Positions 1 through 64,000 of a stretch of 64,000 nucleotides of DNA are shown in pieces (position 1 is the first letter of the stretch; the number at the start of each line of letters is the position of its first letter). This DNA comes from Anaerolineae bacterium (lineage in GTDB: Bacteria > Chloroflexota > Anaerolineae > Aggregatilineales > J027). Both the position numbers and the translations under genes were made by a program. Where the stretch lies: NCBI GenBank assembly GCA_019913005.1, contig JAIOHL010000169.1:1-64000 (forward strand), written 5' to 3'. The notes under the pieces are model-generated. The model was not told the DNA's origin and ran no database searches. It worked only from the letters and a program-made list of their open reading frames with translations.

Positions 1-1
1 T

Positions 2-586
<585 letters not shown>

Positions 587-599
587 TTAGATGAGTCGG

Positions 600-640
600 G
601 TGCAGGCCGTTTTGGATAGAAAGGGACCTGCACTTTTCTC
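600..640 (+). terminator. Intrinsic terminator after the binding-protein gene
   Basis: A 7-bp stem (gtgcagg at 600-606 with cctgcac at 627-633) is followed directly by tttt. It lies 14 bases after the stop codon, so it probably ends or attenuates transport-gene transcripts before the catabolic genes. Confidence 0.6.
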
Positions 641-655
641 AAGTTAAGTGATGCC

Positions 656-689
656 GGAGAGAGGGTTGACTAATACTAGCTCTCTCTCC
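656..689. promoter_or_regulatory. Inverted repeat upstream of the catabolic genes
   Basis: An 8-bp perfect inverted repeat (ggagagag at 656-663, ctctctcc at 682-689) lies between the terminator and the rbsD-like gene. It could be a repressor operator or a leader hairpin. No regulator gene is visible nearby, so its role is open. Confidence 0.35.
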
Positions 690-737
690 AAAACTACAGA
701 ATTCTAAGTTATAGCATGTTGTTGTAGGGAATAAAAC

Positions 738-1157
738 ATGATACATGGCGAACTTTTGCACCCAACCATTTTAAAAGCACTGGCTTCGGCGGGGCATGGC
801 TCAGTGGTATTGATCGCCGACAGCAATTATCCGTTTAGTACCGGGGCACATCCGGCGGCGGAACGGGTTTATCTAAATCTCGCTCCCGGTTTGGTACGGG
901 TAACGGATGTCGTGCGGGTCTTAGCGGCGACCATCCCCGTCGAAGCGGCCCATGCCATCGCGCCAGATAATGGGCCAGAACCGGCTATTTTTCAAGAATA
1001 TCGTCAATTATTGCCGGGTGTTGAAATTCAAACCTTAGGAAGATTCCCCTTTTATGAGGCGGCCCGTTCGGTCAATATAGCGCTTGTCATTGCAACAGGC
1101 GAGCAGCGCACATGGGCCTGTATTTTGCTGACTATCGGGGTTATCCAAGCGCGTTAG
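738..1157 (+). CDS. RbsD/FucU-family sugar mutarotase
   Basis: 139 residues, the normal length for the family. His20 in SAGHGSVVLIADSN and Asp28 sit where RbsD and FucU place their catalytic His and Asp, and the C-terminal ATGEQRTWACILL matches the conserved ATGE strand. These cytoplasmic decamers interconvert anomers (pyranose/furanose or alpha/beta) of freshly imported sugars. An aggga ribosome site precedes the ATG. It starts a co-directional run with the transketolase, kinase and isomerase genes and probably feeds them. The exact sugar cannot be read from the sequence. Confidence 0.85.
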   Translation: MIHGELLHPTILKALASAGHGSVVLIADSNYPFSTGAHPAAERVYLNLAPGLVRVTDVVRVLAATIPVEAAHAIAPDNGPEPAIFQEYRQLLPGVEIQTLGRFPFYEAARSVNIALVIATGEQRTWACILLTIGVIQAR

Positions 1158-1182
1158 ATGTAAATTCGGGAGATACGGGAAG

Positions 1183-2019
1183 ATGGACGTTCAAGCATTG
1201 CAGCTAAAGTCAGTGGCCTATCGCAAGACAATCTTAGAAATTATTAAACAAAGCGGGGCAGGGCATACTGCTGGAAGCCTCTCTTGTGTAGATATTTTGA
1301 ACGTCCTCTATAACCACGTCATGAATGTCAGCCCCGATAATTTTACCGATCCCAATCGTGACCGTTACATTCAAAGCAAAGGGCATTCGGTTGAGGCTTT
1401 GTATACAGTTTTGTGGGATAAAGGCTTTTATTCCCGCGAGGCGTTGGCGACCCTCAATAAATATCAGTCCAAATTCATCGGACACCCGACACGCAAAGTA
1501 CCCGGCATTGAGCAAAACACCGGGGCGTTGGGACATGGCCTTTCGTTGGCTGTCGGGACAGCGCTCGCCGCCAAAAAAGATGGGCGCAGCTATCGTGTCT
1601 ATACGCTGTTGGGAGACGGTGAATTGGCGGAGGGGTCAAGCTGGGAAGCCTCCATGACGGCGGCGCACTATCAACTGGATAATTTGGTGGTGATTATTGA
1701 CCGCAACACGCTTCAGATCACTGGTCGTACCGAAGAAGTCAACGGCCTTGAACCACTTGAAGATAAATTCGCTGCCTTTGGGTATGTGGTGCGGCATGTA
1801 GACGGCAATGACATCCGCGCTCTGATTGATATTTTTGAGCAAGTGCCGTTTATCCCGAATAAGCCCAATCTGATACTCGCGCATACGGTAAAAGGCAAGG
1901 GGATCAGTTTCATGGAAGACACGGTGAAGTGGCATCACCGCGTTCCAAGCGACGAAGAATTTGCGAAGGCGATTGAGGAATTGGATTCGGCAGAAGTGAA
2001 GTTAAAGGCAGCGGTGTGA
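1183..2019 (+). CDS. Transketolase, N-terminal (thiamine diphosphate-binding) subunit
   Basis: 278 residues, matching the PP-binding half of transketolase. The thiamine-diphosphate motif is visible as GDG at 144-146 ending at Asn175 (DRN), and the early GHTAGSLSCVDIL and KGHSVEALY segments are standard. It forms one functional enzyme with the next gene, which it overlaps (TGATG). Split transketolases are common in sugar operons; together with an FGGY kinase and a TIM-barrel isomerase this pair resembles the apulose-4-phosphate transketolase AptA/AptB of D-apiose catabolism. A general transketolase or another ketose-phosphate route is the alternative. Confidence 0.93.
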   Translation: MDVQALQLKSVAYRKTILEIIKQSGAGHTAGSLSCVDILNVLYNHVMNVSPDNFTDPNRDRYIQSKGHSVEALYTVLWDKGFYSREALATLNKYQSKFIGHPTRKVPGIEQNTGALGHGLSLAVGTALAAKKDGRSYRVYTLLGDGELAEGSSWEASMTAAHYQLDNLVVIIDRNTLQITGRTEEVNGLEPLEDKFAAFGYVVRHVDGNDIRALIDIFEQVPFIPNKPNLILAHTVKGKGISFMEDTVKWHHRVPSDEEFAKAIEELDSAEVKLKAAV

Positions 2020-2975
2020 TGGAACTTGTATTAGGTAAACCCAATCAGGATGTTTTTGCGGCGACCCTCTTGGAACTAGCCCAACATGACCCCAATATTC
2101 TGGTTGTCACAAGTGATTCACGCGGGTCGGGTAAGCTAGTGCCGTTTGGTCAAACCCTGCCCGATCAACTGGTTGAAGTGGGTATCGCGGAACAAAATCT
2201 CGTTGGGGTGTCGGCTGGATTGGCTTCAGCAGGGAAGAAGGTGTTTGCCGTCTCACCCGCCTGTTTTTTGACCACCCGCGCCCTCGAACAAATCAAAAAC
2301 GATGTGGCTTATTCCAATAATCCAGTTCGCGTGATTGGGATTAGCGCCGGGGTCAGTTATGGCGCATTGGGTTCGACCCACCATTCGCTGCACGACTTTG
2401 CTGCACTGCGTACCATCAATAATATTGACATTATGGTGCCTGCCGATAATTATGAAACCCGACAGGCCGTCCTAGCCGCGATGAATCACCCCCGCCCGAT
2501 GTATCTGCGCTTTGGGAAACGGGCGGTCTATGATTTACACACCCCGGATACCCCATTTGAGATCGGGAAGGCGATACGACTTCGTGAAGGGCGCGATGTC
2601 ACCTTGATTGCCAGCGGCGAGACAGTAGCTCCGGCAGTGATGGCGGCTGAACGATTAGCGACGGTTGGGATTTCGTGCCGTGTGCTCAGTATGCACACCC
2701 TCAAGCCATTTGATGTTGAAGCCGTCCAACAAGCAGCACGCGAAACCCATGCCATTATCACCGTTGAGGAACATAGTGTTTTTGGTGGATTGGGCGAGGC
2801 GTGCGCTTCGATCTTGATGCAAGGCGGCTATCATGTGCCCTTCAAGATTGTCGGCATCCCCGATGAGGATACTGTGACGGGCAGCCAAGCCGAAATCTTT
2901 AACCACTATGGCATATCCGCTGAGGGATTGGCGGCAACAGCCCAAGCCTTGTTACAGGTGGAGCAGCTATCATGA
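2019..2975 (+). CDS. Transketolase, C-terminal (pyrimidine-binding) subunit
   Basis: 318 residues from the ATG at 2019; a GTG at 2016 would add one codon, but ATG overlaps the previous stop as TGATG, which favours translational coupling. The catalytic Glu lies in VEVGIAEQNLVG, followed by the C-terminal transketolase domain (IITVEEHSVFGGLGEA). Together with the N subunit it transfers two-carbon ketol units between sugar phosphates. Its own stop overlaps the start of the kinase gene (ATGA at 2972-2975), so the subunits and kinase are likely made from one message. Confidence 0.93.
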   Translation: MELVLGKPNQDVFAATLLELAQHDPNILVVTSDSRGSGKLVPFGQTLPDQLVEVGIAEQNLVGVSAGLASAGKKVFAVSPACFLTTRALEQIKNDVAYSNNPVRVIGISAGVSYGALGSTHHSLHDFAALRTINNIDIMVPADNYETRQAVLAAMNHPRPMYLRFGKRAVYDLHTPDTPFEIGKAIRLREGRDVTLIASGETVAPAVMAAERLATVGISCRVLSMHTLKPFDVEAVQQAARETHAIITVEEHSVFGGLGEACASILMQGGYHVPFKIVGIPDEDTVTGSQAEIFNHYGISAEGLAATAQALLQVEQLS

Positions 2976-4450
2976 GTGTCGTTCTCGCGGTAGATCAATC
3001 CACCTCCTCAACCAAAGCCATGTTGTTTGGCGAGCAGGGCGAACTACTTGGTAAGACGGCAGTAGACCATCAGCAGTATTATCCGCAGCCGGGTTGGGTT
3101 GAACACGACGCCGAAGAAATTTACCAGAATATGCTGCGGGTAGTTGGCGATTTATTTCAGCAGCATCCCGGTGTCAAAAATAATCTGCTGTGCCTGAGTA
3201 TCACCAATCAGCGTGAAACGATAGTGGTGTTTGACCGTCAGTCCGGGAAACCACTACATCATGCAATTGTGTGGCAGTGCCGTCGGGGTGAACCGTATTG
3301 CGCCCGCCTGATGGAAGCCGGACACAGTGAGACCGTTCAACAGTTGACGGGCCTCAAAATTGACACCTATTTCCCTGCCTCCAAACTCACATGGCTGCTT
3401 GAGCATGTCCCTGAAATTCGGTCACGACTCTCAGATGGCTCGGCGCTGCTCGGCACGATTGACACCTATTTGATTTATCGGCTGACGGAAGGACGCTCAT
3501 TTTTCAGCGACCAGACCAATGCTTCGCGCACGTTGTTATATGACATCAATAGCCTATCGTGGAGCGATACCATGTGTGAATTGTTCCATGTGCCGCGCCA
3601 TGCTCTGCCGGAAGTGATAGACAGCACGGCTCAATTTGGCGAGACCACACTGGGCGGTTTATTGGAAAAAACCATTCTCATTTGCGGTGTGATGGGGGAT
3701 TCACAGGCGGCGTTGTTTGCTGAACGATGTTTCCAACCGGGCATGGCAAAAGTTACCTTTGGCACGGGGTCATCGGTGCTGCTCAATATTGGCGATAGGA
3801 TGCGACTCTCCCCTAATGGCATTGTCACAACGGTGGGGTGGGTGTATCAAGGACGCCCTGCCTATGCGTTTGAGGGCATCACGAATTTCACGGGTGGCAC
3901 GATTGCGTGGATGCGTGACCAGATGAAGTTAATTGAATCGCCCCAAGAGACTGAGGCCCTTGCCCAAGCCGTGCCGGATAATGGGGGTGTCTATTTGATT
4001 CCGGCGTTTGTGGGGTTAAGTGCTCCCTATTGGCAGCCGAATGCGCGGGCCGCGATTGTGGGTATGACCGCCGCCAGCACCAAAAACCATATCGTCCGCG
4101 CTGCCCTAGAATCCATCGCTTATCAGATTCGGGATGTACTGGATTTGATGGCCGCCGACGCAGGAATTGCCCTGCAATATATCTATGGCGATGGCGGCAT
4201 GATTCATAACCGATTTTTGATGCAATTTGTGGCCGATATTACTCAGATGACGGTGCGTGCTTCCAGTTTGCCAGAGCTATCGGCTTTGGGGGCGGTCATG
4301 GCGGGTTGGTTGGGGAGGGGGGTTTACGACTCAACCACCGGGTTGGAAGGGCTGCCTCATCATTTTGAAGATTACGTTCCCCAGATGGCAGCATCGGCGG
4401 TGCAGGATTATTACGCAGGCTGGAAAGCAGCCGTGCAGCGCGTCTTGTAA
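2972..4450 (+). CDS. FGGY-family carbohydrate kinase (glycerol-kinase-like)
   Basis: 492 residues with both FGGY domains. VLAVDQSTSSTKAMLF is the N-terminal phosphate motif, ITNQRETIVVFDRQSGKP and VWQCRRGEP are typical of the glycerol kinase branch, and FGTGSSVLLNIG plus GDGGMIHNRFLMQ are the C-terminal ATP-site motifs. It phosphorylates a small polyol or ketose in the cytoplasm. The coupling to a split transketolase argues for a ketose (for example apulose or erythrulose) rather than glycerol, but substrate specificity is inference. The gene overlaps the preceding one by four bases. Confidence 0.9.
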   Translation: MSVVLAVDQSTSSTKAMLFGEQGELLGKTAVDHQQYYPQPGWVEHDAEEIYQNMLRVVGDLFQQHPGVKNNLLCLSITNQRETIVVFDRQSGKPLHHAIVWQCRRGEPYCARLMEAGHSETVQQLTGLKIDTYFPASKLTWLLEHVPEIRSRLSDGSALLGTIDTYLIYRLTEGRSFFSDQTNASRTLLYDINSLSWSDTMCELFHVPRHALPEVIDSTAQFGETTLGGLLEKTILICGVMGDSQAALFAERCFQPGMAKVTFGTGSSVLLNIGDRMRLSPNGIVTTVGWVYQGRPAYAFEGITNFTGGTIAWMRDQMKLIESPQETEALAQAVPDNGGVYLIPAFVGLSAPYWQPNARAAIVGMTAASTKNHIVRAALESIAYQIRDVLDLMAADAGIALQYIYGDGGMIHNRFLMQFVADITQMTVRASSLPELSALGAVMAGWLGRGVYDSTTGLEGLPHHFEDYVPQMAASAVQDYYAGWKAAVQRVL

Positions 4451-4483
4451 ATGAACCAGTAGAAACAGAAAAAGGAATACCCT

Positions 4484-5458
4484 ATGTCAAATTTGAGATT
4501 CGGTGCCGGCCTATGGATGTTTGGTCAATTTGTGGATCGTTATGCGGCGGATGCCTATGGCCCACCCGTCAATACCCTTGAAGCGATTGCCCTTGCCGGA
4601 TCGGTGGGGGGATTGGAAGTGGTAGACATCAATTATCCCTTTGGCGATGGCATCACGGTGCAACAGGTCAAGGATGCGTTTGATAAGGCGAAATTACGCG
4701 CCTATGCCGTGACGCCCCACATTTATATGCAGGAATATGTGCGCGGGGCGTTTACCAACCCGGATGCCAGTGTGCGGCGCAAGGCGATTGATCGGTGCAA
4801 GGCGGCGATTGATGTGGCCCGCCAGTTGAACCCGAAATATGTGAAATTCTGGCCCGGTCAGGACGGCTATGATTATCCTTTCCAAGCTGATTACGCCCAA
4901 TTGTGGGATTATTCGGTTAGTGCGGTGCGTGAATTGGCTCAATTTGCGCCTGATTTGCAATTTGCGATTGAGTGCAAATTTAAAGAACCGCGCACCCACA
5001 TTACCCCGTTCTGTAATGTCGCCACAACGCTGCTGGCGATTCAGGATGTGGGGGTTCAAAATGTCGGCATCGTCATGGACGTGGGTCATTCATTTTTTGC
5101 CAAAGAAACCCCTGCCGAAGCGGTGCAACTGGCGCATCGGTTTGGCAAGCTGACCAGTGTAGAAATTAATGACAATTGGCGTGAATGGGACGACGATATG
5201 GCGGTTGGGTCGGTGCATTTGATTGAATCGCTAGAATATATGCTGGCGCTTCGCAAAATCGGCTGGAAAGACCCCATCTTGCTCGATCAATTCCCCTTCC
5301 GTGAAGACCCAGTTCGCGCTGCCCGTGCCAGTTTGAACACCATCCGCCGCTTGGATGCTTTATTAGACCGGATTGACCTCAAGGCGCTCCAAACCGCTCA
5401 AGATCATCAAGATGCGCTGGCCGCCCAGCAGCTTGTTTTGAACGAGTTCCTTTCCTAG
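4484..5458 (+). CDS. Sugar isomerase/epimerase, xylose-isomerase-like TIM barrel
   Basis: 324 residues. The metal-binding set of AP-endonuclease-2/xylose-isomerase-like barrels is visible: Glu163 (FAIECKFKE), Asp199 and His202 (IVMDVGHSF), and Glu227 (SVEINDNWREWDDD). The family interconverts aldose and ketose or epimerises ketoses using a divalent metal. As last gene of the operon it would make the ketose for the FGGY kinase; a D-apiose isomerase role fits the neighbourhood. A terminator follows, which closes the operon. Confidence 0.85.
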   Translation: MSNLRFGAGLWMFGQFVDRYAADAYGPPVNTLEAIALAGSVGGLEVVDINYPFGDGITVQQVKDAFDKAKLRAYAVTPHIYMQEYVRGAFTNPDASVRRKAIDRCKAAIDVARQLNPKYVKFWPGQDGYDYPFQADYAQLWDYSVSAVRELAQFAPDLQFAIECKFKEPRTHITPFCNVATTLLAIQDVGVQNVGIVMDVGHSFFAKETPAEAVQLAHRFGKLTSVEINDNWREWDDDMAVGSVHLIESLEYMLALRKIGWKDPILLDQFPFREDPVRAARASLNTIRRLDALLDRIDLKALQTAQDHQDALAAQQLVLNEFLS

Positions 5459-5480
5459 TTTTACTGTAATCGTAGCATCG

Positions 5481-5527
5481 CCAAAGAGGTCGTTTTCCCA
5501 TGATGTCCGGGAAGGCGGCCTTTTTGG
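5481..5527 (+). terminator. Intrinsic terminator of the sugar operon
   Basis: A 12-bp stem with two G-T wobbles pairs ccaaagaggtcg (5481-5492) with cggcctttttgg (5516-5527); the T run lies in the second arm. It sits 22 bases after the isomerase stop. Confidence 0.75.
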
Positions 5528-5549
5528 TTTACGACCATGCCACATCTAC

Positions 5550-5577
5550 TGTTTACCCCCTACCAAATAGGTATAAT
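5550..5577 (+). promoter_or_regulatory. Candidate promoter for the secreted-protein gene
   Basis: A perfect -10 hexamer (TATAAT, 5572-5577) has a weak -35 (tgttta, 5550-5555) 16 bases upstream and lies 63 bases before the chosen ATG. Confidence 0.5.
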
Positions 5578-5640
5578 GAGATGACACCGACATAAAGCAA
5601 CATAGTCGTTTTCTCCGTCAGCGTGATAAGGAGGATTGCG

Positions 5641-7014
5641 ATGAAACCGCTTGTGTTTTTTGCTGTGATTTTAATGCTTGGCCTCTCGACCACGACCTTT
5701 GCCCAAGCGCCTAGTCCTCTCATACAACCCGATGATCTCGACTACTTGGGGGCATTTCGTTTGCCTGAAGCGGGTTTGCGACCTGATACGTTTGAATATG
5801 GTGGCAACGCGATGACATTCAACCCCGATGGTGATCCTAACGGAATGGAGGATGGTTTTCCGGGATCGCTGTTTATCACTGGGCATGATCGCCTGCCGTA
5901 TGGTGAATTACCAGATGGCAGTCGAGTTGCCGAAATCAATATCCCCATTCCCATCAATGCCGCCCACGTGAATGCGCTCAATCGCGCCGATTATTTGCAA
6001 CCCCTTACCGATGTCACCGCAGGTTACTTTGTAGGCTTGGATGAAATTCCGCGTATCGGTCTGCAATATCTCAATCGTCCAGAAACTGGGCCGTTGATTC
6101 ATATTGCGTGGGGGCAGCACCTTCATCCAGAACCAGAAGCGCCCTCGCATGGGTGGTTTAGCCCCGAGCTTGCCAACGCTAACATGCAGGGGGCATGGTT
6201 TGTCAGCACCGAGTATCCCTACAGCGTCAATGGCTATCTGTTTGAAATCCCGACAGAATGGGCAGATACCTATGTGGGTGGACGTTATCTCGCCACTGGA
6301 CGGTTTCGGGATGGGGGATGGTCGGGTATGGGGCCAGCGTTGTTGGCCTATCGTGCATGGGACGAACAAGGTAATCCAGCGCTGGATGGTACGGTTTTGG
6401 ATGCCATCCCACTGCTGCTGTATCAAACGTCCGATACTACCTCGAATATTGAGGGCAATATGAATGGATACCAACATCCTGATGAATGGGAAGGAGGGGC
6501 TTGGCTGACCGCCAGCGATGGCAGGTCGGCGGTGTTGTTTGTGGGTACAAAAAGCGTCGGCGAAAAATATTGGTATGGGTGGGTCAATCCGGCAGGGCCA
6601 GCATTTCCCTGTGTAGAAACCACGTTGGTCGGTCAATTCGACGTGTGCCGCTTGGCGGACGGGACGCCGTGTCCGCCTGAAGATTTGCAGGGGTGTGAGG
6701 GACATAATGATTATCGTGGGTGGTGGAGTTCGGCGTTTGTCGGTCAGTTCATTTTCTATAGCCCCGATGATCTAGCACAAGTCGCACAGGGTCATTTATC
6801 CCCCGACCAACCGCAACCCTATACCAGCTTGGATGTAGATGAATATCTCTATCTCAATCCCGACCAAGTGGAATTGGAAATGTTGGGAACGGGTGTGCAG
6901 CGACGAGGACGGATTGGCGATGCGACTTATGACCGGGCCAACCAATTGCTTTATGTATTAGAGCTTTTTGCGGATGGTGCTCAACCGATTGTACATGTCT
7001 GGCGGGTGGAATAG
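5641..7014 (+). CDS. Secreted protein of unknown function
   Basis: 457 residues from the ATG at 5641, chosen because aaggagg lies six bases upstream; the in-frame GTG at 5623 would place that site inside the gene. The N terminus is a clear signal peptide ending near FAQA, so the protein is exported. The mature part has PDDLDYLGAFRLP, a repeated pattern of Gly/Trp-rich strands and a small Cys cluster (CVETTL, CRLADGTPC, GCEGH) around residues 325-360. It reads like an all-beta extracellular protein, perhaps a propeller, but I do not recognise the family. It has its own promoter and is not coupled to its neighbours. Confidence 0.75.
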   Translation: MKPLVFFAVILMLGLSTTTFAQAPSPLIQPDDLDYLGAFRLPEAGLRPDTFEYGGNAMTFNPDGDPNGMEDGFPGSLFITGHDRLPYGELPDGSRVAEINIPIPINAAHVNALNRADYLQPLTDVTAGYFVGLDEIPRIGLQYLNRPETGPLIHIAWGQHLHPEPEAPSHGWFSPELANANMQGAWFVSTEYPYSVNGYLFEIPTEWADTYVGGRYLATGRFRDGGWSGMGPALLAYRAWDEQGNPALDGTVLDAIPLLLYQTSDTTSNIEGNMNGYQHPDEWEGGAWLTASDGRSAVLFVGTKSVGEKYWYGWVNPAGPAFPCVETTLVGQFDVCRLADGTPCPPEDLQGCEGHNDYRGWWSSAFVGQFIFYSPDDLAQVAQGHLSPDQPQPYTSLDVDEYLYLNPDQVELEMLGTGVQRRGRIGDATYDRANQLLYVLELFADGAQPIVHVWRVE

Positions 7015-7118
7015 CCCTCTTTAGATAGACTCACGGATTTTCCGTGACATTTCACACGTTCTCATTTTCAAGGATTGAGGGACGATATTATCCATGTGTA
7101 TTCATTGAGGAGGTACGC

Positions 7119-8162
7119 ATGGTATTTGAGCCAAATTTTATGACGACCCATGTGGGCAGCGTCCCGCACCTTGAACCAGAGGCCCTCGGTGAGCGCTTGG
7201 CAAAACGGCTGGATATTCCAACATGGCTGCAACTACCGCGCCGTGACTTTCGGGAGAGTATGTATGCCCAATATAGCGCCCATCTGCCCGGTATTATGGT
7301 AGACGAACAAAAGGAGAAAATTTATTTTGACACCACTGGCGACCTTACCCCTGCCCTAGAAACTTTTTACGAGCATTATTTGGCAGATGAGGTCGCGTAT
7401 TTTGATCTCCGATCTGCCTATTCAGCGGGTTTTCAAACCCTGCTCGATCAGTTATGCCATATCCCCGGCGAATGGGTCAAAGGGCAGGTAACTGGGCCGA
7501 TCAGTTTTGGACTGACCGTGACTGACCAAGACTTGCGGGCCAGCCTCTATCATGACCTGCTTGCCGATGCGATTATCAAAAACACTGCCATGATTGCCCG
7601 CTGGCAGATTCAGCATTTACGCACGGTACGTCCGAATGTCATTTTGTTTGTGGACGAACCCTATATGGCATCGTTCGGGTCGGCGTTTATCAGCCTGAGT
7701 CGTGAACAAGTAACTGAGATGCTGAATGAGGTATTCGCGGCGATTCATCAAGAGGGGGCGCTGGCCGGTGTTCACTGCTGTGCCAATACGGATTGGTCGG
7801 TACTGTTAGAAACCTCAGTAGATATTCTAAATCTCGATAGCAATGGCTATCTCGAAACGCTGGCCCTGTATCCGGCTGAATTACGGGCGTTTTTGGATCG
7901 GGGCGGGATTATCGCTTGGGGGGCTGTTCCCAATGATGAATCGGTCACTAAGACCACGCCACAAGCATTGGCAGCGCGACTTGACACTGGCCTGAAATTG
8001 ATTTGTCAAAAGGCGGAGGCCAGCGGTGTTTCCATCACAGTGCAGGAGCTTCAATCACGCAGTTTATTAACCCCAAGCTGCGGGTTGGGTTCAGCCAATA
8101 TCGCCGTCGCTGAACAGGTTTTCGATATGTTGGTGGCGACAGGTGAACTACTGCACCACTAG
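7119..8162 (+). CDS. MetE/UROD-like zinc-dependent methyltransferase
   Basis: 347 residues from the ATG at 7119, which has gaggagg just upstream; an in-frame start at 7044 lacks this. The sequence opens with TTHVGSVPH, typical of the catalytic barrel of cobalamin-independent methionine synthase and its short homologues. Zinc ligands are conserved: His219-x-Cys221 (VHCCANTDW) and Cys321 (TPSCGLGSA). It lacks the N-terminal MetE domain, as do short MetE-like proteins that use other methyl donors such as methylcorrinoids. Lying next to the CODH/ACS cluster, it could draw methyl groups from that pathway, but this is inference. Confidence 0.8.
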   Translation: MVFEPNFMTTHVGSVPHLEPEALGERLAKRLDIPTWLQLPRRDFRESMYAQYSAHLPGIMVDEQKEKIYFDTTGDLTPALETFYEHYLADEVAYFDLRSAYSAGFQTLLDQLCHIPGEWVKGQVTGPISFGLTVTDQDLRASLYHDLLADAIIKNTAMIARWQIQHLRTVRPNVILFVDEPYMASFGSAFISLSREQVTEMLNEVFAAIHQEGALAGVHCCANTDWSVLLETSVDILNLDSNGYLETLALYPAELRAFLDRGGIIAWGAVPNDESVTKTTPQALAARLDTGLKLICQKAEASGVSITVQELQSRSLLTPSCGLGSANIAVAEQVFDMLVATGELLHH

Positions 8163-8361
8163 GCGAAAGCAATCTGTTACCAAGTTTCTCGGCATGACAA
8201 TTAGAAAGAAAACAAGGGAAGGAAATCACTTGTATTTATTCTTCCCCTAAACGACTATCAGCATTATTTAGAGCTAGTGTTGTTCGAGTTTTTTGTACTT
8301 GACAACCTCATAAATGGACGGGTCATGGTCGCTAAAGTTTCCCAAATGAAAGCAGAGCACT

Positions 8362-8769
8362 ATGGAAACTATTATCTTAGATGTCCCGACGATGTACGGG
8401 GATCATCATGTCCTTGAAGTCCGCCGCATCTTGCTGGAGATGCCGGGTATAACGGAAGTTTATGCCAGTAGCTGTTTCGGCACCATCGAGATTTCGTTTG
8501 ACCCCACTGTACTTGATGCCGATACTATCAAAACCACGCTGCAACAAGCGGGGTACACCGAGACAATGGCGATACCTGTAGAACCGGATAGCGCCACAAC
8601 CACGAACGACAATTCCTCCTCGCCTCCTTATTTCCGACACACCATCGCTTATAAACAAACTGGCTCGACGATCAATTTTGAACAGCATGTCCCAAGTGCT
8701 GCCCATGCACTCTGGCCGTGCCCCGGTCTAGGAAGAGTCAGCAAGATGGGAGAGACCGATCATGCCTAA
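8362..8769 (+). CDS. HMA-like (heavy-metal-associated fold) small protein at head of CODH/ACS operon
   Basis: 135 residues. Residues 1-70 follow the pattern of an HMA domain: beta-alpha-beta with IILDVPTMYGDHHVLEVRRILLEMPG, then IEISFDP and LQQAGY. The usual MxCxxC metal loop reads M-Y-G-D-H-H, so one Cys becomes Gly and the other His. The remaining tail is polar and probably disordered. The stop overlaps the cooS start by eight bases, so it is co-translated with the nickel enzyme. A metal-delivery or assembly role is a reasonable guess, not shown. A TTGACA at 8299-8304 may be part of the operon promoter, without a good -10. Confidence 0.7.
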   Translation: METIILDVPTMYGDHHVLEVRRILLEMPGITEVYASSCFGTIEISFDPTVLDADTIKTTLQQAGYTETMAIPVEPDSATTTNDNSSSPPYFRHTIAYKQTGSTINFEQHVPSAAHALWPCPGLGRVSKMGETDHA

Positions 8770-10777
8770 AGATAAACGTACTCCCCTTGAACAGAGTATT
8801 GATCCGGCTGCCCAAGAAATGCTCATCCGGGCGGATGAAATCGGAGTCAGCACAGCCTTTAGTCGAGCCGATGCGATGGCGCCCTGTAATATTGGTGCGG
8901 CGGGGATGTGCTGCAAAATGTGCGGCATGGGGCCTTGTCGTTTGACCAAAGAGGGCCAAACCGGGGTTTGCGGCGCGACCATTGATACCATCCAAGCCCG
9001 CAATTTTGTGCGAGCCGTGGCGGCGGGTTCAGCGGCCCATTCCGATCATGGTCGGGATATGGCGTTTACCCTCAAGGCTGTTGCGGAGGGCAAAACCGAA
9101 GGCTATATGATCCGCGATGTTGCCAAGCTGCGGACAGTCGCCGCATACTATGACATCCCCATTGAAGGGCGCTCTCCGACTGAAATTGCGAATGATCTCG
9201 CTGACCTATATATCGCCCAATTTGGACAGCAGCGTGGTCATATTGCCCCTATCATTCGCGCCCCCGAAAAACGTCAGAAAATTTGGCAGGAACAGGGGGT
9301 AATTCCGCGTGGCATTGACCGCGAAGTGGTTGAATCACTGCATCGCACCCATATTGGAGACGATCAAGACCCCGAACATCTTTTGCAACACACCATTCGC
9401 ACCGCGTTGGCAGATGGGTGGGGGGGCAGCATGATTGCCACCGACATCTCCGACATTTTGTTTGGAACACCTGCGCCGATATTGGGTCAAGCCAATCTTG
9501 GGGTACTCAAACAAGATATGGTGAATGTGGTCGTACATGGGCATGAGCCAACCCTCAGCGAAATGATTGTGGCGGCATCCCAAGACCCGGAAATTATCGA
9601 ATATGCTAAACAGGCCGGGGCGAAAGGTGTCAATTTGGCGGGGATTTGCTGCACGGCGAATGAAATCTTAATGCGTCAAGGCATTCCGGCGGCGGGGAAC
9701 TTCCTCCATCAAGAGTTATCCATTTTGACGGGCGCGGTTGAGGCGATGGTCGTAGATGTGCAGTGCATCATGCAGGCCCTTGTCAAATTGGCCGAGAATT
9801 TCCATACCCTTGTCATCACCACTTCACCAAAAGTTAAAATTAAAGGGGCGACTCATATCGAATTTGATGAACATCATGCCCTGACGATTGCTAAACAAAT
9901 TCTGCGGACGGCGATTGATAATTTTAAGAATCGTGGCCCGGTGCAAATCCCCAATGCACGGGAGAACCTCATCCCCGGTTTCTCGCATGAATACATCAAC
10001 TATATGTTAGGGGGCAGCTATCGCGCTTCGTTCCGCCCCCTCAATGACGCGATCATGACGGGGCGTATTCGCGGGGTGGCGGCGATTGTCGGTTGCAATA
10101 ACCCACGCAGTACCCAAGATTATCTGCATACCTATGTTGTTAAGGAACTCCTCAAACAGGACGTGCTGGTTGTTCAGACGGGCTGTGGTGCGATTGCCAG
10201 CGCGAAGTTGGGGTTATTACTTGGTGAGGCTGGATTAGATCAAGTCGGGCCGGGGCTGCGCGAGGTCTGCGAGGCGGTAGGGATTCCCCCCGTTTTGCAC
10301 ATGGGGTCATGTGTGGATAACACCCGTATTTTGACCGTACTGACCCAGATGGTTGAGGACGGCGGTTTGGGTGACGATATTGACCAGATTCCGGCAGTGG
10401 GCTTGGCTCCCGAATGGATGAGCGAAAAGGCCCTTTCAATTGGGGTTTATTGTGTCGCTTCCGGGGCATATGTGATTTTTGGCGGGTCGTCCCCCGTCAG
10501 CGGAATGCCGGATCGTATGTCGGATAGTGACGCGGTGCTGCACTATCTCACCGAGGGCTGGGAGAAACTCTACGGTGGCAAGATGGAATTTGATGTTGAC
10601 CCCGACAGCATGATCCAAAAGACGCTGGAACACATTGACCGCAAACGGACTGCGTTGGGTCTGCCCGCCTATGACCTAGGACGGTTTGGTCGTAGTGGCG
10701 ATGCACGTATCCTCGAATTAGAGCAGCTTCCGTTGGCTGAACGACGGGCGGCGCTCTATGGTGTAGCTGAAAAGTAG
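8762..10777 (+). CDS. cooS: Carbon monoxide dehydrogenase catalytic subunit (CooS/AcsA)
   Basis: 671 residues, in the range of anaerobic Ni-CODHs. The N-terminal cluster Cys are at 42, 50, 51, 54, 59 and 70 (B and D clusters). All six C-cluster ligand motifs are present in order: VHGHEP (His), GICCTANE, DVQCIMQ, GCNNPRS, TGCGAIAS and MGSCVDN. The enzyme interconverts CO2 and CO at a Ni-Fe-S site and passes CO to acetyl-CoA synthase. It stands first among the enzyme genes of the operon, 11 bases before acsB, which fits a bifunctional CODH/ACS. I see no missing residue. Confidence 0.97.
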   Translation: MPKDKRTPLEQSIDPAAQEMLIRADEIGVSTAFSRADAMAPCNIGAAGMCCKMCGMGPCRLTKEGQTGVCGATIDTIQARNFVRAVAAGSAAHSDHGRDMAFTLKAVAEGKTEGYMIRDVAKLRTVAAYYDIPIEGRSPTEIANDLADLYIAQFGQQRGHIAPIIRAPEKRQKIWQEQGVIPRGIDREVVESLHRTHIGDDQDPEHLLQHTIRTALADGWGGSMIATDISDILFGTPAPILGQANLGVLKQDMVNVVVHGHEPTLSEMIVAASQDPEIIEYAKQAGAKGVNLAGICCTANEILMRQGIPAAGNFLHQELSILTGAVEAMVVDVQCIMQALVKLAENFHTLVITTSPKVKIKGATHIEFDEHHALTIAKQILRTAIDNFKNRGPVQIPNARENLIPGFSHEYINYMLGGSYRASFRPLNDAIMTGRIRGVAAIVGCNNPRSTQDYLHTYVVKELLKQDVLVVQTGCGAIASAKLGLLLGEAGLDQVGPGLREVCEAVGIPPVLHMGSCVDNTRILTVLTQMVEDGGLGDDIDQIPAVGLAPEWMSEKALSIGVYCVASGAYVIFGGSSPVSGMPDRMSDSDAVLHYLTEGWEKLYGGKMEFDVDPDSMIQKTLEHIDRKRTALGLPAYDLGRFGRSGDARILELEQLPLAERRAALYGVAEK

Positions 10778-10788
10778 GAGGTGAGCCA

Positions 10789-13086
10789 ATGTCCCGATAT
10801 GTTGCGACTCGTGCCATTCGTGGCTCGAATGCACTGGTTATAGAAGCGGAGTTTATGCTCCATAAAGCATTGGCGGAAAAAGGCCCAGATACCCCGGTTG
10901 CCTTTCCAAACACAGCCTACTATCTGCCGCTCATTTTTGGCATGACGGGACAGCAGGTCGAGACGATTGGGCAATTGGCACCAGTCCTCGAACATGCCCG
11001 TGAACTCTTGCACCCCATTCCAGCAGGCCGCCATTGGACACCCTATCTTGGCGAAACACTGGACAGCGGCATGGCGACTTTATTGGCCGCCGAAACGATT
11101 GAAGCCATTCGTTTTGTCTATGGGCTGCAACCCGAACCCATGCCCGGTTTTCACCTAGCAGGTGGGACGGCTTTTACTAGCCCGGATGCGGGAAATGGCA
11201 ATGGCGGTGGTAGTAAAGCCGATGGACATCTCAACGGGCCGATTGATGATATTCAACTGCGTTCATGGGGAATTCAATTGGTAGATGGACGTATGCCGGG
11301 GTTTGCGGCGATTGTGGGGGCGGCAAAATCGAATGAGGTCGCTGTCAAGATTGTGCGCGAATTGCAGCGGCGCAATATCCTGTGTTTCCTCTCCGGCAAT
11401 GTCAATGGACGCAGCATTATTAACCAACTAGTCGAAGAAGGCGTTGAACTCGGCTATGACACCTATACCGTCCCCTTTGGTACGGATACATTGAGTGCCG
11501 TATATGCCCTCGGTTTTGCGGTGCGTTCGGCGCTGACCTTCGGCGGGATGAAAGGCGGCATGGCCCGCGACATCTTGCTCTATAACAAACATCGGGTATT
11601 TGCGTTTGTGCTGGCGCTGGGTGAAGTGGATGATCTGAAATATGCGGCGGCGGCGGGGGCAATTAGTTTTGGCTTCCCAGTCATTGCCGACACCATCATC
11701 CCCGAAATTCTGCCGACGGGTGTTACCACCTATGAGCATGTCGTGAGTATGCCTTTTAATGAGATTGACGGCAAAGATGATCTGGAACGCGCTGAACGCC
11801 TAGTGCAGAAGTGTATTGAGGTGCGTGGGGTCAAGGTGCGGGTCGCGGATGTGCCGGTGCCGGTGCCTTACGGTTCGGCGTTTGAAGGCGAAGTGGTGCG
11901 TAAGGCCGATATGCGAATTGAATTCGGCGGCAAGAATTCGCGCTGTTTTGAATATCTCACGATGGCGGGCCTAGATGACATTGTGGATGGCAAGGTGGAA
12001 ATCGTCGGCCCCGGCATGGAAGGCATTGAATCACAAGGCCATCTGGATATGGGTATTGTGGTGCAGGTCGCGGGTCGGGCCATGCAGAAAGACTTTGAGC
12101 CTGTCCTAGAGCGCCAGATTCACTATTTCGTTAACGGTGCATCCGGTATTCAGCATATTGGTCAGCGTGACATCGCGTGGATTCGGATTTCCAATGCCGC
12201 CGCCGACAAGGGCTTTAACCTTGAACATTTTGGCAAGATTTTGCACGCCCGCTTCCATGCCGATTTTGGTGCGATTGTGGACAAAGTGCAGATCACCCTT
12301 TATACCGATCCCGATCAACTGCCCGCATGGTTGGCGAGGGCACGCGAAGCCTATGATTATCGCAATAAACGCCTTGCCGATTTGACCGATCACGCGGTAG
12401 ATGAATTTTACTCCTGTACCCTATGTCAGTCCTTCGCACCGAATCATGTGTGTATCGTCAGCCCCGAACGCTTGGGGTTATGCGGTGCTTACAATTGGTT
12501 GGACTGCAAAGCGTCCTACAGTATCAATCCGACAGGCCCGAATCAACCCATTAAACTCGGCAATGTGGTGGATGCGCTGAAAGGCTATTGGTCGGGCACG
12601 AATGATTATGCCAAACAGGGGTCGCACGGGGTCGTCAATGAAGTCGCCATGTACTCGATTATGGAAAACCCGATGACGGCCTGCGGATGTTTTGAGTGTA
12701 TTGTCATGCTTGTACCGGAGGCGAATGGCGTGATGGTCGTCAGCCGTGAAGATACCACCATGACCCCGGCGGGGATGACCTTTAGTACCCTCGCTGGTAT
12801 CGCGGGTGGGGGGATGCAAACCCCCGGTGTGATGGGTGTGGGCAAATACTATCTCGTCAGCCCGAAATTTATTAAGGCCGACGGTGGTTTTAAGCGGATA
12901 GTATGGATGAGTGGCTATCTGAAAGATTCAATGGCCGAGGAACTTGAAGCCGTTGCCATCCGCGAAGGCGACCCGGATTTAATTAGCCGGATTGCTGATG
13001 GCAGCAACGCCACCACCGTTGATGAACTGCTGGCGTGGATGGAAGAACATAACCATCCGGCGCTGGTGATGGATCCCATCTTTTAA
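10789..13086 (+). CDS. acsB: CO-methylating acetyl-CoA synthase (AcsB)
   Basis: 765 residues. A-cluster ligands are complete: Cys543, Cys546, Cys555 and Cys565 have the same 3-9-10 spacing as in the Moorella enzyme, and the distal nickel site is Cys632-Gly-Cys634. The enzyme condenses CO, the methyl group of the corrinoid protein and CoA into acetyl-CoA. The Gly/Asn-rich linker near residues 133-145 is an unusual low-complexity insertion between early domains. The gene follows cooS with an aggaggtgagcc ribosome site. It is one of the surest calls in the window. Confidence 0.97.
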   Translation: MSRYVATRAIRGSNALVIEAEFMLHKALAEKGPDTPVAFPNTAYYLPLIFGMTGQQVETIGQLAPVLEHARELLHPIPAGRHWTPYLGETLDSGMATLLAAETIEAIRFVYGLQPEPMPGFHLAGGTAFTSPDAGNGNGGGSKADGHLNGPIDDIQLRSWGIQLVDGRMPGFAAIVGAAKSNEVAVKIVRELQRRNILCFLSGNVNGRSIINQLVEEGVELGYDTYTVPFGTDTLSAVYALGFAVRSALTFGGMKGGMARDILLYNKHRVFAFVLALGEVDDLKYAAAAGAISFGFPVIADTIIPEILPTGVTTYEHVVSMPFNEIDGKDDLERAERLVQKCIEVRGVKVRVADVPVPVPYGSAFEGEVVRKADMRIEFGGKNSRCFEYLTMAGLDDIVDGKVEIVGPGMEGIESQGHLDMGIVVQVAGRAMQKDFEPVLERQIHYFVNGASGIQHIGQRDIAWIRISNAAADKGFNLEHFGKILHARFHADFGAIVDKVQITLYTDPDQLPAWLARAREAYDYRNKRLADLTDHAVDEFYSCTLCQSFAPNHVCIVSPERLGLCGAYNWLDCKASYSINPTGPNQPIKLGNVVDALKGYWSGTNDYAKQGSHGVVNEVAMYSIMENPMTACGCFECIVMLVPEANGVMVVSREDTTMTPAGMTFSTLAGIAGGGMQTPGVMGVGKYYLVSPKFIKADGGFKRIVWMSGYLKDSMAEELEAVAIREGDPDLISRIADGSNATTVDELLAWMEEHNHPALVMDPIF

Positions 13087-13097
13087 GGCGCACGGCG

Positions 13098-13607
13098 ATG
13101 GCTGAACGGTTGCTTGTCCGTGATTTAATGTCGGTGGGGGTGGCGACCTGTGCGCCCAACACCCCCATCATCGAAATCGCCCGCCTGCTGCTCGAAAAGC
13201 AATTGGAGGCGGTGGTTGTTTTGAATGAAGAAGGCCACGCGGTTGGAGTGGTCAGCCAGAAAGAATTGGCACAGGCGTATACACGGGATAACCGCCAAGA
13301 ATTGACCGCCGAAGCCGTCATGCGTGATGGTGTCCCTTCCGTACCACCCGATATTCCCCTGACCGCCGCTGCGCAAATTATGCAAGATCAGGGCATACGG
13401 GTGGTTTATTTGATGCACCACGCCGGAGGTATCACCTATCCAGCCGCCGTGCTGTCCTATCAACATCTATTGCGGCATCTGGCGGCCCGCAGTGATGAGG
13501 AACTCAACGATTTGGGAATCAAAGCTGCCCGCCAAGCGCCCCTCGATGAATTTATACAAAAGCGCGATGCGGCACGCAAACGAGCCAGTTTTCCGCATCA
13601 GGAGTGA
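13098..13607 (+). CDS. CBS-domain protein within the CODH/ACS operon
   Basis: 169 residues with two CBS repeats: LLVRDLMSVGVATCAPNTPI at residues 4-23 and AEAVMRDGVPSVPPDIPLT at about 71-90. Such pairs bind adenine nucleotides or S-adenosylmethionine and act as energy sensors. It is embedded between acsB and acsD with gaps of 11 and 6 bases, so it is made with the pathway enzymes and could adjust flux to ATP state. No catalytic domain is attached. The family assignment is clear; the link to CODH/ACS control is inferred from position. Confidence 0.85.
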   Translation: MAERLLVRDLMSVGVATCAPNTPIIEIARLLLEKQLEAVVVLNEEGHAVGVVSQKELAQAYTRDNRQELTAEAVMRDGVPSVPPDIPLTAAAQIMQDQGIRVVYLMHHAGGITYPAAVLSYQHLLRHLAARSDEELNDLGIKAARQAPLDEFIQKRDAARKRASFPHQE

Positions 13608-13613
13608 AGATTT

Positions 13614-14588
13614 ATGACTGTCGAGATTCCAAAAGAAACGTGGGCCGGGTCAGTCCGCACAGTGACGTTTGGGGCGACTGCCAGCGAAGGCGGCACACGC
13701 GCCCGATCCTTGACGGTGGGTGGTCAAAAGACCCTGCCCTTTTTGCATTTTGAACACGAAACCCCACACCCACCTCTCGTGGCGATTGAGATTAAAGACC
13801 GCCGTCCCGATGATTGGTCGCCTTTATTGCTTGAGGCATGGGGTGAGGCGGCGAATGACCCAGCGAGTTGGGCGAAGGCCGCTGAAGCTGCTGGAGCGGA
13901 TGTGTTGGTGTTGGCTCTCAGCCTGAATGATGCGGATGGTCAACCCACCACACCCGAAGCGGCAGCGGCAGCGACTCAGGCCGTATTAAAAGCCAGCGGT
14001 CTGCCCTTAATGGTTTTTGGGCCGGGGCAGGCTGAGGTAGATAACGTTTTGTTGGTTGCAGTTGCCGAGGCCACCAAAGGCGAACGGTTGGTATTGGGGA
14101 TTTGTGAAGATAAAAACTACCGGACGATTGTGGCAACGGCGATGGCAAACGGGCATCTTATCACAGCCCGCACCCCGATGGATGTTAACCTTGCCAAGCA
14201 GTTGAATATCCTCATCAAAGATATGGGCCTGCCGCTGGATCGCATTTTGATGGATCCCACCACCGGGGCACTTGGCTACGGCATTGAATATGGCTACTCG
14301 GTAATGGAGCGCCTGCGTTTGGCGGCCTTGCAAGGGGATGGCATGACCCAAATGCCGATGATCGTCACCCCCGGCTTTGAGGCATGGAAAACGAAAGAGG
14401 CCAAAGTTGGGCAAGATGTTCCGGCGGCGTGGGGTGAATGGCGTGAACGTGGAATTGCATGGGAGACCTTGACCGCTGTCGCACTCATTGAGTCCGGGGC
14501 GGATATTGTGGTGCTGCGCCATCCCGAAAGCGTCACACGTCTACATCAAGCCATTCAGTCATTGATGGCCCTTCCTGAATTAGCATAG
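13614..14588 (+). CDS. acsD: Corrinoid/iron-sulfur protein small subunit (AcsD)
   Basis: 324 residues, almost exactly the usual length. It has a TIM-barrel sequence with VAIEIKDRRPDDW and LDRILMDPTTGALGYGIEYGYSVMERLR, a signature of CFeSP small subunits. With AcsC it forms the heterodimer that carries the methyl group on cobalamin from methyltetrahydrofolate to acetyl-CoA synthase. It is separated by only 6 bases from the CBS gene and 27 from acsC, consistent with one transcript. Confidence 0.95.
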   Translation: MTVEIPKETWAGSVRTVTFGATASEGGTRARSLTVGGQKTLPFLHFEHETPHPPLVAIEIKDRRPDDWSPLLLEAWGEAANDPASWAKAAEAAGADVLVLALSLNDADGQPTTPEAAAAATQAVLKASGLPLMVFGPGQAEVDNVLLVAVAEATKGERLVLGICEDKNYRTIVATAMANGHLITARTPMDVNLAKQLNILIKDMGLPLDRILMDPTTGALGYGIEYGYSVMERLRLAALQGDGMTQMPMIVTPGFEAWKTKEAKVGQDVPAAWGEWRERGIAWETLTAVALIESGADIVVLRHPESVTRLHQAIQSLMALPELA

Positions 14589-14615
14589 CGGCTAGGAGAG
14601 CTAGGAGACGAGAAA

Positions 14616-15959
14616 ATGGCACTGACCGGAATTCAAATCTACAAATTGCTGCCACAGACGAATTGCAAAGATTGTGGCTTCCCGACTTGTTTGGCGTTTG
14701 CGATGAAACTCGCCGCCAAGCAGGTTGAACTTTCCTCCTGCCCGCATGTTAATGATGCCGCCAAAGCCCAGTTAGCCGAGGCATCCGAACCGCCTGTGCG
14801 CCTGATTTCAGTAAAATCCAATGGCTATGATGTGCAGGCGGGCAATGAGGTGGTCTTGTTCCGTCATGAAAAGACTTTTTATCACAAGCCGGGTGTTTTC
14901 CTGCGCGTGCGGGATGATGAATCACCCGAAACGATTAAGGCAGAGATTACAGAGGCCGCTGGTTTTCAGGTGAATTATGTTGGGCGTGATTTGGTGCTGG
15001 ATGGGTTCGCCGTTGAAGCGGTGACGGGTGACGTGAACAAGTTTACAGCGGCGATTGCGGCGGTACGTGATGTGACCCACCGCCCCATCATCTTAATGAG
15101 CCATGACCCCGCTCATATCAGTGCTGGCCTGCGCTTATTGGATGGCGAACACCCGCTGATTTGTGGCGCAGATGCTAACAATTGGGCCACGATGGGTGAT
15201 CTTGCTAAACAGCATGGCGCGGCACTGGTTGTCGTCGCCGATACGTTGGACGGCTTGACCGATTTGGCGGAAAAATTGAAGGATAAGGGTATCAATGATT
15301 TGGTGCTGGCTCCCACAACGCATCATCTTGGGACGACGCTGACACTCAACACCCAGATTCGGCGCTTGGCTCTCAAGAAGAATTTCCGCCCGCTGGGGTA
15401 TCCGATTATGACGCTTGCCAGCCATGCACCCGACCCCGCGTATGAAGCGATGTTGGCGGCACAGGCGATTGCCAAATATGCCGGATTTATCGTGCTCGGT
15501 CACTTCCAGCCTGAAGTGGTTTATCCTTTGCTGGTACTGCGCGAGAACATCTACACCGACCCACAAAAACCGATTCAGGTCAAACCCGGCCTCTATGAAA
15601 TCAATAATCCGAAAGCGGATGATCCGGTGCTGGTCACGACTAATTTCAGCATTACCTATTTTAGTGTGGCAAATGAAGTTGAAGGGTCAGGTTTGCCCGC
15701 TTGGTTATTGGTCACGGACGCGGAAGGCATGAGTGTGCTAACGGCATGGGCCGCTGGTAAGTTTGACGCCGAACGCATTGCGAAAGCTGTCAAAGAATTC
15801 GGGGTCGCCGACAAAGTGAGCCGCAAACGCATTGTGATTCCGGGTCATGTCGCGCTGCTTTCTGGCGAACTTGAAGAAGAATTACCGGGGTGGGAAATTC
15901 GGGTTGGCCCGCGTGAGGCAGTGGACATTCCGGCGTTTATGAAGCAAGTCCTCACCTAG
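14616..15959 (+). CDS. acsC: Corrinoid/iron-sulfur protein large subunit (AcsC)
   Basis: 447 residues. The N-terminal [4Fe-4S] motif has Cys17, Cys20, Cys25 and Cys42 (NCKDCGFPTC then SSCPH). The central TIM barrel and the C-terminal Rossmann-like cobamide-binding part (YFSVANEVEGSGLPAWLLVTD, then GHVALLSGELEEELPGW) follow. It holds the cobalamin that shuttles methyl groups and receives electrons for reactivation from the product of the next gene. Confidence 0.96.
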   Translation: MALTGIQIYKLLPQTNCKDCGFPTCLAFAMKLAAKQVELSSCPHVNDAAKAQLAEASEPPVRLISVKSNGYDVQAGNEVVLFRHEKTFYHKPGVFLRVRDDESPETIKAEITEAAGFQVNYVGRDLVLDGFAVEAVTGDVNKFTAAIAAVRDVTHRPIILMSHDPAHISAGLRLLDGEHPLICGADANNWATMGDLAKQHGAALVVVADTLDGLTDLAEKLKDKGINDLVLAPTTHHLGTTLTLNTQIRRLALKKNFRPLGYPIMTLASHAPDPAYEAMLAAQAIAKYAGFIVLGHFQPEVVYPLLVLRENIYTDPQKPIQVKPGLYEINNPKADDPVLVTTNFSITYFSVANEVEGSGLPAWLLVTDAEGMSVLTAWAAGKFDAERIAKAVKEFGVADKVSRKRIVIPGHVALLSGELEEELPGWEIRVGPREAVDIPAFMKQVLT

Positions 15960-15988
15960 AGGGGGTTTGCTGAAACGAGATAAAAATC

Positions 15989-17896
15989 ATGGCGGAACAC
16001 ATTGTTAACTTTGATGTTACCCAAGAATCGGCGCGAGTTCTCACCGGAACGCTGCTGACCGAAGCCGCCCATCAAGTAGGGGTGGAAATTCAGCAACCGT
16101 GCGGTGGACAGGGGCGCTGTGGCCGGTGTGCGGTACTGGTCAATCAAGGCACCGTGCGACGGCGCAGTACCTTGCGACTGTCGGCGGAAGATGTGACAGT
16201 GGGGTATGCCCTAGCCTGTCAGACGGTGGTGGAAGGCGATGTGTCTATCATCGTTCCCCCACAGGAAAAAATCGAACGCCGCCTAACCACTGACCTAACC
16301 GCTGCCGAAGTCACTGTTCCCCCCGGTTATGATCCGAATGTGGCCCAGCGAGTGCGACGTGTTTGCCTGACTTTGCCAACCCCGACGATGGATGACCAGC
16401 GTGACGATTGGAGTCGGCTACAAACTACCCTCCGTCAGCAGACGCAGGTACAAAACATGACCGCTTCTTTGGCTCAACTCCAAAACATGGGTGGAATCCT
16501 GCGTGAAGGCAATTGGCAGGTGACGGCGATTGTCGAAAATTGCCCCGATTGCCCAGTGCGGTTGATTGACCTTAAACCCGGTCATACCCCCGAAAATACA
16601 CCACTGTGGGGAGCAGCCATAGACATTGGCACGACCACCGTAACGCTGTGGTTGGTGGATTTAATGACCGGACAGGTTCGGGCACAGGTCGCTGAATATA
16701 ACGGTCAAATCGCACGCGGCGAAGATGTGATTTCGCGCATTGTCTATGCTGGCAAAAACAACGGCGGGGCTGTGCTGCGTCAATTGGTGTTGGATACGAT
16801 CAATGGTTTGCTCGAAGCCGCCTGTAAGCGGGTGTTGACCCAACCAAGCGAGGTCATGAAAGCCACAATTGCGGGCAACAGCACCATGATTCACCTACTG
16901 CTCGGCATCCCAGCGGATAGTATTCGTTTAACCCCGTTCGTGACCGCTGCCAATCATATACCCCCCCTTACTGCACAAGAAGTCGGCCTCAATATTCACC
17001 CGGCGGCGATTGTGGATTGCCTGCCCAGTGTAGCCAGTTACGTTGGGGCGGACATCACTGCCGGGGTGCTGTCGTCTGGGTTGGATGATACCGATGCATT
17101 GACGCTGTTTATGGATATCGGCACGAACGGCGAACTGGTTTTAGGCAATAACGAATGGCTGGTGGCGTGTGCGTGTTCGGCTGGACCCGCGTTTGAGGGG
17201 AGCGGCGTCTTACATGGAATGCGGGCTACAGAGGGCGCGATTGAAGAAGTCTGGATTAACGGCACCAGCTTTGAGCCGACTTATCGGGTCATTGGTAACA
17301 GCAAACCGCGTGGTTTGTGTGGCAGTGGCCTTATTTCGCTGCTGGCGGAGATGTTCCTAACGGGGGTGGTGGACAAGGGCGGTCATATCAACACCCATCT
17401 GCCTAACTCACGGGTACGTCAAGGCGAACATGGGACGGAATATGTGGTGGCATGGGCCAGCGAAAGCAAAACAGGTCACGATATTGTCATCACCGACGTA
17501 GATATTGATAACCTGCTGCGAGCCAAAGCCGCCATCTATGCGGGGGTAAGCATCCTCGCTGAAAGTGTGGGTGTGCCGCTAGAGACGGTTGAGCAGGTGT
17601 TGATTGGTGGTTCATTTGGCAAGTACATCAATGTCGAAAAGGCGGTGGAAATCGGCCTGCTGCCTGATATGTCTTGGGGACAGTTTCATTTTCTCGGTAA
17701 TACCTCGGTGCGCGGGGCTTATCTGGCGCTGCTCGATCACCAAGCGCGTGTTCGACTCAGCGAGATTGCGGGGCGTATGACGTATATCGAGCTTTCGGCT
17801 GACAATTCGTTTTATGAAGCGTTTATGTCTGCGCTGTTCCTGCCCCACACCGACCTCTCACGATTTCCAACGGTGCAGGCTGCGATAGTTACCTAA
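15989..17896 (+). CDS. Reductive activator of corrinoid protein (RACo), 2Fe-2S/ASKHA protein
   Basis: 635 residues. An N-terminal plant-type [2Fe-2S] domain has Cys38, Cys44, Cys47 and Cys77. The C-terminal ASKHA ATPase region begins at AAIDIGTTTVTLWLVD (about residue 208) and carries FMDIGTNGELVLGN and the DUF4445-type end. The protein uses ATP to drive electron transfer to oxidised Co(II) in the corrinoid protein and returns it to Co(I). Position directly after acsC and before acsE is the standard arrangement. Domain order and Cys set leave little doubt. Confidence 0.94.
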   Translation: MAEHIVNFDVTQESARVLTGTLLTEAAHQVGVEIQQPCGGQGRCGRCAVLVNQGTVRRRSTLRLSAEDVTVGYALACQTVVEGDVSIIVPPQEKIERRLTTDLTAAEVTVPPGYDPNVAQRVRRVCLTLPTPTMDDQRDDWSRLQTTLRQQTQVQNMTASLAQLQNMGGILREGNWQVTAIVENCPDCPVRLIDLKPGHTPENTPLWGAAIDIGTTTVTLWLVDLMTGQVRAQVAEYNGQIARGEDVISRIVYAGKNNGGAVLRQLVLDTINGLLEAACKRVLTQPSEVMKATIAGNSTMIHLLLGIPADSIRLTPFVTAANHIPPLTAQEVGLNIHPAAIVDCLPSVASYVGADITAGVLSSGLDDTDALTLFMDIGTNGELVLGNNEWLVACACSAGPAFEGSGVLHGMRATEGAIEEVWINGTSFEPTYRVIGNSKPRGLCGSGLISLLAEMFLTGVVDKGGHINTHLPNSRVRQGEHGTEYVVAWASESKTGHDIVITDVDIDNLLRAKAAIYAGVSILAESVGVPLETVEQVLIGGSFGKYINVEKAVEIGLLPDMSWGQFHFLGNTSVRGAYLALLDHQARVRLSEIAGRMTYIELSADNSFYEAFMSALFLPHTDLSRFPTVQAAIVT

Positions 17897-17908
17897 AGGA
17901 ACACGCTC

Positions 17909-18844
17909 ATGTACATTATTGGCGAAAATATCCATATCATTTCACAAAAAGTGAAAGAGGCATTGGAAGCCCGCGACAGCAAGTTTTTCCAAAATTTGGC
18001 AGTGAAGCAGGTCGAAGCCGGGGCACAAGCCCTCGACATCAATCTGGGGCCGCGCAAAAAAGACGGTGCGGAAATCTTTCCATGGATGGTGGAAACCATT
18101 GAGGCGGTGGTGGATGTGCCCATCAGCTTTGACAGCACCAATCTATTAGGCATTGAGGCGGGGCTGAAAAAAATCCGCAAAGCCCAGCCGATTATCAATT
18201 CAACATCTGCCGAACCGGAACGCTTGGAAAAAGTGCCACTGGTGGCAAAACAATATAATGCTCGGCTGGTGGCGTTGACGATGGGGGCAAGCGGCATCCC
18301 GGTCAGTGCCGACGAACGGGTCAATATCGCGGTGGAAAAACTCATCCCACGTATGATCGAGATAGATTTCCCCATGCAGAACCTCATCATTGACCCATTG
18401 GTTTTGACCGTCTCTGGCTGCCAAGAATATTGCCCGCAGTTGATTGAAACCATCCGCACCCTGCAATATGCGTGGGACCCTGCGCCGACTATTTCGGTGG
18501 GCTTATCCAACGTTTCCAATGCCGTCCCACGTGAAAATCGTCCACTCATCAACCGCACCTACTGTGTCATGTTGATGGGGGTGGGGTTGCAGACCATGAT
18601 TGCCGACCCGCTGGATCAAGCCCTAAAAGACACGATTCGGATTATCGAAACCCGCGACGACAGCACGGCGGTGGGTCGCCTCTATTTGAAGTTGTTTGAT
18701 CGTTATGCGGCGATGGAAACGCTGATGCCGGAAGATGTGAATATGGCTGATCCTGAGCAAGTTGCCATTTGGAAGACGGTGCAAGTTTTGCTCAATAAGG
18801 TGATTTATGCCGATTCGTATTTGGAACAGGAAATGACTGCCTAA
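17909..18844 (+). CDS. acsE: Methyltetrahydrofolate:corrinoid/iron-sulfur protein methyltransferase (AcsE)
   Basis: 311 residues of a pterin-binding (dihydropteroate-synthase-like) TIM barrel: IIGENIHII at the start, ALDINLGPR (substrate-binding Asp/Asn), ISFDSTN, IINSTS and IDPLVLTVS. It moves the methyl group from methyl-H4folate to the corrinoid protein. The chain is longer than the Moorella protein because of a helical C-terminal tail of about 40 residues. Its neighbours are the activator and the methylene-H4folate reductase that makes its substrate, so donor and acceptor are encoded side by side. Confidence 0.95.
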   Translation: MYIIGENIHIISQKVKEALEARDSKFFQNLAVKQVEAGAQALDINLGPRKKDGAEIFPWMVETIEAVVDVPISFDSTNLLGIEAGLKKIRKAQPIINSTSAEPERLEKVPLVAKQYNARLVALTMGASGIPVSADERVNIAVEKLIPRMIEIDFPMQNLIIDPLVLTVSGCQEYCPQLIETIRTLQYAWDPAPTISVGLSNVSNAVPRENRPLINRTYCVMLMGVGLQTMIADPLDQALKDTIRIIETRDDSTAVGRLYLKLFDRYAAMETLMPEDVNMADPEQVAIWKTVQVLLNKVIYADSYLEQEMTA

Positions 18845-18870
18845 AAACGTCGTGAGAGGAGAGGTACATT

Positions 18871-20355
18871 ATGCCTAATTTTACTCCGGGACGTCGTTGG
18901 CAACCGCCCTTTTACCCCTTTAAACATGAGCCACTGCGCTATCGGTTGTTAGAGCGCATGGAACGTATGGTAAAAGGCCCATTGTTTGGTTGTCGAATGT
19001 GTGGGAACTGTTTGTTACAAGAGACGGCTTTTATCTGTCCGATGGAATGCCCCAAAGGAGCGCGGAACGGGCCTTGTGGGGGTTCGACATCGGAACACTG
19101 CTATGTGGATGAAACGCGCCCTTGCATCTGGTATCGCATCTATACGCGGGCCTTTGCGATGGGCCGCGAAGAAAAGCTGTTAGAGGTCATGCCCCCGCTG
19201 GATTGGGACAGGGTAGGCACGGAAACTTGGTGGGATGTGATGAAGCAGCTTCGCCAAGTGGGGGTACGCCATTTTGCACAGGAGATGACATCGGGGAATG
19301 TCAAACGCCGCGCCAAAGCATGGGACAGCGTTTTTAATCCGGTGCGCCAGCCCGATTGGTGGCAGGGGGATGCTGAGTATCATGCACCCGCCTATACCGA
19401 GCCGATTTCAGAATTAGAGCGCCGCCTGAAAGCTGGCGAATTTGTGGTGACGGCAGAGGTCGCGCCACCCCTCAGCACGGCGACCAAAAAATTATGCACC
19501 AATGTTGAGATGGTCAAACCGTATGTGGCGGCGGTCAATTTTACCGATAATCCATCGGCGACGGCACGTATGGCAAGTATGGCGTGCAGCATCATGGCGC
19601 TGGAACACGGGGTTGAACCTGTGATGCAAATTGCGGCCCGTGACCGCACCCGCACCGGACTGCAATCCGAAGTGTTGGGGGCGAGCGCGTTGGGCGTTCG
19701 CAACCTGCTATGCCTTTCCGGGGATCATAGTCGCATGGGGCCGCCACCGTTGGGTCGGGCCGATGTGTTGGACATTGATTCCATCCAGATGTTGTGGATT
19801 TTGCGCCGGATGCGCGATGAAGGCAAGTTCTTGGACGGACGCGAGATTAAACACCCTCCCAAATTCTTCTTAGGGGCAGCCGCTTCGCCGTTTGCATCTG
19901 AACCGCGCTTCCAAGCCCTGCGTGAGCATAAGAAGGTCAACGCTGGCGCTCAGTTTTTCCAGACCAATCTGGTGTATGACACGGAGGGGATGGAGATTTG
20001 GCTGAATGAACTCGCCAAACGGGACATCCTCGGCAAAGTTTATATCCTAATTGGTGTCACCCCCCTCAAGAGTCTCAAGATGGCGCTCTATATGCACAAC
20101 GAAGTTCCCGGCGTTTTTATCCCGGAGAAACTGCTCAAGCGTATGGAAGCAGCGGCTGATGGTGCGCAGGAGGAAGGGGTGCAAATCGCCCTCGAACTGA
20201 TTGAAGCGATTAAAAGCAAACAGGGGGTGAGTGGTATTCACATTATGGCAGTGGGTTGGGAAGAAATTGTGCCACGCATCGTCACCGAGGCAGGTTTATT
20301 GCCAACTGGCTTCAACACCCCTGTTAGCCCAGAACCGAGCCATGCACTCGCATAA
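18871..20355 (+). CDS. Fused MetV-MetF methylenetetrahydrofolate reductase
   Basis: 494 residues. Residues about 20-110 are a MetV-type Cys-rich domain with Cys41, 44, 47, 56, 60, 69, 77 and 85, suited to Fe-S or zinc binding. After a linker, residues about 178-480 are a MetF flavoprotein barrel (VVTAEVAPPLS, VNFTDNPSAT, LLCLSGDHSRMG, FFQTNLVYD). In acetogens MetV and MetF are usually separate subunits; here they are one chain. It makes methyl-H4folate for AcsE, just upstream. The electron donor cannot be told from sequence. Confidence 0.9.
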   Translation: MPNFTPGRRWQPPFYPFKHEPLRYRLLERMERMVKGPLFGCRMCGNCLLQETAFICPMECPKGARNGPCGGSTSEHCYVDETRPCIWYRIYTRAFAMGREEKLLEVMPPLDWDRVGTETWWDVMKQLRQVGVRHFAQEMTSGNVKRRAKAWDSVFNPVRQPDWWQGDAEYHAPAYTEPISELERRLKAGEFVVTAEVAPPLSTATKKLCTNVEMVKPYVAAVNFTDNPSATARMASMACSIMALEHGVEPVMQIAARDRTRTGLQSEVLGASALGVRNLLCLSGDHSRMGPPPLGRADVLDIDSIQMLWILRRMRDEGKFLDGREIKHPPKFFLGAAASPFASEPRFQALREHKKVNAGAQFFQTNLVYDTEGMEIWLNELAKRDILGKVYILIGVTPLKSLKMALYMHNEVPGVFIPEKLLKRMEAAADGAQEEGVQIALELIEAIKSKQGVSGIHIMAVGWEEIVPRIVTEAGLLPTGFNTPVSPEPSHALA

Positions 20356-20393
20356 TTGAATCGTAGGCATTGACATCGAAAGGAACGTCGAAG

Positions 20394-21194
20394 ATGAAAA
20401 TCGCAGTCAGTGGCAAAGGGGGGACAGGCAAAACCACCCTCTCCGCTTTGTTGGCCCAAGTATATGCCAATGCCGGACGGGATGTTCTGGCAGTAGATAC
20501 CGACCCCTCACCATGTCTGGCGGGGGCATTGGGGTTTCCGATGGAACTACGTGCCCAATTGTCCCCCATTTCCAGCATGGATGAATTGATTGAAGAACGA
20601 ACAGGGGCAAAACCGGGGACGGTGGGGGGATTTTTTACCCTCAATCCCCGTGTAGATGACCTGCCGGAGCGTTTTAGTATTCAATATCGTGGGGTGCGCT
20701 TGTTGGAAATGGGCACGGTTGATGTTGGCGGGTCAGGCTGTATTTGCCCTGAAAGCGCTATGCTCAAAACCTTGTTTACCCATCTGTTGTTTCGTTCGGA
20801 TGAAGTGCTGATTTTAGATATGTACGCTGGGGTGGAGCATCTAGGTCGGGCCACCGCCGATTTTGTGGATGCGATGCTGGTGGTAGTTGAGCCTACCCGC
20901 CGCAGCCTCGGCACGGCCATGCAAATCAAGAAACTAGCCGCCGACATAGGACTTACCCGCCTGTGGTTGGTCGGCAATAAAGTTCGCGGCGCTGAAGAAC
21001 AAGCCTTTTTGGAAGCGGAGACCCCCGATATTCCTGTGCTTGGATTTTTGCCTGCTGCCTTGACTGTCCAAGAAGCGGATCGTCTCGGCGTGCCCGTTTA
21101 TGATTATGTGCCGGAACTACGCTTGGAAGCGGAACGAATGGCGGAATTACTCGTGAGTGCTTTACAACGACAATCTGAGGAGAAACATGGATGA
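20394..21194 (+). CDS. CooC-type nickel-enzyme maturation ATPase, first copy
   Basis: 266 residues from the ATG at 20394, preceded by aaagga; the TTG at 20370 adds an unlikely extension. The P-loop KGGTGKTT is at residues 8-15 and the CooC Cys-x-Cys pair occurs in GSGCICPE. MinD-like ATPases of this family bind nickel between two monomers and insert it into CODH or ACS. It overlaps the next, related gene by four bases. Two copies in tandem suggest one for the C-cluster and one for the A-cluster (AcsF), but which is which cannot be told here. Confidence 0.9.
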   Translation: MKIAVSGKGGTGKTTLSALLAQVYANAGRDVLAVDTDPSPCLAGALGFPMELRAQLSPISSMDELIEERTGAKPGTVGGFFTLNPRVDDLPERFSIQYRGVRLLEMGTVDVGGSGCICPESAMLKTLFTHLLFRSDEVLILDMYAGVEHLGRATADFVDAMLVVVEPTRRSLGTAMQIKKLAADIGLTRLWLVGNKVRGAEEQAFLEAETPDIPVLGFLPAALTVQEADRLGVPVYDYVPELRLEAERMAELLVSALQRQSEEKHG

Positions 21195-21979
21195 CCACGA
21201 CAATTGCTCTTGCGGGTAAGGGTGGGGTAGGCAAAACGACCATCTCTGCCATGATTATTAAATATTTGATCCAGACGCAATCCGGTGCGGTGCTGGCGAT
21301 TGATGCCGACCCCAGCAGCAATTTAAACGTCGTGTTGGGGCTGGAATTGGATTGGACAGTTGGAGATATTCGGGAAGACCTGTTGAGTCAGGTCAAACAA
21401 TCCTTGCTAGAGGGGGGCGCAGCGATGGGCAGCGTCTCCGGTGGGATCAGCAAGCGCGAATATTTGGATTATCAAATTCGCTCCTCATTGGTTGAAGGTA
21501 CGCAGGTTGACCTCATTGCGATGGGGCGCTCCGAAGGCCCCGGTTGCTACTGCGCGGTCAATCATAATCTGCGCGAAGTAGTGGACGGCATCAGCAAGAA
21601 TTATCGGTATGTGGTCATTGATAATGAAGCGGGGATGGAACACCTCAGCCGTCGCACGACCCGCGATGTACAACATCTTTTTGTGGTCACGGATCCCACT
21701 CAACGCGGTATTCAGGCCGCCGAACGGATTGCGGGATTCCGTCACGCGCTGGATATTCACATTGAACATACCTATCTGATTCTAAATGGCTTACGAACGG
21801 AGACCATTCCCACGCCATTGCAGAGTCGGATTGACGCACTCGATATTCCGTTGTTGGGCTGTGTTCCCTATGACACCCAGATGATGGAGTTTGAGTTTGA
21901 AGGCCGCCCACTGGTAGACCTCGACAATCAGTCGCAGGTGTATCAAGCGGTAGCCGCCATGTTACAACGAATTCTATAA
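21191..21979 (+). CDS. CooC-type nickel-enzyme maturation ATPase, second copy
   Basis: 262 residues. P-loop GKGGVGKTT near residue 9-17, DADPSSNLN switch, and the metal-binding Cys-x-Cys in GPGCYCAVN. The NEAGMEHLSRRT segment is typical of CooC. It is distinct in sequence from the copy just upstream and translationally coupled to it (ATGGATGACC overlap). Role: nickel loading of CODH or acetyl-CoA synthase in the cytoplasm. Last maturation gene of the cluster; a strong aaaggagg site then precedes the alanine dehydrogenase gene. Confidence 0.9.
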   Translation: MTTTIALAGKGGVGKTTISAMIIKYLIQTQSGAVLAIDADPSSNLNVVLGLELDWTVGDIREDLLSQVKQSLLEGGAAMGSVSGGISKREYLDYQIRSSLVEGTQVDLIAMGRSEGPGCYCAVNHNLREVVDGISKNYRYVVIDNEAGMEHLSRRTTRDVQHLFVVTDPTQRGIQAAERIAGFRHALDIHIEHTYLILNGLRTETIPTPLQSRIDALDIPLLGCVPYDTQMMEFEFEGRPLVDLDNQSQVYQAVAAMLQRIL

Positions 21980-22015
21980 ACCAAGCAGCCCTATCACCAC
22001 AAAGGAGGACTTCCT

Positions 22016-23092
22016 ATGCCCCTCAAAATTGGCATTCCCAAAGAACGGCACACTTCTGAATTTCGGGTTGGCCTGACGCCAGTCGGTGTTTCAATTTTGA
22101 CCAAACGGGGCCATCAGTGTTATGTCGAAAAAGGCGCTGGCATTGGCAGCAATTTCAGTGATACTGAATTTGAACAGGCCGGGGCACGCATCACCTATGA
22201 TGAGGCAGAGGTCTTTCGTCGAGCCGATATAATCCTCAAGGTTCAACGCCCAACCGAAGAAGAAATGTCATGGGTGGCGGATCATCAAACCATCATGGCG
22301 TTTATGATGCTGGCTGTTACGCCGCCACACCAACTTCGCCTATTGGAGGAAAAAGGGACAGCCGTCGTTTCGTATGAACGGATTGAAGAACGTAATGGAA
22401 TGCTGCCTGTTTTGTACCCCTTGAGCCAGATTGGTGGACGCATGACAGCCCAAATTGCGGCCCAATATCTCCAAAATAATCGCGGGGGCAAAGGGATACT
22501 GCTCGGCGGAGTCGCTGGCGTGCCACCCGCCGATGTGGTGATTATTGGGGCTGGTGTGGTGGGTATGAATGCAGCGCAGGCTTTTCTGGGGATGGGAGCG
22601 CGAATTATCCTGTTAGATCACGATTTGCACAAACTCCAAACTGCCCATGAGTATTTTGACGGACGCATCACGACAATGGTTTCGCACGATGCCAATTTGA
22701 AACGGGTATGCAAATTTGCGGATGTGCTCGTCGGTGCGGTGCAAAATCCCGGTGAGCCTGCTCCTCTGATTATCACGAGGGAGATGGTTGCGTCAATGCG
22801 TCCCGGCTCAGTTGTTATTGACATGAGCATTGATCAGGGGGGATGTATTGAGACCAGCCGTCCGATGCAGCATAACGACCCCATTTTTATGGTTGACGGA
22901 GTTGTCCATTATTGTGTGCCAAACCTGCCGGGAGTCGTTGGGCGCACTTCTACCCATGCTTTCCTCAATGCAGCTTGGCCTTTCATTCAACTGGTGGCGG
23001 AGCATGGCATCGAACAGGCGGTTGAATTAAACGCGGCTTTGCATCGAGGCACGGTCATCTTTCAGCGAGAAAAAACGCCTGAACCCGCCTAA
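22016..23092 (+). CDS. ald: Alanine dehydrogenase
   Basis: 358 residues. KIGIPKERHTSEFRVGLTP opens the AlaDH/PNT N-terminal domain, VVIIGAGVVGMNAAQAF is the NAD-binding loop, and DMSIDQGGCIETSRPM is the family signature. It reversibly aminates pyruvate to L-alanine with NADH. Pyruvate can be made from acetyl-CoA, so it could be an outlet for carbon from the preceding cluster, though the 36-base gap with its own strong ribosome site leaves open whether it is co-transcribed. The related transhydrogenase alpha subunit is less likely given the complete length and lack of membrane segments. Confidence 0.9.
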   Translation: MPLKIGIPKERHTSEFRVGLTPVGVSILTKRGHQCYVEKGAGIGSNFSDTEFEQAGARITYDEAEVFRRADIILKVQRPTEEEMSWVADHQTIMAFMMLAVTPPHQLRLLEEKGTAVVSYERIEERNGMLPVLYPLSQIGGRMTAQIAAQYLQNNRGGKGILLGGVAGVPPADVVIIGAGVVGMNAAQAFLGMGARIILLDHDLHKLQTAHEYFDGRITTMVSHDANLKRVCKFADVLVGAVQNPGEPAPLIITREMVASMRPGSVVIDMSIDQGGCIETSRPMQHNDPIFMVDGVVHYCVPNLPGVVGRTSTHAFLNAAWPFIQLVAEHGIEQAVELNAALHRGTVIFQREKTPEPA

Positions 23093-23244
23093 ATAAAGAC
23101 ACTGCCGCAGTCGAAATCGTGGCTAGAGTGAGCCTATGTCGAGAACAAACACTTGGGCACAATCTCTAGCCGCACGATGCAGTTTTTGTCGTATACTATT
23201 TTTGGTGGGGGGTTCCAAATATTGGTCAGTGATAGGAACCCTAG

Positions 23245-23850
23245 ATGAAAAAAGCCAAGCCGCTGTTACCCATTCTTTTAATTGCTATCCTTGCTGTCAA
23301 TGTGATTTTGTTTGTGGCTGACCCTGTGCCGTTGCAGGCGCAACAGAGTAGTGCCACGCCTACCCGCACCCCACGCCCCACACGAACACCGACTGCTACT
23401 CCCGAACCGCGTGTGCTCGAAAATGTGCCCGTCGCACGCGGGGGCATTGAAGTTTTTCCATTGCCAGACCGCAAATCGGGCCGAATTTTTGCGTCAGTGG
23501 TAGGGACATTCGCGCCGCATGTAGCAGGTCGTAGTGAAGATGAAAAATGGCTCTTTATCTATTATTTTGATCGGGGGGTACTCAAAGCAGGGTGGTCGCC
23601 GATTCGGGGGTTGGTTTTAGAAGTGGAGGAAGTCTCCCTGCTGCCTGTGATTGACCCTGAAGATATGCCGGATTTGCCTGACTTGGAATTTAATGAATTG
23701 GCATCCCGCCCCTATGGTACTCGTCGCCCAAGTAGTTCTGCAACGGCGACCCCAACTTCAAGTTCCAATACAGGCAATGATAATAACAATCCGCCTCCAC
23801 CTCCTCCGCCAACCGCCACACAGCCACCCGCTGGCACGCAAGAACCCTAA
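23245..23850 (+). CDS. Exported SH3-like protein with Thr/Pro-rich linkers
   Basis: 201 residues. An N-terminal hydrophobic segment (LLPILLIAILAVNVILFVA, residues 5-23) is a signal or anchor. A TPTRTPRPTRTPTATPEP linker follows, then a compact region at about 60-135 (FPLPDRKSGRIFASVVG, WLFIYYFDRGVLKAGWSP) that resembles a bacterial SH3 domain, and a Ser/Thr/Pro-rich C-terminal tail. Such linkers are common in surface proteins of Chloroflexota. Function unknown; cell-wall binding is a guess. It converges on the next gene across a shared terminator. Confidence 0.7.
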   Translation: MKKAKPLLPILLIAILAVNVILFVADPVPLQAQQSSATPTRTPRPTRTPTATPEPRVLENVPVARGGIEVFPLPDRKSGRIFASVVGTFAPHVAGRSEDEKWLFIYYFDRGVLKAGWSPIRGLVLEVEEVSLLPVIDPEDMPDLPDLEFNELASRPYGTRRPSSSATATPTSSSNTGNDNNNPPPPPPPTATQPPAGTQEP

Positions 23851-23861
23851 TGATTTTATGA

Positions 23862-23886
23862 GGGGTATATTGGCCTAATATGCCCC
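23862..23886. terminator. Bidirectional terminator between convergent genes
   Basis: A 10-bp stem (ggggtatatt 23862-23871 with aatatgcccc 23877-23886, one G-T pair) with loop ggcct lies 12 bases after one stop and 5 bases from the opposite stop. Confidence 0.65.
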
Positions 23887-23890
23887 TTCC

Positions 23891-25321
23891 TCAAAACATC
23901 TCTTTTAGAACTGAATTGGCTGCATGATAACCACACATGCCGTGTACACCACCTCCCGGCGGAGTCGAGGATGAACATAGGTATATGCCTTTGGCGGGTG
24001 TGGAATAGGGGTTGAGGCGTAGGGTGGGTCGCATGATTAATTGGAAAATATCTTGCACGCCGCCGTTAATGTCGCCGCCGAGATAGTTGGAGTTATAGGC
24101 CTGATAGTCGGCGGTGTTCATGTGATGACGGGCGAGGATGCAATCGCGGAAACCGGGGGCGAATCGCTCGATTTGGTTTTCAATCGTCTCGGTCATGTCT
24201 ACCGTTGAACCATTCGGTACATGGCAATAGGCCCATGCGGTGTGCTTGCCATCCGGAGCACGGGTATGATCAAAGAGACTTTGTTGGGCGACAATTACAT
24301 AAGGCTTTTCGGCGTGACGGCTCTGCCAAATCGCTCTTTCAGATGTGGCAATGTCGCGCAGTGTCGGCCCAATGTGTAAGGTGGCGGCACGGGAACATTT
24401 GGCGGCTTTCCATGGAATAGGTTCACTCAACGCCCAATCAAGTTTGAACACTCCCATCCCGTAGCGATATTTTTGCAGCCGATTTTGATAGGGGGTAGGC
24501 AGCTTATCCCCAACGATTTCGATCAATTGATGGGGTGAGATGTCAAACAGATACGCCCGTGCTGACGGCAGTTCTTGGATGGATGTGACCCGCTGACCCG
24601 TGATAATTTCTCCCCCCAGTGATTGAAAATATGATGCCAACGCATCCGCCAGTTTTTGCGATCCCCCCTTTGCCATAGGCCAACCGATGTAATGCCCTAG
24701 AATCCCCAAAACTAGGCCAAATGAAGCTGAGGCGATATGCCCCATTGTCAGCATGGAGTGACCAGCTAATCCAGCGAATATGGCGCGAGTACGTTCTTCT
24801 CGAAACAGGGTTTTGGCAAAGGTATGCAGAGGCAGCACGGCTGGAATCCCGAAACGGGTTAGGGCAAATGGATGGCGAGGAAAGCGGAGCAGGGGAGCGA
24901 GCGTCATGTTGACCAATGTACCCCAATCATTGACGAGGGGAGTCATCAAACGGCGATACATTTTGGCATCACGCCCTAATTGATCGGCGGTGGCATCAAT
25001 GGATTTTTCGAGGGTGAGCGCCGTGCCATCATCAAAGGGATGAGCCAGCGGAGCGGGGGAGTGAATCCATTCAATGCCATGTTCATGCAGGGGCAATTCA
25101 CGGAAAAAGGGGGAACTCGCACCTAGCGGATGAATGGCCGAGCATATATCATGGATGAAACCGGGTAGGGTCAATTCGGCTGAACGCATCCCCCCGCCGA
25201 TACTGTCAGCGGCTTCAATCAATAGCACCGATTTTTGGGCACGGGCAAGGGTAATCGCTGCTGCCAATCCGTTTGGGCCAGATCCAATGACTACTGCGTC
25301 GTATGTTGGAGAAGTTGCCAT
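23891..25321 (-). CDS. FAD-dependent oxidoreductase, phytoene-desaturase-like (COG1233)
   Basis: 476 residues. The N-terminal dinucleotide-binding motif VVIGSGPNGLAAAITLARA and VLLIEAADSIGGGMRSAELTLPGF are characteristic of the phytoene desaturase/amine oxidase superfamily. The C terminus GIYLCSSSTPPGGGVHGMCGYHAA closes the FAD site. It is a soluble or membrane-associated flavoprotein; no carotenoid genes surround it, so a carotenoid substrate is not supported. Members of this COG1233 branch have varied and mostly unknown substrates. Confidence 0.85.
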   Translation of the reverse strand: MATSPTYDAVVIGSGPNGLAAAITLARAQKSVLLIEAADSIGGGMRSAELTLPGFIHDICSAIHPLGASSPFFRELPLHEHGIEWIHSPAPLAHPFDDGTALTLEKSIDATADQLGRDAKMYRRLMTPLVNDWGTLVNMTLAPLLRFPRHPFALTRFGIPAVLPLHTFAKTLFREERTRAIFAGLAGHSMLTMGHIASASFGLVLGILGHYIGWPMAKGGSQKLADALASYFQSLGGEIITGQRVTSIQELPSARAYLFDISPHQLIEIVGDKLPTPYQNRLQKYRYGMGVFKLDWALSEPIPWKAAKCSRAATLHIGPTLRDIATSERAIWQSRHAEKPYVIVAQQSLFDHTRAPDGKHTAWAYCHVPNGSTVDMTETIENQIERFAPGFRDCILARHHMNTADYQAYNSNYLGGDINGGVQDIFQLIMRPTLRLNPYSTPAKGIYLCSSSTPPGGGVHGMCGYHAANSVLKEMF

Positions 25322-25455
25322 TTAGCGTGCCGTATTTCCAAAACAAACCTTGTTGATTCTACGTAATTGTACAAAGTTTCGAAATTCACAATTTTAGCCA
25401 ATTTGCCGCTATACTCTATATTCCAATTGTTAAAAACCAGAGGCACTGTGCTTGA

Positions 25456-26790
25456 ATGTCTAATGTAGCATTCGAAATTCTGATTATTCTGCTCTTGATT
25501 TTGGGAAACGGTGTATTGGCGATGTCCGAAGCCGCTATCATTTCAGCGCGTAAGGCGCGTTTGGAACGCCTTTCGGATGAGGGACACGCCGGGGCAAAAG
25601 CCGCTCTGGAACTCGCCAGAAACCCGACGCGCTTTCTTTCGACAACCCAAATCGGTATCACGCTGGTGGGAATTTTGGCAGGCGCATTCGGCGGCGCTAC
25701 TGTTGCTGAAAAATTGGCCGAGGCACTGGATAAGATTGAACCCCTCGCTCCCTATAGTGACGGCATCGCATTGGCGCTTGTTGTTTTGATTATCACTTTC
25801 CTCTCGCTGATTTTGGGTGAATTGGTTCCCAAACGATTAGCCCTGAACAACCCTGAACGCATTGCTTCACTGGTAGCGGGGCCAATGAATTTTCTTTCCA
25901 AGATTACTGCACCCATTGTCACCTCAATCGGTTTCACAACCGATATAACCCTGCGGCTACTAGGAGTTAAACCCTCCATTGAACCACCTGTCACCGAAGA
26001 TGAAATTCGGATTTTGATCGAACACGGTACACAGGCGGGCGTTTTTGATGAAGCCGAACAGGATATGGTGGACAGCATTCTAAGTTTGGATCAGACCCGT
26101 GTTAAGGAATTGATGACTCCCCGCACGAAGGTAATTTGGCTAGATGTGGATGACTCCATCGAAGCCAATTTGCAGAAGATCGCAGGCAGTGGTTTTTCCT
26201 ATTATCCGGTTTACCAAGATTCGCCAGATAATGTGGTTGGGATCGCGTCCGTCAAAGATATGTGGGCCAAGACGATCAAAGGCGAAAAACTTGACCTTAA
26301 GGAATGTCTGCGCAAGCCTACCTTTGTTCCCGATACTGTCTTTGCTCTCAAAATGCTCGATATTTTTCAGGAGTCAGGTGAACATGTTGCGCTCGTCTTG
26401 AGCGAGTTTGGGGGGGTAGAGGGACTAGTGACACTCATTGATATTATGGAGGCCATTGTGGGAGATTTGCCCTCATTAAGTGAAATTGCCGAGGCCCAGC
26501 CTTTCCAACGTGCGGACGGCTCGTGGCTGTTGGATGGCCTGCTCTCGATTGATGAGGTCAAAGAGATGTTTGAGCTTGAGGCCGATTTGCTGGGTGAAGA
26601 AAACAATACTTTCTCAACACTTGGCGGTTTTTTGGTCATGAACTTGGAGCGTATTCCAAAAGCCGGGGACTATTTGGAAGCGTCTGGCCTGCGCTTCGAG
26701 GTGATGGACATGGACGGCAACCGAGTAGACAAAGTTTTGGTGACCAAATTACCCGAAAAAGTTGAAGAACCGAAATCATCCGATGATTAA
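25456..26790 (+). CDS. HlyC/CorC (CNNM)-family transporter with CBS pair
   Basis: 444 residues. N-terminal CNNM/DUF21 membrane domain with helices near 5-22, 62-82 and 95-120 (EILIILLLILGNGVLAMSEAAI; ALALVVLIITFLSLILGELVPKRLAL), then a CBS pair (VKELMTPRTKVIWLDVDD; CLRKPTFVPDTV) and a C-terminal CorC/HlyC transporter-associated domain (GDYLEASGLRFEVMDMDGNRVDKV). Family members export or regulate Mg2+ or Co2+. It stands alone, with tatact 40 bases upstream as a possible -10. Confidence 0.9.
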   Translation: MSNVAFEILIILLLILGNGVLAMSEAAIISARKARLERLSDEGHAGAKAALELARNPTRFLSTTQIGITLVGILAGAFGGATVAEKLAEALDKIEPLAPYSDGIALALVVLIITFLSLILGELVPKRLALNNPERIASLVAGPMNFLSKITAPIVTSIGFTTDITLRLLGVKPSIEPPVTEDEIRILIEHGTQAGVFDEAEQDMVDSILSLDQTRVKELMTPRTKVIWLDVDDSIEANLQKIAGSGFSYYPVYQDSPDNVVGIASVKDMWAKTIKGEKLDLKECLRKPTFVPDTVFALKMLDIFQESGEHVALVLSEFGGVEGLVTLIDIMEAIVGDLPSLSEIAEAQPFQRADGSWLLDGLLSIDEVKEMFELEADLLGEENNTFSTLGGFLVMNLERIPKAGDYLEASGLRFEVMDMDGNRVDKVLVTKLPEKVEEPKSSDD

Positions 26791-26885
26791 TTTGCAAAAT
26801 TTGCCTCTCAATTTGACCTACTGAAGCCACTTCAAACTCCCCAATAATTAAGGGTTAAAACCGCATGAATAAGCCATCCTTGTAT

Positions 26886-26915
26886 TTGACAGGGTGGTTG
26901 CAGTCTTGGTATAAT
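26886..26915 (+). promoter_or_regulatory. Strong sigma-70-type promoter
   Basis: Consensus TTGACA (26886-26891) and TATAAT (26910-26915) are separated by 18 bases, 35 bases before the start of the helix-hairpin-helix gene. Confidence 0.85.
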
Positions 26916-26949
26916 GAGAACATGTGTTCAATACCAAGAGGGATAAAAA

Positions 26950-27243
26950 ATGAGCGCGACATCTAAACTAAACACCCTTCGAGAACTGCAACGTATCCCC
27001 GGTGTTGGCCTACGTGTAGCCGAAGATTTGTGGAATCTGGGCTTCCGTTCTGTCAACGAATTGAAAGATCAAGACCCTGAAGCCTTATATCAGCGCCTAT
27101 GCCAACAGCAGCGTCATCAGGTGGATCGTTGTATGCTCTACGTGCTGCGGTGTGCGGTTTATTATGCTTCCAACATAAGCCATGAGCGCGAATTGTTGAA
27201 GTGGTGGAACTGGTCAGATATGGCCTTGCAACCACAGAGTTAA
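26950..27243 (+). CDS. Cdd1-type helix-hairpin-helix protein
   Basis: 97 residues. LRELQRIPGVGLRVAEDLWNLG (residues 11-32) and FRSVNELKDQDPEALYQRLCQQ match the Cdd1/'pathogenicity locus' family, a single helix-hairpin-helix DNA-binding fold. CMLYVLRCAVYYAS follows, as in the family. Function in bacteria is not established; DNA binding is likely from the fold. It has a near-consensus promoter and an own ribosome site, so it is expressed independently. Confidence 0.85.
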   Translation: MSATSKLNTLRELQRIPGVGLRVAEDLWNLGFRSVNELKDQDPEALYQRLCQQQRHQVDRCMLYVLRCAVYYASNISHERELLKWWNWSDMALQPQS

Positions 27244-27263
27244 ACCAGCCCCACCTTCTATCT

Positions 27264-28397
27264 CTATAGATCTAAAATCATTAATTCTCGCGGGAAACTC
27301 GTCAGACTCTCACCACCATCGGGTGTGACCACTATATTGTCTTCGATCCGCACACCGAATTCGCCGGGGATATACAGCCCCGGTTCGATGGTGAACACCA
27401 TACCGGGTTCAAGCTGCCGTTTGTAGCCCTGCACAATATTGGGATGCTCATGAACATCAATACCCAAACCGTGCCCAGTACGATGAATGATATATTGAGC
27501 AAAGGCCGATTGTCGCAGCACACCAGCGGCGGCTGAGTCCACATCCTCGGCGGCTACCCCCGGACGAACCTTGAGCCGTCCGGCTTCATTTGCACCCAAC
27601 ACCGCCGCATACAACGCCTCGAATTTTTCCGATGGCTCACCAACAAAAAAGGTGCGCGTGATGTCGGACACATAGCCCCCATACACTGTGCCATAGTCAA
27701 TCAGCAAGGGCAAACCGCGTTCAAGGCGAGTATCTCTCGGCATCCCATGTGGCAAAGCGCTGCGTGGGCCAATCAGGATCAGGGGGGCAAATGAATCCTG
27801 TTCACCGCCTAATTCGGTTTGGTGCTGGCTCAAAATTTGGGCAATCTGACGCTCGGTCATGCCCAGTTTTATATCACGTAGGGTACGGCGCAGGGCTTCT
27901 TCGCTGATTTCAATGGCTTTCCGATGGAGGGCCACCTCTTCGGCTGACTTGATGATGCGCAAATTAACCAGTTCTTCGTCGGCGGGGATGATATGCGAAC
28001 CGAGGGCAAATTCTTGGAGCAACTGCCCTTCCAGAACACGCATTTGCAGCCCTTCAACCCCAATCCGCTTACCAGCTAATTTCATCCCTTGAATGGCTTT
28101 GCCAAACGCATCATGATAGCCTTCCGCGTCGCTCCACACAAACAAGTCACCTGCGAAACCGTGTTCTTGTATTTTCTGTTCCTCAAGCAATGGGATAATC
28201 ACGCCGGGATTGCCTTGTTTTGGCACGATGAGCAGCAGGGGGCGTTCGCTGAGATGAAATGAGACTCCTGTTAGGTAGCGTAGGTTCGCGCCGGGAACAA
28301 GCACAATAACATCGAGGCCAGCATCCGCCACGATTTTTTGCAGGCGGGTAAAACGTTGGTGTTGCATTAAATTTTTATCCAAAGTATTTTCCGTCAA
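27264..28397 (-). CDS. M24-family metallopeptidase (Xaa-Pro aminopeptidase-like)
   Basis: 377 residues from a TTG at 28397; the internal ATG at 28367 (MQHQRFTRLQ) is an equally possible start. An N-terminal creatinase-type domain precedes the pita-bread catalytic domain. All five metal ligands are visible: two Asp in LLIDYGTVYGGYVSDITRTF, His in GHGLGIDVHEHP, Glu in FTIEPGLYIP and Glu in VRIEDNIVV. It removes an N-terminal residue before proline in cytosolic peptides. The start lies 8 bases after the stop of the AT-rich ATPase gene, which suggests that gene was inserted into its upstream region. Confidence 0.9.
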   Translation of the reverse strand: MTENTLDKNLMQHQRFTRLQKIVADAGLDVIVLVPGANLRYLTGVSFHLSERPLLLIVPKQGNPGVIIPLLEEQKIQEHGFAGDLFVWSDAEGYHDAFGKAIQGMKLAGKRIGVEGLQMRVLEGQLLQEFALGSHIIPADEELVNLRIIKSAEEVALHRKAIEISEEALRRTLRDIKLGMTERQIAQILSQHQTELGGEQDSFAPLILIGPRSALPHGMPRDTRLERGLPLLIDYGTVYGGYVSDITRTFFVGEPSEKFEALYAAVLGANEAGRLKVRPGVAAEDVDSAAAGVLRQSAFAQYIIHRTGHGLGIDVHEHPNIVQGYKRQLEPGMVFTIEPGLYIPGEFGVRIEDNIVVTPDGGESLTSFPRELMILDL

Positions 28398-28405
28398 TGG
28401 TCTTT

Positions 28406-30448
28406 CTATCGTATATCATATTCGGTAAAAACTTTCTCAAATACCTCGTATATCACTCTGAGCGTTGCCAATTCAGAACTTGTGATTGGCTTTGCATGAG
28501 CATCTGGACGATGGTCATTTACATGTTCTAAGAGCAGCGATACTTTTCTCTTTTGAAGTTTATATTGTTCAAGAGCTTGAAAAGCCTCCCAATTTTTTTC
28601 GATAATATTTACCAAATCAAGTAAATAAAGTTGATCCAATACCTCATCAGCGTCTATTCTTCTTAATTGTTCTTTTCTATCTCCTTGAGGATCATGAACA
28701 TTATTAATAACCTTATCAATCCAAATCTTGGCATAACGAGATTTTAGGAAATTCTTGATTAAGATTCTTAGTTTTCTTTCCATACGATTTCTCAAACGGC
28801 TGGACTCTGCCCAAAAATTCTCGAGTTCAACTGTATCGTCTAGCTCATTACGTGTCTTATTGAGTTTGGCATTATGTTCTGCTGCGAACGGCGCTTTTTT
28901 GAAGTAATGCTCTACAGCAGAAATAGTAAATCTCAGGTCATCATCAGTTTTTGTAATTAAGCCATAGTTATAGAGATGCTTTGTGGCTGCTGGCTCATCC
29001 TCAGATAACTCCTGAAACCATGACACATCACCTCCTGCTAATACCTTGAGCATGTCATATTCAAACTCATACCAAGGGGCGAGTAGTTGAACGATTTGCT
29101 CGACAAAGCTTTCTAGGTAGTTATCCCGTTGACTCTGATACCTTTTTAGCTCATCAACCGTGATTTCAATGGGGCGATTTTGTTCTTTTAACATTTTATG
29201 ATGCCAACTACAAGCCTGCCTAATCAAATATGGATGTCCTCCATAAGTTCGTGTCAAGTAATTATAAGCTTGTTCTTCAAAGTTCATTCCCATTGGCCTA
29301 CCAAGTGTTCGAACCATTGTCCTAACTTCTTGTACCGAAAAACTAGGCATATACCAAGGGCTTACCCAAAGATATAAAGGATTATCTATGCCTTTGACAC
29401 TAGCAGTTTCGACGGGCCTTGCATTGACTCCAGCAATCAGAAACACAAAACTGTTTTTTAGGGATTGGTGAACCGAACGCATTGTCTGCCAAAAAGGTAG
29501 AAAATCATTATTCCAACGCTCAACTCTGCTTGTATCGAAGCTAATATGTTCAATCTCATCAATGATAAGCAGTATCCGCCGTTTACTTTCTGGAAGTACA
29601 CTAAGCGCTTTTACAAGACCATCTTTGAATACTCTACTTGCAGTGCTAGATGTAAAATCTTTAGGCTCATACTCAAATTCAAGACTCAGGCTCTGGTAAA
29701 TTTCATATAAAATATGATGAAGTGCCCCAAACCAACTCTGCTCATGTAATGCAGTATCTTCCGCGTCGATATAAATACTATGACCAGAATTATCTTTCTT
29801 TATTGCTCTCTCAACCGCATGAAGTAGCGAGGTTTTTCCCGTCTTTCTTAAGCCAAAAATACCTGTATTTTGACCAGTCTTAAATCTATCCAATAATTCT
29901 GGGGTCATGTCTTTGCGACCAAAATAAAACACTTCATTGTTCAAAGGCGATTGCATATCAAAAAGATTTCTTGAGTAGAGATACTGTCTAAAACGGTTTC
30001 TGATAAAATAACTATCCCCTTTTACTTTTTGAAGTTCTGATCTGCTAAATGGAATTACTAACCGAGCATCCCTATTATCCACTAGATATTTGCCGATTTG
30101 TTCGCTTATCTGATCATCATCTGATATGAGAACATATAGTAAGGGTACAGCTCGTTCGCGGACGGAAATAAAACTAGTGAGCAAATGTTCAGATAGTTGA
30201 ATAGTTCTTGGTTGAAGTTCTGGGTAGGGAGAATAAATACATAAAAGCTCTCGATCAAAACCAAAAGAATTAGCCATATGCTCAAGAGGTTTCATTAGAT
30301 ACGCTGAGGCCTGAGTATTAAAATTCTTCTCAACTCGTGCCCACGTAATATGAAAATCCTGTTGAAATATCCGCATAAACTGCATTTCATGAGAATGCTC
30401 GGGTATTTCAAAAAAGCGGAGCGCCTCATTGTGGATGGTCCCAGACAT
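28406..30448 (-). CDS. AAA/STAND-like ATPase of unknown role, AT-rich
   Basis: 680 residues. Walker A is in GIFGLRKTGKTSLLHAVERA at about residue 194-213 and Walker B in ILLIIDEIEHIS at about 305. Upstream is a 180-residue N-terminal domain I cannot assign; downstream lie winged-helix-like segments (TKHLYNYGLITKTDDDLRFTISAVEHYF) and a helical C terminus. The arrangement resembles STAND NTPases, several of which act in phage defence or signalling. Base composition is clearly more AT-rich than both neighbours, which argues for transfer. A defence function is only a hypothesis. Confidence 0.7.
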   Translation of the reverse strand: MSGTIHNEALRFFEIPEHSHEMQFMRIFQQDFHITWARVEKNFNTQASAYLMKPLEHMANSFGFDRELLCIYSPYPELQPRTIQLSEHLLTSFISVRERAVPLLYVLISDDDQISEQIGKYLVDNRDARLVIPFSRSELQKVKGDSYFIRNRFRQYLYSRNLFDMQSPLNNEVFYFGRKDMTPELLDRFKTGQNTGIFGLRKTGKTSLLHAVERAIKKDNSGHSIYIDAEDTALHEQSWFGALHHILYEIYQSLSLEFEYEPKDFTSSTASRVFKDGLVKALSVLPESKRRILLIIDEIEHISFDTSRVERWNNDFLPFWQTMRSVHQSLKNSFVFLIAGVNARPVETASVKGIDNPLYLWVSPWYMPSFSVQEVRTMVRTLGRPMGMNFEEQAYNYLTRTYGGHPYLIRQACSWHHKMLKEQNRPIEITVDELKRYQSQRDNYLESFVEQIVQLLAPWYEFEYDMLKVLAGGDVSWFQELSEDEPAATKHLYNYGLITKTDDDLRFTISAVEHYFKKAPFAAEHNAKLNKTRNELDDTVELENFWAESSRLRNRMERKLRILIKNFLKSRYAKIWIDKVINNVHDPQGDRKEQLRRIDADEVLDQLYLLDLVNIIEKNWEAFQALEQYKLQKRKVSLLLEHVNDHRPDAHAKPITSSELATLRVIYEVFEKVFTEYDIR

Positions 30449-30538
30449 CTTCTGAGTTGAGCCTTTCCTTAAATAAAGTATTTTGTTAGTCTACCATACA
30501 CTAAGAAGGGTTTTCAATCTTGAAATCAAGGCGTTCAG

Positions 30539-31018
30539 CTATTCTTTGCTAATTAATATAGTATGGGCATTGGTTATATTAATTAGATCGTTGAGTTGAA
30601 TTTCCAGCGTAATGTCGCGCCGACCCATCCCACAGTATACTGTGCCGAGATTGAGAAGGTTTTCATCAATGATGACCTTCACATTTTTACGGCTAGAAAG
30701 TGGCCCTACACCGCCGATTTCTTGACCAAGATCGTTGAGAATTTCATCCAGCGACCCCGCGACAATATTGCCTCGTTTGACGCCAAACACCTCCGCTAAT
30801 TTTTTGTAGTCGGCACGGTCAGGGGCACGAATACCTGCCAGAATCCAAAATGAATCTTTGATCCGAAAGGCGATGGTTTTTAGCAATGCCTCTATTGGAA
30901 AGGGTAGCTTATCGCCCATTTCTTGATGATTGGTATAGGGTTCGTGTTCGTGGATGGCAAATGAAACACCCGATTCTTGTAACAGCCGCAGATTTTCATC
31001 ATAGCCGGGTACGCTCAT
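30539..31018 (-). CDS. YbaK/ProX-type aminoacyl-tRNA deacylase
   Basis: 159 residues from the ATG at 31018, with GGGGGA just upstream; a TTG at 31033 would swallow that site. YbaK-domain features include LLKTIAFRIKDSFWILAGI (catalytic Lys region), DYKKLAEVFGVKRGNIV and QEIGGVGPLS. Family members hydrolyse mischarged tRNAs, such as Cys- or Ala-tRNA(Pro), in the cytoplasm. The gene follows the broken comM on the same strand and could be transcribed from whatever promoter now lies in the element. Confidence 0.85.
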   Translation of the reverse strand: MSVPGYDENLRLLQESGVSFAIHEHEPYTNHQEMGDKLPFPIEALLKTIAFRIKDSFWILAGIRAPDRADYKKLAEVFGVKRGNIVAGSLDEILNDLGQEIGGVGPLSSRKNVKVIIDENLLNLGTVYCGMGRRDITLEIQLNDLINITNAHTILISKE

Positions 31019-31051
31019 GTAGATTTCCCCCAAAAGCCGTGAAATATGAAA

Positions 31052-31771
31052 TCAAACGTTCAGCCGTCGTGGGCGATATTGAATTGATTCCGCCATATCC
31101 ACAACTTCGATACGGTCATGGTCGGCGAGGTCAGCGATGGTGCGGGAGAGCTTCAGAATGCGGTGATAGGCACGGGCGCTGAGTTGCATTTGCCGTAGGG
31201 TGGCATTAATCAGTTTTTCGGTGTCGGGCTGCATCTCGCAATAATCGCGGATTTCGCTCGCCCCCATGTCGGCATTGGAATGGAGACGTGGACTGTTTTT
31301 AAATCGTTCTCGCTGCCGAGCGCGGGCCGTCTCGACGCGATTTTGCACATGGGCGGAAGGCTCACCCCGTCGGGCATCGGTCAATTTATCATAGTCCACA
31401 CGTGGCACATCCAGATGAATATCAATACGATCCAGCAGAGGGCCAGAAATGCGTTTTTGATAGTTGCGAATCATCGAATCACTGCATGTACAGCGGTGGA
31501 CAGGATCGCCTAAATAACCGCAGGGGCAGGGATTCATGGCAGCGATCAGCATAAAACTGGCGGGGAAGGTCAGGGCGACTTTGGCACGGCTGATAGTCAC
31601 AAATTTATCTTCAATTGGCTGACGCAGGACTTCTAAGGTATGTGTGCCGAATTCGAGAAATTCGTCGAGAAAAAGTATTCCCCTATGAGCCAGTGTGATT
31701 TCGCCGGGACGGGGATAACTGCCACCCCCCACTAACCCTGCTTCTGAAATCGTATGGTAGCAAATTTGCAC
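31052..31771 (-). pseudogene. comM: comM (Mg-chelatase-like AAA ATPase), 5' end missing
   Basis: The frame encodes the last ~235 residues of ComM/YifB. It begins at HTISEAGLVGGGS, the point where intact proteins read RSPHHTxSxxxLVGGG, and keeps Walker B (GILFLDEFLEF), NPCPCGYLGDP and the C-terminal Mg_chelatase_C domain. The N-terminal lon-like domain and Walker A, about half the protein, are absent. Homology stops near 31757; beyond it comes MQICY, unrelated to ComM. ComM normally aids branch migration during natural transformation, so this copy is inactive. The missing half may lie beyond the right edge of the inserted element. Confidence 0.9.
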
Positions 31772-31857
31772 TTTCTTCTTTGGCTCACTATGGTCAAAAA
31801 TCGAAAGTTCCTTTCGCTCTAACTGTTAAATTCACCTAGCTTTATATCGAAGATTGC

Positions 31858-31881
31858 CCGTTTTGCAAAGCCGAAACGGGC
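31858..31881 (+). other. Hairpin at the left end of the outer element
   Basis: A 7-bp inverted repeat (cccgttt 31858-31864, aaacggg 31875-31881) lies 24 bases before the first TraD-like gene. It may be a terminator, a leader structure or part of the attachment region; no T run follows. Confidence 0.4.
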
Positions 31882-31905
31882 TTAATTGTTTTCGGGAGGA
31901 CATTA

Positions 31906-33411
31906 ATGCAATCAATTCTACTTGGTCAGGATGCAAACCGCGATCTTGCACCCATTCATTTAAGCGACTATGCCCGATCTCTTGGTACATATGTAATCGG
32001 TACAACTGGAACGGGCAAAAGCACCTTTTTGCGTTCCCTGATTCTACAAGACATATTCGCCGGACGAGGGGTCTGCGTTTTAGACCCACACGGGGATTTG
32101 GTAGATGAAGTTTTGCCCTTTATCCCATCTAGTCGGGTCAATGATGTTATTTTGTTTGACCCCGCAGATATTGCCTACCCATTGGGGTTGAATCTGTTCG
32201 CGTGTGACCGCAGCGACCCACGTCAGCGTGACCTTGTGACTTCAAGCCTGATCGACACCCTCTACAAGCTGTTTTTCACCTCATGGGGGCCGAGGATGGA
32301 GGACTTACTACGGCACAGTATTCAAACCCTACTTTATGTACCAGACAGCACCTTTTTAGAACTCTTGCTTTTGCTGACCAACCACGAACAGCGTAAGCAT
32401 TTGTCGCAACCCGGTAGTGAGGCTGACCCTATTCTCAAACACTACTGGCAGCAGCAATTCCCAGAGAGTTACGAAGACTCCAAACAACCGGGCAAGTGGC
32501 GTATCCCGGACGAACAACTGGAACTAGTGAGCAGTTCGCTCAACAAAATTGGGCGCTTTTTAGTCAATCCGGTGATTCGCAACATTATCGCCCAAGCGGA
32601 GAGTGCCTTGAACTTTCGCGCCATCCTGGATGAGGGCAAGGTGTTGCTCATTAACCTGTCCAAAGGTGACATCGGCTCAGACAATTCATCGTTTTTAGGA
32701 TCAGTCATCGTTAACCAACTCCTGTTGGCCGCTTTGACCCGCCGTGAACTCCCACCAAATCAACGTCGCCCGTTTTATCTGTATGTGGATGAATACCAGA
32801 ACTTCGCTACCGAAAGTTTCCCGCAGCTTCAAAGTGAAGCGCGGAAGTTCAAAATCACGACGACTGTCGCCCACCAGTACCGTGACCAGTTGGATGACAG
32901 CAACCGGGGGTCAACCTTGAATGTGGCAAACCTGATTGTCTTCCGGGTGTCGGGCAAAGACGCGCTGGAACTGGCAGGTCAGTTTGACAACACGCCCCAA
33001 GAACTACTGCCCCATTACCAGCCGATTTATGCCGATATAGGGCAAGGCATCTCCATGCCTATTCAAACAAGTGGCAGCCAGACTGGACTCTTCCGCGAGA
33101 TACCGGGCTTACACGAACCCTATAGCGATGCCCACCTTGAAACCGCCAACCTTCTGACGATGTTACCGCAACATCAAGCCATTATTCGGATTTTGAATGA
33201 AAGGAGCAAGGAACTTGAACAATACCGCGTGAATACCCAACCCTTTGAGTGTCCCCCAACGGATTACACACAACATATTCGCCGCGCATCCCGGCAATTA
33301 GGCCGGAGTGTCGAGGAGGTGGAACGAAGCATCAAAGCCAGATTAACGAGCAGTGTCGAGTATTTACCCCGTCAATTCGAGATACCGAGTGCTATTCAAT
33401 TTGAGGAGTGA
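31906..33411 (+). CDS. TraD/VirD4-like coupling ATPase, outer element copy A
   Basis: 501 residues. Walker A is GTTGTGKST starting at Gly32, VCVLDPHGDLVDEVL follows, and Walker B ends in Asp295-Glu296 (YLYVDEYQNFATESF). NLSKGDIGSDNSSFLG and VAHQYRDQLDD are typical of the TraG/TraD motor family (type IV coupling protein/TraM-recognition). No N-terminal membrane segment is present, unlike the inner-element copy. It probably pumps or processes DNA of the element. A gggagg site precedes the ATG, and the stop overlaps the next start by four bases. Confidence 0.88.
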   Translation: MQSILLGQDANRDLAPIHLSDYARSLGTYVIGTTGTGKSTFLRSLILQDIFAGRGVCVLDPHGDLVDEVLPFIPSSRVNDVILFDPADIAYPLGLNLFACDRSDPRQRDLVTSSLIDTLYKLFFTSWGPRMEDLLRHSIQTLLYVPDSTFLELLLLLTNHEQRKHLSQPGSEADPILKHYWQQQFPESYEDSKQPGKWRIPDEQLELVSSSLNKIGRFLVNPVIRNIIAQAESALNFRAILDEGKVLLINLSKGDIGSDNSSFLGSVIVNQLLLAALTRRELPPNQRRPFYLYVDEYQNFATESFPQLQSEARKFKITTTVAHQYRDQLDDSNRGSTLNVANLIVFRVSGKDALELAGQFDNTPQELLPHYQPIYADIGQGISMPIQTSGSQTGLFREIPGLHEPYSDAHLETANLLTMLPQHQAIIRILNERSKELEQYRVNTQPFECPPTDYTQHIRRASRQLGRSVEEVERSIKARLTSSVEYLPRQFEIPSAIQFEE

Positions 33412-34214
33412 ATGAAATGAACCCATCCAAAACCGTACCGTCAGCCGACAATCTAGCGTCTATTTCGGCTTATATTCAGGAGACACTATCCAAAAAAAAG
33501 CGCCGAACAAGTAGTTTAGCCACCGCCTTTGACTTCTTACTGTTCAAACGCCGCTACGAGGTGGTGGATTTCTGGTCGCAACTCTTTTTGGGCAGTGAGA
33601 CGAATCACACCACCTTTACCACCCTCGTCGTGAAACGTCTGCAAGCACTAGGGTATATCCCCAAGCGCGAGAATGGCATGGATGCTATCAGTTTCAGTGA
33701 GGGTATTCTTGGCCCGTGCCGTGATATGGTGACAGCCAACGCAGGCCGCAGCCGCACGACGGTGTTTTTTGCGAGTGTGGGTGATTTTCTCTATGTCTCG
33801 CTGCGGGCGGTGTATCGTCCGGCCTTTAGTTTCCTACGGGTGGGGTGGCATCTACTCATGATTGGTGTGTTGGCTTTATTGTTTGCCATACTCGCCACTG
33901 AAGACTACTGCTCAAGCCAATATTCGTACTACTCCTACCCCTACAATGGTTATTCAGTTGGCTGTACGGACAGTGAGTATGAAGACCACGCCGTAGAACA
34001 ATTCGGGCAAGCCTGCCTTGCTCTCGCCGTTGGGTTGACCCTGACACGCATGGGGCTTTCCTTCTGGAAAACGCGCAACCTGTGGACATGGCTGTACGAA
34101 AATTTCAACGAACTTTACCGCGACGATGTAAGTTTGCTGGGCAGTTTGACGCACCTGTGTATTGTGTCCGTTGCGGACGAGTTAGACCTACAGCAGGTGC
34201 TCCAGATGGGATAG
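33408..34214 (+). CDS. Membrane protein of the outer element, 3' end altered by insertion
   Basis: 268 residues, unknown family. Two membrane segments are visible (LLMIGVLALLFAILAT at about 147-162 and FGQACLALAVGLTLTRMG at about 202-219) around a Tyr/Ser-rich extracellular loop. The final codons CAG ATG GGA TAG straddle the 7-bp core of the nested element. Without the insertion the frame would continue at 57257 and read QMGFKIICISRR before a stop, so only about ten C-terminal residues are lost and the protein may still work. It is translationally coupled to the ATPase upstream. Confidence 0.7.
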   Translation: MNEMNPSKTVPSADNLASISAYIQETLSKKKRRTSSLATAFDFLLFKRRYEVVDFWSQLFLGSETNHTTFTTLVVKRLQALGYIPKRENGMDAISFSEGILGPCRDMVTANAGRSRTTVFFASVGDFLYVSLRAVYRPAFSFLRVGWHLLMIGVLALLFAILATEDYCSSQYSYYSYPYNGYSVGCTDSEYEDHAVEQFGQACLALAVGLTLTRMGLSFWKTRNLWTWLYENFNELYRDDVSLLGSLTHLCIVSVADELDLQQVLQMG

Positions 34215-35730
34215 CAGCCATGCTAAACTGCTGAATATATTGAAATATCGGGCTAATTTGAGGGTTCAACCTACCACTATAGTCCCAAGCGACTCCAGAG
34301 CTAAAGATCGAACCCAATAGCACCTTGAGTTGCCCAATAGTTGATCTTCGATAAGTTTCTCCCAGATCTGCAAAGATTGTTTTGATAAATGACATCAGTT
34401 TGTCGATGTTGTATTTATCTATCACCGAGTCGTCTTTAACTATCTGAGCTTTAATCATTTTATCCTCAATAATGGCGCTTTGCTCTTTGAAGATTTCGTC
34501 TGAATAAACTCCGTTCAAATTCTTCTCAACCAAGGTTTTTCTAAGTGCCTTTAACTCCTCTATCTCTTTATCAGCTTCATTCTTGATTTTTAGTAGTCTT
34601 GTCCTTCTATCGTGATAGAGCTTATACATAAACTCGGAGAATAAGCGTAGTGCCTCTTCTTTGGGCTGAATTTGTTTAAGTAGAGTGATCATTGCCTCAT
34701 CTATTTTTTTGACAGGAACACTCTTAGTATTACAGCGCCCTGCGCACCTGTAATAAGCATATTTCTTGCCCATTTTACCCCTACTCCAAGCACCGGTTAG
34801 CCCAACACCACACTTACTACACCTGACGATTCTTCTTAAAGGAAAATCTTCATTCTCAAAAGTTCGCTTAGCTAGCGCAATTTTATTTGGATTCCTGCCA
34901 TCAATGATTGCTTGAACTTTGTAGAATTGCTCTTCGGAGATCATCGGTATATGCTGACCAATGACTTCTTCTGGATAAGTTGGCGAAACTAACTTACCTG
35001 CATAAAACTTGAGTCTAAATATTCTTCCTGCGGTTTGGCTACGAATCTTGTATTTTCTTTTGCCATGAGTTTCTTTTAGTCCCCATTCATTCATCACTTT
35101 TGCGATATCACTCAAGCTTTTTGTTCCTGTTGCCATTAAATCCCAGGCTTGCTTTACCCGATCCCATGTTTCTGGATCTTTGACAGCGTATCCAGCCTGC
35201 AAGATATATCCCAAAGGTGCCTTACCACTAATTTTTCCTGACAAAAACCTAGCTCTTAAGCCGTTTTTGGCTCTTTCTGATCTAATGTCATTATCTAGCT
35301 GAGCAAAGCCCGCAAGTATTGTCTCAACTAATTTCTCTGTGGGGCTATCTCCAGTTGGTTCGGTTGAGGAAATAATGGTGATTTCATTTTCACCTAATTT
35401 TTTACGAATTGCTAAATAGTCAGATGTTTGACGAGAGATTCGATCTAATCGGTATACAAAGACCGCGTCAACTAATTTTTTATTTTTTCGACAGTATTCA
35501 AGTAAGTTGATAAGCACAGGCCGACCCACAATTGACTTAGCCGATCTACCTTCCTCACGAAAGACTTCAATGATCTCGTATCCTCGTTTATCTGCCTCTT
35601 TTCGACAGATTTCTTCCTGTGTGTCGAGAGAGAAATTATCGACTTGCTCTTCTGTTGAGACACGAAGGTAGATAACTGCTTTTTTACCGTTTTCTTTAAT
35701 CACTGGGTATCCCTGTAACTCTCTTTTCAC
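34105..35730 (-). CDS. Large serine recombinase (integrase) of the nested element
   Basis: 541 residues as integrated. The resolvase domain has the catalytic Ser in AVIYLRVSTEEQ and the helix-E region VFVYRLDRISRQTSDYL; a recombinase domain (GKAPLGYIL), a zinc ribbon (CSKCGVGLTG, YYRCAGRC) and a coiled coil (about 378-420) follow. Residues 510-541 are read from outer-element DNA past the attL core and overlap the opposite-strand gene. In the circular form the same frame would end after SPQDPFIF, giving 516 residues. It starts with ATGA overlapping the small gene upstream, so the two are co-expressed. Confidence 0.95.
   Translation of the reverse strand: MKRELQGYPVIKENGKKAVIYLRVSTEEQVDNFSLDTQEEICRKEADKRGYEIIEVFREEGRSAKSIVGRPVLINLLEYCRKNKKLVDAVFVYRLDRISRQTSDYLAIRKKLGENEITIISSTEPTGDSPTEKLVETILAGFAQLDNDIRSERAKNGLRARFLSGKISGKAPLGYILQAGYAVKDPETWDRVKQAWDLMATGTKSLSDIAKVMNEWGLKETHGKRKYKIRSQTAGRIFRLKFYAGKLVSPTYPEEVIGQHIPMISEEQFYKVQAIIDGRNPNKIALAKRTFENEDFPLRRIVRCSKCGVGLTGAWSRGKMGKKYAYYRCAGRCNTKSVPVKKIDEAMITLLKQIQPKEEALRLFSEFMYKLYHDRRTRLLKIKNEADKEIEELKALRKTLVEKNLNGVYSDEIFKEQSAIIEDKMIKAQIVKDDSVIDKYNIDKLMSFIKTIFADLGETYRRSTIGQLKVLLGSIFSSGVAWDYSGRLNPQISPIFQYIQQFSMAAIPSGAPAVGLTRPQRTQYTGASNCPANLHRRGKVR
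34204..34210. other. attL core of the nested element
   Basis: agatggg, shared with 57250-57256. To the left is outer-element sequence (ggtgctcc), to the right the AT-rich recombinase gene. A short identical core at both ends, next to a serine recombinase, is what this enzyme family leaves. Confidence 0.75.
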
Positions 35731-36089
35731 TATGCTCTCCTTTCGTGAAGTAATTCATTTAATGTCATGCCTTTAAATACATCTCGTTCAAATTCATCCA
35801 GCCAGGTTTCGGCTAAGTACTCAACTTGAGCAATCAATTCCTGAAGCTCAGACTTACTAAGCTCAGCTGACAACTTACCCAAAGCAGTTATTGCTACTTT
35901 AAGTTTCTTGTCCTCGATTTCCTGTTCGGGGAATAAATCTTGAATAGATTTTGTTGTTTGATTTCCAAGTGGTTTTAGTCTGGAGACTGGTTGTTTTGTG
36001 AGCTCATCAAATACTCTTTGTACTGGTAAGAGTGTTTTCCCTTTAGTTATTATTTGACCTGATTCTAGTTCTCTAGTCATGGCTGTCAT
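35730..36089 (-). CDS. Small partner gene of the serine recombinase, unknown function
   Basis: 119 residues (or 116 from the ATG at 36080). No family recognised. The C-terminal half is helical and acidic (ELSKSELQELIAQVEYLAETWLDEFERDVFKG), the N-terminal half basic and Pro-containing. It is the first gene behind the promoter at 36107-36136 and overlaps the recombinase start by ATGA. A regulator or directionality factor is possible given position, but nothing in the sequence proves it. Confidence 0.65.
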   Translation of the reverse strand: MTAMTRELESGQIITKGKTLLPVQRVFDELTKQPVSRLKPLGNQTTKSIQDLFPEQEIEDKKLKVAITALGKLSAELSKSELQELIAQVEYLAETWLDEFERDVFKGMTLNELLHERRA

Positions 36090-36136
36090 ACTATAAATAT
36101 ATTTATAGTATATATAATTTTATTTATAGTTGTCAA
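36090..36136 (-). promoter_or_regulatory. Recombinase promoter with palindromic operator
   Basis: On the minus strand TTGACA (36136-36131) and TATACT (36112-36107) are separated by 18 bases. A perfect 20-bp palindrome at 36090-36109, centred on aaatatattt, overlaps the -10 and the presumed start of transcription, and its half-site tttatagt recurs near 36123-36130. This is a typical layout for repression of integrase expression. Confidence 0.75.
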
Positions 36137-36201
36137 GTCATATATACGCCTATTTCCAGATGGGGTATACTACTGTTAATCCTGCCTACTTAGGCTAGGA
36201 T

Positions 36202-38772
36202 ATGGAAACATTATTAAACTACCAAAACATACTTTTTAAATATCTCTCTCCGTATTTTTCTCTCGTTTCATCTTTTCTGCTTTTCGCACTATATATAGTC
36301 GCCTTCTTGATCGGTCTATACGCCCTATATCAGCTAATCAGGCTGTATCTGACCCTCAAACAAGCTAGTACTGAACACATCTTTTTAGAGCTGCAACCCC
36401 TTAAAACCACTGAACTCTCACCATATACCACCGAGCAACTCTTCACTGTACTTCATGGTCTATCGCGCCAGCAACCTTTCTGGCTAAGATTTTTTAATAT
36501 CTCCAAAAGTTACTCATTTGAAATAGTCTCGACCAAAGAAAACGGCATTACCTATCTAGTTAGAGTACCCACTGATGATTCAGAACTTGTGAGAAAAACT
36601 CTTTTGTCATATTTGCCAGGCCTTAATGTTAAAGAAGCACACGATTATCTAAAAAAATTGGGGCATCACAAAATAATCACTAGCTACAAGCTAGCCCGTC
36701 ACTTTGCCTATCCGCTAAATCACCAGGAGGCGTTAGACAAGCACGATCCGATTGCCTATTTAACTGGTAGTATGACTAAGTTATCAGATGACGATCTAAT
36801 CTCTTTTCAGTTAGTCCTATCACCCCTAACTAAATCTCAAATACCGGCAATAAGTAGAATTTCGGGAATGATCTACTCAGGCAAAAGCTTGGTAAGAAAT
36901 ATTGAAGGAGAGGGTTTTGGGTTATTTAGTTCGTTGTTCTTTTTTGGGATGAGGATTCTACTTCTGCCAATCGGGTTACTTGTTTTTATCTTTAGCAACG
37001 GCAGAGAGGGGCCGTGGCTTGCTCTTGCTCCTGTAAAAGATCAAAAGACTCCTAGTCCATATCAATCAGAACTAGAAAAGCTTATTAAGCACAAGCTCGA
37101 CCAGCAGCTTTTTAGAGGATCGTTGAGACTACTAGTAGCAAGTAACAATAAAAGTGAGCTATACAAAAGGATTCGTGGGTTTAACTCAGCCTTATCCTCA
37201 TTAACTAACGCTAACTACCAATCGCTTATGCCGTTCTTGCGTCTCAAGAGCCAACACTTACAAAACCTCAAACAATGGCTGTTTGAAAAGAGACTACTTT
37301 ACCCGTTTTCGACAACTATTCTATCTTCTACCGAAGTTTCTGACTTGTACCACTTGCCATATACCTCAACAACCAAGACCGAGGATTTAACCAAACAACA
37401 AAGTAAGGAGCTACCCGCACCACTAGCATTAAAGAAAACTAGTTTTTTGGACGTGATCTTTGCTGAGAATCATTACGGCGGGAATATAACTCCTATTGGA
37501 CTAGTCAAGGATGAGCGTCGAAGGCATGTGTATATTCTAGGAGCAACTGGGACTGGCAAGTCCACCATGCTTTTGTCCATGCTCAAGCAAGACATTGAGA
37601 ACAACAAAGGAATTTGCTTGATTGATCCGCATGGTGATCTAACTGAGCAAGTCTTATCAGTTATCCCAAGAGACAGGATCAAGGATATTGTTTACTTTAA
37701 CCCAGATGACATTGGTTACCCGATGGGAATAAATTTATTGGAGTTAACCCCAGGACTGACAGGTGACGAAGCTATTCGAGAAAAAGAGTTTATCGCAGAG
37801 AGCATTATCTCGGTTTTTCACAAGATCTATACGGACAAATACTCCGGCCCCAGGATGGAATATATTCTACGTAACACCATTCACACCGCCTTTACTGTAC
37901 CCGGAACAACCCTGTTTACTGTCTATAAACTCCTTATTAATACCAAGTATCGAAAATCAGTGATCAAAGGATTAACTGACGAGAACCTACTGGACTTTTG
38001 GAAGTACGAGTTTGCCAAGGCTGGCGATTACCAAAAAGTCAAAATGATCTCACCCATTACCAATAAGATTGGCCGTTTCCTGTTTTCTCCCACTGCTAAG
38101 CGGATCTTAGAACAATCCAAGTCTACAGTTGATTTTGACTCAGTATTAAATGACGGCAAGATTCTTTTGTGCAATCTCTCAAAGGGTAAGATTGGAGAGG
38201 ACAACTCCAGTGTCTTTGGAGTACTTTTAATGGCTAAGATTCAACTGGCAGCTCTAAAGAGAGCAAGAATGAAGGAGCAAGACCGCAAGGATTTCTATTT
38301 GTATGTTGATGAGTTTCAAAACTTTGCCACCCCTGCCTTTGCCCAGATCCTCTCAGAAGCTAGAAAGTATCGGCTCAATGCCATCCTTGCCCATCAGACC
38401 ACCTCACAGATTGAAGACAATTCCCTCGTTAATGTAACTCTAGCCAATACAGGCACAGTCATTTGCTTTAGAACCGCTAACCCAGAAGATGAAAAGGTTA
38501 TCCTTCCTCAATTTAGGCCGTATGTAGAACTAGGAGAGATCGCCAGCCTTCCTTCGTACCATTTTTATATGCGCCTGGGGGCACTTAACCCACAAGATCC
38601 ATTCTCAGGAGTGACTACTCCAGTACAAATTGAGTACAGCAAGAATAGGGTCGATCAGATTATCGAATCGTCACGAAAGCTGTATTCAAAAAAGTTTGTT
38701 GAGGGTGCTACAAAGACAGTAAAAAAGCAGGAAACTAAGACATTTAGTAAGACAAATTCCCTGTTACCCTGA
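36202..38772 (+). CDS. Membrane-anchored TraD/VirD4-like coupling ATPase of the nested element
   Basis: 856 residues. N-terminal membrane segments lie at about 18-47 and 237-258, and between and after them is a region typical of conjugative coupling proteins of this type. Walker A is GATGTGKS at 447-454, and Walker B is YLYVDEFQNFATPAF. NLSKGKIGEDNSSVFG and AHQTTSQIEDNSL are shared with the outer copies. It probably feeds DNA to the type IV secretion pore encoded at 51-56 kb. The Lys-rich C terminus may contact DNA or partners. A tatact at 36166-36171 may be its -10. Confidence 0.9.
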   Translation: METLLNYQNILFKYLSPYFSLVSSFLLFALYIVAFLIGLYALYQLIRLYLTLKQASTEHIFLELQPLKTTELSPYTTEQLFTVLHGLSRQQPFWLRFFNISKSYSFEIVSTKENGITYLVRVPTDDSELVRKTLLSYLPGLNVKEAHDYLKKLGHHKIITSYKLARHFAYPLNHQEALDKHDPIAYLTGSMTKLSDDDLISFQLVLSPLTKSQIPAISRISGMIYSGKSLVRNIEGEGFGLFSSLFFFGMRILLLPIGLLVFIFSNGREGPWLALAPVKDQKTPSPYQSELEKLIKHKLDQQLFRGSLRLLVASNNKSELYKRIRGFNSALSSLTNANYQSLMPFLRLKSQHLQNLKQWLFEKRLLYPFSTTILSSTEVSDLYHLPYTSTTKTEDLTKQQSKELPAPLALKKTSFLDVIFAENHYGGNITPIGLVKDERRRHVYILGATGTGKSTMLLSMLKQDIENNKGICLIDPHGDLTEQVLSVIPRDRIKDIVYFNPDDIGYPMGINLLELTPGLTGDEAIREKEFIAESIISVFHKIYTDKYSGPRMEYILRNTIHTAFTVPGTTLFTVYKLLINTKYRKSVIKGLTDENLLDFWKYEFAKAGDYQKVKMISPITNKIGRFLFSPTAKRILEQSKSTVDFDSVLNDGKILLCNLSKGKIGEDNSSVFGVLLMAKIQLAALKRARMKEQDRKDFYLYVDEFQNFATPAFAQILSEARKYRLNAILAHQTTSQIEDNSLVNVTLANTGTVICFRTANPEDEKVILPQFRPYVELGEIASLPSYHFYMRLGALNPQDPFSGVTTPVQIEYSKNRVDQIIESSRKLYSKKFVEGATKTVKKQETKTFSKTNSLLP

Positions 38773-38873
38773 TTACCTACCGGTAGGAAATGAATAATTT
38801 TAATTTAGATTGATAATACGGCCTTTTATATTTTTCTTTTACCCTCTTATTCCTTATAAATAAGGGAGAGGAA

Positions 38874-39680
38874 GTGATACAATCACTTCAAGCTGCCCAA
38901 ACTACTATGGACAGTACTAAATTACCAACAGCTCAAATAGACATCATCCGCTACCTTTATCGTTTTCGTTTCCTTACTAGTCACCAATTATCTAACCTTC
39001 TTAATCACAAAACTATCCGACTTACTAACTACCACCTGCAAAACCTTTCATCTCAAAACTATATCGGCAAACACTACTCCCGTTCTCTGTCACTAGCTAA
39101 CCAACCAGCTACCTACTTCTTGTCATCGGGGAGTATTAAGCTCTTACAAAGTCTGGAGAAGATCGACAAGCGGGCACTCAGAAGAATCTATCGGGAAAAA
39201 GTACGCTCTCAAGCCTTTATTGACCGCTCATTATTTATGGCTAACTACTTTCTCTTTTTACGGGATGAGTCCAAGAAAACTAACCATACCCTCCACTTTT
39301 TTACTAAAACCGATCTCCTGGCTCACCCTTATGTCATTCACCCCCTGCCAGATGCCTATTTTGCTAGAGTTGGCAAAGATGATGAGACTAAACGTTATTT
39401 TGTCGAGCTGGTAGACGATAACTCCCCAAGATTTGCCCTCAGGCGAAGAATTGAGCAGTACGATGAATATATCGAGGATGGCAAGTTTAAAGAGGTGACA
39501 AATCATCCGTTCCCCAAAATCCTTTTTATCTGCTCAGGCTATGCCAGTTTAATTTATCTCAAAAAACACCTCGAGCGGATATATAACGAAACCTCGCTGG
39601 ATGAAACAGAAATATACCTAGCTACCCAAGAAGAGGCTTTTGAGGGTAAATGGGAACAAGTAACGGCTGAGGATGAATAA
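38874..39680 (+). CDS. Replication-relaxation family protein of the nested element
   Basis: 268 residues from a GTG preceded by ggagagg; an internal ATG at 38907 is possible. The N-terminal winged-helix part (IDIIRYLYRFRFLTSHQLSNLL) and the later VELVDDNSPRFALRRRIEQYDEYIE plus KILFICSGYASLIYLKKHL match the Replic_Relax family, found on plasmids and ICEs and thought to act in replication or DNA processing. It directly follows the coupling ATPase. The outer element holds a homologous pairing at 57.4-60.8 kb. It is the best visible candidate for the DNA-processing factor because no MOB relaxase is seen. Confidence 0.8.
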   Translation: MIQSLQAAQTTMDSTKLPTAQIDIIRYLYRFRFLTSHQLSNLLNHKTIRLTNYHLQNLSSQNYIGKHYSRSLSLANQPATYFLSSGSIKLLQSLEKIDKRALRRIYREKVRSQAFIDRSLFMANYFLFLRDESKKTNHTLHFFTKTDLLAHPYVIHPLPDAYFARVGKDDETKRYFVELVDDNSPRFALRRRIEQYDEYIEDGKFKEVTNHPFPKILFICSGYASLIYLKKHLERIYNETSLDETEIYLATQEEAFEGKWEQVTAEDE

Positions 39681-39681
39681 A

Positions 39682-40179
39682 TTAAGGCATGAAAAAATAG
39701 TTGTACTCATCGTAGGAGAAATGACTATCTGGTTTATTGAGAAGTTTATCAGCTAACTCCCAAGCGTTCATATCTTCTGAAATTCGGTACTCTGCATTTT
39801 GGTCAATAGTGCCATTTAAACCAACCTTGATAGCTATATCACTTGGTGTAGTGTCTTTTGTATGTTCGAGGGCATAAAGAAAAGCTTTTTCATCCCGTAT
39901 AAAACCATAATGAAAAAGATTGCCGGTTAATCCTTGCAGGGTGACATTAGTATTAATTCTTAAATCAATAGTGCCGTCCACTCCAGGCTTATTTCTTATG
40001 ACAGAAGCTTCCTCTGGAGGCATATGTAGTCGCTCAACAAAATAATCCTCGACCTTTTTGGCAGATTCCCAGTCTCTACCGGGAGCTTTGAAATTTTCTG
40101 CATTCGGTTTGGAGAAATACCAATATCCACCGCCAATTAACAATAAAAGCACGACCAATAAGCTTACTTTTTTGATCAT
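39682..40179 (-). CDS. Anchored MltG-N-like protein without catalytic domain
   Basis: 165 residues from the ATG at 40179 (MIKKVSLLVVLLLLIGGGYWYF, a membrane anchor). The extracellular part has two copies of a LysM-like pattern resembling the N-terminal region of the transglycosylase MltG: residues with LRINTNVTLQGLTGNLFHYGFI and IKVGLNGTIDQNAEYRI around AWELADKLL. The MltG catalytic domain is absent. A cell-wall-associated role is plausible; assignment is tentative. It lies 16 bases after the DUF2958 gene on the same strand. Confidence 0.5.
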   Translation of the reverse strand: MIKKVSLLVVLLLLIGGGYWYFSKPNAENFKAPGRDWESAKKVEDYFVERLHMPPEEASVIRNKPGVDGTIDLRINTNVTLQGLTGNLFHYGFIRDEKAFLYALEHTKDTTPSDIAIKVGLNGTIDQNAEYRISEDMNAWELADKLLNKPDSHFSYDEYNYFFMP

Positions 40180-40195
40180 GCTTTTATTATAACCT

Positions 40196-40510
40196 TTACA
40201 ATTTGGCTTTTGGGGCAACTTCGCTGATTCTTCTTTCTCCAAAATACAGATCACGCTCGATCCCTAAACCAAACCTGCCTTTGTAACTTTCTAACTCTGC
40301 CAGGGAGAAATATCCCCACTCGTCGTTATGATCGCCAAAGATTGAGACAAAACCAAAGAACTCCTTTGACTCTGGGTCGTACTCAGTGGCGTACCAAGTA
40401 CCTACCCCCGTTGGGTTAAAAAACTTGGCAATCACCAAGGGATCAGCTGACTCTTCTTGTCTGCCCACTTCAGCAAACCTTTTTAAGAGTGCTTGAGTTA
40501 AAAGCCTCAT
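40196..40510 (-). CDS. DUF2958 protein
   Basis: 104 residues. LVIAKFFNPTGVGTWYATEYDP, FFGFVSIFGDHNDEWGYFSLAELES and FGLGIERDLYFG are the signature of DUF2958, a small family common on plasmids, phages and ICEs, with no known function. It reads away from the DGR genes and probably shares a transcript with the MltG-N-like gene. Confidence 0.85.
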   Translation of the reverse strand: MRLLTQALLKRFAEVGRQEESADPLVIAKFFNPTGVGTWYATEYDPESKEFFGFVSIFGDHNDEWGYFSLAELESYKGRFGLGIERDLYFGERRISEVAPKAKL

Positions 40511-40705
40511 ATTTTTTACCTTTCTTGCTTCCCGGGCAAATAATATTTAGGAAGCATGCCCATGCTTCCATATCTGGAGAAATTACAAGCGGGGTGAGTT
40601 TTGCAAGGGCAAGCTTTAGCGCAGTTCATCTCGACCCTTGCCAAACGAGGGGTAAGACCCCTAAAAATCCCTGACGAAATGTCCTTAATTTGCCATAATA
40701 AAGGC

Positions 40706-41044
40706 ATGGAAAAATTTATCTTGCACCAGAAAACTTATGACTTTATTCTCTGGCTTTACCCAATTATTAATCGTTTACCCAAAAATCACCGACTGATCTT
40801 AGGCAAGAAATTAGAGGAAGAGGGGCTAAATCTACTAGTCAATTTGATTAATGCTAATAATTTGAGAGGTGAACAAAGGCGCTCTTATCAACAAACTAGT
40901 TCAAATGGGTTAGATTTACTACGCATTTTGCTGCGACTGACTAAAGATTTACACCTGATGAGCGTTAAGCAATATATGTTTGGGACGGAAAAACTCAATG
41001 AAATAGGCAGAATGCTGAATTGCTGGATGGGAAGAACCAAGTAA
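40706..41044 (+). CDS. avd: DGR accessory variability determinant (Avd)
   Basis: 112 residues from the ATG at 40706, the typical size; upstream in-frame starts exist at 40679 and 40601 but would extend it past the family's length. The opening LHQKTYDFILWLYPIINRLPKNHRLILGKKLEE is the classical Avd helix, and the rest is an all-helical chain expected to form a pentameric four-helix bundle. Avd binds the reverse transcriptase and template RNA and is needed for mutagenic homing. The order avd-TR-RT is as in the Bordetella phage DGR. It ends 41 bases before the TR. Confidence 0.92.
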   Translation: MEKFILHQKTYDFILWLYPIINRLPKNHRLILGKKLEEEGLNLLVNLINANNLRGEQRRSYQQTSSNGLDLLRILLRLTKDLHLMSVKQYMFGTEKLNEIGRMLNCWMGRTK

Positions 41045-41084
41045 CTGTATCATTATGCATGGGGAAAATTAGCAAAACGCAGCT

Positions 41085-41202
41085 TGCCTTTCTCCGCGGC
41101 GGTAATTGGAATAATACGTCCAACGCCGGGGCGTTCGCTCTGAATCTGAATAATACACCTTCAAATCAGAACAACAATATTGGGTTTCGCTGCGCCAGCG
41201 AT
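41085..41202 (+). ncRNA. DGR template repeat (TR), part of the template RNA
   Basis: 118 bases that align without gaps to the VR at 44635-44752. Of 18 differences, 17 fall on adenines of TR (41105, 41110, 41111, 41113, 41114, 41144, 41149, 41150, 41152, 41157, 41163-41165, 41170, 41174, 41177, 41179), 17 of about 28 adenines from 41101 to 41180; the other is C/T at 41199. Most sites are AAC/AAT codons in the VR frame. The GC-rich invariant end (41180-41198) is the likely initiation-of-mutagenic-homing region. A bulged stem follows at about 41210-41237. The rest of 41045-41441 holds no gene. Confidence 0.97.
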
Positions 41203-41441
41203 TCGACTTGCGCCACCTTTAGTACCCTAAGTGGACGCCAGAACGAGCGGTAGATGTTCACGGATGTCTATCCAGGGTTTTTAATAAGGATCACAGCGAT
41301 TTTCTCCCTCCCGTTTGTGGGAAAACATGATGCCCGTATTTTTACCATTCTCCTTTGGCGGATGGTAAAGTAAATAGGTACTTAAAAACAAAGGGTACGA
41401 GAGGCAAGCCCTGCGAAAGCAGGGTTTGTCGTTTGAGAATC

Positions 41442-42527
41442 ATGTTTAATGACATATGCAAGCTAGAAAATCTATATCTTGCTTTTAAAAAAGCACAACT
41501 TGATAACCACTACAAGCGGAAAGTGTGTGTCTTTGCCTTTCGCCTTGAAGAGAATATCAACCGGCTTAACTGGGAACTACTTAACAATCGCTATACTCCC
41601 CAGCCCTATACTTACTTTGTAGTCCATGAACCAAAACCAAGAGATATCGCCGCTCCAGCGTTTCGTGACAGAGTGTTACAACATTCGCTAGTAGCCAGAA
41701 TCCAGCCACTTTTTGAAAAACAGTTTATCTATGACGCCTACGCTTGCCGAGTTGATAAAGGCACTCATCTTGGGGCCTACCGACTCAAAAAATTTCTCAT
41801 GGCAGCAAGATGTATTTATGGCCCTACTACGCCTATCTACTCTTTGCAGTGTGACATCAGAAAGTTTTTCCAAAGTATCGCTTGGGATAAGCTACTTACC
41901 ATCATCAACCAAACCATTACTTGCCCTAAAACCAGAGATTTAATCGAGAAAATCATCACCACTCATAACGGCAACGAAAGAAACTCACCCGTCAAGAAAG
42001 AGCAACTATCCCTATTTGATGATAGGGCGACTTTTCAAGCTCCAGGTATCAATATTGAGAAACGGGTTGGACTACCCATCGGCAATCTGACTAGTCAATT
42101 ATTTGCCAATATATATCTTAATGAGCTGGATCACTTTATGAAAGACAGGCTAAGACTCAAATGGTATGGCAGATACATGGATGATTTTTATGTTTTACAT
42201 CAAGACAAGGCATATCTTAAAGATCTTGTTACTACAGTCGATGATTTTTTACAGCACAACTTGGAGTTATCCCTTCATCCGAAAAAGCTTAATATTGCCG
42301 ACACTAAGAATGGAGTACCATTTGTCGGGTACCGTGTCTTTTATGACCATATTCTGGTGCGAGGCAACACTCTCTTGAGAATGGAGAGAAATTGGCGCAA
42401 GAAGCAAAAACAAGTTAAAAATGGCATGATTGAACCTCATAAACTGGAAGAAAGTAAAGCCGCCATCATCGGCCATTTATCTCATGCCAATACCTATGGG
42501 CTAAGTAAATGCCTATTTGAGCACTAA
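41442..42527 (+). CDS. DGR reverse transcriptase
   Basis: 361 residues from the ATG at 41442, where homology begins; the frame is open from 41355. The catalytic YMDD is at 245-248, and the DGR-type motif in GLPIGNLTSQ is at 210-219. IPxRDRVLQHSL-type motif 1/2 appears as PAFRDRVLQHSLVARI, and the C-terminal thumb contains FVGYRVF. Length agrees with DGR enzymes and no maturase or integrase domain is attached. It copies the TR RNA with adenine-specific errors, and the cDNA replaces the VR. Confidence 0.96.
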   Translation: MFNDICKLENLYLAFKKAQLDNHYKRKVCVFAFRLEENINRLNWELLNNRYTPQPYTYFVVHEPKPRDIAAPAFRDRVLQHSLVARIQPLFEKQFIYDAYACRVDKGTHLGAYRLKKFLMAARCIYGPTTPIYSLQCDIRKFFQSIAWDKLLTIINQTITCPKTRDLIEKIITTHNGNERNSPVKKEQLSLFDDRATFQAPGINIEKRVGLPIGNLTSQLFANIYLNELDHFMKDRLRLKWYGRYMDDFYVLHQDKAYLKDLVTTVDDFLQHNLELSLHPKKLNIADTKNGVPFVGYRVFYDHILVRGNTLLRMERNWRKKQKQVKNGMIEPHKLEESKAAIIGHLSHANTYGLSKCLFEH

Positions 42528-42583
42528 TTGTAAACAGGCGCTCTTGCGAACCATCATTAATTAATCTAGTATTAAGATAAGGC

Positions 42584-42725
42584 AAATTGGAAGCCAATTT
42601 TGTGGTTGTTATTGGAATTCAAGAATACATGAATAAACCAGATCAAATTACTACTAAAAATGAAGCGTCCGATAGAATCGGACAGTTGAAATTTGGGTGT
42701 TGTGAGGTGGTGACATTTTGTCACC
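42584..42725. other. Three perfect 7-bp hairpins between RT and KilA-N genes
   Basis: Perfect stems with three-base loops occur at 42584-42600 (aaattgg-aag-ccaattt), 42667-42683 (gtccgat-aga-atcggac) and 42709-42725 (ggtgaca-ttt-tgtcacc). The first, followed by ttg, could terminate the RT transcript; the last ends just 9 bases before the KilA-N start and may control its translation or bind a regulator. Confidence 0.65.
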
Positions 42726-42734
42726 GATTGAAAT

Positions 42735-43559
42735 ATGAATAAATTAAAGCAAAGCAACAAAATTATCGTGCAAGGAATAGAGATTGCTACCTTTAGCAAT
42801 CATGAAAATGACTTTATTTCCTTGACGGATATGCTAAAGGCAAAAGATGGTGAATTTTTCATCTCTGACTGGCTGCGAAACAGAAATACGATTGAGTTCT
42901 TGGGAGTTTGGGAAAGTGTTCATAATCTCAGTTTTAATTATGGCGAATTTGCCACAATTAAGAGTCAGGCTGGACTTAATAGCTATAAACTTAGTGTGAA
43001 AGAATGGGTTGAAAAGACTAATGCCATTGGTTTGACTGCCAAGACTGGTCGTTATGGGGGCACCTATGCTCACAAGGACATTGCCTTTGAGTTTGGAATG
43101 TGGATAAACCCTGAATTTAAAGTTTATTTAATTAAGGAATTTCAACGCTTAAAGGATGAAGAAAATCGTCGGCTAGCTTTAGGTTGGGATATCAAGCGAA
43201 CTTTGACTAAGATTAACTACAGAATTCATACAGATGCAGTGCGAGATCACTTAATCCCCCTCAATTTATCCAAAAAGCAGACTAACAATGTTTATGCAAG
43301 TGAGGCCGATGTACTGAATATGGCTCTTTTTGGTCAGACAGCCAAGGAGTGGCGCAACGAAAACCCCCACAAAAAAGGCAACATTCGCGACCATGCAGAT
43401 GTGACTCAGCTAGTGGTGTTGGCTAATCTGGAAGGCATGAACGCCGAGCTAATTCGTTTGGATATGCCGCAATCAAAAAGACTAGTTCAACTTAATCAAG
43501 TTGCAATCAATCAGATGAAGTCCTTAGTAGATCACAACAAGACTAAACAACTAACATGA
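42735..43559 (+). CDS. KilA-N domain protein
   Basis: 274 residues. The KilA-N DNA-binding domain covers about 14-115: FISLTDMLKAKDGEFFISDWLRNRNTIEFLG, WVEKTNAIGLTAKTGRYGGTYAHKDIAFEFGMWINPEF. The C-terminal half (TNNVYASEADVLNMALFGQTAKEWR) is the usual companion. Such proteins are phage and mobile-element regulators or antirepressors. It lies inside the DGR cassette, between the reverse transcriptase and the target gene, and its stop overlaps the target start (ATGA), so both are translated together. A role in controlling the target or the element is inference. Confidence 0.85.
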   Translation: MNKLKQSNKIIVQGIEIATFSNHENDFISLTDMLKAKDGEFFISDWLRNRNTIEFLGVWESVHNLSFNYGEFATIKSQAGLNSYKLSVKEWVEKTNAIGLTAKTGRYGGTYAHKDIAFEFGMWINPEFKVYLIKEFQRLKDEENRRLALGWDIKRTLTKINYRIHTDAVRDHLIPLNLSKKQTNNVYASEADVLNMALFGQTAKEWRNENPHKKGNIRDHADVTQLVVLANLEGMNAELIRLDMPQSKRLVQLNQVAINQMKSLVDHNKTKQLT

Positions 43560-46500
43560 AGAAACTACTAAACAGACTCAAAATCTATTTCTTCTCTCCT
43601 CGCTGGCACTTGTCCAGATTTCAACTGAATCTGTTTACGGTGTTTGTTTCCTCAATCGGTCTGGTAACCGGAATTTATCTAGCCCTCTACCAAGTTTTCC
43701 CTAGTGTGTTTGCTCTGAACGACACCAGTAACACCTGGACATTTAGTGTGGGACAAGCGGCTAACTATACTTATGACAGTAACCTAGTTGCAGTAGACGG
43801 CTCCGGGGCACATCCAGTCTCAGGAGTGAACAAGTTCACTAATCCTGACTTTTCCTCAAATAACTCATCCTGGTCAATTACTCCAATCGCAGGTTCTACC
43901 ACTCCTGCCGGGTATATCCCAGTACCAGGTAACAGTACCTATACCTCAGGCGGAGACAACAAAGCCTTCTTAGCCATGGCCTATGAAGCCAAATATGACT
44001 GTACGGCTGATGGCGATGGAGATACCGCAGCAACATGCTCTGCCCCAGCTGATTCTGGAGCAGGACTAGATTATCGTGATCTGACCTTTGACAGCTCCAA
44101 AGTCGTCTCAACGGCTAATGGTGCGCCAATTGTTCACATCACTCAAACTCAAGCCCTTTCTGCTTGTCCTAGTGGCTATCACCTAATCAGTAACGCGGAA
44201 TGGATGACGATTGTGAGAAACGCCGAAACTCAAACCTCAAACTGGGCAAACGGCACGGTTGGTTCCACCGTGGCAGCAGGTGGCGGGATGTTTAGGGGGA
44301 ATGTGGGAGAAGCCACTAGTGTCGGCTACAACGCCTCCACTGACCCAGATTATGGCACTGGTCGTGATACTAAGGCTAAGCTTACCTTATCGAATGGTTC
44401 AGAGATCTGGGATTTATCTGGTAACGTCTGGGATTGGAATAGCGATACGATTACTGGAGCTGACCAGCCCGATGTGTCTGGACAATCCGGTTTTAACTGG
44501 CGAGAGTATACGGCACTGACTGGATACGGCAGTCTTTCCTATGACCTCTTAAGACCCTCTAACAACGCCTACAACGCTGATTACGGGGTGGGTCGGATTT
44601 ATCATGACAGTAATTCTGTCAGCTCGACAGAATATGCCTTTCTCCGCGGCGGTAGTTGGCTTGGTACGTCCAACGCCGGGGCGTTCGCTCTGACTCTGGT
44701 TTATACCCCTTCGGCTCAGTACAGCAGTGTTGGGTTTCGCTGCGCCAGTGATCCAGTAGACCTCTATCACTCTTATTCCTCTTCATTAGGCCGCGGAGCG
44801 GCCGGCGGCGACCAAATTTTTGTGGGGACAATCTCCGACGCTAAAGTCGTGCAGTCGGTAAATGTCGGAGACACTTCTACCTATGATCTCTCCGCTTATG
44901 TCTATGACAACACTGCCGGAAATGTGGGTGGCACAGTCTCATCTTCTATTGCTCAGCTTTATTACAACGGGGCTACAGTCACTACCACTTATGCCGATAT
45001 GGGCAGTGGTTGGTGGAAGCTAACCGGACAGGTCACCGGAGCAGCGGAAGCCCGTAATTACGGGGTGTTAGTGAAATCCAGCAAGACTGTTATCTTAGAC
45101 GACTTTACTCTGTCAAAAAACGGCACTTACAGTGTCTATACCACGCTTGCTTACTCTAACTCCTCGGTCTCATCCTGGGATAGCTTCTGTGAAGGAACTA
45201 TTACCGGCGGAACTTGTAGTGATGATGGCGTGTCAGCCTCAGGTAACGCCAGTGTGGTTTATCAACTCTGTACTGATGATGGCTCAACTTGTGAGTCAGG
45301 AGGAAGTTGGAAGTACTGGGATGGCGGGGCCTGGACAACGGCTAGTAACACTACGACTCATGTTAATACGGCGGCAGAGCTGACCCAGTCAGTGATGCAG
45401 TCCTTGTCGGTCACCTCCCAGAAGATTGCGGTCAAGGCGATTATGAACTTTGGCGGCGCTGATACTCCGGCTATCACTAATCTTAGTGTGGGGTTAACTA
45501 CCGATACTACCGGCCCAACTACTAACGCCTCAGCGATTGCGGCTACTCGCAGTAATGGCGGGACAACTATCTCCAGTAATGACTGGACGAATAATAACGC
45601 CCCCTATTTCTCCTGGACGGCTGGAGCAGATAACGCAGGCGGAGTGGGACTAAAGGGATATTGTTTGTACTTAGGAGCCGATCCAGACGGAGATCCCGCT
45701 ACCAGTAAAGGCATCTTGGGTACCTCACCTGTATCTACGGCCGGTTCGACTTGCCAGTTTATTGTGGCGGGCACGAGTATTGATTTTGCGACCAGTAGCT
45801 ATCGGGGCGGTACCTGGCTGACAACAGGTAGTGACCCCTATTACCTAAATATCAAGGCGATTGATAATGCGGAGAATGTCTATACGGGCAGTAGTGAGCA
45901 GTTCCAGTTTAGATTTGATAACACCCCACCTACCAATGTTTCGTATGTATCCTGTCCTGGAGGAAGCTTTGCCAATGTAGCCGACATGAACTTTAGTTGG
46001 CCAACCAGCGGGGCAACCGCGACAGTGGATGATCACGCTGGCGTGTTAGGCTGGCAGTACCAAATTAACACTACGGGCGGCACCTGGCTGGGGACTACCA
46101 CCGAGGCAACTCTCGGAGTAACTAACTATATTCCGACTTCCGAAACTTCTCGCACCCTGACCGATGCCCAAGATGGAGGAAGTATCTCGACTGGGAGTAA
46201 CATTGTGTATTTCCGCTCAGTTGACCAAGCTGGGAATGTCAGCTCGGATGCGAGTGTGCGTACCTGTAGCTTGGAGTATGGTGGGGCGGCCCCAACCTTT
46301 GGCGGGAGTGACAGCGTGACTGTAGCCCCAAGCTCTTCTACCTCTAATTCTTTTGCACTTTCCTGGTCTGAGGCCAGTGCCACGGTAGGTCAATCTGTCA
46401 CCAACTACTACTACATGGTGAATGTGTCTCCTCCTTCAACCCTCTCCACTCTGACTGGTAATGCGGCAACTTATGTAGATAACGGTACGTCAACTACAGT

Positions 46501-48175
46501 AAGTGCAGCGGCTCTCCCTGGAGTTAATAAGGGTAGTAATACCGTCTATGTGGTGGCAGTAGATGACGCAGATAACTATAGTCCTAGTAACTACATCTCT
46601 GGCACCTTTACCCTTAACTCGACTGATCCAGACAATGTCAGTAACCTAGTTGCCTCCGACTCGTCAATCAAATCTGAGTCCAAGTGGTATGCCACCCTTA
46701 CCTGGACAGCCCCCACTTATCAGGGAGCAGGAAACTTAACCTATTTAGTCTACCGCTCAACTGATGGTACAACATTCACCCAAGTGGGTACGACCAGTGG
46801 CTTGTCATATGTTGATAACACCCCGGCCTCCACCCAGTATTACTACAAGATTTATACCAAGGACGGCGCTAACGCCACTTCAAGTGGCACTAATGCAGTC
46901 ACGATTACCCCCACCGGACGATATACAACTGCACCAACTCTTTCCTCTGGCCCTTCAACCTCGGGGATTACCACCAAGAAGGCTAAGATTAGCTGGAGTA
47001 CCAGTCGTAGCGCTGATTCCAAAGTCGCCTTTGGCACTAGTAGCGGTTCTTATAACACTGAGGAGCCAAGTAGCTCAAGCCAGGTAACTGACCACGAGAT
47101 TAATCTAACTGGCTTAACCGCAGGTACTACTTATTACTACAAAGCTAAGTGGACGGATGAGGATGGCAATACGGGCGAATCTGAGGAGAAGAGCTTTACT
47201 ACTTCTCCAGCTCCAACCGTGTTTGATGTCTCGGCAGAAAATGTGGGATTAAGCTCAGGAATTATTCAATATACAGTCAAAGACGCTTCTAAAGTCAAGA
47301 TCTATTACGGCACTACCACCAACTTTGGCGGGGTCAAAGAAATCTCCACCTCAACTTCTGAAACTACCTATACCACCCAACTAGCAGGTCTTGATGACGG
47401 TACCAAGTATTACTACAAGATCAATGCCTTTGATAGCGAAAACGCTGAGTACGAGGGCACTATTCTTGACTTTACCACCCTGCCTCGCCCCAAGATTTCG
47501 GGAGTGCGTTTGGAGACTGTGGCTAACGCTGCTCAAACCACCATTCGGGTGACCTGGAGTACCAATACCGAGGTCTCCTCGATTGTTACCTACTACCCAG
47601 AGGACAATCCAGGGGCAGCTAAAGACGAGGTGAAGGTGCTTCTTGAGAAAGGTGCTCACTCAATGCTAGTGCGTGGACTTAACGCCCAAACTAAATATCT
47701 GTTGGTGGTTAAGGGGCGTGATAAGCTCGGCAATGAAGCTGTGAGTGATGTGCAACGCTTTACGACTGCGACTGATACCAGACCGCCTCAAATTCTTAAC
47801 TTAAAAGTGATTGGAGGCACCATTCCGCCAGTTGGTTTTGCCGCAGGAGACGTGAAGGCACAACTGATTGTGACCTGGGATACAGATGAGCCAGCCACCT
47901 CCCAAGTTGAGTTTGGCCAGGGATCGGGTAATACCTATTCGCAAAAATCCCAATTTGACGGCAATTTAACTAACAACCATACCGTGATCTTGTCTGGGTT
48001 AGTACCAAGTCAGGTCTATCATTTACGGGCTATTTCTCAAGATGGAACAGGCAACACCACTAACAGTACCGATATGGTAACGATTGCCCCGAAAGCGACT
48101 CGCTCTGCACTTGACCTAGTGATTAAGAATTTGTCCGAAGCCTTTGGCTTTGTGACCGGAGCCTTGGATAGATAA
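43556..48175 (+). CDS. DGR target: giant anchored surface protein with FGE/C-type-lectin and Fn3 domains
   Basis: 1539 residues. A membrane anchor lies at about 22-47. Residues about 130-400 form a formylglycine-enzyme-like C-type-lectin domain (SGYHLISNAEWMTI, EIWDLSGNVWDWN) ending in the VR at 361-399 (FLRGG to GFRCASD). Then come carbohydrate-binding-like and Ig-like repeats, and from about 1025 several Fn3 modules (VYRSTDGTTFTQV, YYYKAKWTDEDGN, YYYKINAFDSENAEYEG). No C-terminal anchor is seen, so the chain projects from the N-terminal anchor. It is a probable adhesin or recognition protein whose tip is diversified. It is coupled to the KilA-N gene and followed 3 bases later by an ABC exporter. 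Confidence 0.93.
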   Translation: MKKLLNRLKIYFFSPRWHLSRFQLNLFTVFVSSIGLVTGIYLALYQVFPSVFALNDTSNTWTFSVGQAANYTYDSNLVAVDGSGAHPVSGVNKFTNPDFSSNNSSWSITPIAGSTTPAGYIPVPGNSTYTSGGDNKAFLAMAYEAKYDCTADGDGDTAATCSAPADSGAGLDYRDLTFDSSKVVSTANGAPIVHITQTQALSACPSGYHLISNAEWMTIVRNAETQTSNWANGTVGSTVAAGGGMFRGNVGEATSVGYNASTDPDYGTGRDTKAKLTLSNGSEIWDLSGNVWDWNSDTITGADQPDVSGQSGFNWREYTALTGYGSLSYDLLRPSNNAYNADYGVGRIYHDSNSVSSTEYAFLRGGSWLGTSNAGAFALTLVYTPSAQYSSVGFRCASDPVDLYHSYSSSLGRGAAGGDQIFVGTISDAKVVQSVNVGDTSTYDLSAYVYDNTAGNVGGTVSSSIAQLYYNGATVTTTYADMGSGWWKLTGQVTGAAEARNYGVLVKSSKTVILDDFTLSKNGTYSVYTTLAYSNSSVSSWDSFCEGTITGGTCSDDGVSASGNASVVYQLCTDDGSTCESGGSWKYWDGGAWTTASNTTTHVNTAAELTQSVMQSLSVTSQKIAVKAIMNFGGADTPAITNLSVGLTTDTTGPTTNASAIAATRSNGGTTISSNDWTNNNAPYFSWTAGADNAGGVGLKGYCLYLGADPDGDPATSKGILGTSPVSTAGSTCQFIVAGTSIDFATSSYRGGTWLTTGSDPYYLNIKAIDNAENVYTGSSEQFQFRFDNTPPTNVSYVSCPGGSFANVADMNFSWPTSGATATVDDHAGVLGWQYQINTTGGTWLGTTTEATLGVTNYIPTSETSRTLTDAQDGGSISTGSNIVYFRSVDQAGNVSSDASVRTCSLEYGGAAPTFGGSDSVTVAPSSSTSNSFALSWSEASATVGQSVTNYYYMVNVSPPSTLSTLTGNAATYVDNGTSTTVSAAALPGVNKGSNTVYVVAVDDADNYSPSNYISGTFTLNSTDPDNVSNLVASDSSIKSESKWYATLTWTAPTYQGAGNLTYLVYRSTDGTTFTQVGTTSGLSYVDNTPASTQYYYKIYTKDGANATSSGTNAVTITPTGRYTTAPTLSSGPSTSGITTKKAKISWSTSRSADSKVAFGTSSGSYNTEEPSSSSQVTDHEINLTGLTAGTTYYYKAKWTDEDGNTGESEEKSFTTSPAPTVFDVSAENVGLSSGIIQYTVKDASKVKIYYGTTTNFGGVKEISTSTSETTYTTQLAGLDDGTKYYYKINAFDSENAEYEGTILDFTTLPRPKISGVRLETVANAAQTTIRVTWSTNTEVSSIVTYYPEDNPGAAKDEVKVLLEKGAHSMLVRGLNAQTKYLLVVKGRDKLGNEAVSDVQRFTTATDTRPPQILNLKVIGGTIPPVGFAAGDVKAQLIVTWDTDEPATSQVEFGQGSGNTYSQKSQFDGNLTNNHTVILSGLVPSQVYHLRAISQDGTGNTTNSTDMVTIAPKATRSALDLVIKNLSEAFGFVTGALDR
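44635..44752 (+). repeat. DGR variable repeat (VR)
   Basis: Gap-free match to the TR at offset 3550; 17 differences are at TR adenines plus one C/T at 44749. Eleven residues of the target differ from the TR-encoded version (367, 369, 370, 380, 382, 383, 387, 389-392), mostly Asn replaced by Ser, Leu, Gly, Thr, Val, Tyr or Ala. The 3' end ttgggtttcgctgcgccag is invariant. Confidence 0.97.
44789..44803. other. GC-only hairpin downstream of the VR
   Basis: ggccgc-gga-gcggcc forms a perfect 6-bp stem 36 bases after the VR. DGR targets in phages carry a hairpin or cruciform just behind the VR that stimulates homing; no equivalent GC-only hairpin follows the TR. Confidence 0.6.
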
Positions 48176-48177
48176 CT

Positions 48178-48954
48178 ATGAATCAACCGAGTACACATAA
48201 AACTGTGATTAATGTCGATCGTTTAAGCAAAACCTTTGAAGTGAAGGCCACTCGAGTACCAGTCTTAAAAGACATTAACCTTAAAGTTGAGGGGGGCGAG
48301 TTTATTATCATTACTGGCCCGTCTGGATGTGGAAAATCAACTCTTCTACATATTTTACTAGGACTTGAGCCCCCAACTGGCGGGAATGTGGAGTTTTTGG
48401 GACATCAGCTTTATCAAGGGATGAGTGAGGATGAGCGAACGGAAATTCGCAAAAAAGATGTCGGGATGGTTTATCAGCAACCTAACTGGATTAAGGCCTT
48501 AACTGTGTTAGAAAATATCATGTTTGCCCTAAGAATTAACGGTCAAACTAACGAAGAAGCTAAGAAAAAGGCACTCGCGGTACTACAAATGGTGGGAATG
48601 GATAATTGGCAGGACTATATCCCGACAGAGCTTTCTAGTGGGCAGCAGCAAAAAGTTGCGCTCGCTCGCGCTGTGGTGACTAACCCACAGATTATTATTG
48701 CCGATGAGCCAACCGGTAATTTAGACTTTAAGTCAGGTCAAGAACTGATGGAGCTACTGAAAAAACTTAACAGTGAAGGTAGAACCGTAATTATGGTGAC
48801 TCATGATTTGGAGTATATGTCGTTTGCCTCACGCTCCTTGATTATGTTTGACGGCAAGATTGTGGGGCAAGCACACGATCATGAATTGGCAGGCAAAATT
48901 GGCGGGTTTAAAAAATTAATGGCTTCAGTCATGCCGGATATGAAAAAAGAATAG
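48178..48954 (+). CDS. ABC transporter ATP-binding protein (LolD/MacB type)
   Basis: 258 residues. Walker A GPSGCGKST at about 45-53, Q-loop VGMVYQQPNW, signature LSSGQQQKVALARAVV and Walker B IIIADEPTGNLD are complete. It belongs to the branch that powers FtsX-like permeases (LolD, MacB, FtsE). Its partner permease follows after two bases, and the DGR surface protein precedes it after two bases. The pair may help display or release the surface protein, or remodel the envelope; this is inferred from context. Confidence 0.92.
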   Translation: MNQPSTHKTVINVDRLSKTFEVKATRVPVLKDINLKVEGGEFIIITGPSGCGKSTLLHILLGLEPPTGGNVEFLGHQLYQGMSEDERTEIRKKDVGMVYQQPNWIKALTVLENIMFALRINGQTNEEAKKKALAVLQMVGMDNWQDYIPTELSSGQQQKVALARAVVTNPQIIIADEPTGNLDFKSGQELMELLKKLNSEGRTVIMVTHDLEYMSFASRSLIMFDGKIVGQAHDHELAGKIGGFKKLMASVMPDMKKE

Positions 48955-48956
48955 TC

Positions 48957-50930
48957 ATGAAAATATTTAATTTCAAAAAACACGAACAACCAATCTTTAA
49001 GTCACTCATGCGCTCAATTTATGAGATTAGTAGTTTCGTGGTGCTGACGATTCTTTACTCCTTAACCTTGTTTGTAGCTAAACTAGCTAAAAAATGGGCT
49101 AAGCTTAAGCCAATTTCAGATAAGTTAAGTAGCAAAGTAAAGTCACTGGACAAAGCCGATAAAAGTGGTGTTTCCAGACTCTACTTAATTGAGATATCTT
49201 TCAAAAACATGGCCGCCAAAAAGACTCGTACGCTGGTAACAATTGGCGGAATGGCGATTGGGATTTCTTTTATCGTCTTCTTGGTTTCTGTTGGATATGG
49301 TCTGCAACAGCTAGTAATCTCTCGGGTTGCTCGACTGGATGAATTAAAACAAGCGGAAGTTGTCCCTGGATTATCAGCAGATTTGAGTCTGACTGATGAA
49401 ACTCTAGCCAGATTTAAGCAGATTGCTGATGTTAAAGATGCACTCCCCTTAATTGCAGTGGTGGGGAGAGTTTCTTATCAAAACTCTGTTTCTGATCTAG
49501 CAGTGTATGGAGCTACGGCTGATTATCTACGCTACTCAGCCTTACAGCCTGTCAAGGGTAAGCTTTTTGAAAGCAATATGATTAGCTTTGATACTTCAAG
49601 CCTACCACCCGTTTTGGGGGTCTCCTCTGTAGCTCGAGAAGTTGGAGAAGAAATTGGCGAGGTTACGATCTCAATCTCTCAAGGAACTTTCTTAAAAGTC
49701 AGAGAAGAACCAGATACCTCCTCTACGATTATCGGCTATACCAAACGAGTGGAAGGCAAAGTAGAAGGAGTAGAAGTGTGGGGCGAGGGTTATGAATCAA
49801 ATAGTGACTCAGGCAGTGCTGGTGAAACTGAGGACGGAGAGCCACTTGGTAAATGGGTAAAGTCAGATTATTTATTGTGGGATAAGATTGCCTGCAACAC
49901 CGAGGAGTCAGGTGATTGTGAAGATGGTGAGTATCTGGTGGCAAGAGATGATGATAACGCACAAACTCAGGCAGAAGGCTATGTGGCGGAGCTGTCAATG
50001 ACGGTGGAGCCAAAAGAGATAGTGAGTCAAGTTTTGGGAGTAAGTACCGAGGATGATGGGTCACTGCCAGTTGTCGAGATTGCTAGCGAATCAGCTACGG
50101 CTAGTAATCAAAATATTGAGCAGGTGGAAGTTAAAAGCGATGAGAAAAAACAAATCGTGGTGAATCGCTCAGTTTTGCAGCTTCTAAATATTGCTGAGAA
50201 TGAAGCGATTGGCAAAAAGATTGACCTTTCGATGGTAGTGGTGGGAGAACTTTTGGATGATCCTAATAAACGGATTGAATCAGCACCTTTACAATATGAG
50301 ATTGTCGGAGTCATTCCTGATGAGGGAACGCCGATTATTTATGTGCCGTTTATTGATGTTAGGTCAATGGGGGTTAATAAATTCTCCCAAACCAAAGTAA
50401 TTGTGGATGATAAGAGCAACTTGTCTAAAGTAAGAAATACGATTGAATCTGCTGGATATGGAACGGTTTCGGTGGCTGACACGGTGGCTCAAATTGATAA
50501 TTTGTTTGCTAATTTCCGCTTAATCTTGTCGGTTCTTGGAATGGTAGCTTTATCTGTGGCGGCTTTGGGGATGTTTAATACCCTAACAGTCTCACTCTTA
50601 GAGCGAACCCGGGAAGTGGGACTTATGAAAGCGATGGGAATGAAATCAGAAGAAGTTAAGTCACTCTTCTTAACTGAATCAATGATTATGGGTTTGTATG
50701 GCGGGATCTTGGGACTTATTTTAGGACTAGTGGTAGGAAAGGTTTTGTCGATTGCCCTGTCTGCATTATCCATTGTCAAAGGAGTTGGATTTGTCGATAT
50801 TTCTTATGTTCCGGGTATATTTGTGATTGCAGTCATTTTCTTATCAATGTTAGTGGGAATTGCCACCGGCTACTTCCCAGCCAAACGTGCTACTAAGATT
50901 TCTGCTCTTAATGCACTACGCTACGAGTAA
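48957..50930 (+). CDS. FtsX-like (MacB-type) permease with inserted SH3-like domain
   Basis: 657 residues. Membrane segments lie near 23-42, 95-115 and, in the C-terminal FtsX domain, at about 520-545, 575-600 and 615-640 (LILSVLGMVALSVAALGMFNTLTVSLLERTREVGLMKAMG is the family hallmark). The large extracellular loop contains an SH3-like insert at about 235-305 (FLKVREEPDTSSTIIGY, GKWVKSDYLLWDK) with an acidic stretch. SH3 insertion suggests contact with peptidoglycan or the surface protein. It works with the ATPase encoded just upstream. Confidence 0.88.
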   Translation: MKIFNFKKHEQPIFKSLMRSIYEISSFVVLTILYSLTLFVAKLAKKWAKLKPISDKLSSKVKSLDKADKSGVSRLYLIEISFKNMAAKKTRTLVTIGGMAIGISFIVFLVSVGYGLQQLVISRVARLDELKQAEVVPGLSADLSLTDETLARFKQIADVKDALPLIAVVGRVSYQNSVSDLAVYGATADYLRYSALQPVKGKLFESNMISFDTSSLPPVLGVSSVAREVGEEIGEVTISISQGTFLKVREEPDTSSTIIGYTKRVEGKVEGVEVWGEGYESNSDSGSAGETEDGEPLGKWVKSDYLLWDKIACNTEESGDCEDGEYLVARDDDNAQTQAEGYVAELSMTVEPKEIVSQVLGVSTEDDGSLPVVEIASESATASNQNIEQVEVKSDEKKQIVVNRSVLQLLNIAENEAIGKKIDLSMVVVGELLDDPNKRIESAPLQYEIVGVIPDEGTPIIYVPFIDVRSMGVNKFSQTKVIVDDKSNLSKVRNTIESAGYGTVSVADTVAQIDNLFANFRLILSVLGMVALSVAALGMFNTLTVSLLERTREVGLMKAMGMKSEEVKSLFLTESMIMGLYGGILGLILGLVVGKVLSIALSALSIVKGVGFVDISYVPGIFVIAVIFLSMLVGIATGYFPAKRATKISALNALRYE

Positions 50931-50957
50931 GCAAATAAACCCCATATTAATCATCTG

Positions 50958-50985
50958 TTGACTTTCACCCCTGGATGGGTATAAT
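50958..50985 (+). promoter_or_regulatory. Promoter of the type IV secretion operon
   Basis: TTGACT (50958-50963) and a perfect TATAAT (50980-50985), 16 bases apart, lie in the gap between the permease gene and the pilin gene. Confidence 0.8.
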
Positions 50986-51006
50986 TTGAGCTAGTTTATA
51001 AGAGCT

Positions 51007-51031
51007 GCCCCACCTGGTTGGGGCATTTTTT
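51007..51031 (+). terminator. Leader terminator/attenuator before the secretion operon
   Basis: gcccca (51007-51012) pairs with tggggc (51019-51024), followed by six T. It lies downstream of the promoter at 50958 and upstream of the ribosome site aaggagg at 51065, so it could attenuate the operon or end read-through from the exporter genes. Confidence 0.75.
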
Positions 51032-51079
51032 GTAAACTGGCAACCTGCCCTCGTTTAATAATTTAAGGAGGTCAGGTCT

Positions 51080-51415
51080 ATGAACAAAAAACTTATTTCC
51101 CTAGTAACACTTTCTCTTTCATTTCTTCTTCTTGCTACTCCCGCTTACGCCGCCTCTGCCGATGTCACTAAAATCGAAACTTTTATTAAAAGCATCATCC
51201 AAGTACTAGTCACTCTTGCAGGGCTTGTTGCCGCTGGCTTTTTTGTCTGGGGTGGAGTTGGGTATATTACAAGCTCTGGCAACCCAGAGACACTGGAGCG
51301 ATCTAAGAAAACCATCCTCTACTCCGGAATTGGGTTAGCTATAGTCTTGGGAGCCTTTGTTTTAACCAATATTGTCTCTGATCTGGCTACCACTGCCTTT
51401 GGGGCAGGACAGTAA
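51080..51415 (+). CDS. VirB2/TrbC-like pilin
   Basis: 111 residues. A signal peptide (LVTLSLSFLLLATPAYAASA) is followed by two hydrophobic helices (FIKSIIQVLVTLAGLVAAGFFVWGGVGYI and TILYSGIGLAIVLGAFVLTNIV) joined by a short polar turn, the standard VirB2 pilin layout. aaggagg lies 8 bases before the ATG. It is the first gene of the secretion operon and probably the extracellular conjugation pilin or pore subunit. The turn TSSGNPETLERSKKT is shared with the next protein. Confidence 0.85.
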   Translation: MNKKLISLVTLSLSFLLLATPAYAASADVTKIETFIKSIIQVLVTLAGLVAAGFFVWGGVGYITSSGNPETLERSKKTILYSGIGLAIVLGAFVLTNIVSDLATTAFGAGQ

Positions 51416-51449
51416 AAAAATAGTTATTAAGTTTGGCTTATGAAAAGCT

Positions 51450-52730
51450 ATGAAAGTAATACTTCTAACTTTAGGAATCTTAATACCACTTGTCTTTCCT
51501 CAACTTGCTCTTGCCTCAACTGGAGCACCAACGGAGGTAACTACTTTCACAAGTGACACTTTGTCACTAATAACTTTAATCTCGGCCGCAGCAGCGGTCT
51601 TTTTTTTAATTAGAGCCGGTTACATCTACATTACTAGTACGGGCAAGCCAGAAGCCCTGGAGTCAGCCAAGAAAACAATCCGCAACACGCTCATTGGCCT
51701 TGTAGTGGTTCTAGGAGCAAGCCTGATTGTCTCAGTTCTTCAAGGCGCACTTGTGGGAGATGGGAGTAGCGGGAGTGTAGAAACTCTCCCTATTACCCAA
51801 ATAGAGAGCGTTGAGCCACAAGGTGGACTAACGCAAGTACTCATAGATGCAGTAAATGGCTTTATCCAAAACATTGTGGAAAGCTCCACGAAACCAATTG
51901 TTGATGGGATTATGACTTTCTTGGGTACAACCCCTTCACTTCTTGAAAACTCCTCCATTGTGAAATTCTGGCTAACCATGCTTGGTATTGTGGACTCATT
52001 GTTTGTAGTTGTAGTAGCTCTACTTGGACTACAGCTTATGAGTGCTTCAACATTCGGGTTTGAAGAACTGGAGTTTGGGCAACTATTACCTCGGATAGGG
52101 CTTTGCTTCCTGGGAGCAAACACTTCACTATTCCTAGCCGATTATGTGATCAAGGCGAGTAACGCTCTAGTATCTGGTGTGATTGCCTCAACTGGAGGAC
52201 TTAACGAGGCTTGGATTAGTAATGCAGTGACGATTTCTAGCCTTACCAACGGCACAGCCCCCTTTATTATCCTGATATTTCTCCTGATCTTCTTAATCAC
52301 CGCTATTATTCTCTTACTCATGTATATTGGCCGATTGATTGTGATTGCTCTCGGTGCGGTCCTTTCTCCCTTTATCTTTTTACTTCTCACCCTGCCTAAG
52401 ACCGCTTCATTTGCCGAGATGGCGATTAAAGGCTATTTTGTCTCGGTATTTACGATCTTTGTCCACGTCGTCACCATCCAACTGGCTGGAGCCTTCCTTA
52501 CCCTGCCTGAGCAAACGGATAACTCACTTATTTCTGTGGCGGTGGCGATTGGGCTACTATTTACCCTGCTTAAGATCCCACCATTTCTCATGCAGATGAT
52601 GTTCTTCTCTAGGAGCATGGGAGCAGTTCATAGGGTGGGTAAGCAAATAACCAATGTCATTACAACGGATAGTAGCTCAAGAGCGACTAAGGGTGAGGTT
52701 AAAGCTCCCAGAAAGAGAGTTAACCTATGA
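51450..52730 (+). CDS. VirB6/TrbL-like channel protein with fused pilin-like N terminus
   Basis: 426 residues. Residues 1-110 repeat the layout of the preceding pilin, including signal peptide, YITSTGKPEALESAKKT turn and second helix. Residues about 140-400 have five or more membrane helices (LTMLGIVDSLFVVVVALLGLQLM; FIILIFLLIFLITAIILLLMYIGRLIVIALGAVLSPFIFLL) typical of VirB6/TrbL. It forms the inner-membrane channel of the secretion system. The stop overlaps the next start (ATGAG), so the genes are coupled. Confidence 0.83.
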   Translation: MKVILLTLGILIPLVFPQLALASTGAPTEVTTFTSDTLSLITLISAAAAVFFLIRAGYIYITSTGKPEALESAKKTIRNTLIGLVVVLGASLIVSVLQGALVGDGSSGSVETLPITQIESVEPQGGLTQVLIDAVNGFIQNIVESSTKPIVDGIMTFLGTTPSLLENSSIVKFWLTMLGIVDSLFVVVVALLGLQLMSASTFGFEELEFGQLLPRIGLCFLGANTSLFLADYVIKASNALVSGVIASTGGLNEAWISNAVTISSLTNGTAPFIILIFLLIFLITAIILLLMYIGRLIVIALGAVLSPFIFLLLTLPKTASFAEMAIKGYFVSVFTIFVHVVTIQLAGAFLTLPEQTDNSLISVAVAIGLLFTLLKIPPFLMQMMFFSRSMGAVHRVGKQITNVITTDSSSRATKGEVKAPRKRVNL

Positions 52731-53206
52731 GAACCACAATTATTCCAGCTCAAATCACCACCGTTGAAGACAAGATCGCTGGATCACTAAACCTGACTCA
52801 AATCTTAATGTTAATGTTTCCGATTCTTTGGACAGCATTCTTGTACATTCTTATTCCACCTGTAATGGCACTCCCTGGCTACAAACTCACTCTAACCCTC
52901 CTAGTTACTATTATCTCGATAATTTTGGCAATACGGATAAAAAACAAGCTGGTGCTAGAGTGGCTGTTGGTACTCGTTCGCTTTCAAAACCGACCCAAGT
53001 ATTATCTTGCTAACAAAAACAGTCTTTACGAGCGGGAGCTAGACCTACCACAGGAACTAACCAAGTCTGAAAAGGTAAGTAGCGAATCACCTGTAAAAAT
53101 TGTGGACAAGAAAGAACTCACGATCCCAGAACTCGTTAGACTTGAGAGCTTAATTGAGTCTGGCAAACTGGCCGTACGCTATCAAGTCGGGAAGAAACAA
53201 CTATGA
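52727..53206 (+). CDS. PrgI/VirB3-like membrane protein
   Basis: 159 residues. Two adjacent membrane segments (ILMLMFPILWTAFLYILIPPVMALPGYKLTLTLLVTIISIILAI) follow a short IPAQITTVEDKIAGSLNLTQ start, as in PrgI-family proteins of Gram-positive-type conjugation systems. The C-terminal half is soluble and basic. VirB3-type proteins anchor the VirB4 ATPase, which is encoded downstream in two pieces. Overlaps its neighbours on both sides by four bases. Confidence 0.82.
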   Translation: MRTTIIPAQITTVEDKIAGSLNLTQILMLMFPILWTAFLYILIPPVMALPGYKLTLTLLVTIISIILAIRIKNKLVLEWLLVLVRFQNRPKYYLANKNSLYERELDLPQELTKSEKVSSESPVKIVDKKELTIPELVRLESLIESGKLAVRYQVGKKQL

Positions 53207-53820
53207 CAATCTTTAGCAAACACAAGAAAGGTAATAGCCGTGAGCAGATCCAGATCAAGGAAGTGGTGGACGATATTTTAGTGTTACCTGACCATGACTA
53301 CCGCTTGGTGATTGAAACCTCAAGCGTGAACTTTGAACTGAAAAGTGAAGAAGAGCAGGACGTAATAATCGATAGTTTTCAAAACTTTCTTAATTCCTTG
53401 CCTTGCCCAATTCAAATTTTGGTTCGTGTAAGAGAAGTAGATATTGATAAATACCTAGAGGATGTAGAAAAACTAGAAGAAAAAGAGGAAGTTACAACCT
53501 ACAAAAAGCAACTTAAAAGCTATCAAAAGTTTGTCAAAAAGCTGGTGTCCGGTAACAAGATCCTTTCTCGTAGGTTTTATATCGTCATTCCTTACAAGCA
53601 CCTGGAGCGCAAGCAAGACATGACAGTGATTAAAGAACACTTGTCCTTGCAAAAAGACATAATCCTCAAGGGCCTGGAGCGAATGCAGATGAAAGGTAGA
53701 ATGTTGACTGGCCTAGAGGTGCTTAATCTTTTTTACGGCTTTTATAACCCAGAGAGTATTAGAACCCAACCACTCACCAAAGAGGCAGTTGAAACTTTGT
53801 TAAGGAATAACTATGTCTAA
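53203..53820 (+). CDS. Separate N-terminal domain of VirB4 (TraC-like)
   Basis: 205 residues with no ATPase motifs. VVDDILVLPDHDYRLVIETSSVNFELKSEEEQDVIIDSFQNFLNSL and FYIVIPYKHLE resemble the N-terminal domain that precedes the motor in VirB4 and that is a free polypeptide in several Gram-positive and CPR systems. A charged helical segment is at about 82-115. It sits directly before the motor gene, overlapping it by eight bases, which supports the split-VirB4 reading. Confidence 0.75.
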   Translation: MTIFSKHKKGNSREQIQIKEVVDDILVLPDHDYRLVIETSSVNFELKSEEEQDVIIDSFQNFLNSLPCPIQILVRVREVDIDKYLEDVEKLEEKEEVTTYKKQLKSYQKFVKKLVSGNKILSRRFYIVIPYKHLERKQDMTVIKEHLSLQKDIILKGLERMQMKGRMLTGLEVLNLFYGFYNPESIRTQPLTKEAVETLLRNNYV

Positions 53821-55612
53821 ACTTGCAAAAATGATTAAGAAAAACAAACTAGTCAAAAAATATCAAAAAAATCGCAAGCGTAAGCTTGAAAAACTTAAGG
53901 CCATCAACCTTGCGTATGGCACTCAAGATCAAGTAGATCTGATTTCCTATTCAGGACTTAAGGAAGAATCATCATATCTACAAATTAACGATAGATATGT
54001 TAGGACACTATTCGTCTCAGGCTATCCTTATGTGGCCTCAACTGGCTGGTTAAATAACCTCATCAACTTTAACCATGACATCGACATCAGCTACCACATC
54101 GAAGAAGTTGACCCCTTAAGCGCCTTGCCTAAGCTCAGCCGCAAGATTACAGAGCTTGAGAGTACCAAGCGCACTATGCTTAAAGACGGCCGAGTAATTG
54201 GTAGTGAGATTACTGATCCTTTGGAATCTGCCATGGAGTTAAAAGATAAGATCCAACGGGGGCAAGAAAAGCTTTTCCAGGTTTCTTTGTACATGACAAT
54301 TTCTAGTTCAAGTTTGTCAGAGCTTAACAAAACCACTAAACTCCTTGAGACTGTCATGCAAACGAGGCTTTTCTTTATCAAAGTTGCCACCTTCCAGCAA
54401 CTTGAAGGGTTGCAGTCCGTTCTCCCCAGAGCCGAAAACAAACTGGCGCAAAAAAGAAACCTCGATAGCTCGAGCGCTGCCCTCACTTTCCCCTTTGTTT
54501 CATCCGAGCTTGTACAAGAATCAGGAATACTTTATGGCATTAACAAGTCTAATAACTCACTGGTCATAATTGATCGATACTCACTGAATAACGCTAACTC
54601 GATAATATTTGCTCAATCAGGATCAGGCAAAAGTTACACAGCTAAAGTCGAGATCCTGCGCCAACTTATGCAAGGCACTAAGGTTATTATCATTGACCCA
54701 GAGCGGGAGTATAGGCAACTTGCAAAGTCAGTGAATGGTACTTATATCAAACTCTCGGCAACCAGCAAGGAAAAGATTAACCCCTTTGGCTACAGCGCTA
54801 GGAATGTTGTGGGAGAAAATAATCTTGCCGAGCATATCCAGGACTTAACCGAGCTAGTCTCACTCATGGTTGGCTCTCTCACTTCTGAGGAGCGAGCTGT
54901 GGTTGATAAAGCACTATTATCTACCTACAAACAATTTGGCCTGACTGCTAGGAAAAACGCTAAGGAGCCAGGAAAAATTAAATATCCACTCCTTGCAGAC
55001 TTTTTCAAAACCCTTAAGAAAATGAAGCAGAAAGATCTTTGTGACAGGCTGGAGAGATATGTTAAGGGCTCACTGTCTACTGTTTTTGATTCCCAGACCA
55101 ATATCAAACTTGATAACCGCCTGATTGTTTTTGATATTAAGGATCTTTCTGACTCGATTCGTCAAGTTATGATGATGGGGCTTGCTAACTTCGTGAATAA
55201 CGAGGTTAAAAGTAACCCACAGAAGAGGCTTCTGGTGATTGATGAAGGGTGGATTCTCTTACAAGAGCCAGAGAGTGCCAGGTTTATCTCAGGACTAGTT
55301 AGACGAGCCAGAAAATATTATCTAGGGGTAACGATTATTACTCAGCAAGCTAGTGACTTCCTCTCTCAAGATTATGGCAAGGCGATTGCCAGCCAATCGT
55401 CTCTTAGAATCCTTATGAGGCAAGACACCACTACGATTAAGAAAGTTGCTAGAGAGTTTCACCTCTCGGCATACGAGCAACACTATCTGCTTACTTGTGA
55501 CCGGGGTGAAGCTTTACTTATTGCTGATCAAAACCATGTAGCGGTTAAAATTGTTGCTTCAGAAGAGGAACACCCACTCCTAACCACTGACCCCAGGGAA
55601 GTCTACATTTAA
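53813..55612 (+). CDS. VirB4-type conjugation ATPase
   Basis: 599 residues. Walker A is AQSGSGKS at 267-274 (Lys273), IIDPEREYRQLAKS follows, and Walker B is in LLVIDEGWILLQEPESARFI. QQASDFLSQDYGKAIASQSSLRILM is the usual C-terminal motif. The N terminus is Lys-rich. As the central motor of the secretion system it energises pilus assembly and DNA transfer. Overlap with the preceding gene and four bases to the next put it in the same operon. Confidence 0.93.
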   Translation: MSKLAKMIKKNKLVKKYQKNRKRKLEKLKAINLAYGTQDQVDLISYSGLKEESSYLQINDRYVRTLFVSGYPYVASTGWLNNLINFNHDIDISYHIEEVDPLSALPKLSRKITELESTKRTMLKDGRVIGSEITDPLESAMELKDKIQRGQEKLFQVSLYMTISSSSLSELNKTTKLLETVMQTRLFFIKVATFQQLEGLQSVLPRAENKLAQKRNLDSSSAALTFPFVSSELVQESGILYGINKSNNSLVIIDRYSLNNANSIIFAQSGSGKSYTAKVEILRQLMQGTKVIIIDPEREYRQLAKSVNGTYIKLSATSKEKINPFGYSARNVVGENNLAEHIQDLTELVSLMVGSLTSEERAVVDKALLSTYKQFGLTARKNAKEPGKIKYPLLADFFKTLKKMKQKDLCDRLERYVKGSLSTVFDSQTNIKLDNRLIVFDIKDLSDSIRQVMMMGLANFVNNEVKSNPQKRLLVIDEGWILLQEPESARFISGLVRRARKYYLGVTIITQQASDFLSQDYGKAIASQSSLRILMRQDTTTIKKVAREFHLSAYEQHYLLTCDRGEALLIADQNHVAVKIVASEEEHPLLTTDPREVYI

Positions 55613-55615
55613 GCC

Positions 55616-56215
55616 ATGAATCCCAAGCTCTTACTTACTCTTTGGTCATTTAAGAAAGAGTTGAAAGTTGTCTTACTGGCCTTTCTCGTTCTCCTTATGC
55701 TCCCCGTGATTGCAGTTATTTTACTTACTCAAGTTGGTATTAACATCATCTCAGACAAGCTAGTTGAGCAAAACCCTGTTACTCAGACTGTTGAGATTAA
55801 AGATCCCACAACTGGTGAGGTAGTAGCAGAAGTGGATAAGCAGATAGTTTGGCCTACTCAGGGGGTTATAACTCTTGAGTTTGGAGAGTCTAGCAAGTTT
55901 CAGGTTTTTCATACAGGATTAGATATTGCTAATTCTCTAGACTATCCGGTTAACCCGGCGATGGATGGCACAGTCATCTATGCTGGCGAAATATTCTGGG
56001 GATATGGCAAGCATGTGATTATTGACCACGGAGACAACCTCACCACGATTTATGCCCACCTTAACCATATCTATGTCTACGAAGGGCAGAAGGTGACTAC
56101 TGCAGATGTTATTGGTGGACAGGGACGAACTGGATGGGCTACAGGAGTCCATCTACATTTCCAAGTTAATGTGTACGGAATACCTGTCAATCCAAGGGTA
56201 TTTTTAGGAAAGTAA
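55616..56215 (+). CDS. M23 (LytM) peptidoglycan endopeptidase of the secretion system
   Basis: 199 residues. A membrane anchor (VLLAFLVLLMLPVIAVILLTQVGINII, about 20-46) precedes the LytM domain: VFHTGLDIAN supplies His and Asp, and HLHFQVN the last zinc His. The domain cleaves cell-wall cross-links; in conjugation operons it opens a local gap for the channel. It is the last gene of the run that starts at 51080. Confidence 0.9.
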   Translation: MNPKLLLTLWSFKKELKVVLLAFLVLLMLPVIAVILLTQVGINIISDKLVEQNPVTQTVEIKDPTTGEVVAEVDKQIVWPTQGVITLEFGESSKFQVFHTGLDIANSLDYPVNPAMDGTVIYAGEIFWGYGKHVIIDHGDNLTTIYAHLNHIYVYEGQKVTTADVIGGQGRTGWATGVHLHFQVNVYGIPVNPRVFLGK

Positions 56216-56232
56216 TTATGAATTTTGCACAG

Positions 56233-56257
56233 TTCATATATAATATAAATATATGAA
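56233..56257. promoter_or_regulatory. Inverted repeat over the start of the XRE gene
   Basis: ttcatatat (56233-56241) and atatatgaa (56249-56257) form a perfect 9-bp inverted repeat spaced by 7 bases that covers the ATG at 56253. It is a probable autoregulatory operator. Its AT-rich style resembles the palindrome at 36090. Confidence 0.6.
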
Positions 56258-56471
56258 TAGCAAAAAAGTTAACAACGGCACTAGAAATAGTCTGGGGAAG
56301 CAGATTAAAGAAGCTCGAGAAAAACTTGGATTTACTCAATCACAGGTTGCTCAAAAAGCTGACATGACTGTTAACTATTACGCCATGATTGAGAGAGGTG
56401 AAGTTAATCCATCACTTGAGAAAATTAAAGGCATAGCCAACGTACTTAAGCTGAAGCTAACAATTTCCTAA
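56253..56471 (+). CDS. XRE/Cro-type helix-turn-helix regulator
   Basis: 72 residues, almost all one HTH_3 domain: LGKQIKEAREKLGFTQSQVAQKADMTVNYYAMIERGEVNPSLEKIKGIANVL. No dimerisation or effector domain is attached. It is a probable repressor of the element, acting on the inverted repeat over its own start and perhaps on the recombinase promoter. It overlaps the end of the convergent gene by 26 bases. Confidence 0.9.
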   Translation: MNSKKVNNGTRNSLGKQIKEAREKLGFTQSQVAQKADMTVNYYAMIERGEVNPSLEKIKGIANVLKLKLTIS

Positions 56472-56706
56472 TTTGCAGAATTGCTTCTGCAAATACTTGC
56501 ATATTTTTGACTAACTTTTCTGCATCCTCGAGCGCTACTTTGGCATTCTCTTTCTTTAAGCTACTCATGGCAGATTTAAACATCTGGTCGTAATTTTCAG
56601 GGTCAGTAGCAAAGACAAAGACATCATCAGGGATTGCATTGAATTTACTCCAGTCAATCGCGCCAATTTCTTTCCATGGCAAACTTTTTGCCAGATTATC
56701 TTTCAT
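56446..56706 (-). CDS. Small protein of unknown function
   Basis: 86 residues. Not recognised. The first half contains WKEIGAIDWSKFNAIPDDVFVFATDPENYDQMF; the second half is a Lys/Glu/Ala helix. It is downstream of the PLD nuclease gene on the same strand (28-base gap) and may be its partner. The 3' end overlaps the XRE gene, so the two are transcribed towards each other. Confidence 0.6.
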   Translation of the reverse strand: MKDNLAKSLPWKEIGAIDWSKFNAIPDDVFVFATDPENYDQMFKSAMSSLKKENAKVALEDAEKLVKNMQVFAEAILQIRKLLASA

Positions 56707-56733
56707 GGATATTATTATACCGAGGATATATGG

Positions 56734-57183
56734 CTAAAGATACTGGTTAAGTTTAAGAAACAAAATCATTTCTTCTGCTATTTTGGTTGAGTAGATCCTT
56801 CGCATAATTTCTCGACTTTTGTTTTGAGACAAAATATTGAGACTGCCTTCCCAGAGAATTGTTCTGTCAATTATTGCTAGCTTGCGATGATGATTGCCAG
56901 AGCAGATTAAGGTTTGTATGCCCACTTGCTCAAAACGCTGGATAATTTGTTCAGATTCACTCATATATGGCTCTTGGTGTTCACTAGGATCTCTGGTTAT
57001 TACATAGATTTTAATGCCTCTGGAAAGCAGTTCCTTGAACACGGACGAGAGCTTGCTTACTCGATCAATAGTGATAAAAGGACTTTCAATCACGACTTCG
57101 TGCTTGGCACGAAGTAAATCCTCTGTAAACTTTTGATAAAAATTAGTTTCATCATAGAGTTTTGAGTCGGATATACAGCTCAT
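56734..57183 (-). CDS. Phospholipase-D-like (Nuc-type) protein with one HKD motif
   Basis: 149 residues. The HKD motif is His99-x-Lys101-x4-Asp106 (HRKLAIID), followed by RTILWEGSLN, typical of the single-motif PLDc_2 nucleases that dimerise. The N-terminal FTEDLLRAKHEVVIESPFI segment fits the fold. No signal peptide, so it acts in the cytoplasm, probably on DNA. In the circular element it would lie just behind the recombinase on the same strand. It could serve DNA processing or degradation of rivals; the sequence does not decide. Confidence 0.8.
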   Translation of the reverse strand: MSCISDSKLYDETNFYQKFTEDLLRAKHEVVIESPFITIDRVSKLSSVFKELLSRGIKIYVITRDPSEHQEPYMSESEQIIQRFEQVGIQTLICSGNHHRKLAIIDRTILWEGSLNILSQNKSREIMRRIYSTKIAEEMILFLKLNQYL

Positions 57184-57249
57184 ATATCCTCCTCTTCCCC
57201 ATCTTGATAGGCTTCCATTAGCTTGTTAAAATATGAAAGGATCTTGGGG

Positions 57250-57256
57250 AGATGGG
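57250..57256. other. attR core of the nested element
   Basis: agatggg, identical to attL. To its right the sequence (gttcaaaataatttgcatct) continues the outer-element frame broken at 34214 and then becomes GC-richer. The stretch 57257-57405 holds no gene beyond this short tail; a 6-bp inverted repeat tgggca/tgccca lies near 57365-57386. Confidence 0.75.
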
Positions 57257-57438
57257 GTTCAAAATAATTTGCATCTCCCGCAGGTGAGCGAAGTTGAACC
57301 ACCTCCACCTCAATTCGGAGGCTGGACGCCACCGACCCCAAATCGCAAGCGGCGAATTTGACATTGGGCAGACTCACGCTTGCCCATTTGCTACGATAGA
57401 CAGATATGAAATTAAGGCTGTTATTCGACCAAACAACC

Positions 57439-58440
57439 ATGAATAAGAAACCGACTCAATCTAAACAGTCAAACGAGGAACGCTTGCCCGCCTATGTGCG
57501 GGCCAAGCAACCTCCCGGCCTACGTTTAACCGAACGAGACCAACAGGTTTTGCTCACCATCTACCGCTATGATGGCGTGGTATCGGTTGATCAGATTCAC
57601 CGCTGGTTCTTTCCGGGTGAAGCCAACAAACGCAACGCCCAACGCCGGATTAGTCTGCTCTACCATAATGGCTGTCTACAGCGTCCCACGCGCCAAGAAT
57701 TGTATCGTGTGCCCGAACCCATTGTGTGGCTAGATACCGCTGGCGCTGAAGAAGTTGCCAAGCAACTCGACACCCCGCTAGATGAATTGCACTGGCGCTC
57801 AACTCCTCGCTGGAGCAAAGTCACGCATGACCTGCTGCTCAACGAGTTTCGCCATACGATGGAAGTAGCGACGCTTAACCATCCGCGTTATCGCCTTGAA
57901 ACATGGCATGGGCAAGATGAGTTAGTGCGGTTATTTGCCAAGCCTATCCCCTATCTTGACCAACAGGGGGAACGCAAGGAAAAACTGGTGCAGCCCGACG
58001 GCTTCTTTTCACTATTTGCGAAGGCCGAGGGTGAAAACAAAGGCTACCGCGTGCCGTTTTTGGTCGAGTTGGATAATGGCACGGAATCCAATTCCCGTTT
58101 TGGGCGAGATAAGGTGTCGCCGGGGGTACATCTGGTGTATTCCAAGGGCTACCAGAACCAACTGACCTTTAAGACCGGACGGTTTTTGGTGATCGTGGCA
58201 GGTTCAGAGCAACGGTTTCATAACATGCGCTCCGAAGTCACGAATGCGGGAGGTGCGGCCTATTTTCTGTTTACGCGGAGTGCATGGGTCAGACCAGACA
58301 CCATTTTAGCCAAGCCGATTTGGTATTTTCCCCATCTGGACACCCCCTTTGCGCTTGAGGCATTTGGCACACCTGCGTTTCAAGCCTATGCCCAACAGGT
58401 GCTTGCCCCTGCACCCCACCTCAAATTATTGCAGCCATGA
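57439..58440 (+). CDS. Replication-relaxation family protein, outer element
   Basis: 333 residues from the ATG at 57439; an in-frame ATG at 57406 would add eleven residues and no ribosome site favours either. LRLTERDQQVLLTIYRYDGVVSVDQIHRWFF is the winged-helix start of the Replic_Relax family, and VPFLVELDNGTESNSRFGRDKVSPGVHLVYSKGY the conserved core with acidic residues. It is related in plan to the shorter protein at 38874 in the nested element. It may initiate replication or processing together with the TraD-like ATPase downstream. Confidence 0.85.
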   Translation: MNKKPTQSKQSNEERLPAYVRAKQPPGLRLTERDQQVLLTIYRYDGVVSVDQIHRWFFPGEANKRNAQRRISLLYHNGCLQRPTRQELYRVPEPIVWLDTAGAEEVAKQLDTPLDELHWRSTPRWSKVTHDLLLNEFRHTMEVATLNHPRYRLETWHGQDELVRLFAKPIPYLDQQGERKEKLVQPDGFFSLFAKAEGENKGYRVPFLVELDNGTESNSRFGRDKVSPGVHLVYSKGYQNQLTFKTGRFLVIVAGSEQRFHNMRSEVTNAGGAAYFLFTRSAWVRPDTILAKPIWYFPHLDTPFALEAFGTPAFQAYAQQVLAPAPHLKLLQP

Positions 58441-58539
58441 GTTGATGCCAAGACGTGATACTTTACAGCGGCATGGCGCGTTTGTTAAAGTTTAAACTCC
58501 GGCCCGCTTACTACCAATGGGCCACGCGAAAGGAGTGGT

Positions 58540-59349
58540 GTGCATGAACGCTTATTGGAACTCGCACCACCCCAACCCTTTGATGAGGCGATTGCCCCGG
58601 TCTACAGCAATCTCGTGCGAATCTTAGGGAAAATCTACCGCAATCATCCCGAAGTGGACGATTTAATTCAAGAGGGCTTGCTGTACTTGTGGCAGATGTG
58701 GAAATTGGATACCCGGTTATTTGAGACACAAAGCCTACCCTTTATTGTCGGAATGGCAAAACGCGGCAGCGCGGGGCGGTATTTGGAGTTAATGAACGGA
58801 CGGGCCAAGTTTGATGGGGGTAGCCTTGATGACCCCGACACCCTGAAACGCCCAGCCGTGCAGAAAAAAATCAATGGGGGGTATGGTCGAGAGATTTACT
58901 TGGCTGAGTTGCGCGTAGATTTATCAAGGGCAGCCCAGCACATTCATACCAAATACCAAACCCGGCAGAACAAGCAATTTAACGCTAAAAAGCGCGAACA
59001 AGTGGCGGTGATCTTACGTGACTTTTTGGATCATCGGGATAGGCATGAGACCGCGACGAAGGTTGGTATGAGTGTGAAATCACTGGGCCAATGGCACACC
59101 TTTTTTCGGGAGGATTTTCGAAAATTGTTGGTGGGCTACGGTAGCCCAGAGGATAGGAATAAGCGACCCTATACCGAAGCGGAGGTTGCCCTCCTTTTTC
59201 AACTAGTAGCACAGGGCTTGAGTTACCGCAAAATTGCGACCCGGTTAGGGCGAAGTCTTGACTCAGTGACGAGCAAGTATTATGAGGTTCGCACCGTCCA
59301 AACCCAACAGCCACTTGAGACCGATGTATTGCCAATGGCAGGTGATTAG
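58540..59349 (+). CDS. Sigma-70-like/HTH protein of the outer element
   Basis: 269 residues from a GTG with aaggag five bases upstream. The N terminus (VRILGKIYRNHPEVDDLIQEGLLYLWQMW) looks like sigma region 2; the C terminus (YTEAEVALLFQLVAQGLSYRKIATRLGRSLDSVTSKYYEVR) is a helix-turn-helix resembling sigma region 4 or a Myb/SANT-like unit. The spacing between the two is longer than in ordinary ECF factors. It may be an element-specific transcription factor. DNA binding is likely, true sigma function uncertain. Confidence 0.7.
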   Translation: MHERLLELAPPQPFDEAIAPVYSNLVRILGKIYRNHPEVDDLIQEGLLYLWQMWKLDTRLFETQSLPFIVGMAKRGSAGRYLELMNGRAKFDGGSLDDPDTLKRPAVQKKINGGYGREIYLAELRVDLSRAAQHIHTKYQTRQNKQFNAKKREQVAVILRDFLDHRDRHETATKVGMSVKSLGQWHTFFREDFRKLLVGYGSPEDRNKRPYTEAEVALLFQLVAQGLSYRKIATRLGRSLDSVTSKYYEVRTVQTQQPLETDVLPMAGD

Positions 59350-59433
59350 GGTGTTGTCCCTTATGACGTTACTCTGTCGGCTGTTTATTCGGGTGTACAT
59401 ACCCATCACCTATCTGTTAACTTGTAACGGTTT

Positions 59434-60834
59434 ATGCGTCCGCTCCTGCCCTACTCCAGCGGATTGTGTTTGGGGCGCTTGGGTAGTCTCCCCTTTTCGT
59501 TTGTGCCCAAAGTGTATTTGTCGGAAGCCGAGCGCCGCAAACATCTGTATGTGTTGGGGATTACGGGTAAAGGCAAATCTAAATTCCTAGAGGGGTTAGT
59601 CATTCAAGACATTTTGGCAGGTCGAGGTGTGGGCGTGATTGACCCCCACTCCGATCTGGTAAAAAACATATTCGCCGGAGTTGCCGCCACCGGGTATTTT
59701 GACCAACCTACTAATCTTGAAAGGATTGTCTATCTGGACATGAGTCGTTTAGATTGTGTCGTGCCGTTCAACATCCTAAGTGTGCCGGGTGATCCCTATG
59801 CAGTGGCGCAGTTAGTGATTGAAGCCTTTCGCCGGACATGGCCCGATGCCCTTAAAGAAGCGCCGCAGTTTACCAACATCATGATTGCAGCACTGGTGGT
59901 GCTGATTAAGACAGGCCAGACCTTAGTAGATGTTCACCGCCTACTAACGGACGATAACTGGCGCGAGGCGTTGCTAGTCCAAGCGGCTGACGAGCAGGCC
60001 AGCAGTTTTTTTCATGACCGCTATGATAAATGGGGCCGGGAAGCACCCCTCATGCGCGAAAGTACCCTCAATAAAGTGAGTGCTTTTGCCTTTAATCCCA
60101 CCATCAGGCGGATGTTAGGCCATCGGGATAACTCACTAGATTTTCGTGCCTTGATGGACAATCGCAAAGTCTTGCTATGCGACTTAGGCGGTGAACCCGA
60201 GACACGGCGGCTACTCGGTAGTCTGTTGGTGACGTTTTTGGAATACGCCGCTTTCACCCGCCGTGACCTACCTACCCACGCGCGTATCCCCTTTTATTTG
60301 TACATGGATGAGTTTCAGGATTTTAGTGCCAACGACGGGAGTGCTAAAAGCCTATCCCAAATCCTCTCAGAGGCCCGAAAATTCGCTTTACACCTCACAC
60401 TGGCCCATCAGAGCCTTTCGCAACTGCAAACCCGTTTAAGCGGCGCTATTGGCAATATCCAAACGAAGGTTTTGTTTGGGATGAGTCGCCAAGATGCGGA
60501 GGTGTTTGGACGCTCAATTGGACAAATTGATACTCGCGCCGTGAAGGAAAACCCCAAGACGGATTACCAGCATCCCCTCTTTGAGGGTTTACCGGAACAA
60601 TGGGAAAGTTACATTAGCTCGCTGCAATGGCAGAAACCGCAACAGGCCCATGTGATTGACAGTGCCGGACGCATGTATCGTATGACCACGCTCCCCTTGC
60701 CCGAACCCCCGGTGGGTAGCCCACAAGTGGAGACCTTAACCAATCAATTACTCGCCCGTTTCATCGAGCCAGAACAACCAGAGGTCAACCTGCCTGTATT
60801 GGCCTACTTGCCACATCTTGAGTTTGCTGATTGA
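59434..60834 (+). CDS. TraD/VirD4-like ATPase, outer element copy B
   Basis: 466 residues. Walker A GITGKGKS is at 42-49, VGVIDPHSDLVKNIF follows, and Walker B is YLYMDEFQDFSAND. SEARKFALHLTLAHQSLSQL is the same sensor region as in copies at 31906 and 36202. It lacks membrane segments. Two such motors in one element suggest separate tasks, such as transfer and partition, or an old duplication. Neighbouring Replic_Relax and Par genes support a role in element DNA handling. Confidence 0.87.
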   Translation: MRPLLPYSSGLCLGRLGSLPFSFVPKVYLSEAERRKHLYVLGITGKGKSKFLEGLVIQDILAGRGVGVIDPHSDLVKNIFAGVAATGYFDQPTNLERIVYLDMSRLDCVVPFNILSVPGDPYAVAQLVIEAFRRTWPDALKEAPQFTNIMIAALVVLIKTGQTLVDVHRLLTDDNWREALLVQAADEQASSFFHDRYDKWGREAPLMRESTLNKVSAFAFNPTIRRMLGHRDNSLDFRALMDNRKVLLCDLGGEPETRRLLGSLLVTFLEYAAFTRRDLPTHARIPFYLYMDEFQDFSANDGSAKSLSQILSEARKFALHLTLAHQSLSQLQTRLSGAIGNIQTKVLFGMSRQDAEVFGRSIGQIDTRAVKENPKTDYQHPLFEGLPEQWESYISSLQWQKPQQAHVIDSAGRMYRMTTLPLPEPPVGSPQVETLTNQLLARFIEPEQPEVNLPVLAYLPHLEFAD

Positions 60835-60886
60835 CACGCGGATAGCCGCATGTTTATATGAAAGTTGTACAAAGATTGTCCCGCTT

Positions 60887-61039
60887 ATGGCAAACAAAAA
60901 AGTCAACCAAACCTTTGTGCGATTCGCCATTCCCGCGCACCTAAAACGTGACTTGGAACGTTTGGCTGTCGCCCGCAATATTTCCCTCTCGGCCCTGCTC
61001 CGTCTGGTGTTATCTGAATATGTCAAACACAAAGGATAA
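60887..61039 (+). CDS. Ribbon-helix-helix (CopG/MetJ-like) protein
   Basis: 50 residues from the ATG at 60887; a longer frame from 60818 would overlap the ATPase gene. VNQTFVRFAIPAHLKRDLERLAVARNISLSALLRLVLSEYVKH shows the beta strand followed by two helices of RHH proteins. It lies 5 bases before parA and probably represses the par genes, as small RHH proteins do on plasmids. Confidence 0.75.
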   Translation: MANKKVNQTFVRFAIPAHLKRDLERLAVARNISLSALLRLVLSEYVKHKG

Positions 61040-61044
61040 CCATT

Positions 61045-61809
61045 ATGGTCATTTGTATTGCGAATCAGAAAGGTGGGGTTGCCAAAAGTACCACCGCGAT
61101 TAATCTAGCCGCTGGCCTATCCCTAGAAGGTTATAAGGTACTGCTCATTGATGTTGACCCCCAAGCCAATACCACTCAAGTCTTTATTCATCCCAACATT
61201 GAAATAGACCTCGAAAAATCCCTGTATAACGTCATTATTCGGTTTGCACCGCTGGCTTCCGTCGTACAACCCACTGCTTTCCCCAACCTTGATTTTGTCC
61301 CGGCCCATATTCGACTTTCCGGTGTGGATTTAGAACTAGCCCAAGCCTTTGACAACCGCAGTGCGCGTTTGAAACAAGCCATAGACCAGATCAAAGACCG
61401 CTACGACTACATCATTATGGATAATGCCCCCTCACTAGGTTTACTCACCATCAATTCGTTTGTGGCAAGTGATCGGCTCATTATTCCCGTTTCAACCGCC
61501 TTTTTTGCATTAACGGGTTTGGTACAACTGCAAGAGACGATTGGCATGGTCAAACAAACGCAGTTGAACCCCTCCCTCGAAATTCTAGGGGTCTTGTGTA
61601 CTTTCGCCGAGAATACAAACGTTTCAAGGGATGTCGAACAACAACTTCGCAGTCATTTTGGAGAGGTCGTATTCCAGACGAAAATCCCGAAAAATGTGTC
61701 CTTAGAGGAGGCCCATTCCAACCATACCCACATTTTTGCCCACTCCCCCAGTAGCAGCGGGGCCATCGCGTATAAAGCACTGATTAAGGAAGTAATTGCC
61801 CGCCGATGA
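61045..61809 (+). CDS. parA: ParA-type partition ATPase
   Basis: 254 residues. The deviant Walker A is NQKGGVAKSTT (residues about 7-17), with LLIDVDPQANTT and YIIMDNAPSLGLLTINS as the further motifs. No N-terminal DNA-binding domain, so it belongs to the short, Soj-like group. It moves element DNA to daughter cells together with a centromere-binding protein, here most likely the next gene, which it overlaps by four bases. Confidence 0.93.
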   Translation: MVICIANQKGGVAKSTTAINLAAGLSLEGYKVLLIDVDPQANTTQVFIHPNIEIDLEKSLYNVIIRFAPLASVVQPTAFPNLDFVPAHIRLSGVDLELAQAFDNRSARLKQAIDQIKDRYDYIIMDNAPSLGLLTINSFVASDRLIIPVSTAFFALTGLVQLQETIGMVKQTQLNPSLEILGVLCTFAENTNVSRDVEQQLRSHFGEVVFQTKIPKNVSLEEAHSNHTHIFAHSPSSSGAIAYKALIKEVIARR

Positions 61810-62285
61810 CAAAAAAATCTGGTTTAGCTGATAGCCCATTCTTTAAACCTGTGACCCCAGTGCAGGAGGTGTATTCGTCCCCCGAAGTTTTGCCGCCTTT
61901 ACCCGATGTAAACAATTCTCTTGCGACTGTTATTCCTTCCGCAAGCCAATCTCAAGATGGGCAAAAAGCAAGATTGCAAGCAAGCAAGATTGCAAGAACG
62001 CCACCCAGCAAGAACATGGCCTTTCTTTCAAGCAAGAATGCAAGAATGCAAGATTTTATTGGAACTTTGCTGGCACTGAAGAACACCAAAAACACCAATT
62101 TTCGGTATCCACCAGAGTTGCTCGAAAAAATTGATGACTTGGAATACGAGGTCAAGAAGCGCACCGGGAAGAAGTTAAAAACAACGGATGTTTTGGTGTG
62201 TGCGGTTGGGTATTTGATTTGGGATTATGAACAGCATGGCACAGATAGTATCTTGGAGCGAAATTTGGTTCAGTCAGAACTCTAA
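61806..62285 (+). CDS. ParB-position protein overlapping a repeat array
   Basis: 159 residues. No recognisable ParB domain. The first 75 residues are polar and low in complexity; part of them (residues about 55-83, ARLQASKIARTPPSK and SSKNARMQDF) is encoded by the GCAAGA repeats. The last 80 residues (FRYPPELLEKIDDLEYEVKKRTGKKLKTTDVLVCAVGYLIWDYE) look like an RHH or similar DNA-binding unit. Position after parA makes a centromere-binding role likely. The coding region apparently contains its own binding site. Confidence 0.65.
   Translation: MTKKSGLADSPFFKPVTPVQEVYSSPEVLPPLPDVNNSLATVIPSASQSQDGQKARLQASKIARTPPSKNMAFLSSKNARMQDFIGTLLALKNTKNTNFRYPPELLEKIDDLEYEVKKRTGKKLKTTDVLVCAVGYLIWDYEQHGTDSILERNLVQSEL
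61968..62056. repeat. Iteron-like GCAAGA repeat array (parS or origin candidate), first block
   Basis: The hexamer gcaaga or close variants recur many times; gcaagattgcaag occurs at 61968-61980 and again at 61984-61996. A 33-base unit at 61982-62014 returns at 62294-62326 with one change. Short spaced direct repeats beside parA are typical of plasmid centromeres or origins. Confidence 0.75.
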
Positions 62286-62293
62286 ATGCAAGA

Positions 62294-62342
62294 AAGCAAG
62301 ATTGCAAGAACGCCACCGAGCAAGAATGCCGCAATTCTTGCT
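62294..62342. repeat. Second repeat block and hairpin after the ParB-position gene
   Basis: 62294-62326 repeats 61982-62014 at 32 of 33 bases. It runs into a perfect 9-bp inverted repeat (agcaagaat 62319-62327, attcttgct 62334-62342) with a 6-base loop, followed by more inverted copies (cttgctggcaag). The rest of 62343-62745 has no convincing gene; it holds small hairpins and the terminator at 62662. Confidence 0.75.
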
Positions 62343-62661
62343 CTCTTGCTGGCAAGATTTTAGCCCCTTGCAGCCATCCTTTTTCCGTGTCTTAAATAAC
62401 TCGCTATTCCGCGTAAAGCGGGAAGTGGCACGCTACCGTTGCGGCGCAGGGGCAACGGCCTAGACCGTCTCTTAAAAACCTACACTGGCAAACTGTTTCT
62501 TGAAAGGTGACTTTCAGGATAAGCAGGTCGAAAACCTGTCGAAGACACTTCAGGCGAACCAGAAGCTGACCTTGGCGATTTAAAAATCACGAAGCGCCAG
62601 CTTCGCCTAAGACATGCACAGGAGGGAAGAATAGAAACGCGGGCAGGGGAGGAGTTCACTT

Positions 62662-62680
62662 AAAAAGGCAGAGCCTTTTT
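62662..62680 (-). terminator. Terminator of the SH3/Excalibur gene
   Basis: aaaaaggc (62662-62669) and gccttttt (62673-62680) form a perfect 8-bp stem with loop aga, 65 bases after the stop. It reads as a terminator in both directions. Confidence 0.65.
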
Positions 62681-62745
62681 ATAAGGTAAAGGTTGTCGTG
62701 CCTAAAATCACCCTGCCCAAAAACCACTAGAGGAAACGAATCAAC

Positions 62746-63285
62746 TCACGGCAGACTCTCACAGGCGACGCCATCATTATCGCCATCTAAACGGTGAATA
62801 TCGCCGCGACCTTGACCAATGCAGTAGCTGAAACAGCTTTGGGCTTGAGATTGAGTAGAGAAGTTGGGGCAATTGAGGCTGTTGGATGAACAACTGCATA
62901 CGGCAGAACTAGAGGAACTGCTAGAACTAGTTCCAGAGGATGTGTTGCTTGACGACGTACTACCACCCGTAGTTGCAGAAGTGGGGGCTGTCGTGGAGGC
63001 CAATTTGCTATGCACATACACGGTTTGCCCATCATAGTCCACAGTTAGCCAAGTAGTGCTACCCTGAAAACGTGAGCCTTCGGTTGTGCCTGTTACTTGA
63101 ATAGCCGTTCCTTTTGAAAATTTGGTGACGACACGGCAGCTAGTTTGAGCGCAACTACGGGCATTGGCTGTTGCGGCAGTGATATAGTATGTTGTACTCG
63201 ATTGGGCGCGGGTAGAGGTGTTCGGAGAGATGGCAATGGTCAAGATTAAAACCAGAATTCCGACAATGAGAATTTTTCTCAACAT
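62746..63285 (-). CDS. Secreted SH3b-Excalibur protein
   Basis: 179 residues. Signal peptide (ILIVGILVLILTIAISPNTSTRAQS), then an SH3b domain at about 30-95 (YYITAATANARSCAQTSCRVVTKFSKGTAIQVTG; WLTVDYDGQTVYVHS), a Ser/Thr/Gly linker at about 98-130, and a C-terminal Excalibur-type calcium-binding motif (DGDNDGVACE). Four Cys in the last part could form disulfides. It is an extracellular, probably wall-binding cargo protein of the outer element, on the strand opposite to the par genes. Confidence 0.8.
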   Translation of the reverse strand: MLRKILIVGILVLILTIAISPNTSTRAQSSTTYYITAATANARSCAQTSCRVVTKFSKGTAIQVTGTTEGSRFQGSTTWLTVDYDGQTVYVHSKLASTTAPTSATTGGSTSSSNTSSGTSSSSSSSSAVCSCSSNSLNCPNFSTQSQAQSCFSYCIGQGRGDIHRLDGDNDGVACESLP

Positions 63286-63399
63286 GTTTGATGTTTGCTC
63301 CCAGAGAGAATTGATGCAAGAACAGAAGTTATCTTTAGAATACTGCCATTATTAGTTTATGGAACATTTTTGCAAGGTATTTTAGGAGAAAATTCAGAA

Positions 63400-64000
63400 A
63401 TGGGGGAACAATTATCTACCAAACCACTACTTGATCCAATCATGCTAGAGGCATTTCGCACCTTATTTTTTCCACGCACAGACATATACGCCGAACAATT
63501 AGAAGCCCGTTATGTGTACCGAGAACTACCCGTGACGCTCGATTTGCTCAAACAACACCTACATGGTGATCTGACACTTGGCACGTATGCCCTGAGTATC
63601 GAGAACACCGCGAACTGGATAGCAATAGACGCCGATCAAGACGATCTTTGGCAAGTCCTGATTGCTTTTGCCCTGACAAGCGCCTTACCGCTTTATCTGG
63701 AACAGAGTAGAAGAGGTGGGCATGTGTGGTCATTTTTTAGTGAGCCTGTGACAGGGAAGGATGCCCGTCGCTTTGCAAAATCACTTCTCATGCAGGCAGG
63801 TTTCGACCCGTCTTCTCAACAGCAGCGCAAAATAGAGATTTATCCCAAGCAAGAGCATCTTGAAACAGGCAAACCCGGTTCCCTCATTCGCTTGCCGCTT
63901 GGCTTTCACCGCCGCGTCAAGGTGGCAGGTCAACCGGGGAAGCGGTTTGGCTTTCAGACACCGGAGGGAGTGCCGTTAGCGCCGACCATTCGAGAACAAT
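63400..64000 (+). CDS. TOTE-type archaeo-eukaryotic primase domain protein (5' part)
   Basis: 200 residues from the ATG at 63400, with taggaga upstream; the frame is still open at the window edge. The primase hhhDhD motif is WIAIDAD with Asp77 and Asp79, and the second-motif His is His108 in RRGGHVWSFF, the form seen in the AEP domain of TOTE conflict systems and related mobile-element primases. It could prime replication of the outer element or belong to a conflict system; the missing C-terminal part (helicase, nuclease) will decide. Confidence 0.8.
   Translation, partial: MGEQLSTKPLLDPIMLEAFRTLFFPRTDIYAEQLEARYVYRELPVTLDLLKQHLHGDLTLGTYALSIENTANWIAIDADQDDLWQVLIAFALTSALPLYLEQSRRGGHVWSFFSEPVTGKDARRFAKSLLMQAGFDPSSQQQRKIEIYPKQEHLETGKPGSLIRLPLGFHRRVKVAGQPGKRFGFQTPEGVPLAPTIREQ

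Follow-up and report, generated by a model that had tools for sequence, protein, structure and literature searches.

How does a diversity-generating retroelement (DGR) with its closest kin in Patescibacteria come to lie in a Chloroflexota genome, and what would the protein that it varies be used for? The window analysed here is a 64,000-nt stretch, positions 1 to 64,000 of contig JAIOHL010000169.1, annotated as Anaerolineae bacterium. A sequence-only reading of the window had claimed a complete DGR, and Avd, template repeat (TR), reverse transcriptase (RT) and variable repeat (VR) are all present where it placed them (Table 1). Avd, the asymmetry of IMH and IMH* and an FGE-like target domain agree on the DGR identity. 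The mobile element that encloses the DGR was not seen in that reading. We hold with considerable confidence that a Patescibacteria-type conjugative element (ICE), integrated in a resident element of the Chloroflexota genome, carries the complete DGR as one of its modules, with a target that probably serves cell contact.

Table 1. Features of the window, with positions, strand and the evidence for each
Feature	Position	Strand	Evidence
comM C-terminal half	31052..31771	-	Pfam Mg_chelatase
Left att core (GC) of inner element	34199..34200	.	Empty-site comparison with contig C200
Large serine recombinase, 541 aa	34105..35730	-	Pfam Resolvase, Recombinase, Zn_ribbon_recom; 57% over 498 aa in L059
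VirD4/TraG-like coupling ATPase, 856 aa	36202..38772	+	Pfam TrwB_AAD_bind, TraG-D_C; 67% in L059
Replic_Relax (PF13814), candidate MOBC-type relaxase	38874..39680	+	37.1 bits over cut-off 25.3
DUF2958 protein, backbone gene adjoining DGR slot	40196..40510	-	Pfam PF11171; 86% in L059
Avd, DGR accessory protein	40706..41044	+	Pfam bAvd 70 over 40; NCBIfam NF033474 DivGenRetAVD 93.5 over 80 bits
Template repeat (TR), IMH* at 3' end	41085..41202	+	TR/VR alignment
Hairpin 1, TR-RT spacer RNA, 10 bp, covarying	41249..41272	+	
Hairpin 2, TR-RT spacer RNA, 8 bp, covarying	41340..41370	+	
DGR reverse transcriptase, 361 aa, YMDD, start ATG 41442	41442..42527	+	Pfam RVT_1; tree
KilA-N protein, exchangeable slot between RT and target	42735..43559	+	Pfam PF04383
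DGR target, 1539 aa	43556..48175	+	86% identical over 1540 aligned positions in L059
Variable repeat (VR), target aa 360-399, IMH at 3' end	44635..44752	+	
Inverted repeat GGCCGC-gga-GCGGCC, within coding sequence after VR	44789..44803	+	Read by eye
ABC ATPase and MacB/FtsX-like permease, downstream of target	48178..50930	+	
VirB2-like T4SS pilin, pilin-domain membrane protein (putative VirB6-like), PrgI-like protein	51080..53206	+	
TrsD / VirB4 N-terminal-like	53203..53820	+	NCBIfam NF041427, NF045971, NF045975, all below cut-off
VirB4 ATPase of T4SS	53813..55612	+	NCBIfam NF045971 363 over cut-off 325 bits
M23 peptidase, presumed T4SS cell-wall opening protein	55616..56215	+	Pfam PF01551
PLD-family protein, right end of inner element	56734..57183	-	Pfam PF13091
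Right att core (GC) of inner element	57280..57281	.	Empty-site comparison with contig C200

The TR and VR align without gaps over 118 nt and 17 of the 18 differences are at TR adenines, as had been claimed (30 A; hypergeometric p = 1.4e-11). Over the 107 nt of core that precede the IMH, where 28 adenines were counted earlier and are found again, all 17 differences are at adenines (p = 9e-13). This restriction to adenines supports the view that the VR was rewritten from the TR. The count of eleven altered residues in the sequence-only reading holds, ten of them arising from Asn codons. A TR query of the organism's own genome gives two matches at E <= 0.001, namely the TR and the VR. The RT clusters with RTs of adenine-biased TR/VR loci in a tree built without a non-DGR outgroup, and it scores 113 bits with the NCBIfam group II intron RT model, below the cut-off of 300.

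The sole non-adenine difference between TR and VR, a C-to-T change at 41199, falls within the IMH/IMH* end region and is probably not noise. The IMH sequence CAGTGATCC is common to the VRs of the window and of related loci L059, L064, L065, L067 and L069. The TRs of the window, L059 and L069 have CAGCGATT, as against CAGTGATCC in the VR. Those of L064, L065 and L067 have CAGTGATCA, which also departs from the VR CAGTGATCC, but here the TR already carries CAGTGATC and the mismatch begins only beyond it. The two hairpins of the TR-RT spacer, compared over 10 sequences, have 18 pairs, 13 of them changed on both sides, with 97.2% of cells paired; in 500 shuffles, four of five measures were reached by 0/500 and the fifth by 11/500. 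Positions 40700-41500 gave no Rfam match up to E 1. By eye, the inverted repeat after the VR is clear in the window and in L059 (one compensated pair in the latter), imperfect in L064, and not seen in L065, L067 and L069; it was dropped as a conserved signal because it is clear only in the first two. The BPP-1 phage DGR has Avd, TR, RT, VR, IMH/IMH* and a hairpin after the VR, as in the window, but is phage-borne and has a C-terminal VR in a tail protein.

The closest RT, target and ABC transporter genes are found in Candidatus Pacebacteria. L059, in Ca. Pacebacteria CG2_30_36_39 (MNZB01000002.1), shows the same gene order as the window over 21 kb, with identities of 78% for the RT, 86% for the target and 83% for ABC plus MacB, and further on the same contig there are VirB4 (77%) and M23 genes. 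It has the same ABC pair and T4SS, an adenine-biased TR/VR pair and an internal VR. Unlike the window, it lies in a Patescibacteria chromosome with the recombinase end abutting tRNA-Glu, has a Bro-N gene between RT and target where the window has KilA-N, and shows a different 66-aa segment before the VR. In the RT tree, the window sequence is in an 11-row clade (SH-aLRT 99); of its other ten rows, eight bear Patescibacteria titles and two just 'bacterium'. RTs of the host phylum form a separate 19-row clade (SH-aLRT 99), and full-length ones are no more than 40% identical to the window RT (fragments to 44%). TR/VR pairs are present in six of the ten closest loci, with differences at adenines of 14/20 in L059, 16/17 in L064, 19/20 in L065, 17/18 in L066, 16/17 in L067 and 14/17 in L069. 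The L059 pair is less clean than that of the window, 6 of its 20 differences being off adenines. No pair was found in L060, L062 and L063, where contigs end before the target, or in L061, where the target frame is interrupted.

Among 379 genomes of the Pacebacteria phylum, 14 contain VirB4 copies at least 65% identical to that of the window, sixteen copies in all; for the Flexilinea phylum, with 251 genomes, the best among the matches listed is 41%. The window VirB4 group is distinct, with 65-88% identity followed by a gap down to 45%. Two RT queries did not find a DGR RT in the stretch adjoining 13 of the 16 copies, at least four of the sampled stretches ending at or before the DGR slot. The DGR is clearly an optional cargo of such elements. 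A phage origin was considered and rejected (RT best 39% in IMG/VR and 38% among the phage matches listed, all 142 records <60%), as was a plasmid origin (best among the matches listed 39% for RT and 37% for VirB4; all counted records <60%, one of the two record counts being at least 5000).

The inner element is 23.08 kb in length (window 34,201-57,281) and contains a serine recombinase, coupling protein, relaxase candidate, T4SS and the DGR. The recombinase frame extends beyond its left end. The coupling ATPase is over the Pfam cut-offs for both of its domains but below all NCBIfam TraD/VirD4 cut-offs, and the PrgI-like protein scores below its Pfam cut-off. The PF13814 protein has no NCBIfam match; PMC5357655 equates PF13814 with the MobC class of relaxases, and on this profile the protein is a candidate MOBC-type relaxase. 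In that paper, streptococcal IME class 8 has a serine integrase, PF13814/MobC relaxase and VirD4, the mobility trio of the window, although the window element has in addition its own T4SS and a DGR. The PLD-family gene at the end opposite the recombinase is also found in G301, G635 and G489. No tRNA was found in the window.

The target consists of an N-terminal hydrophobic segment, an FGE/C-type-lectin-like domain and about 1100 aa with fn3-like repeats; from the hydrophobic segment and the repeats it is probably a surface protein. The VR was earlier assigned to an FGE domain, and an FGE-sulfatase match (aa 185-397, E 1.7e-7) does finish in it. Together with this match, a profile search that weakly hits sulfatase modifying factor 2 (1y4j, E 1.3e-4) makes a C-type-lectin fold possible. 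An AlphaFold prediction of aa 54-440 from 5 rows has pLDDT 28 and is unusable. The VR is internal rather than C-terminal, as it is in L059, L064, L067 and L069, which implies retrohoming signals inside the coding sequence; a C-terminal VR is near-universal among the DGRs of PMC8144416. The slot between RT and target is occupied by KilA-N in L062, Bro-N in L059, NYN in L064, and AbiEii in L065 and L067. The ABC ATPase/permease pair follows the target in the window, L059, L061, L064, L067 and L069, with a gap of >1 kb between the two in L064. A search of 11 genomes for silent VR/segment cassettes gave matches in 10, all of them target or TR-like except two short ones (G305:C56 and G308:C20).

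In the mechanism proposed, the 23-kb ICE would integrate into the resident element via its own serine recombinase. RT and Avd would copy TR RNA into adenine-mutated cDNA, to judge from the TR/VR pairs and known DGR biochemistry, and the cDNA would rewrite the VR inside the 1,539-aa, probably exported protein, within its FGE/lectin-like domain. The cell that bears the element would probably use this protein for contact with other cells. The target and ABC genes immediately precede those of the T4SS, and our first guess is therefore that the target may be a contact adhesin varied by the DGR. It is possible, and put forward only tentatively, that the conjugative element keeps changing its own mating adhesin by DGR so as to dock on new recipients. 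Phages vary tail fibres by DGR, which provides an analogy.

A serious possibility is that the target serves the bearer cell, in attachment, host or prey recognition, or surface sensing, and that the DGR is beneficial cargo unrelated to conjugation. The closest VirB4 relative, in G648, has no module here, its DUF2958 and pilin genes being 1.7 kb apart; in G303 the DGR-target-ABC module is found beyond VirB4 and M23, on their opposite side, and in G309 the module and the pilin gene are 3.8 kb apart. Cellular DGR targets are also tied to cell-cell interaction in PMC8144416. However, in the window and in G301 the module directly precedes the T4SS genes, where an adhesin gene would fit, and according to PMC12102498 monoderm T4SSs depend on adhesins, none such as PrgB being detected in Patescibacteria.

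A presumed present-day function of the DGR is part of the preferred reading, and it is unlikely that the DGR is a relic that once rewrote the VR and is now inactive in the Chloroflexota host. The genome has a single TR and VR, and L061 shows that decay of such loci is possible, but here Avd, RT, the target and the transfer genes all have open reading frames. Moreover, the TR core is identical to the VR at every non-adenine position and thus little ordinary drift has accumulated. It is improbable that an arms race with phages has diversified the target as an immune-type receptor or phage decoy. AbiEii and KilA-N/Bro-N, families common in phage conflict, are among the genes of the RT-target slot, but the target shows no effector domain by Pfam and occurs together with the ABC ATPase and permease, joined in several loci by a T4SS.

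The Patescibacteria-type ICE is precisely inserted in a larger outer element which itself splits comM. The N-terminal half of comM is at C69:104700-105644, beyond the window, so that both halves are on one contig, with an 8-bp repeat. Contig C200 of the same bin carries a homologous outer element with the exact empty site, sharing the GC core. The predicted circular junction of the excised inner element is CATCTCCC-GC-TCCAGATG. Host RpoB groups with Flexilinea (100/100), the phylum being based on one Chloroflexota reference. An assembly or binning chimera of a Patescibacteria and a Chloroflexota contig is rejected as highly improbable: GC falls from about 50% to 42.6% and bin contamination is 2.95%, but both junctions are at one point of the continuous C200 element with the 2-nt core in common, a serine recombinase gene is at one end, outer-element sequence is on both sides, and the comM halves flank the whole insertion. 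Element GC is 42.6% here and 42.3% in Pacebacteria, and the hosts have 51% and 33-35%; it fits neither host, and thus GC does not fix the immediate donor or the direction of a transfer that would have joined the two phyla.

In the clade descriptions of Roux et al. 2021 (PMC8144416), DGR clade 2 comprises cellular DGRs restricted to Patescibacteria, with targets typically lacking a recognisable transmembrane or other conserved domain. The window RT is likewise Patescibacteria-type, judged by our own RT tree, but the DGR is on a conjugative element in a Chloroflexota genome, its VR is internal, and its target has a hydrophobic N-terminus and fn3-like repeats. The window VirB4 is related, at about 45% identity or less, to the VirB4 present in nearly all sampled Patescibacteria, and VirB2-like pilins and a PrgI-like protein are likewise shared with the Patescibacteria T4SSs described in PMC12102498, where 58 MOBC relaxases were detected, 39 relaxase genes are near a coupling-protein gene, and most T4SSs are argued to serve roles other than conjugation. 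Unlike those, the window-type VirB4 group is on elements, several with a serine recombinase and PF13814 gene. In a literature search we found no paper that brings together DGRs, type IV secretion and the candidate phyla radiation, and none that links DGRs with mating pairs.

An element typical of tiny Patescibacteria is now in the chromosome of an unrelated, larger-genomed bacterium. The conjugative element that carries the DGR is integrated and mapped with nucleotide precision, in a phylum that, in our samples, is otherwise without that DGR lineage. Conjugative carriage offers a way in which DGRs could make the sporadic transfers that have been inferred for them. The finding bears on the roles of Patescibacteria T4SSs, in that a T4SS with VirB4 kin in Patescibacteria is on a recombinase-bounded element in another phylum, and the same element pairs a relaxase candidate with a hypervariable large protein whose internal VR breaks the usual C-terminal rule. 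If true, a self-varied mating adhesin would help to account for the arrival of a Patescibacteria-type element in another phylum, and Patescibacteria T4SSs, for which PMC12102498 detected no adhesin, would gain a self-diversifying one.

The template repeat (TR) and variable repeat (VR) align without gaps over 118 nt and show 18 mismatches, 17 of which fall at TR adenines (p = 1.4e-11 under random placement of differences). This adenine record was first claimed in the sequence-only reading and is reproduced on recomputation, as is the spread of differences over 28 adenines of the 107-nt core: 17 of these are changed, and all 17 core mismatches are at adenines. A TR search of the genome itself gives two matches, the TR and the VR. 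Eleven residues are altered between the two repeats, 10 of them from Asn codons, and the VR at amino acid positions 360–399 overlaps the end of an FGE-sulfatase match (positions 185–397) in the 1539 aa target, with fn3-like repeats further on. The eleven residues of the earlier reading are reproduced, and the profile match agrees with its FGE-like domain. Avd scores over the curated family cut-offs.

The lone non-adenine mismatch is a C to T at 41199, among the last bases. In this region the TR reads CAGCGATT and the VR CAGTGATCC in the window and in the related loci L059 (Ca. Pacebacteria CG2_30_36_39) and L069; in L064, L065, and L067 the TR reads CAGTGATCA and the VR again CAGTGATCC. The end mismatch is read from these sequences as an IMH/IMH* difference, of two kinds. 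Six of the 10 closest loci have TR/VR pairs, and the adenine share of their differences runs from 14/20 (L059) to 19/20 (L065). No pair is found in L060, L062, and L063, where contigs end before the target, nor in L061 by the search used; the L061 target reading frame is interrupted.

Coordinates of features in the window, on the same contig beyond it (C69) and in related loci
Feature	Position	Remark
TR	41085-41202	
RT	41442-42527	RVT_1 match
Gene between RT and target	42735-43559	
Segment before VR	44438-44635	target aa 295-360
VR	44635-44752	
MacB-like permease	48957-50930	accompanies target; inserted stretch SH3-like by eye
comM, C-terminal half	31052-31771	
comM, N-terminal half	C69:104700-105644	
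Outer element, ~73 kb	31772-64000, on to C69:104.8 kb	two VirD4-like ATPases, PF13814 gene, ParA, TOTE-type primase
Serine-recombinase-like ORF of outer element	C69:103130-104890	586 aa; identified by reading sequence
Interrupted target frame	L061 11313-16133	
DGR slot, L219/L248	G635:C25, 14.3-25.1 kb	10.8 kb without matches to window genes

Passages of PMC8144416 describe C-terminal VRs as near-universal and ascribe this to cis-acting DNA signals. The window DGR lineage is an exception because its VR is internal, as also in the targets of L059 (347–387 of 1526), L064 (368–411 of 1546), L067 (442–484 of 1626), and L069 (390–430 of 1558).

The segment directly before the VR shows 22% identity between the window and L059, while its flanks show 87%. 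In a comparison where the L061, L065, and L066 rows are partial, the window segment is nearest to L065 (56%, versus 32% upstream) and the L059 segment to L064 (67%). Segment types common to distant relatives suggest exchange by recombination, which would be a second source of variation; a store of segment cassettes was not found in 11 genomes. What lies between RT and target is also exchanged: the window, L059, L062, L064, L065, and L067 carry KilA-N, Bro-N, NYN or AbiEii there, and in L061 and L069 the target nearly adjoins the RT.

Ten TR–RT spacer sequences were aligned, giving 32 predicted pairs, and the two best-looking helices (18 of the 32) were counted. In 13 of the 18 pairs, one or more sequences have both partners replaced, and pairing holds in 97.2% of cells; slid controls show 34–51%, a comparison biased towards the structure because this was derived from the same alignment. 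In 500 shuffles, which ignore the relatedness of the ten sequences, none reaches four of the five measures, and 11 reach the number of pair types. The spacer RNA has no Rfam match.

The DGR lies in an inner element with a GC content of 42.6% across 34.2–57.3 kb. The homologous outer element on C200, a contig of the same genome bin, runs unbroken at the point matching window 34,200 and 57,280. The inner junctions are CAGGTGC/TCCAGATGGG and CATCTCCCGC/AGGTGAGC and the empty site in C200 is CAGGTGCAGGTGAGC, with GC common to all; the insertion shortens an outer-element ORF to 268 aa, versus a 294 aa open frame in C200. The outer element in turn splits comM, with both halves on the same contig and GAAATCGT at both edges. 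A tRNA gene borders the related element at its recombinase end in both L059 and L065.

The inner element carries mobility genes (serine recombinase, VirD4-like ATPase, PF13814 protein), a DUF2958 gene, T4SS genes (pilins, PrgI-like protein, VirB4, M23), the DGR, KilA-N, the target, an ABC ATPase (named by eye), and the MacB-like permease. PF13814 is the MobC relaxase class in passages of PMC5357655, which also report IMEs with a matching trio: serine integrase, MobC, and VirD4. The PF13814 protein here is thus a candidate MobC-class relaxase.

An RT scan of species genomes gives 64 loci, the top six titled Patescibacteria (78, 76, 62, 61, 60, and 54% identity), and L059 is syntenic with the window across all its 21 kb. 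In the host phylum (301 genomes including its own) the RT is matched in 68; apart from its own, full-length matches reach at most 40%, and fragments up to 44%. The Pacebacteria phylum (379 genomes) has matches in 120, and beyond the Pacebacteria genome G301 hits over most of the RT do not exceed 42%, so the RT lineage is rare.

An RT tree of 131 rows comprises the window together with 130 of the 131 loci entered; a further 24 viral loci (L031–L054) and six distant ones (L117–L122) were left out. The tree is a quick one, with SH-aLRT only, a midpoint root, and some rows flagged for length or composition. It places the window in an 11-row clade with eight loci titled Patescibacteria and two titled only 'bacterium' (L065, L067), and 19 host-phylum RTs lie apart from this clade. 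The L067 genome clusters with Pacebacteria by RpoB. VirB4 relatives at ≥65% number 16 copies among the matches listed, in 14 of the 379 Pacebacteria-phylum genomes, followed by a gap to 45%; for Flexilinea's phylum (251 genomes) the highest identity among the matches listed is 41%. The host RpoB groups with Flexilinea, the single Chloroflexota among 12 rows, and a 765 aa protein that looks AcsB-like by eye, encoded in the host portion of the contig, has 80–83% identity in four same-class genomes. Element GC (42.6% in the window, 42.3% in G301, where flanks are 33–35%) is foreign to both genomes. Judged by phylogeny, some lineage of Patescibacteria is the probable source of the element.

Searched with two RT queries, the stretches fetched around 16 sampled VirB4 copies show a DGR-type RT in three: G301 (also the sampling centre), G484, and G589. 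At least four of the 16 (G456:C42, G464, G543:C4, G543:C35) run out of contig at the slot of the DGR module or before it. The G484 and G589 RTs belong to lineages other than that of the window. G648, nearest by VirB4 in the sample, has the slot without a DGR. G303 and G309, reached via the RT itself, carry the window-type RT, G303 with a second RT-like hit. DGR-like RTs of other lineages occur on related elements at L246/L247 (G303:C122, also window type), L237/L238 (G484:C39), and L229/L230 (G589:C1).

CPR DGRs were reportedly studied by Paul et al. in 2017. DGRs in Patescibacteria are already known (portions of PMC8144416, PMC9948471, PMC9938205); among the papers listed, judging by titles and abstract openings, a description of this DGR/conjugative-element combination was not found. 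According to passages of PMC12102498, T4SSs of Gram-positive bacteria need surface adhesins for contact, and an adhesin such as PrgB is not detected in Patescibacteria. A general attachment role of the target fits nearly as well as one in contact. The large variable target, encoded directly upstream of the T4SS genes, fits a contact adhesin, and may serve as such for the element.
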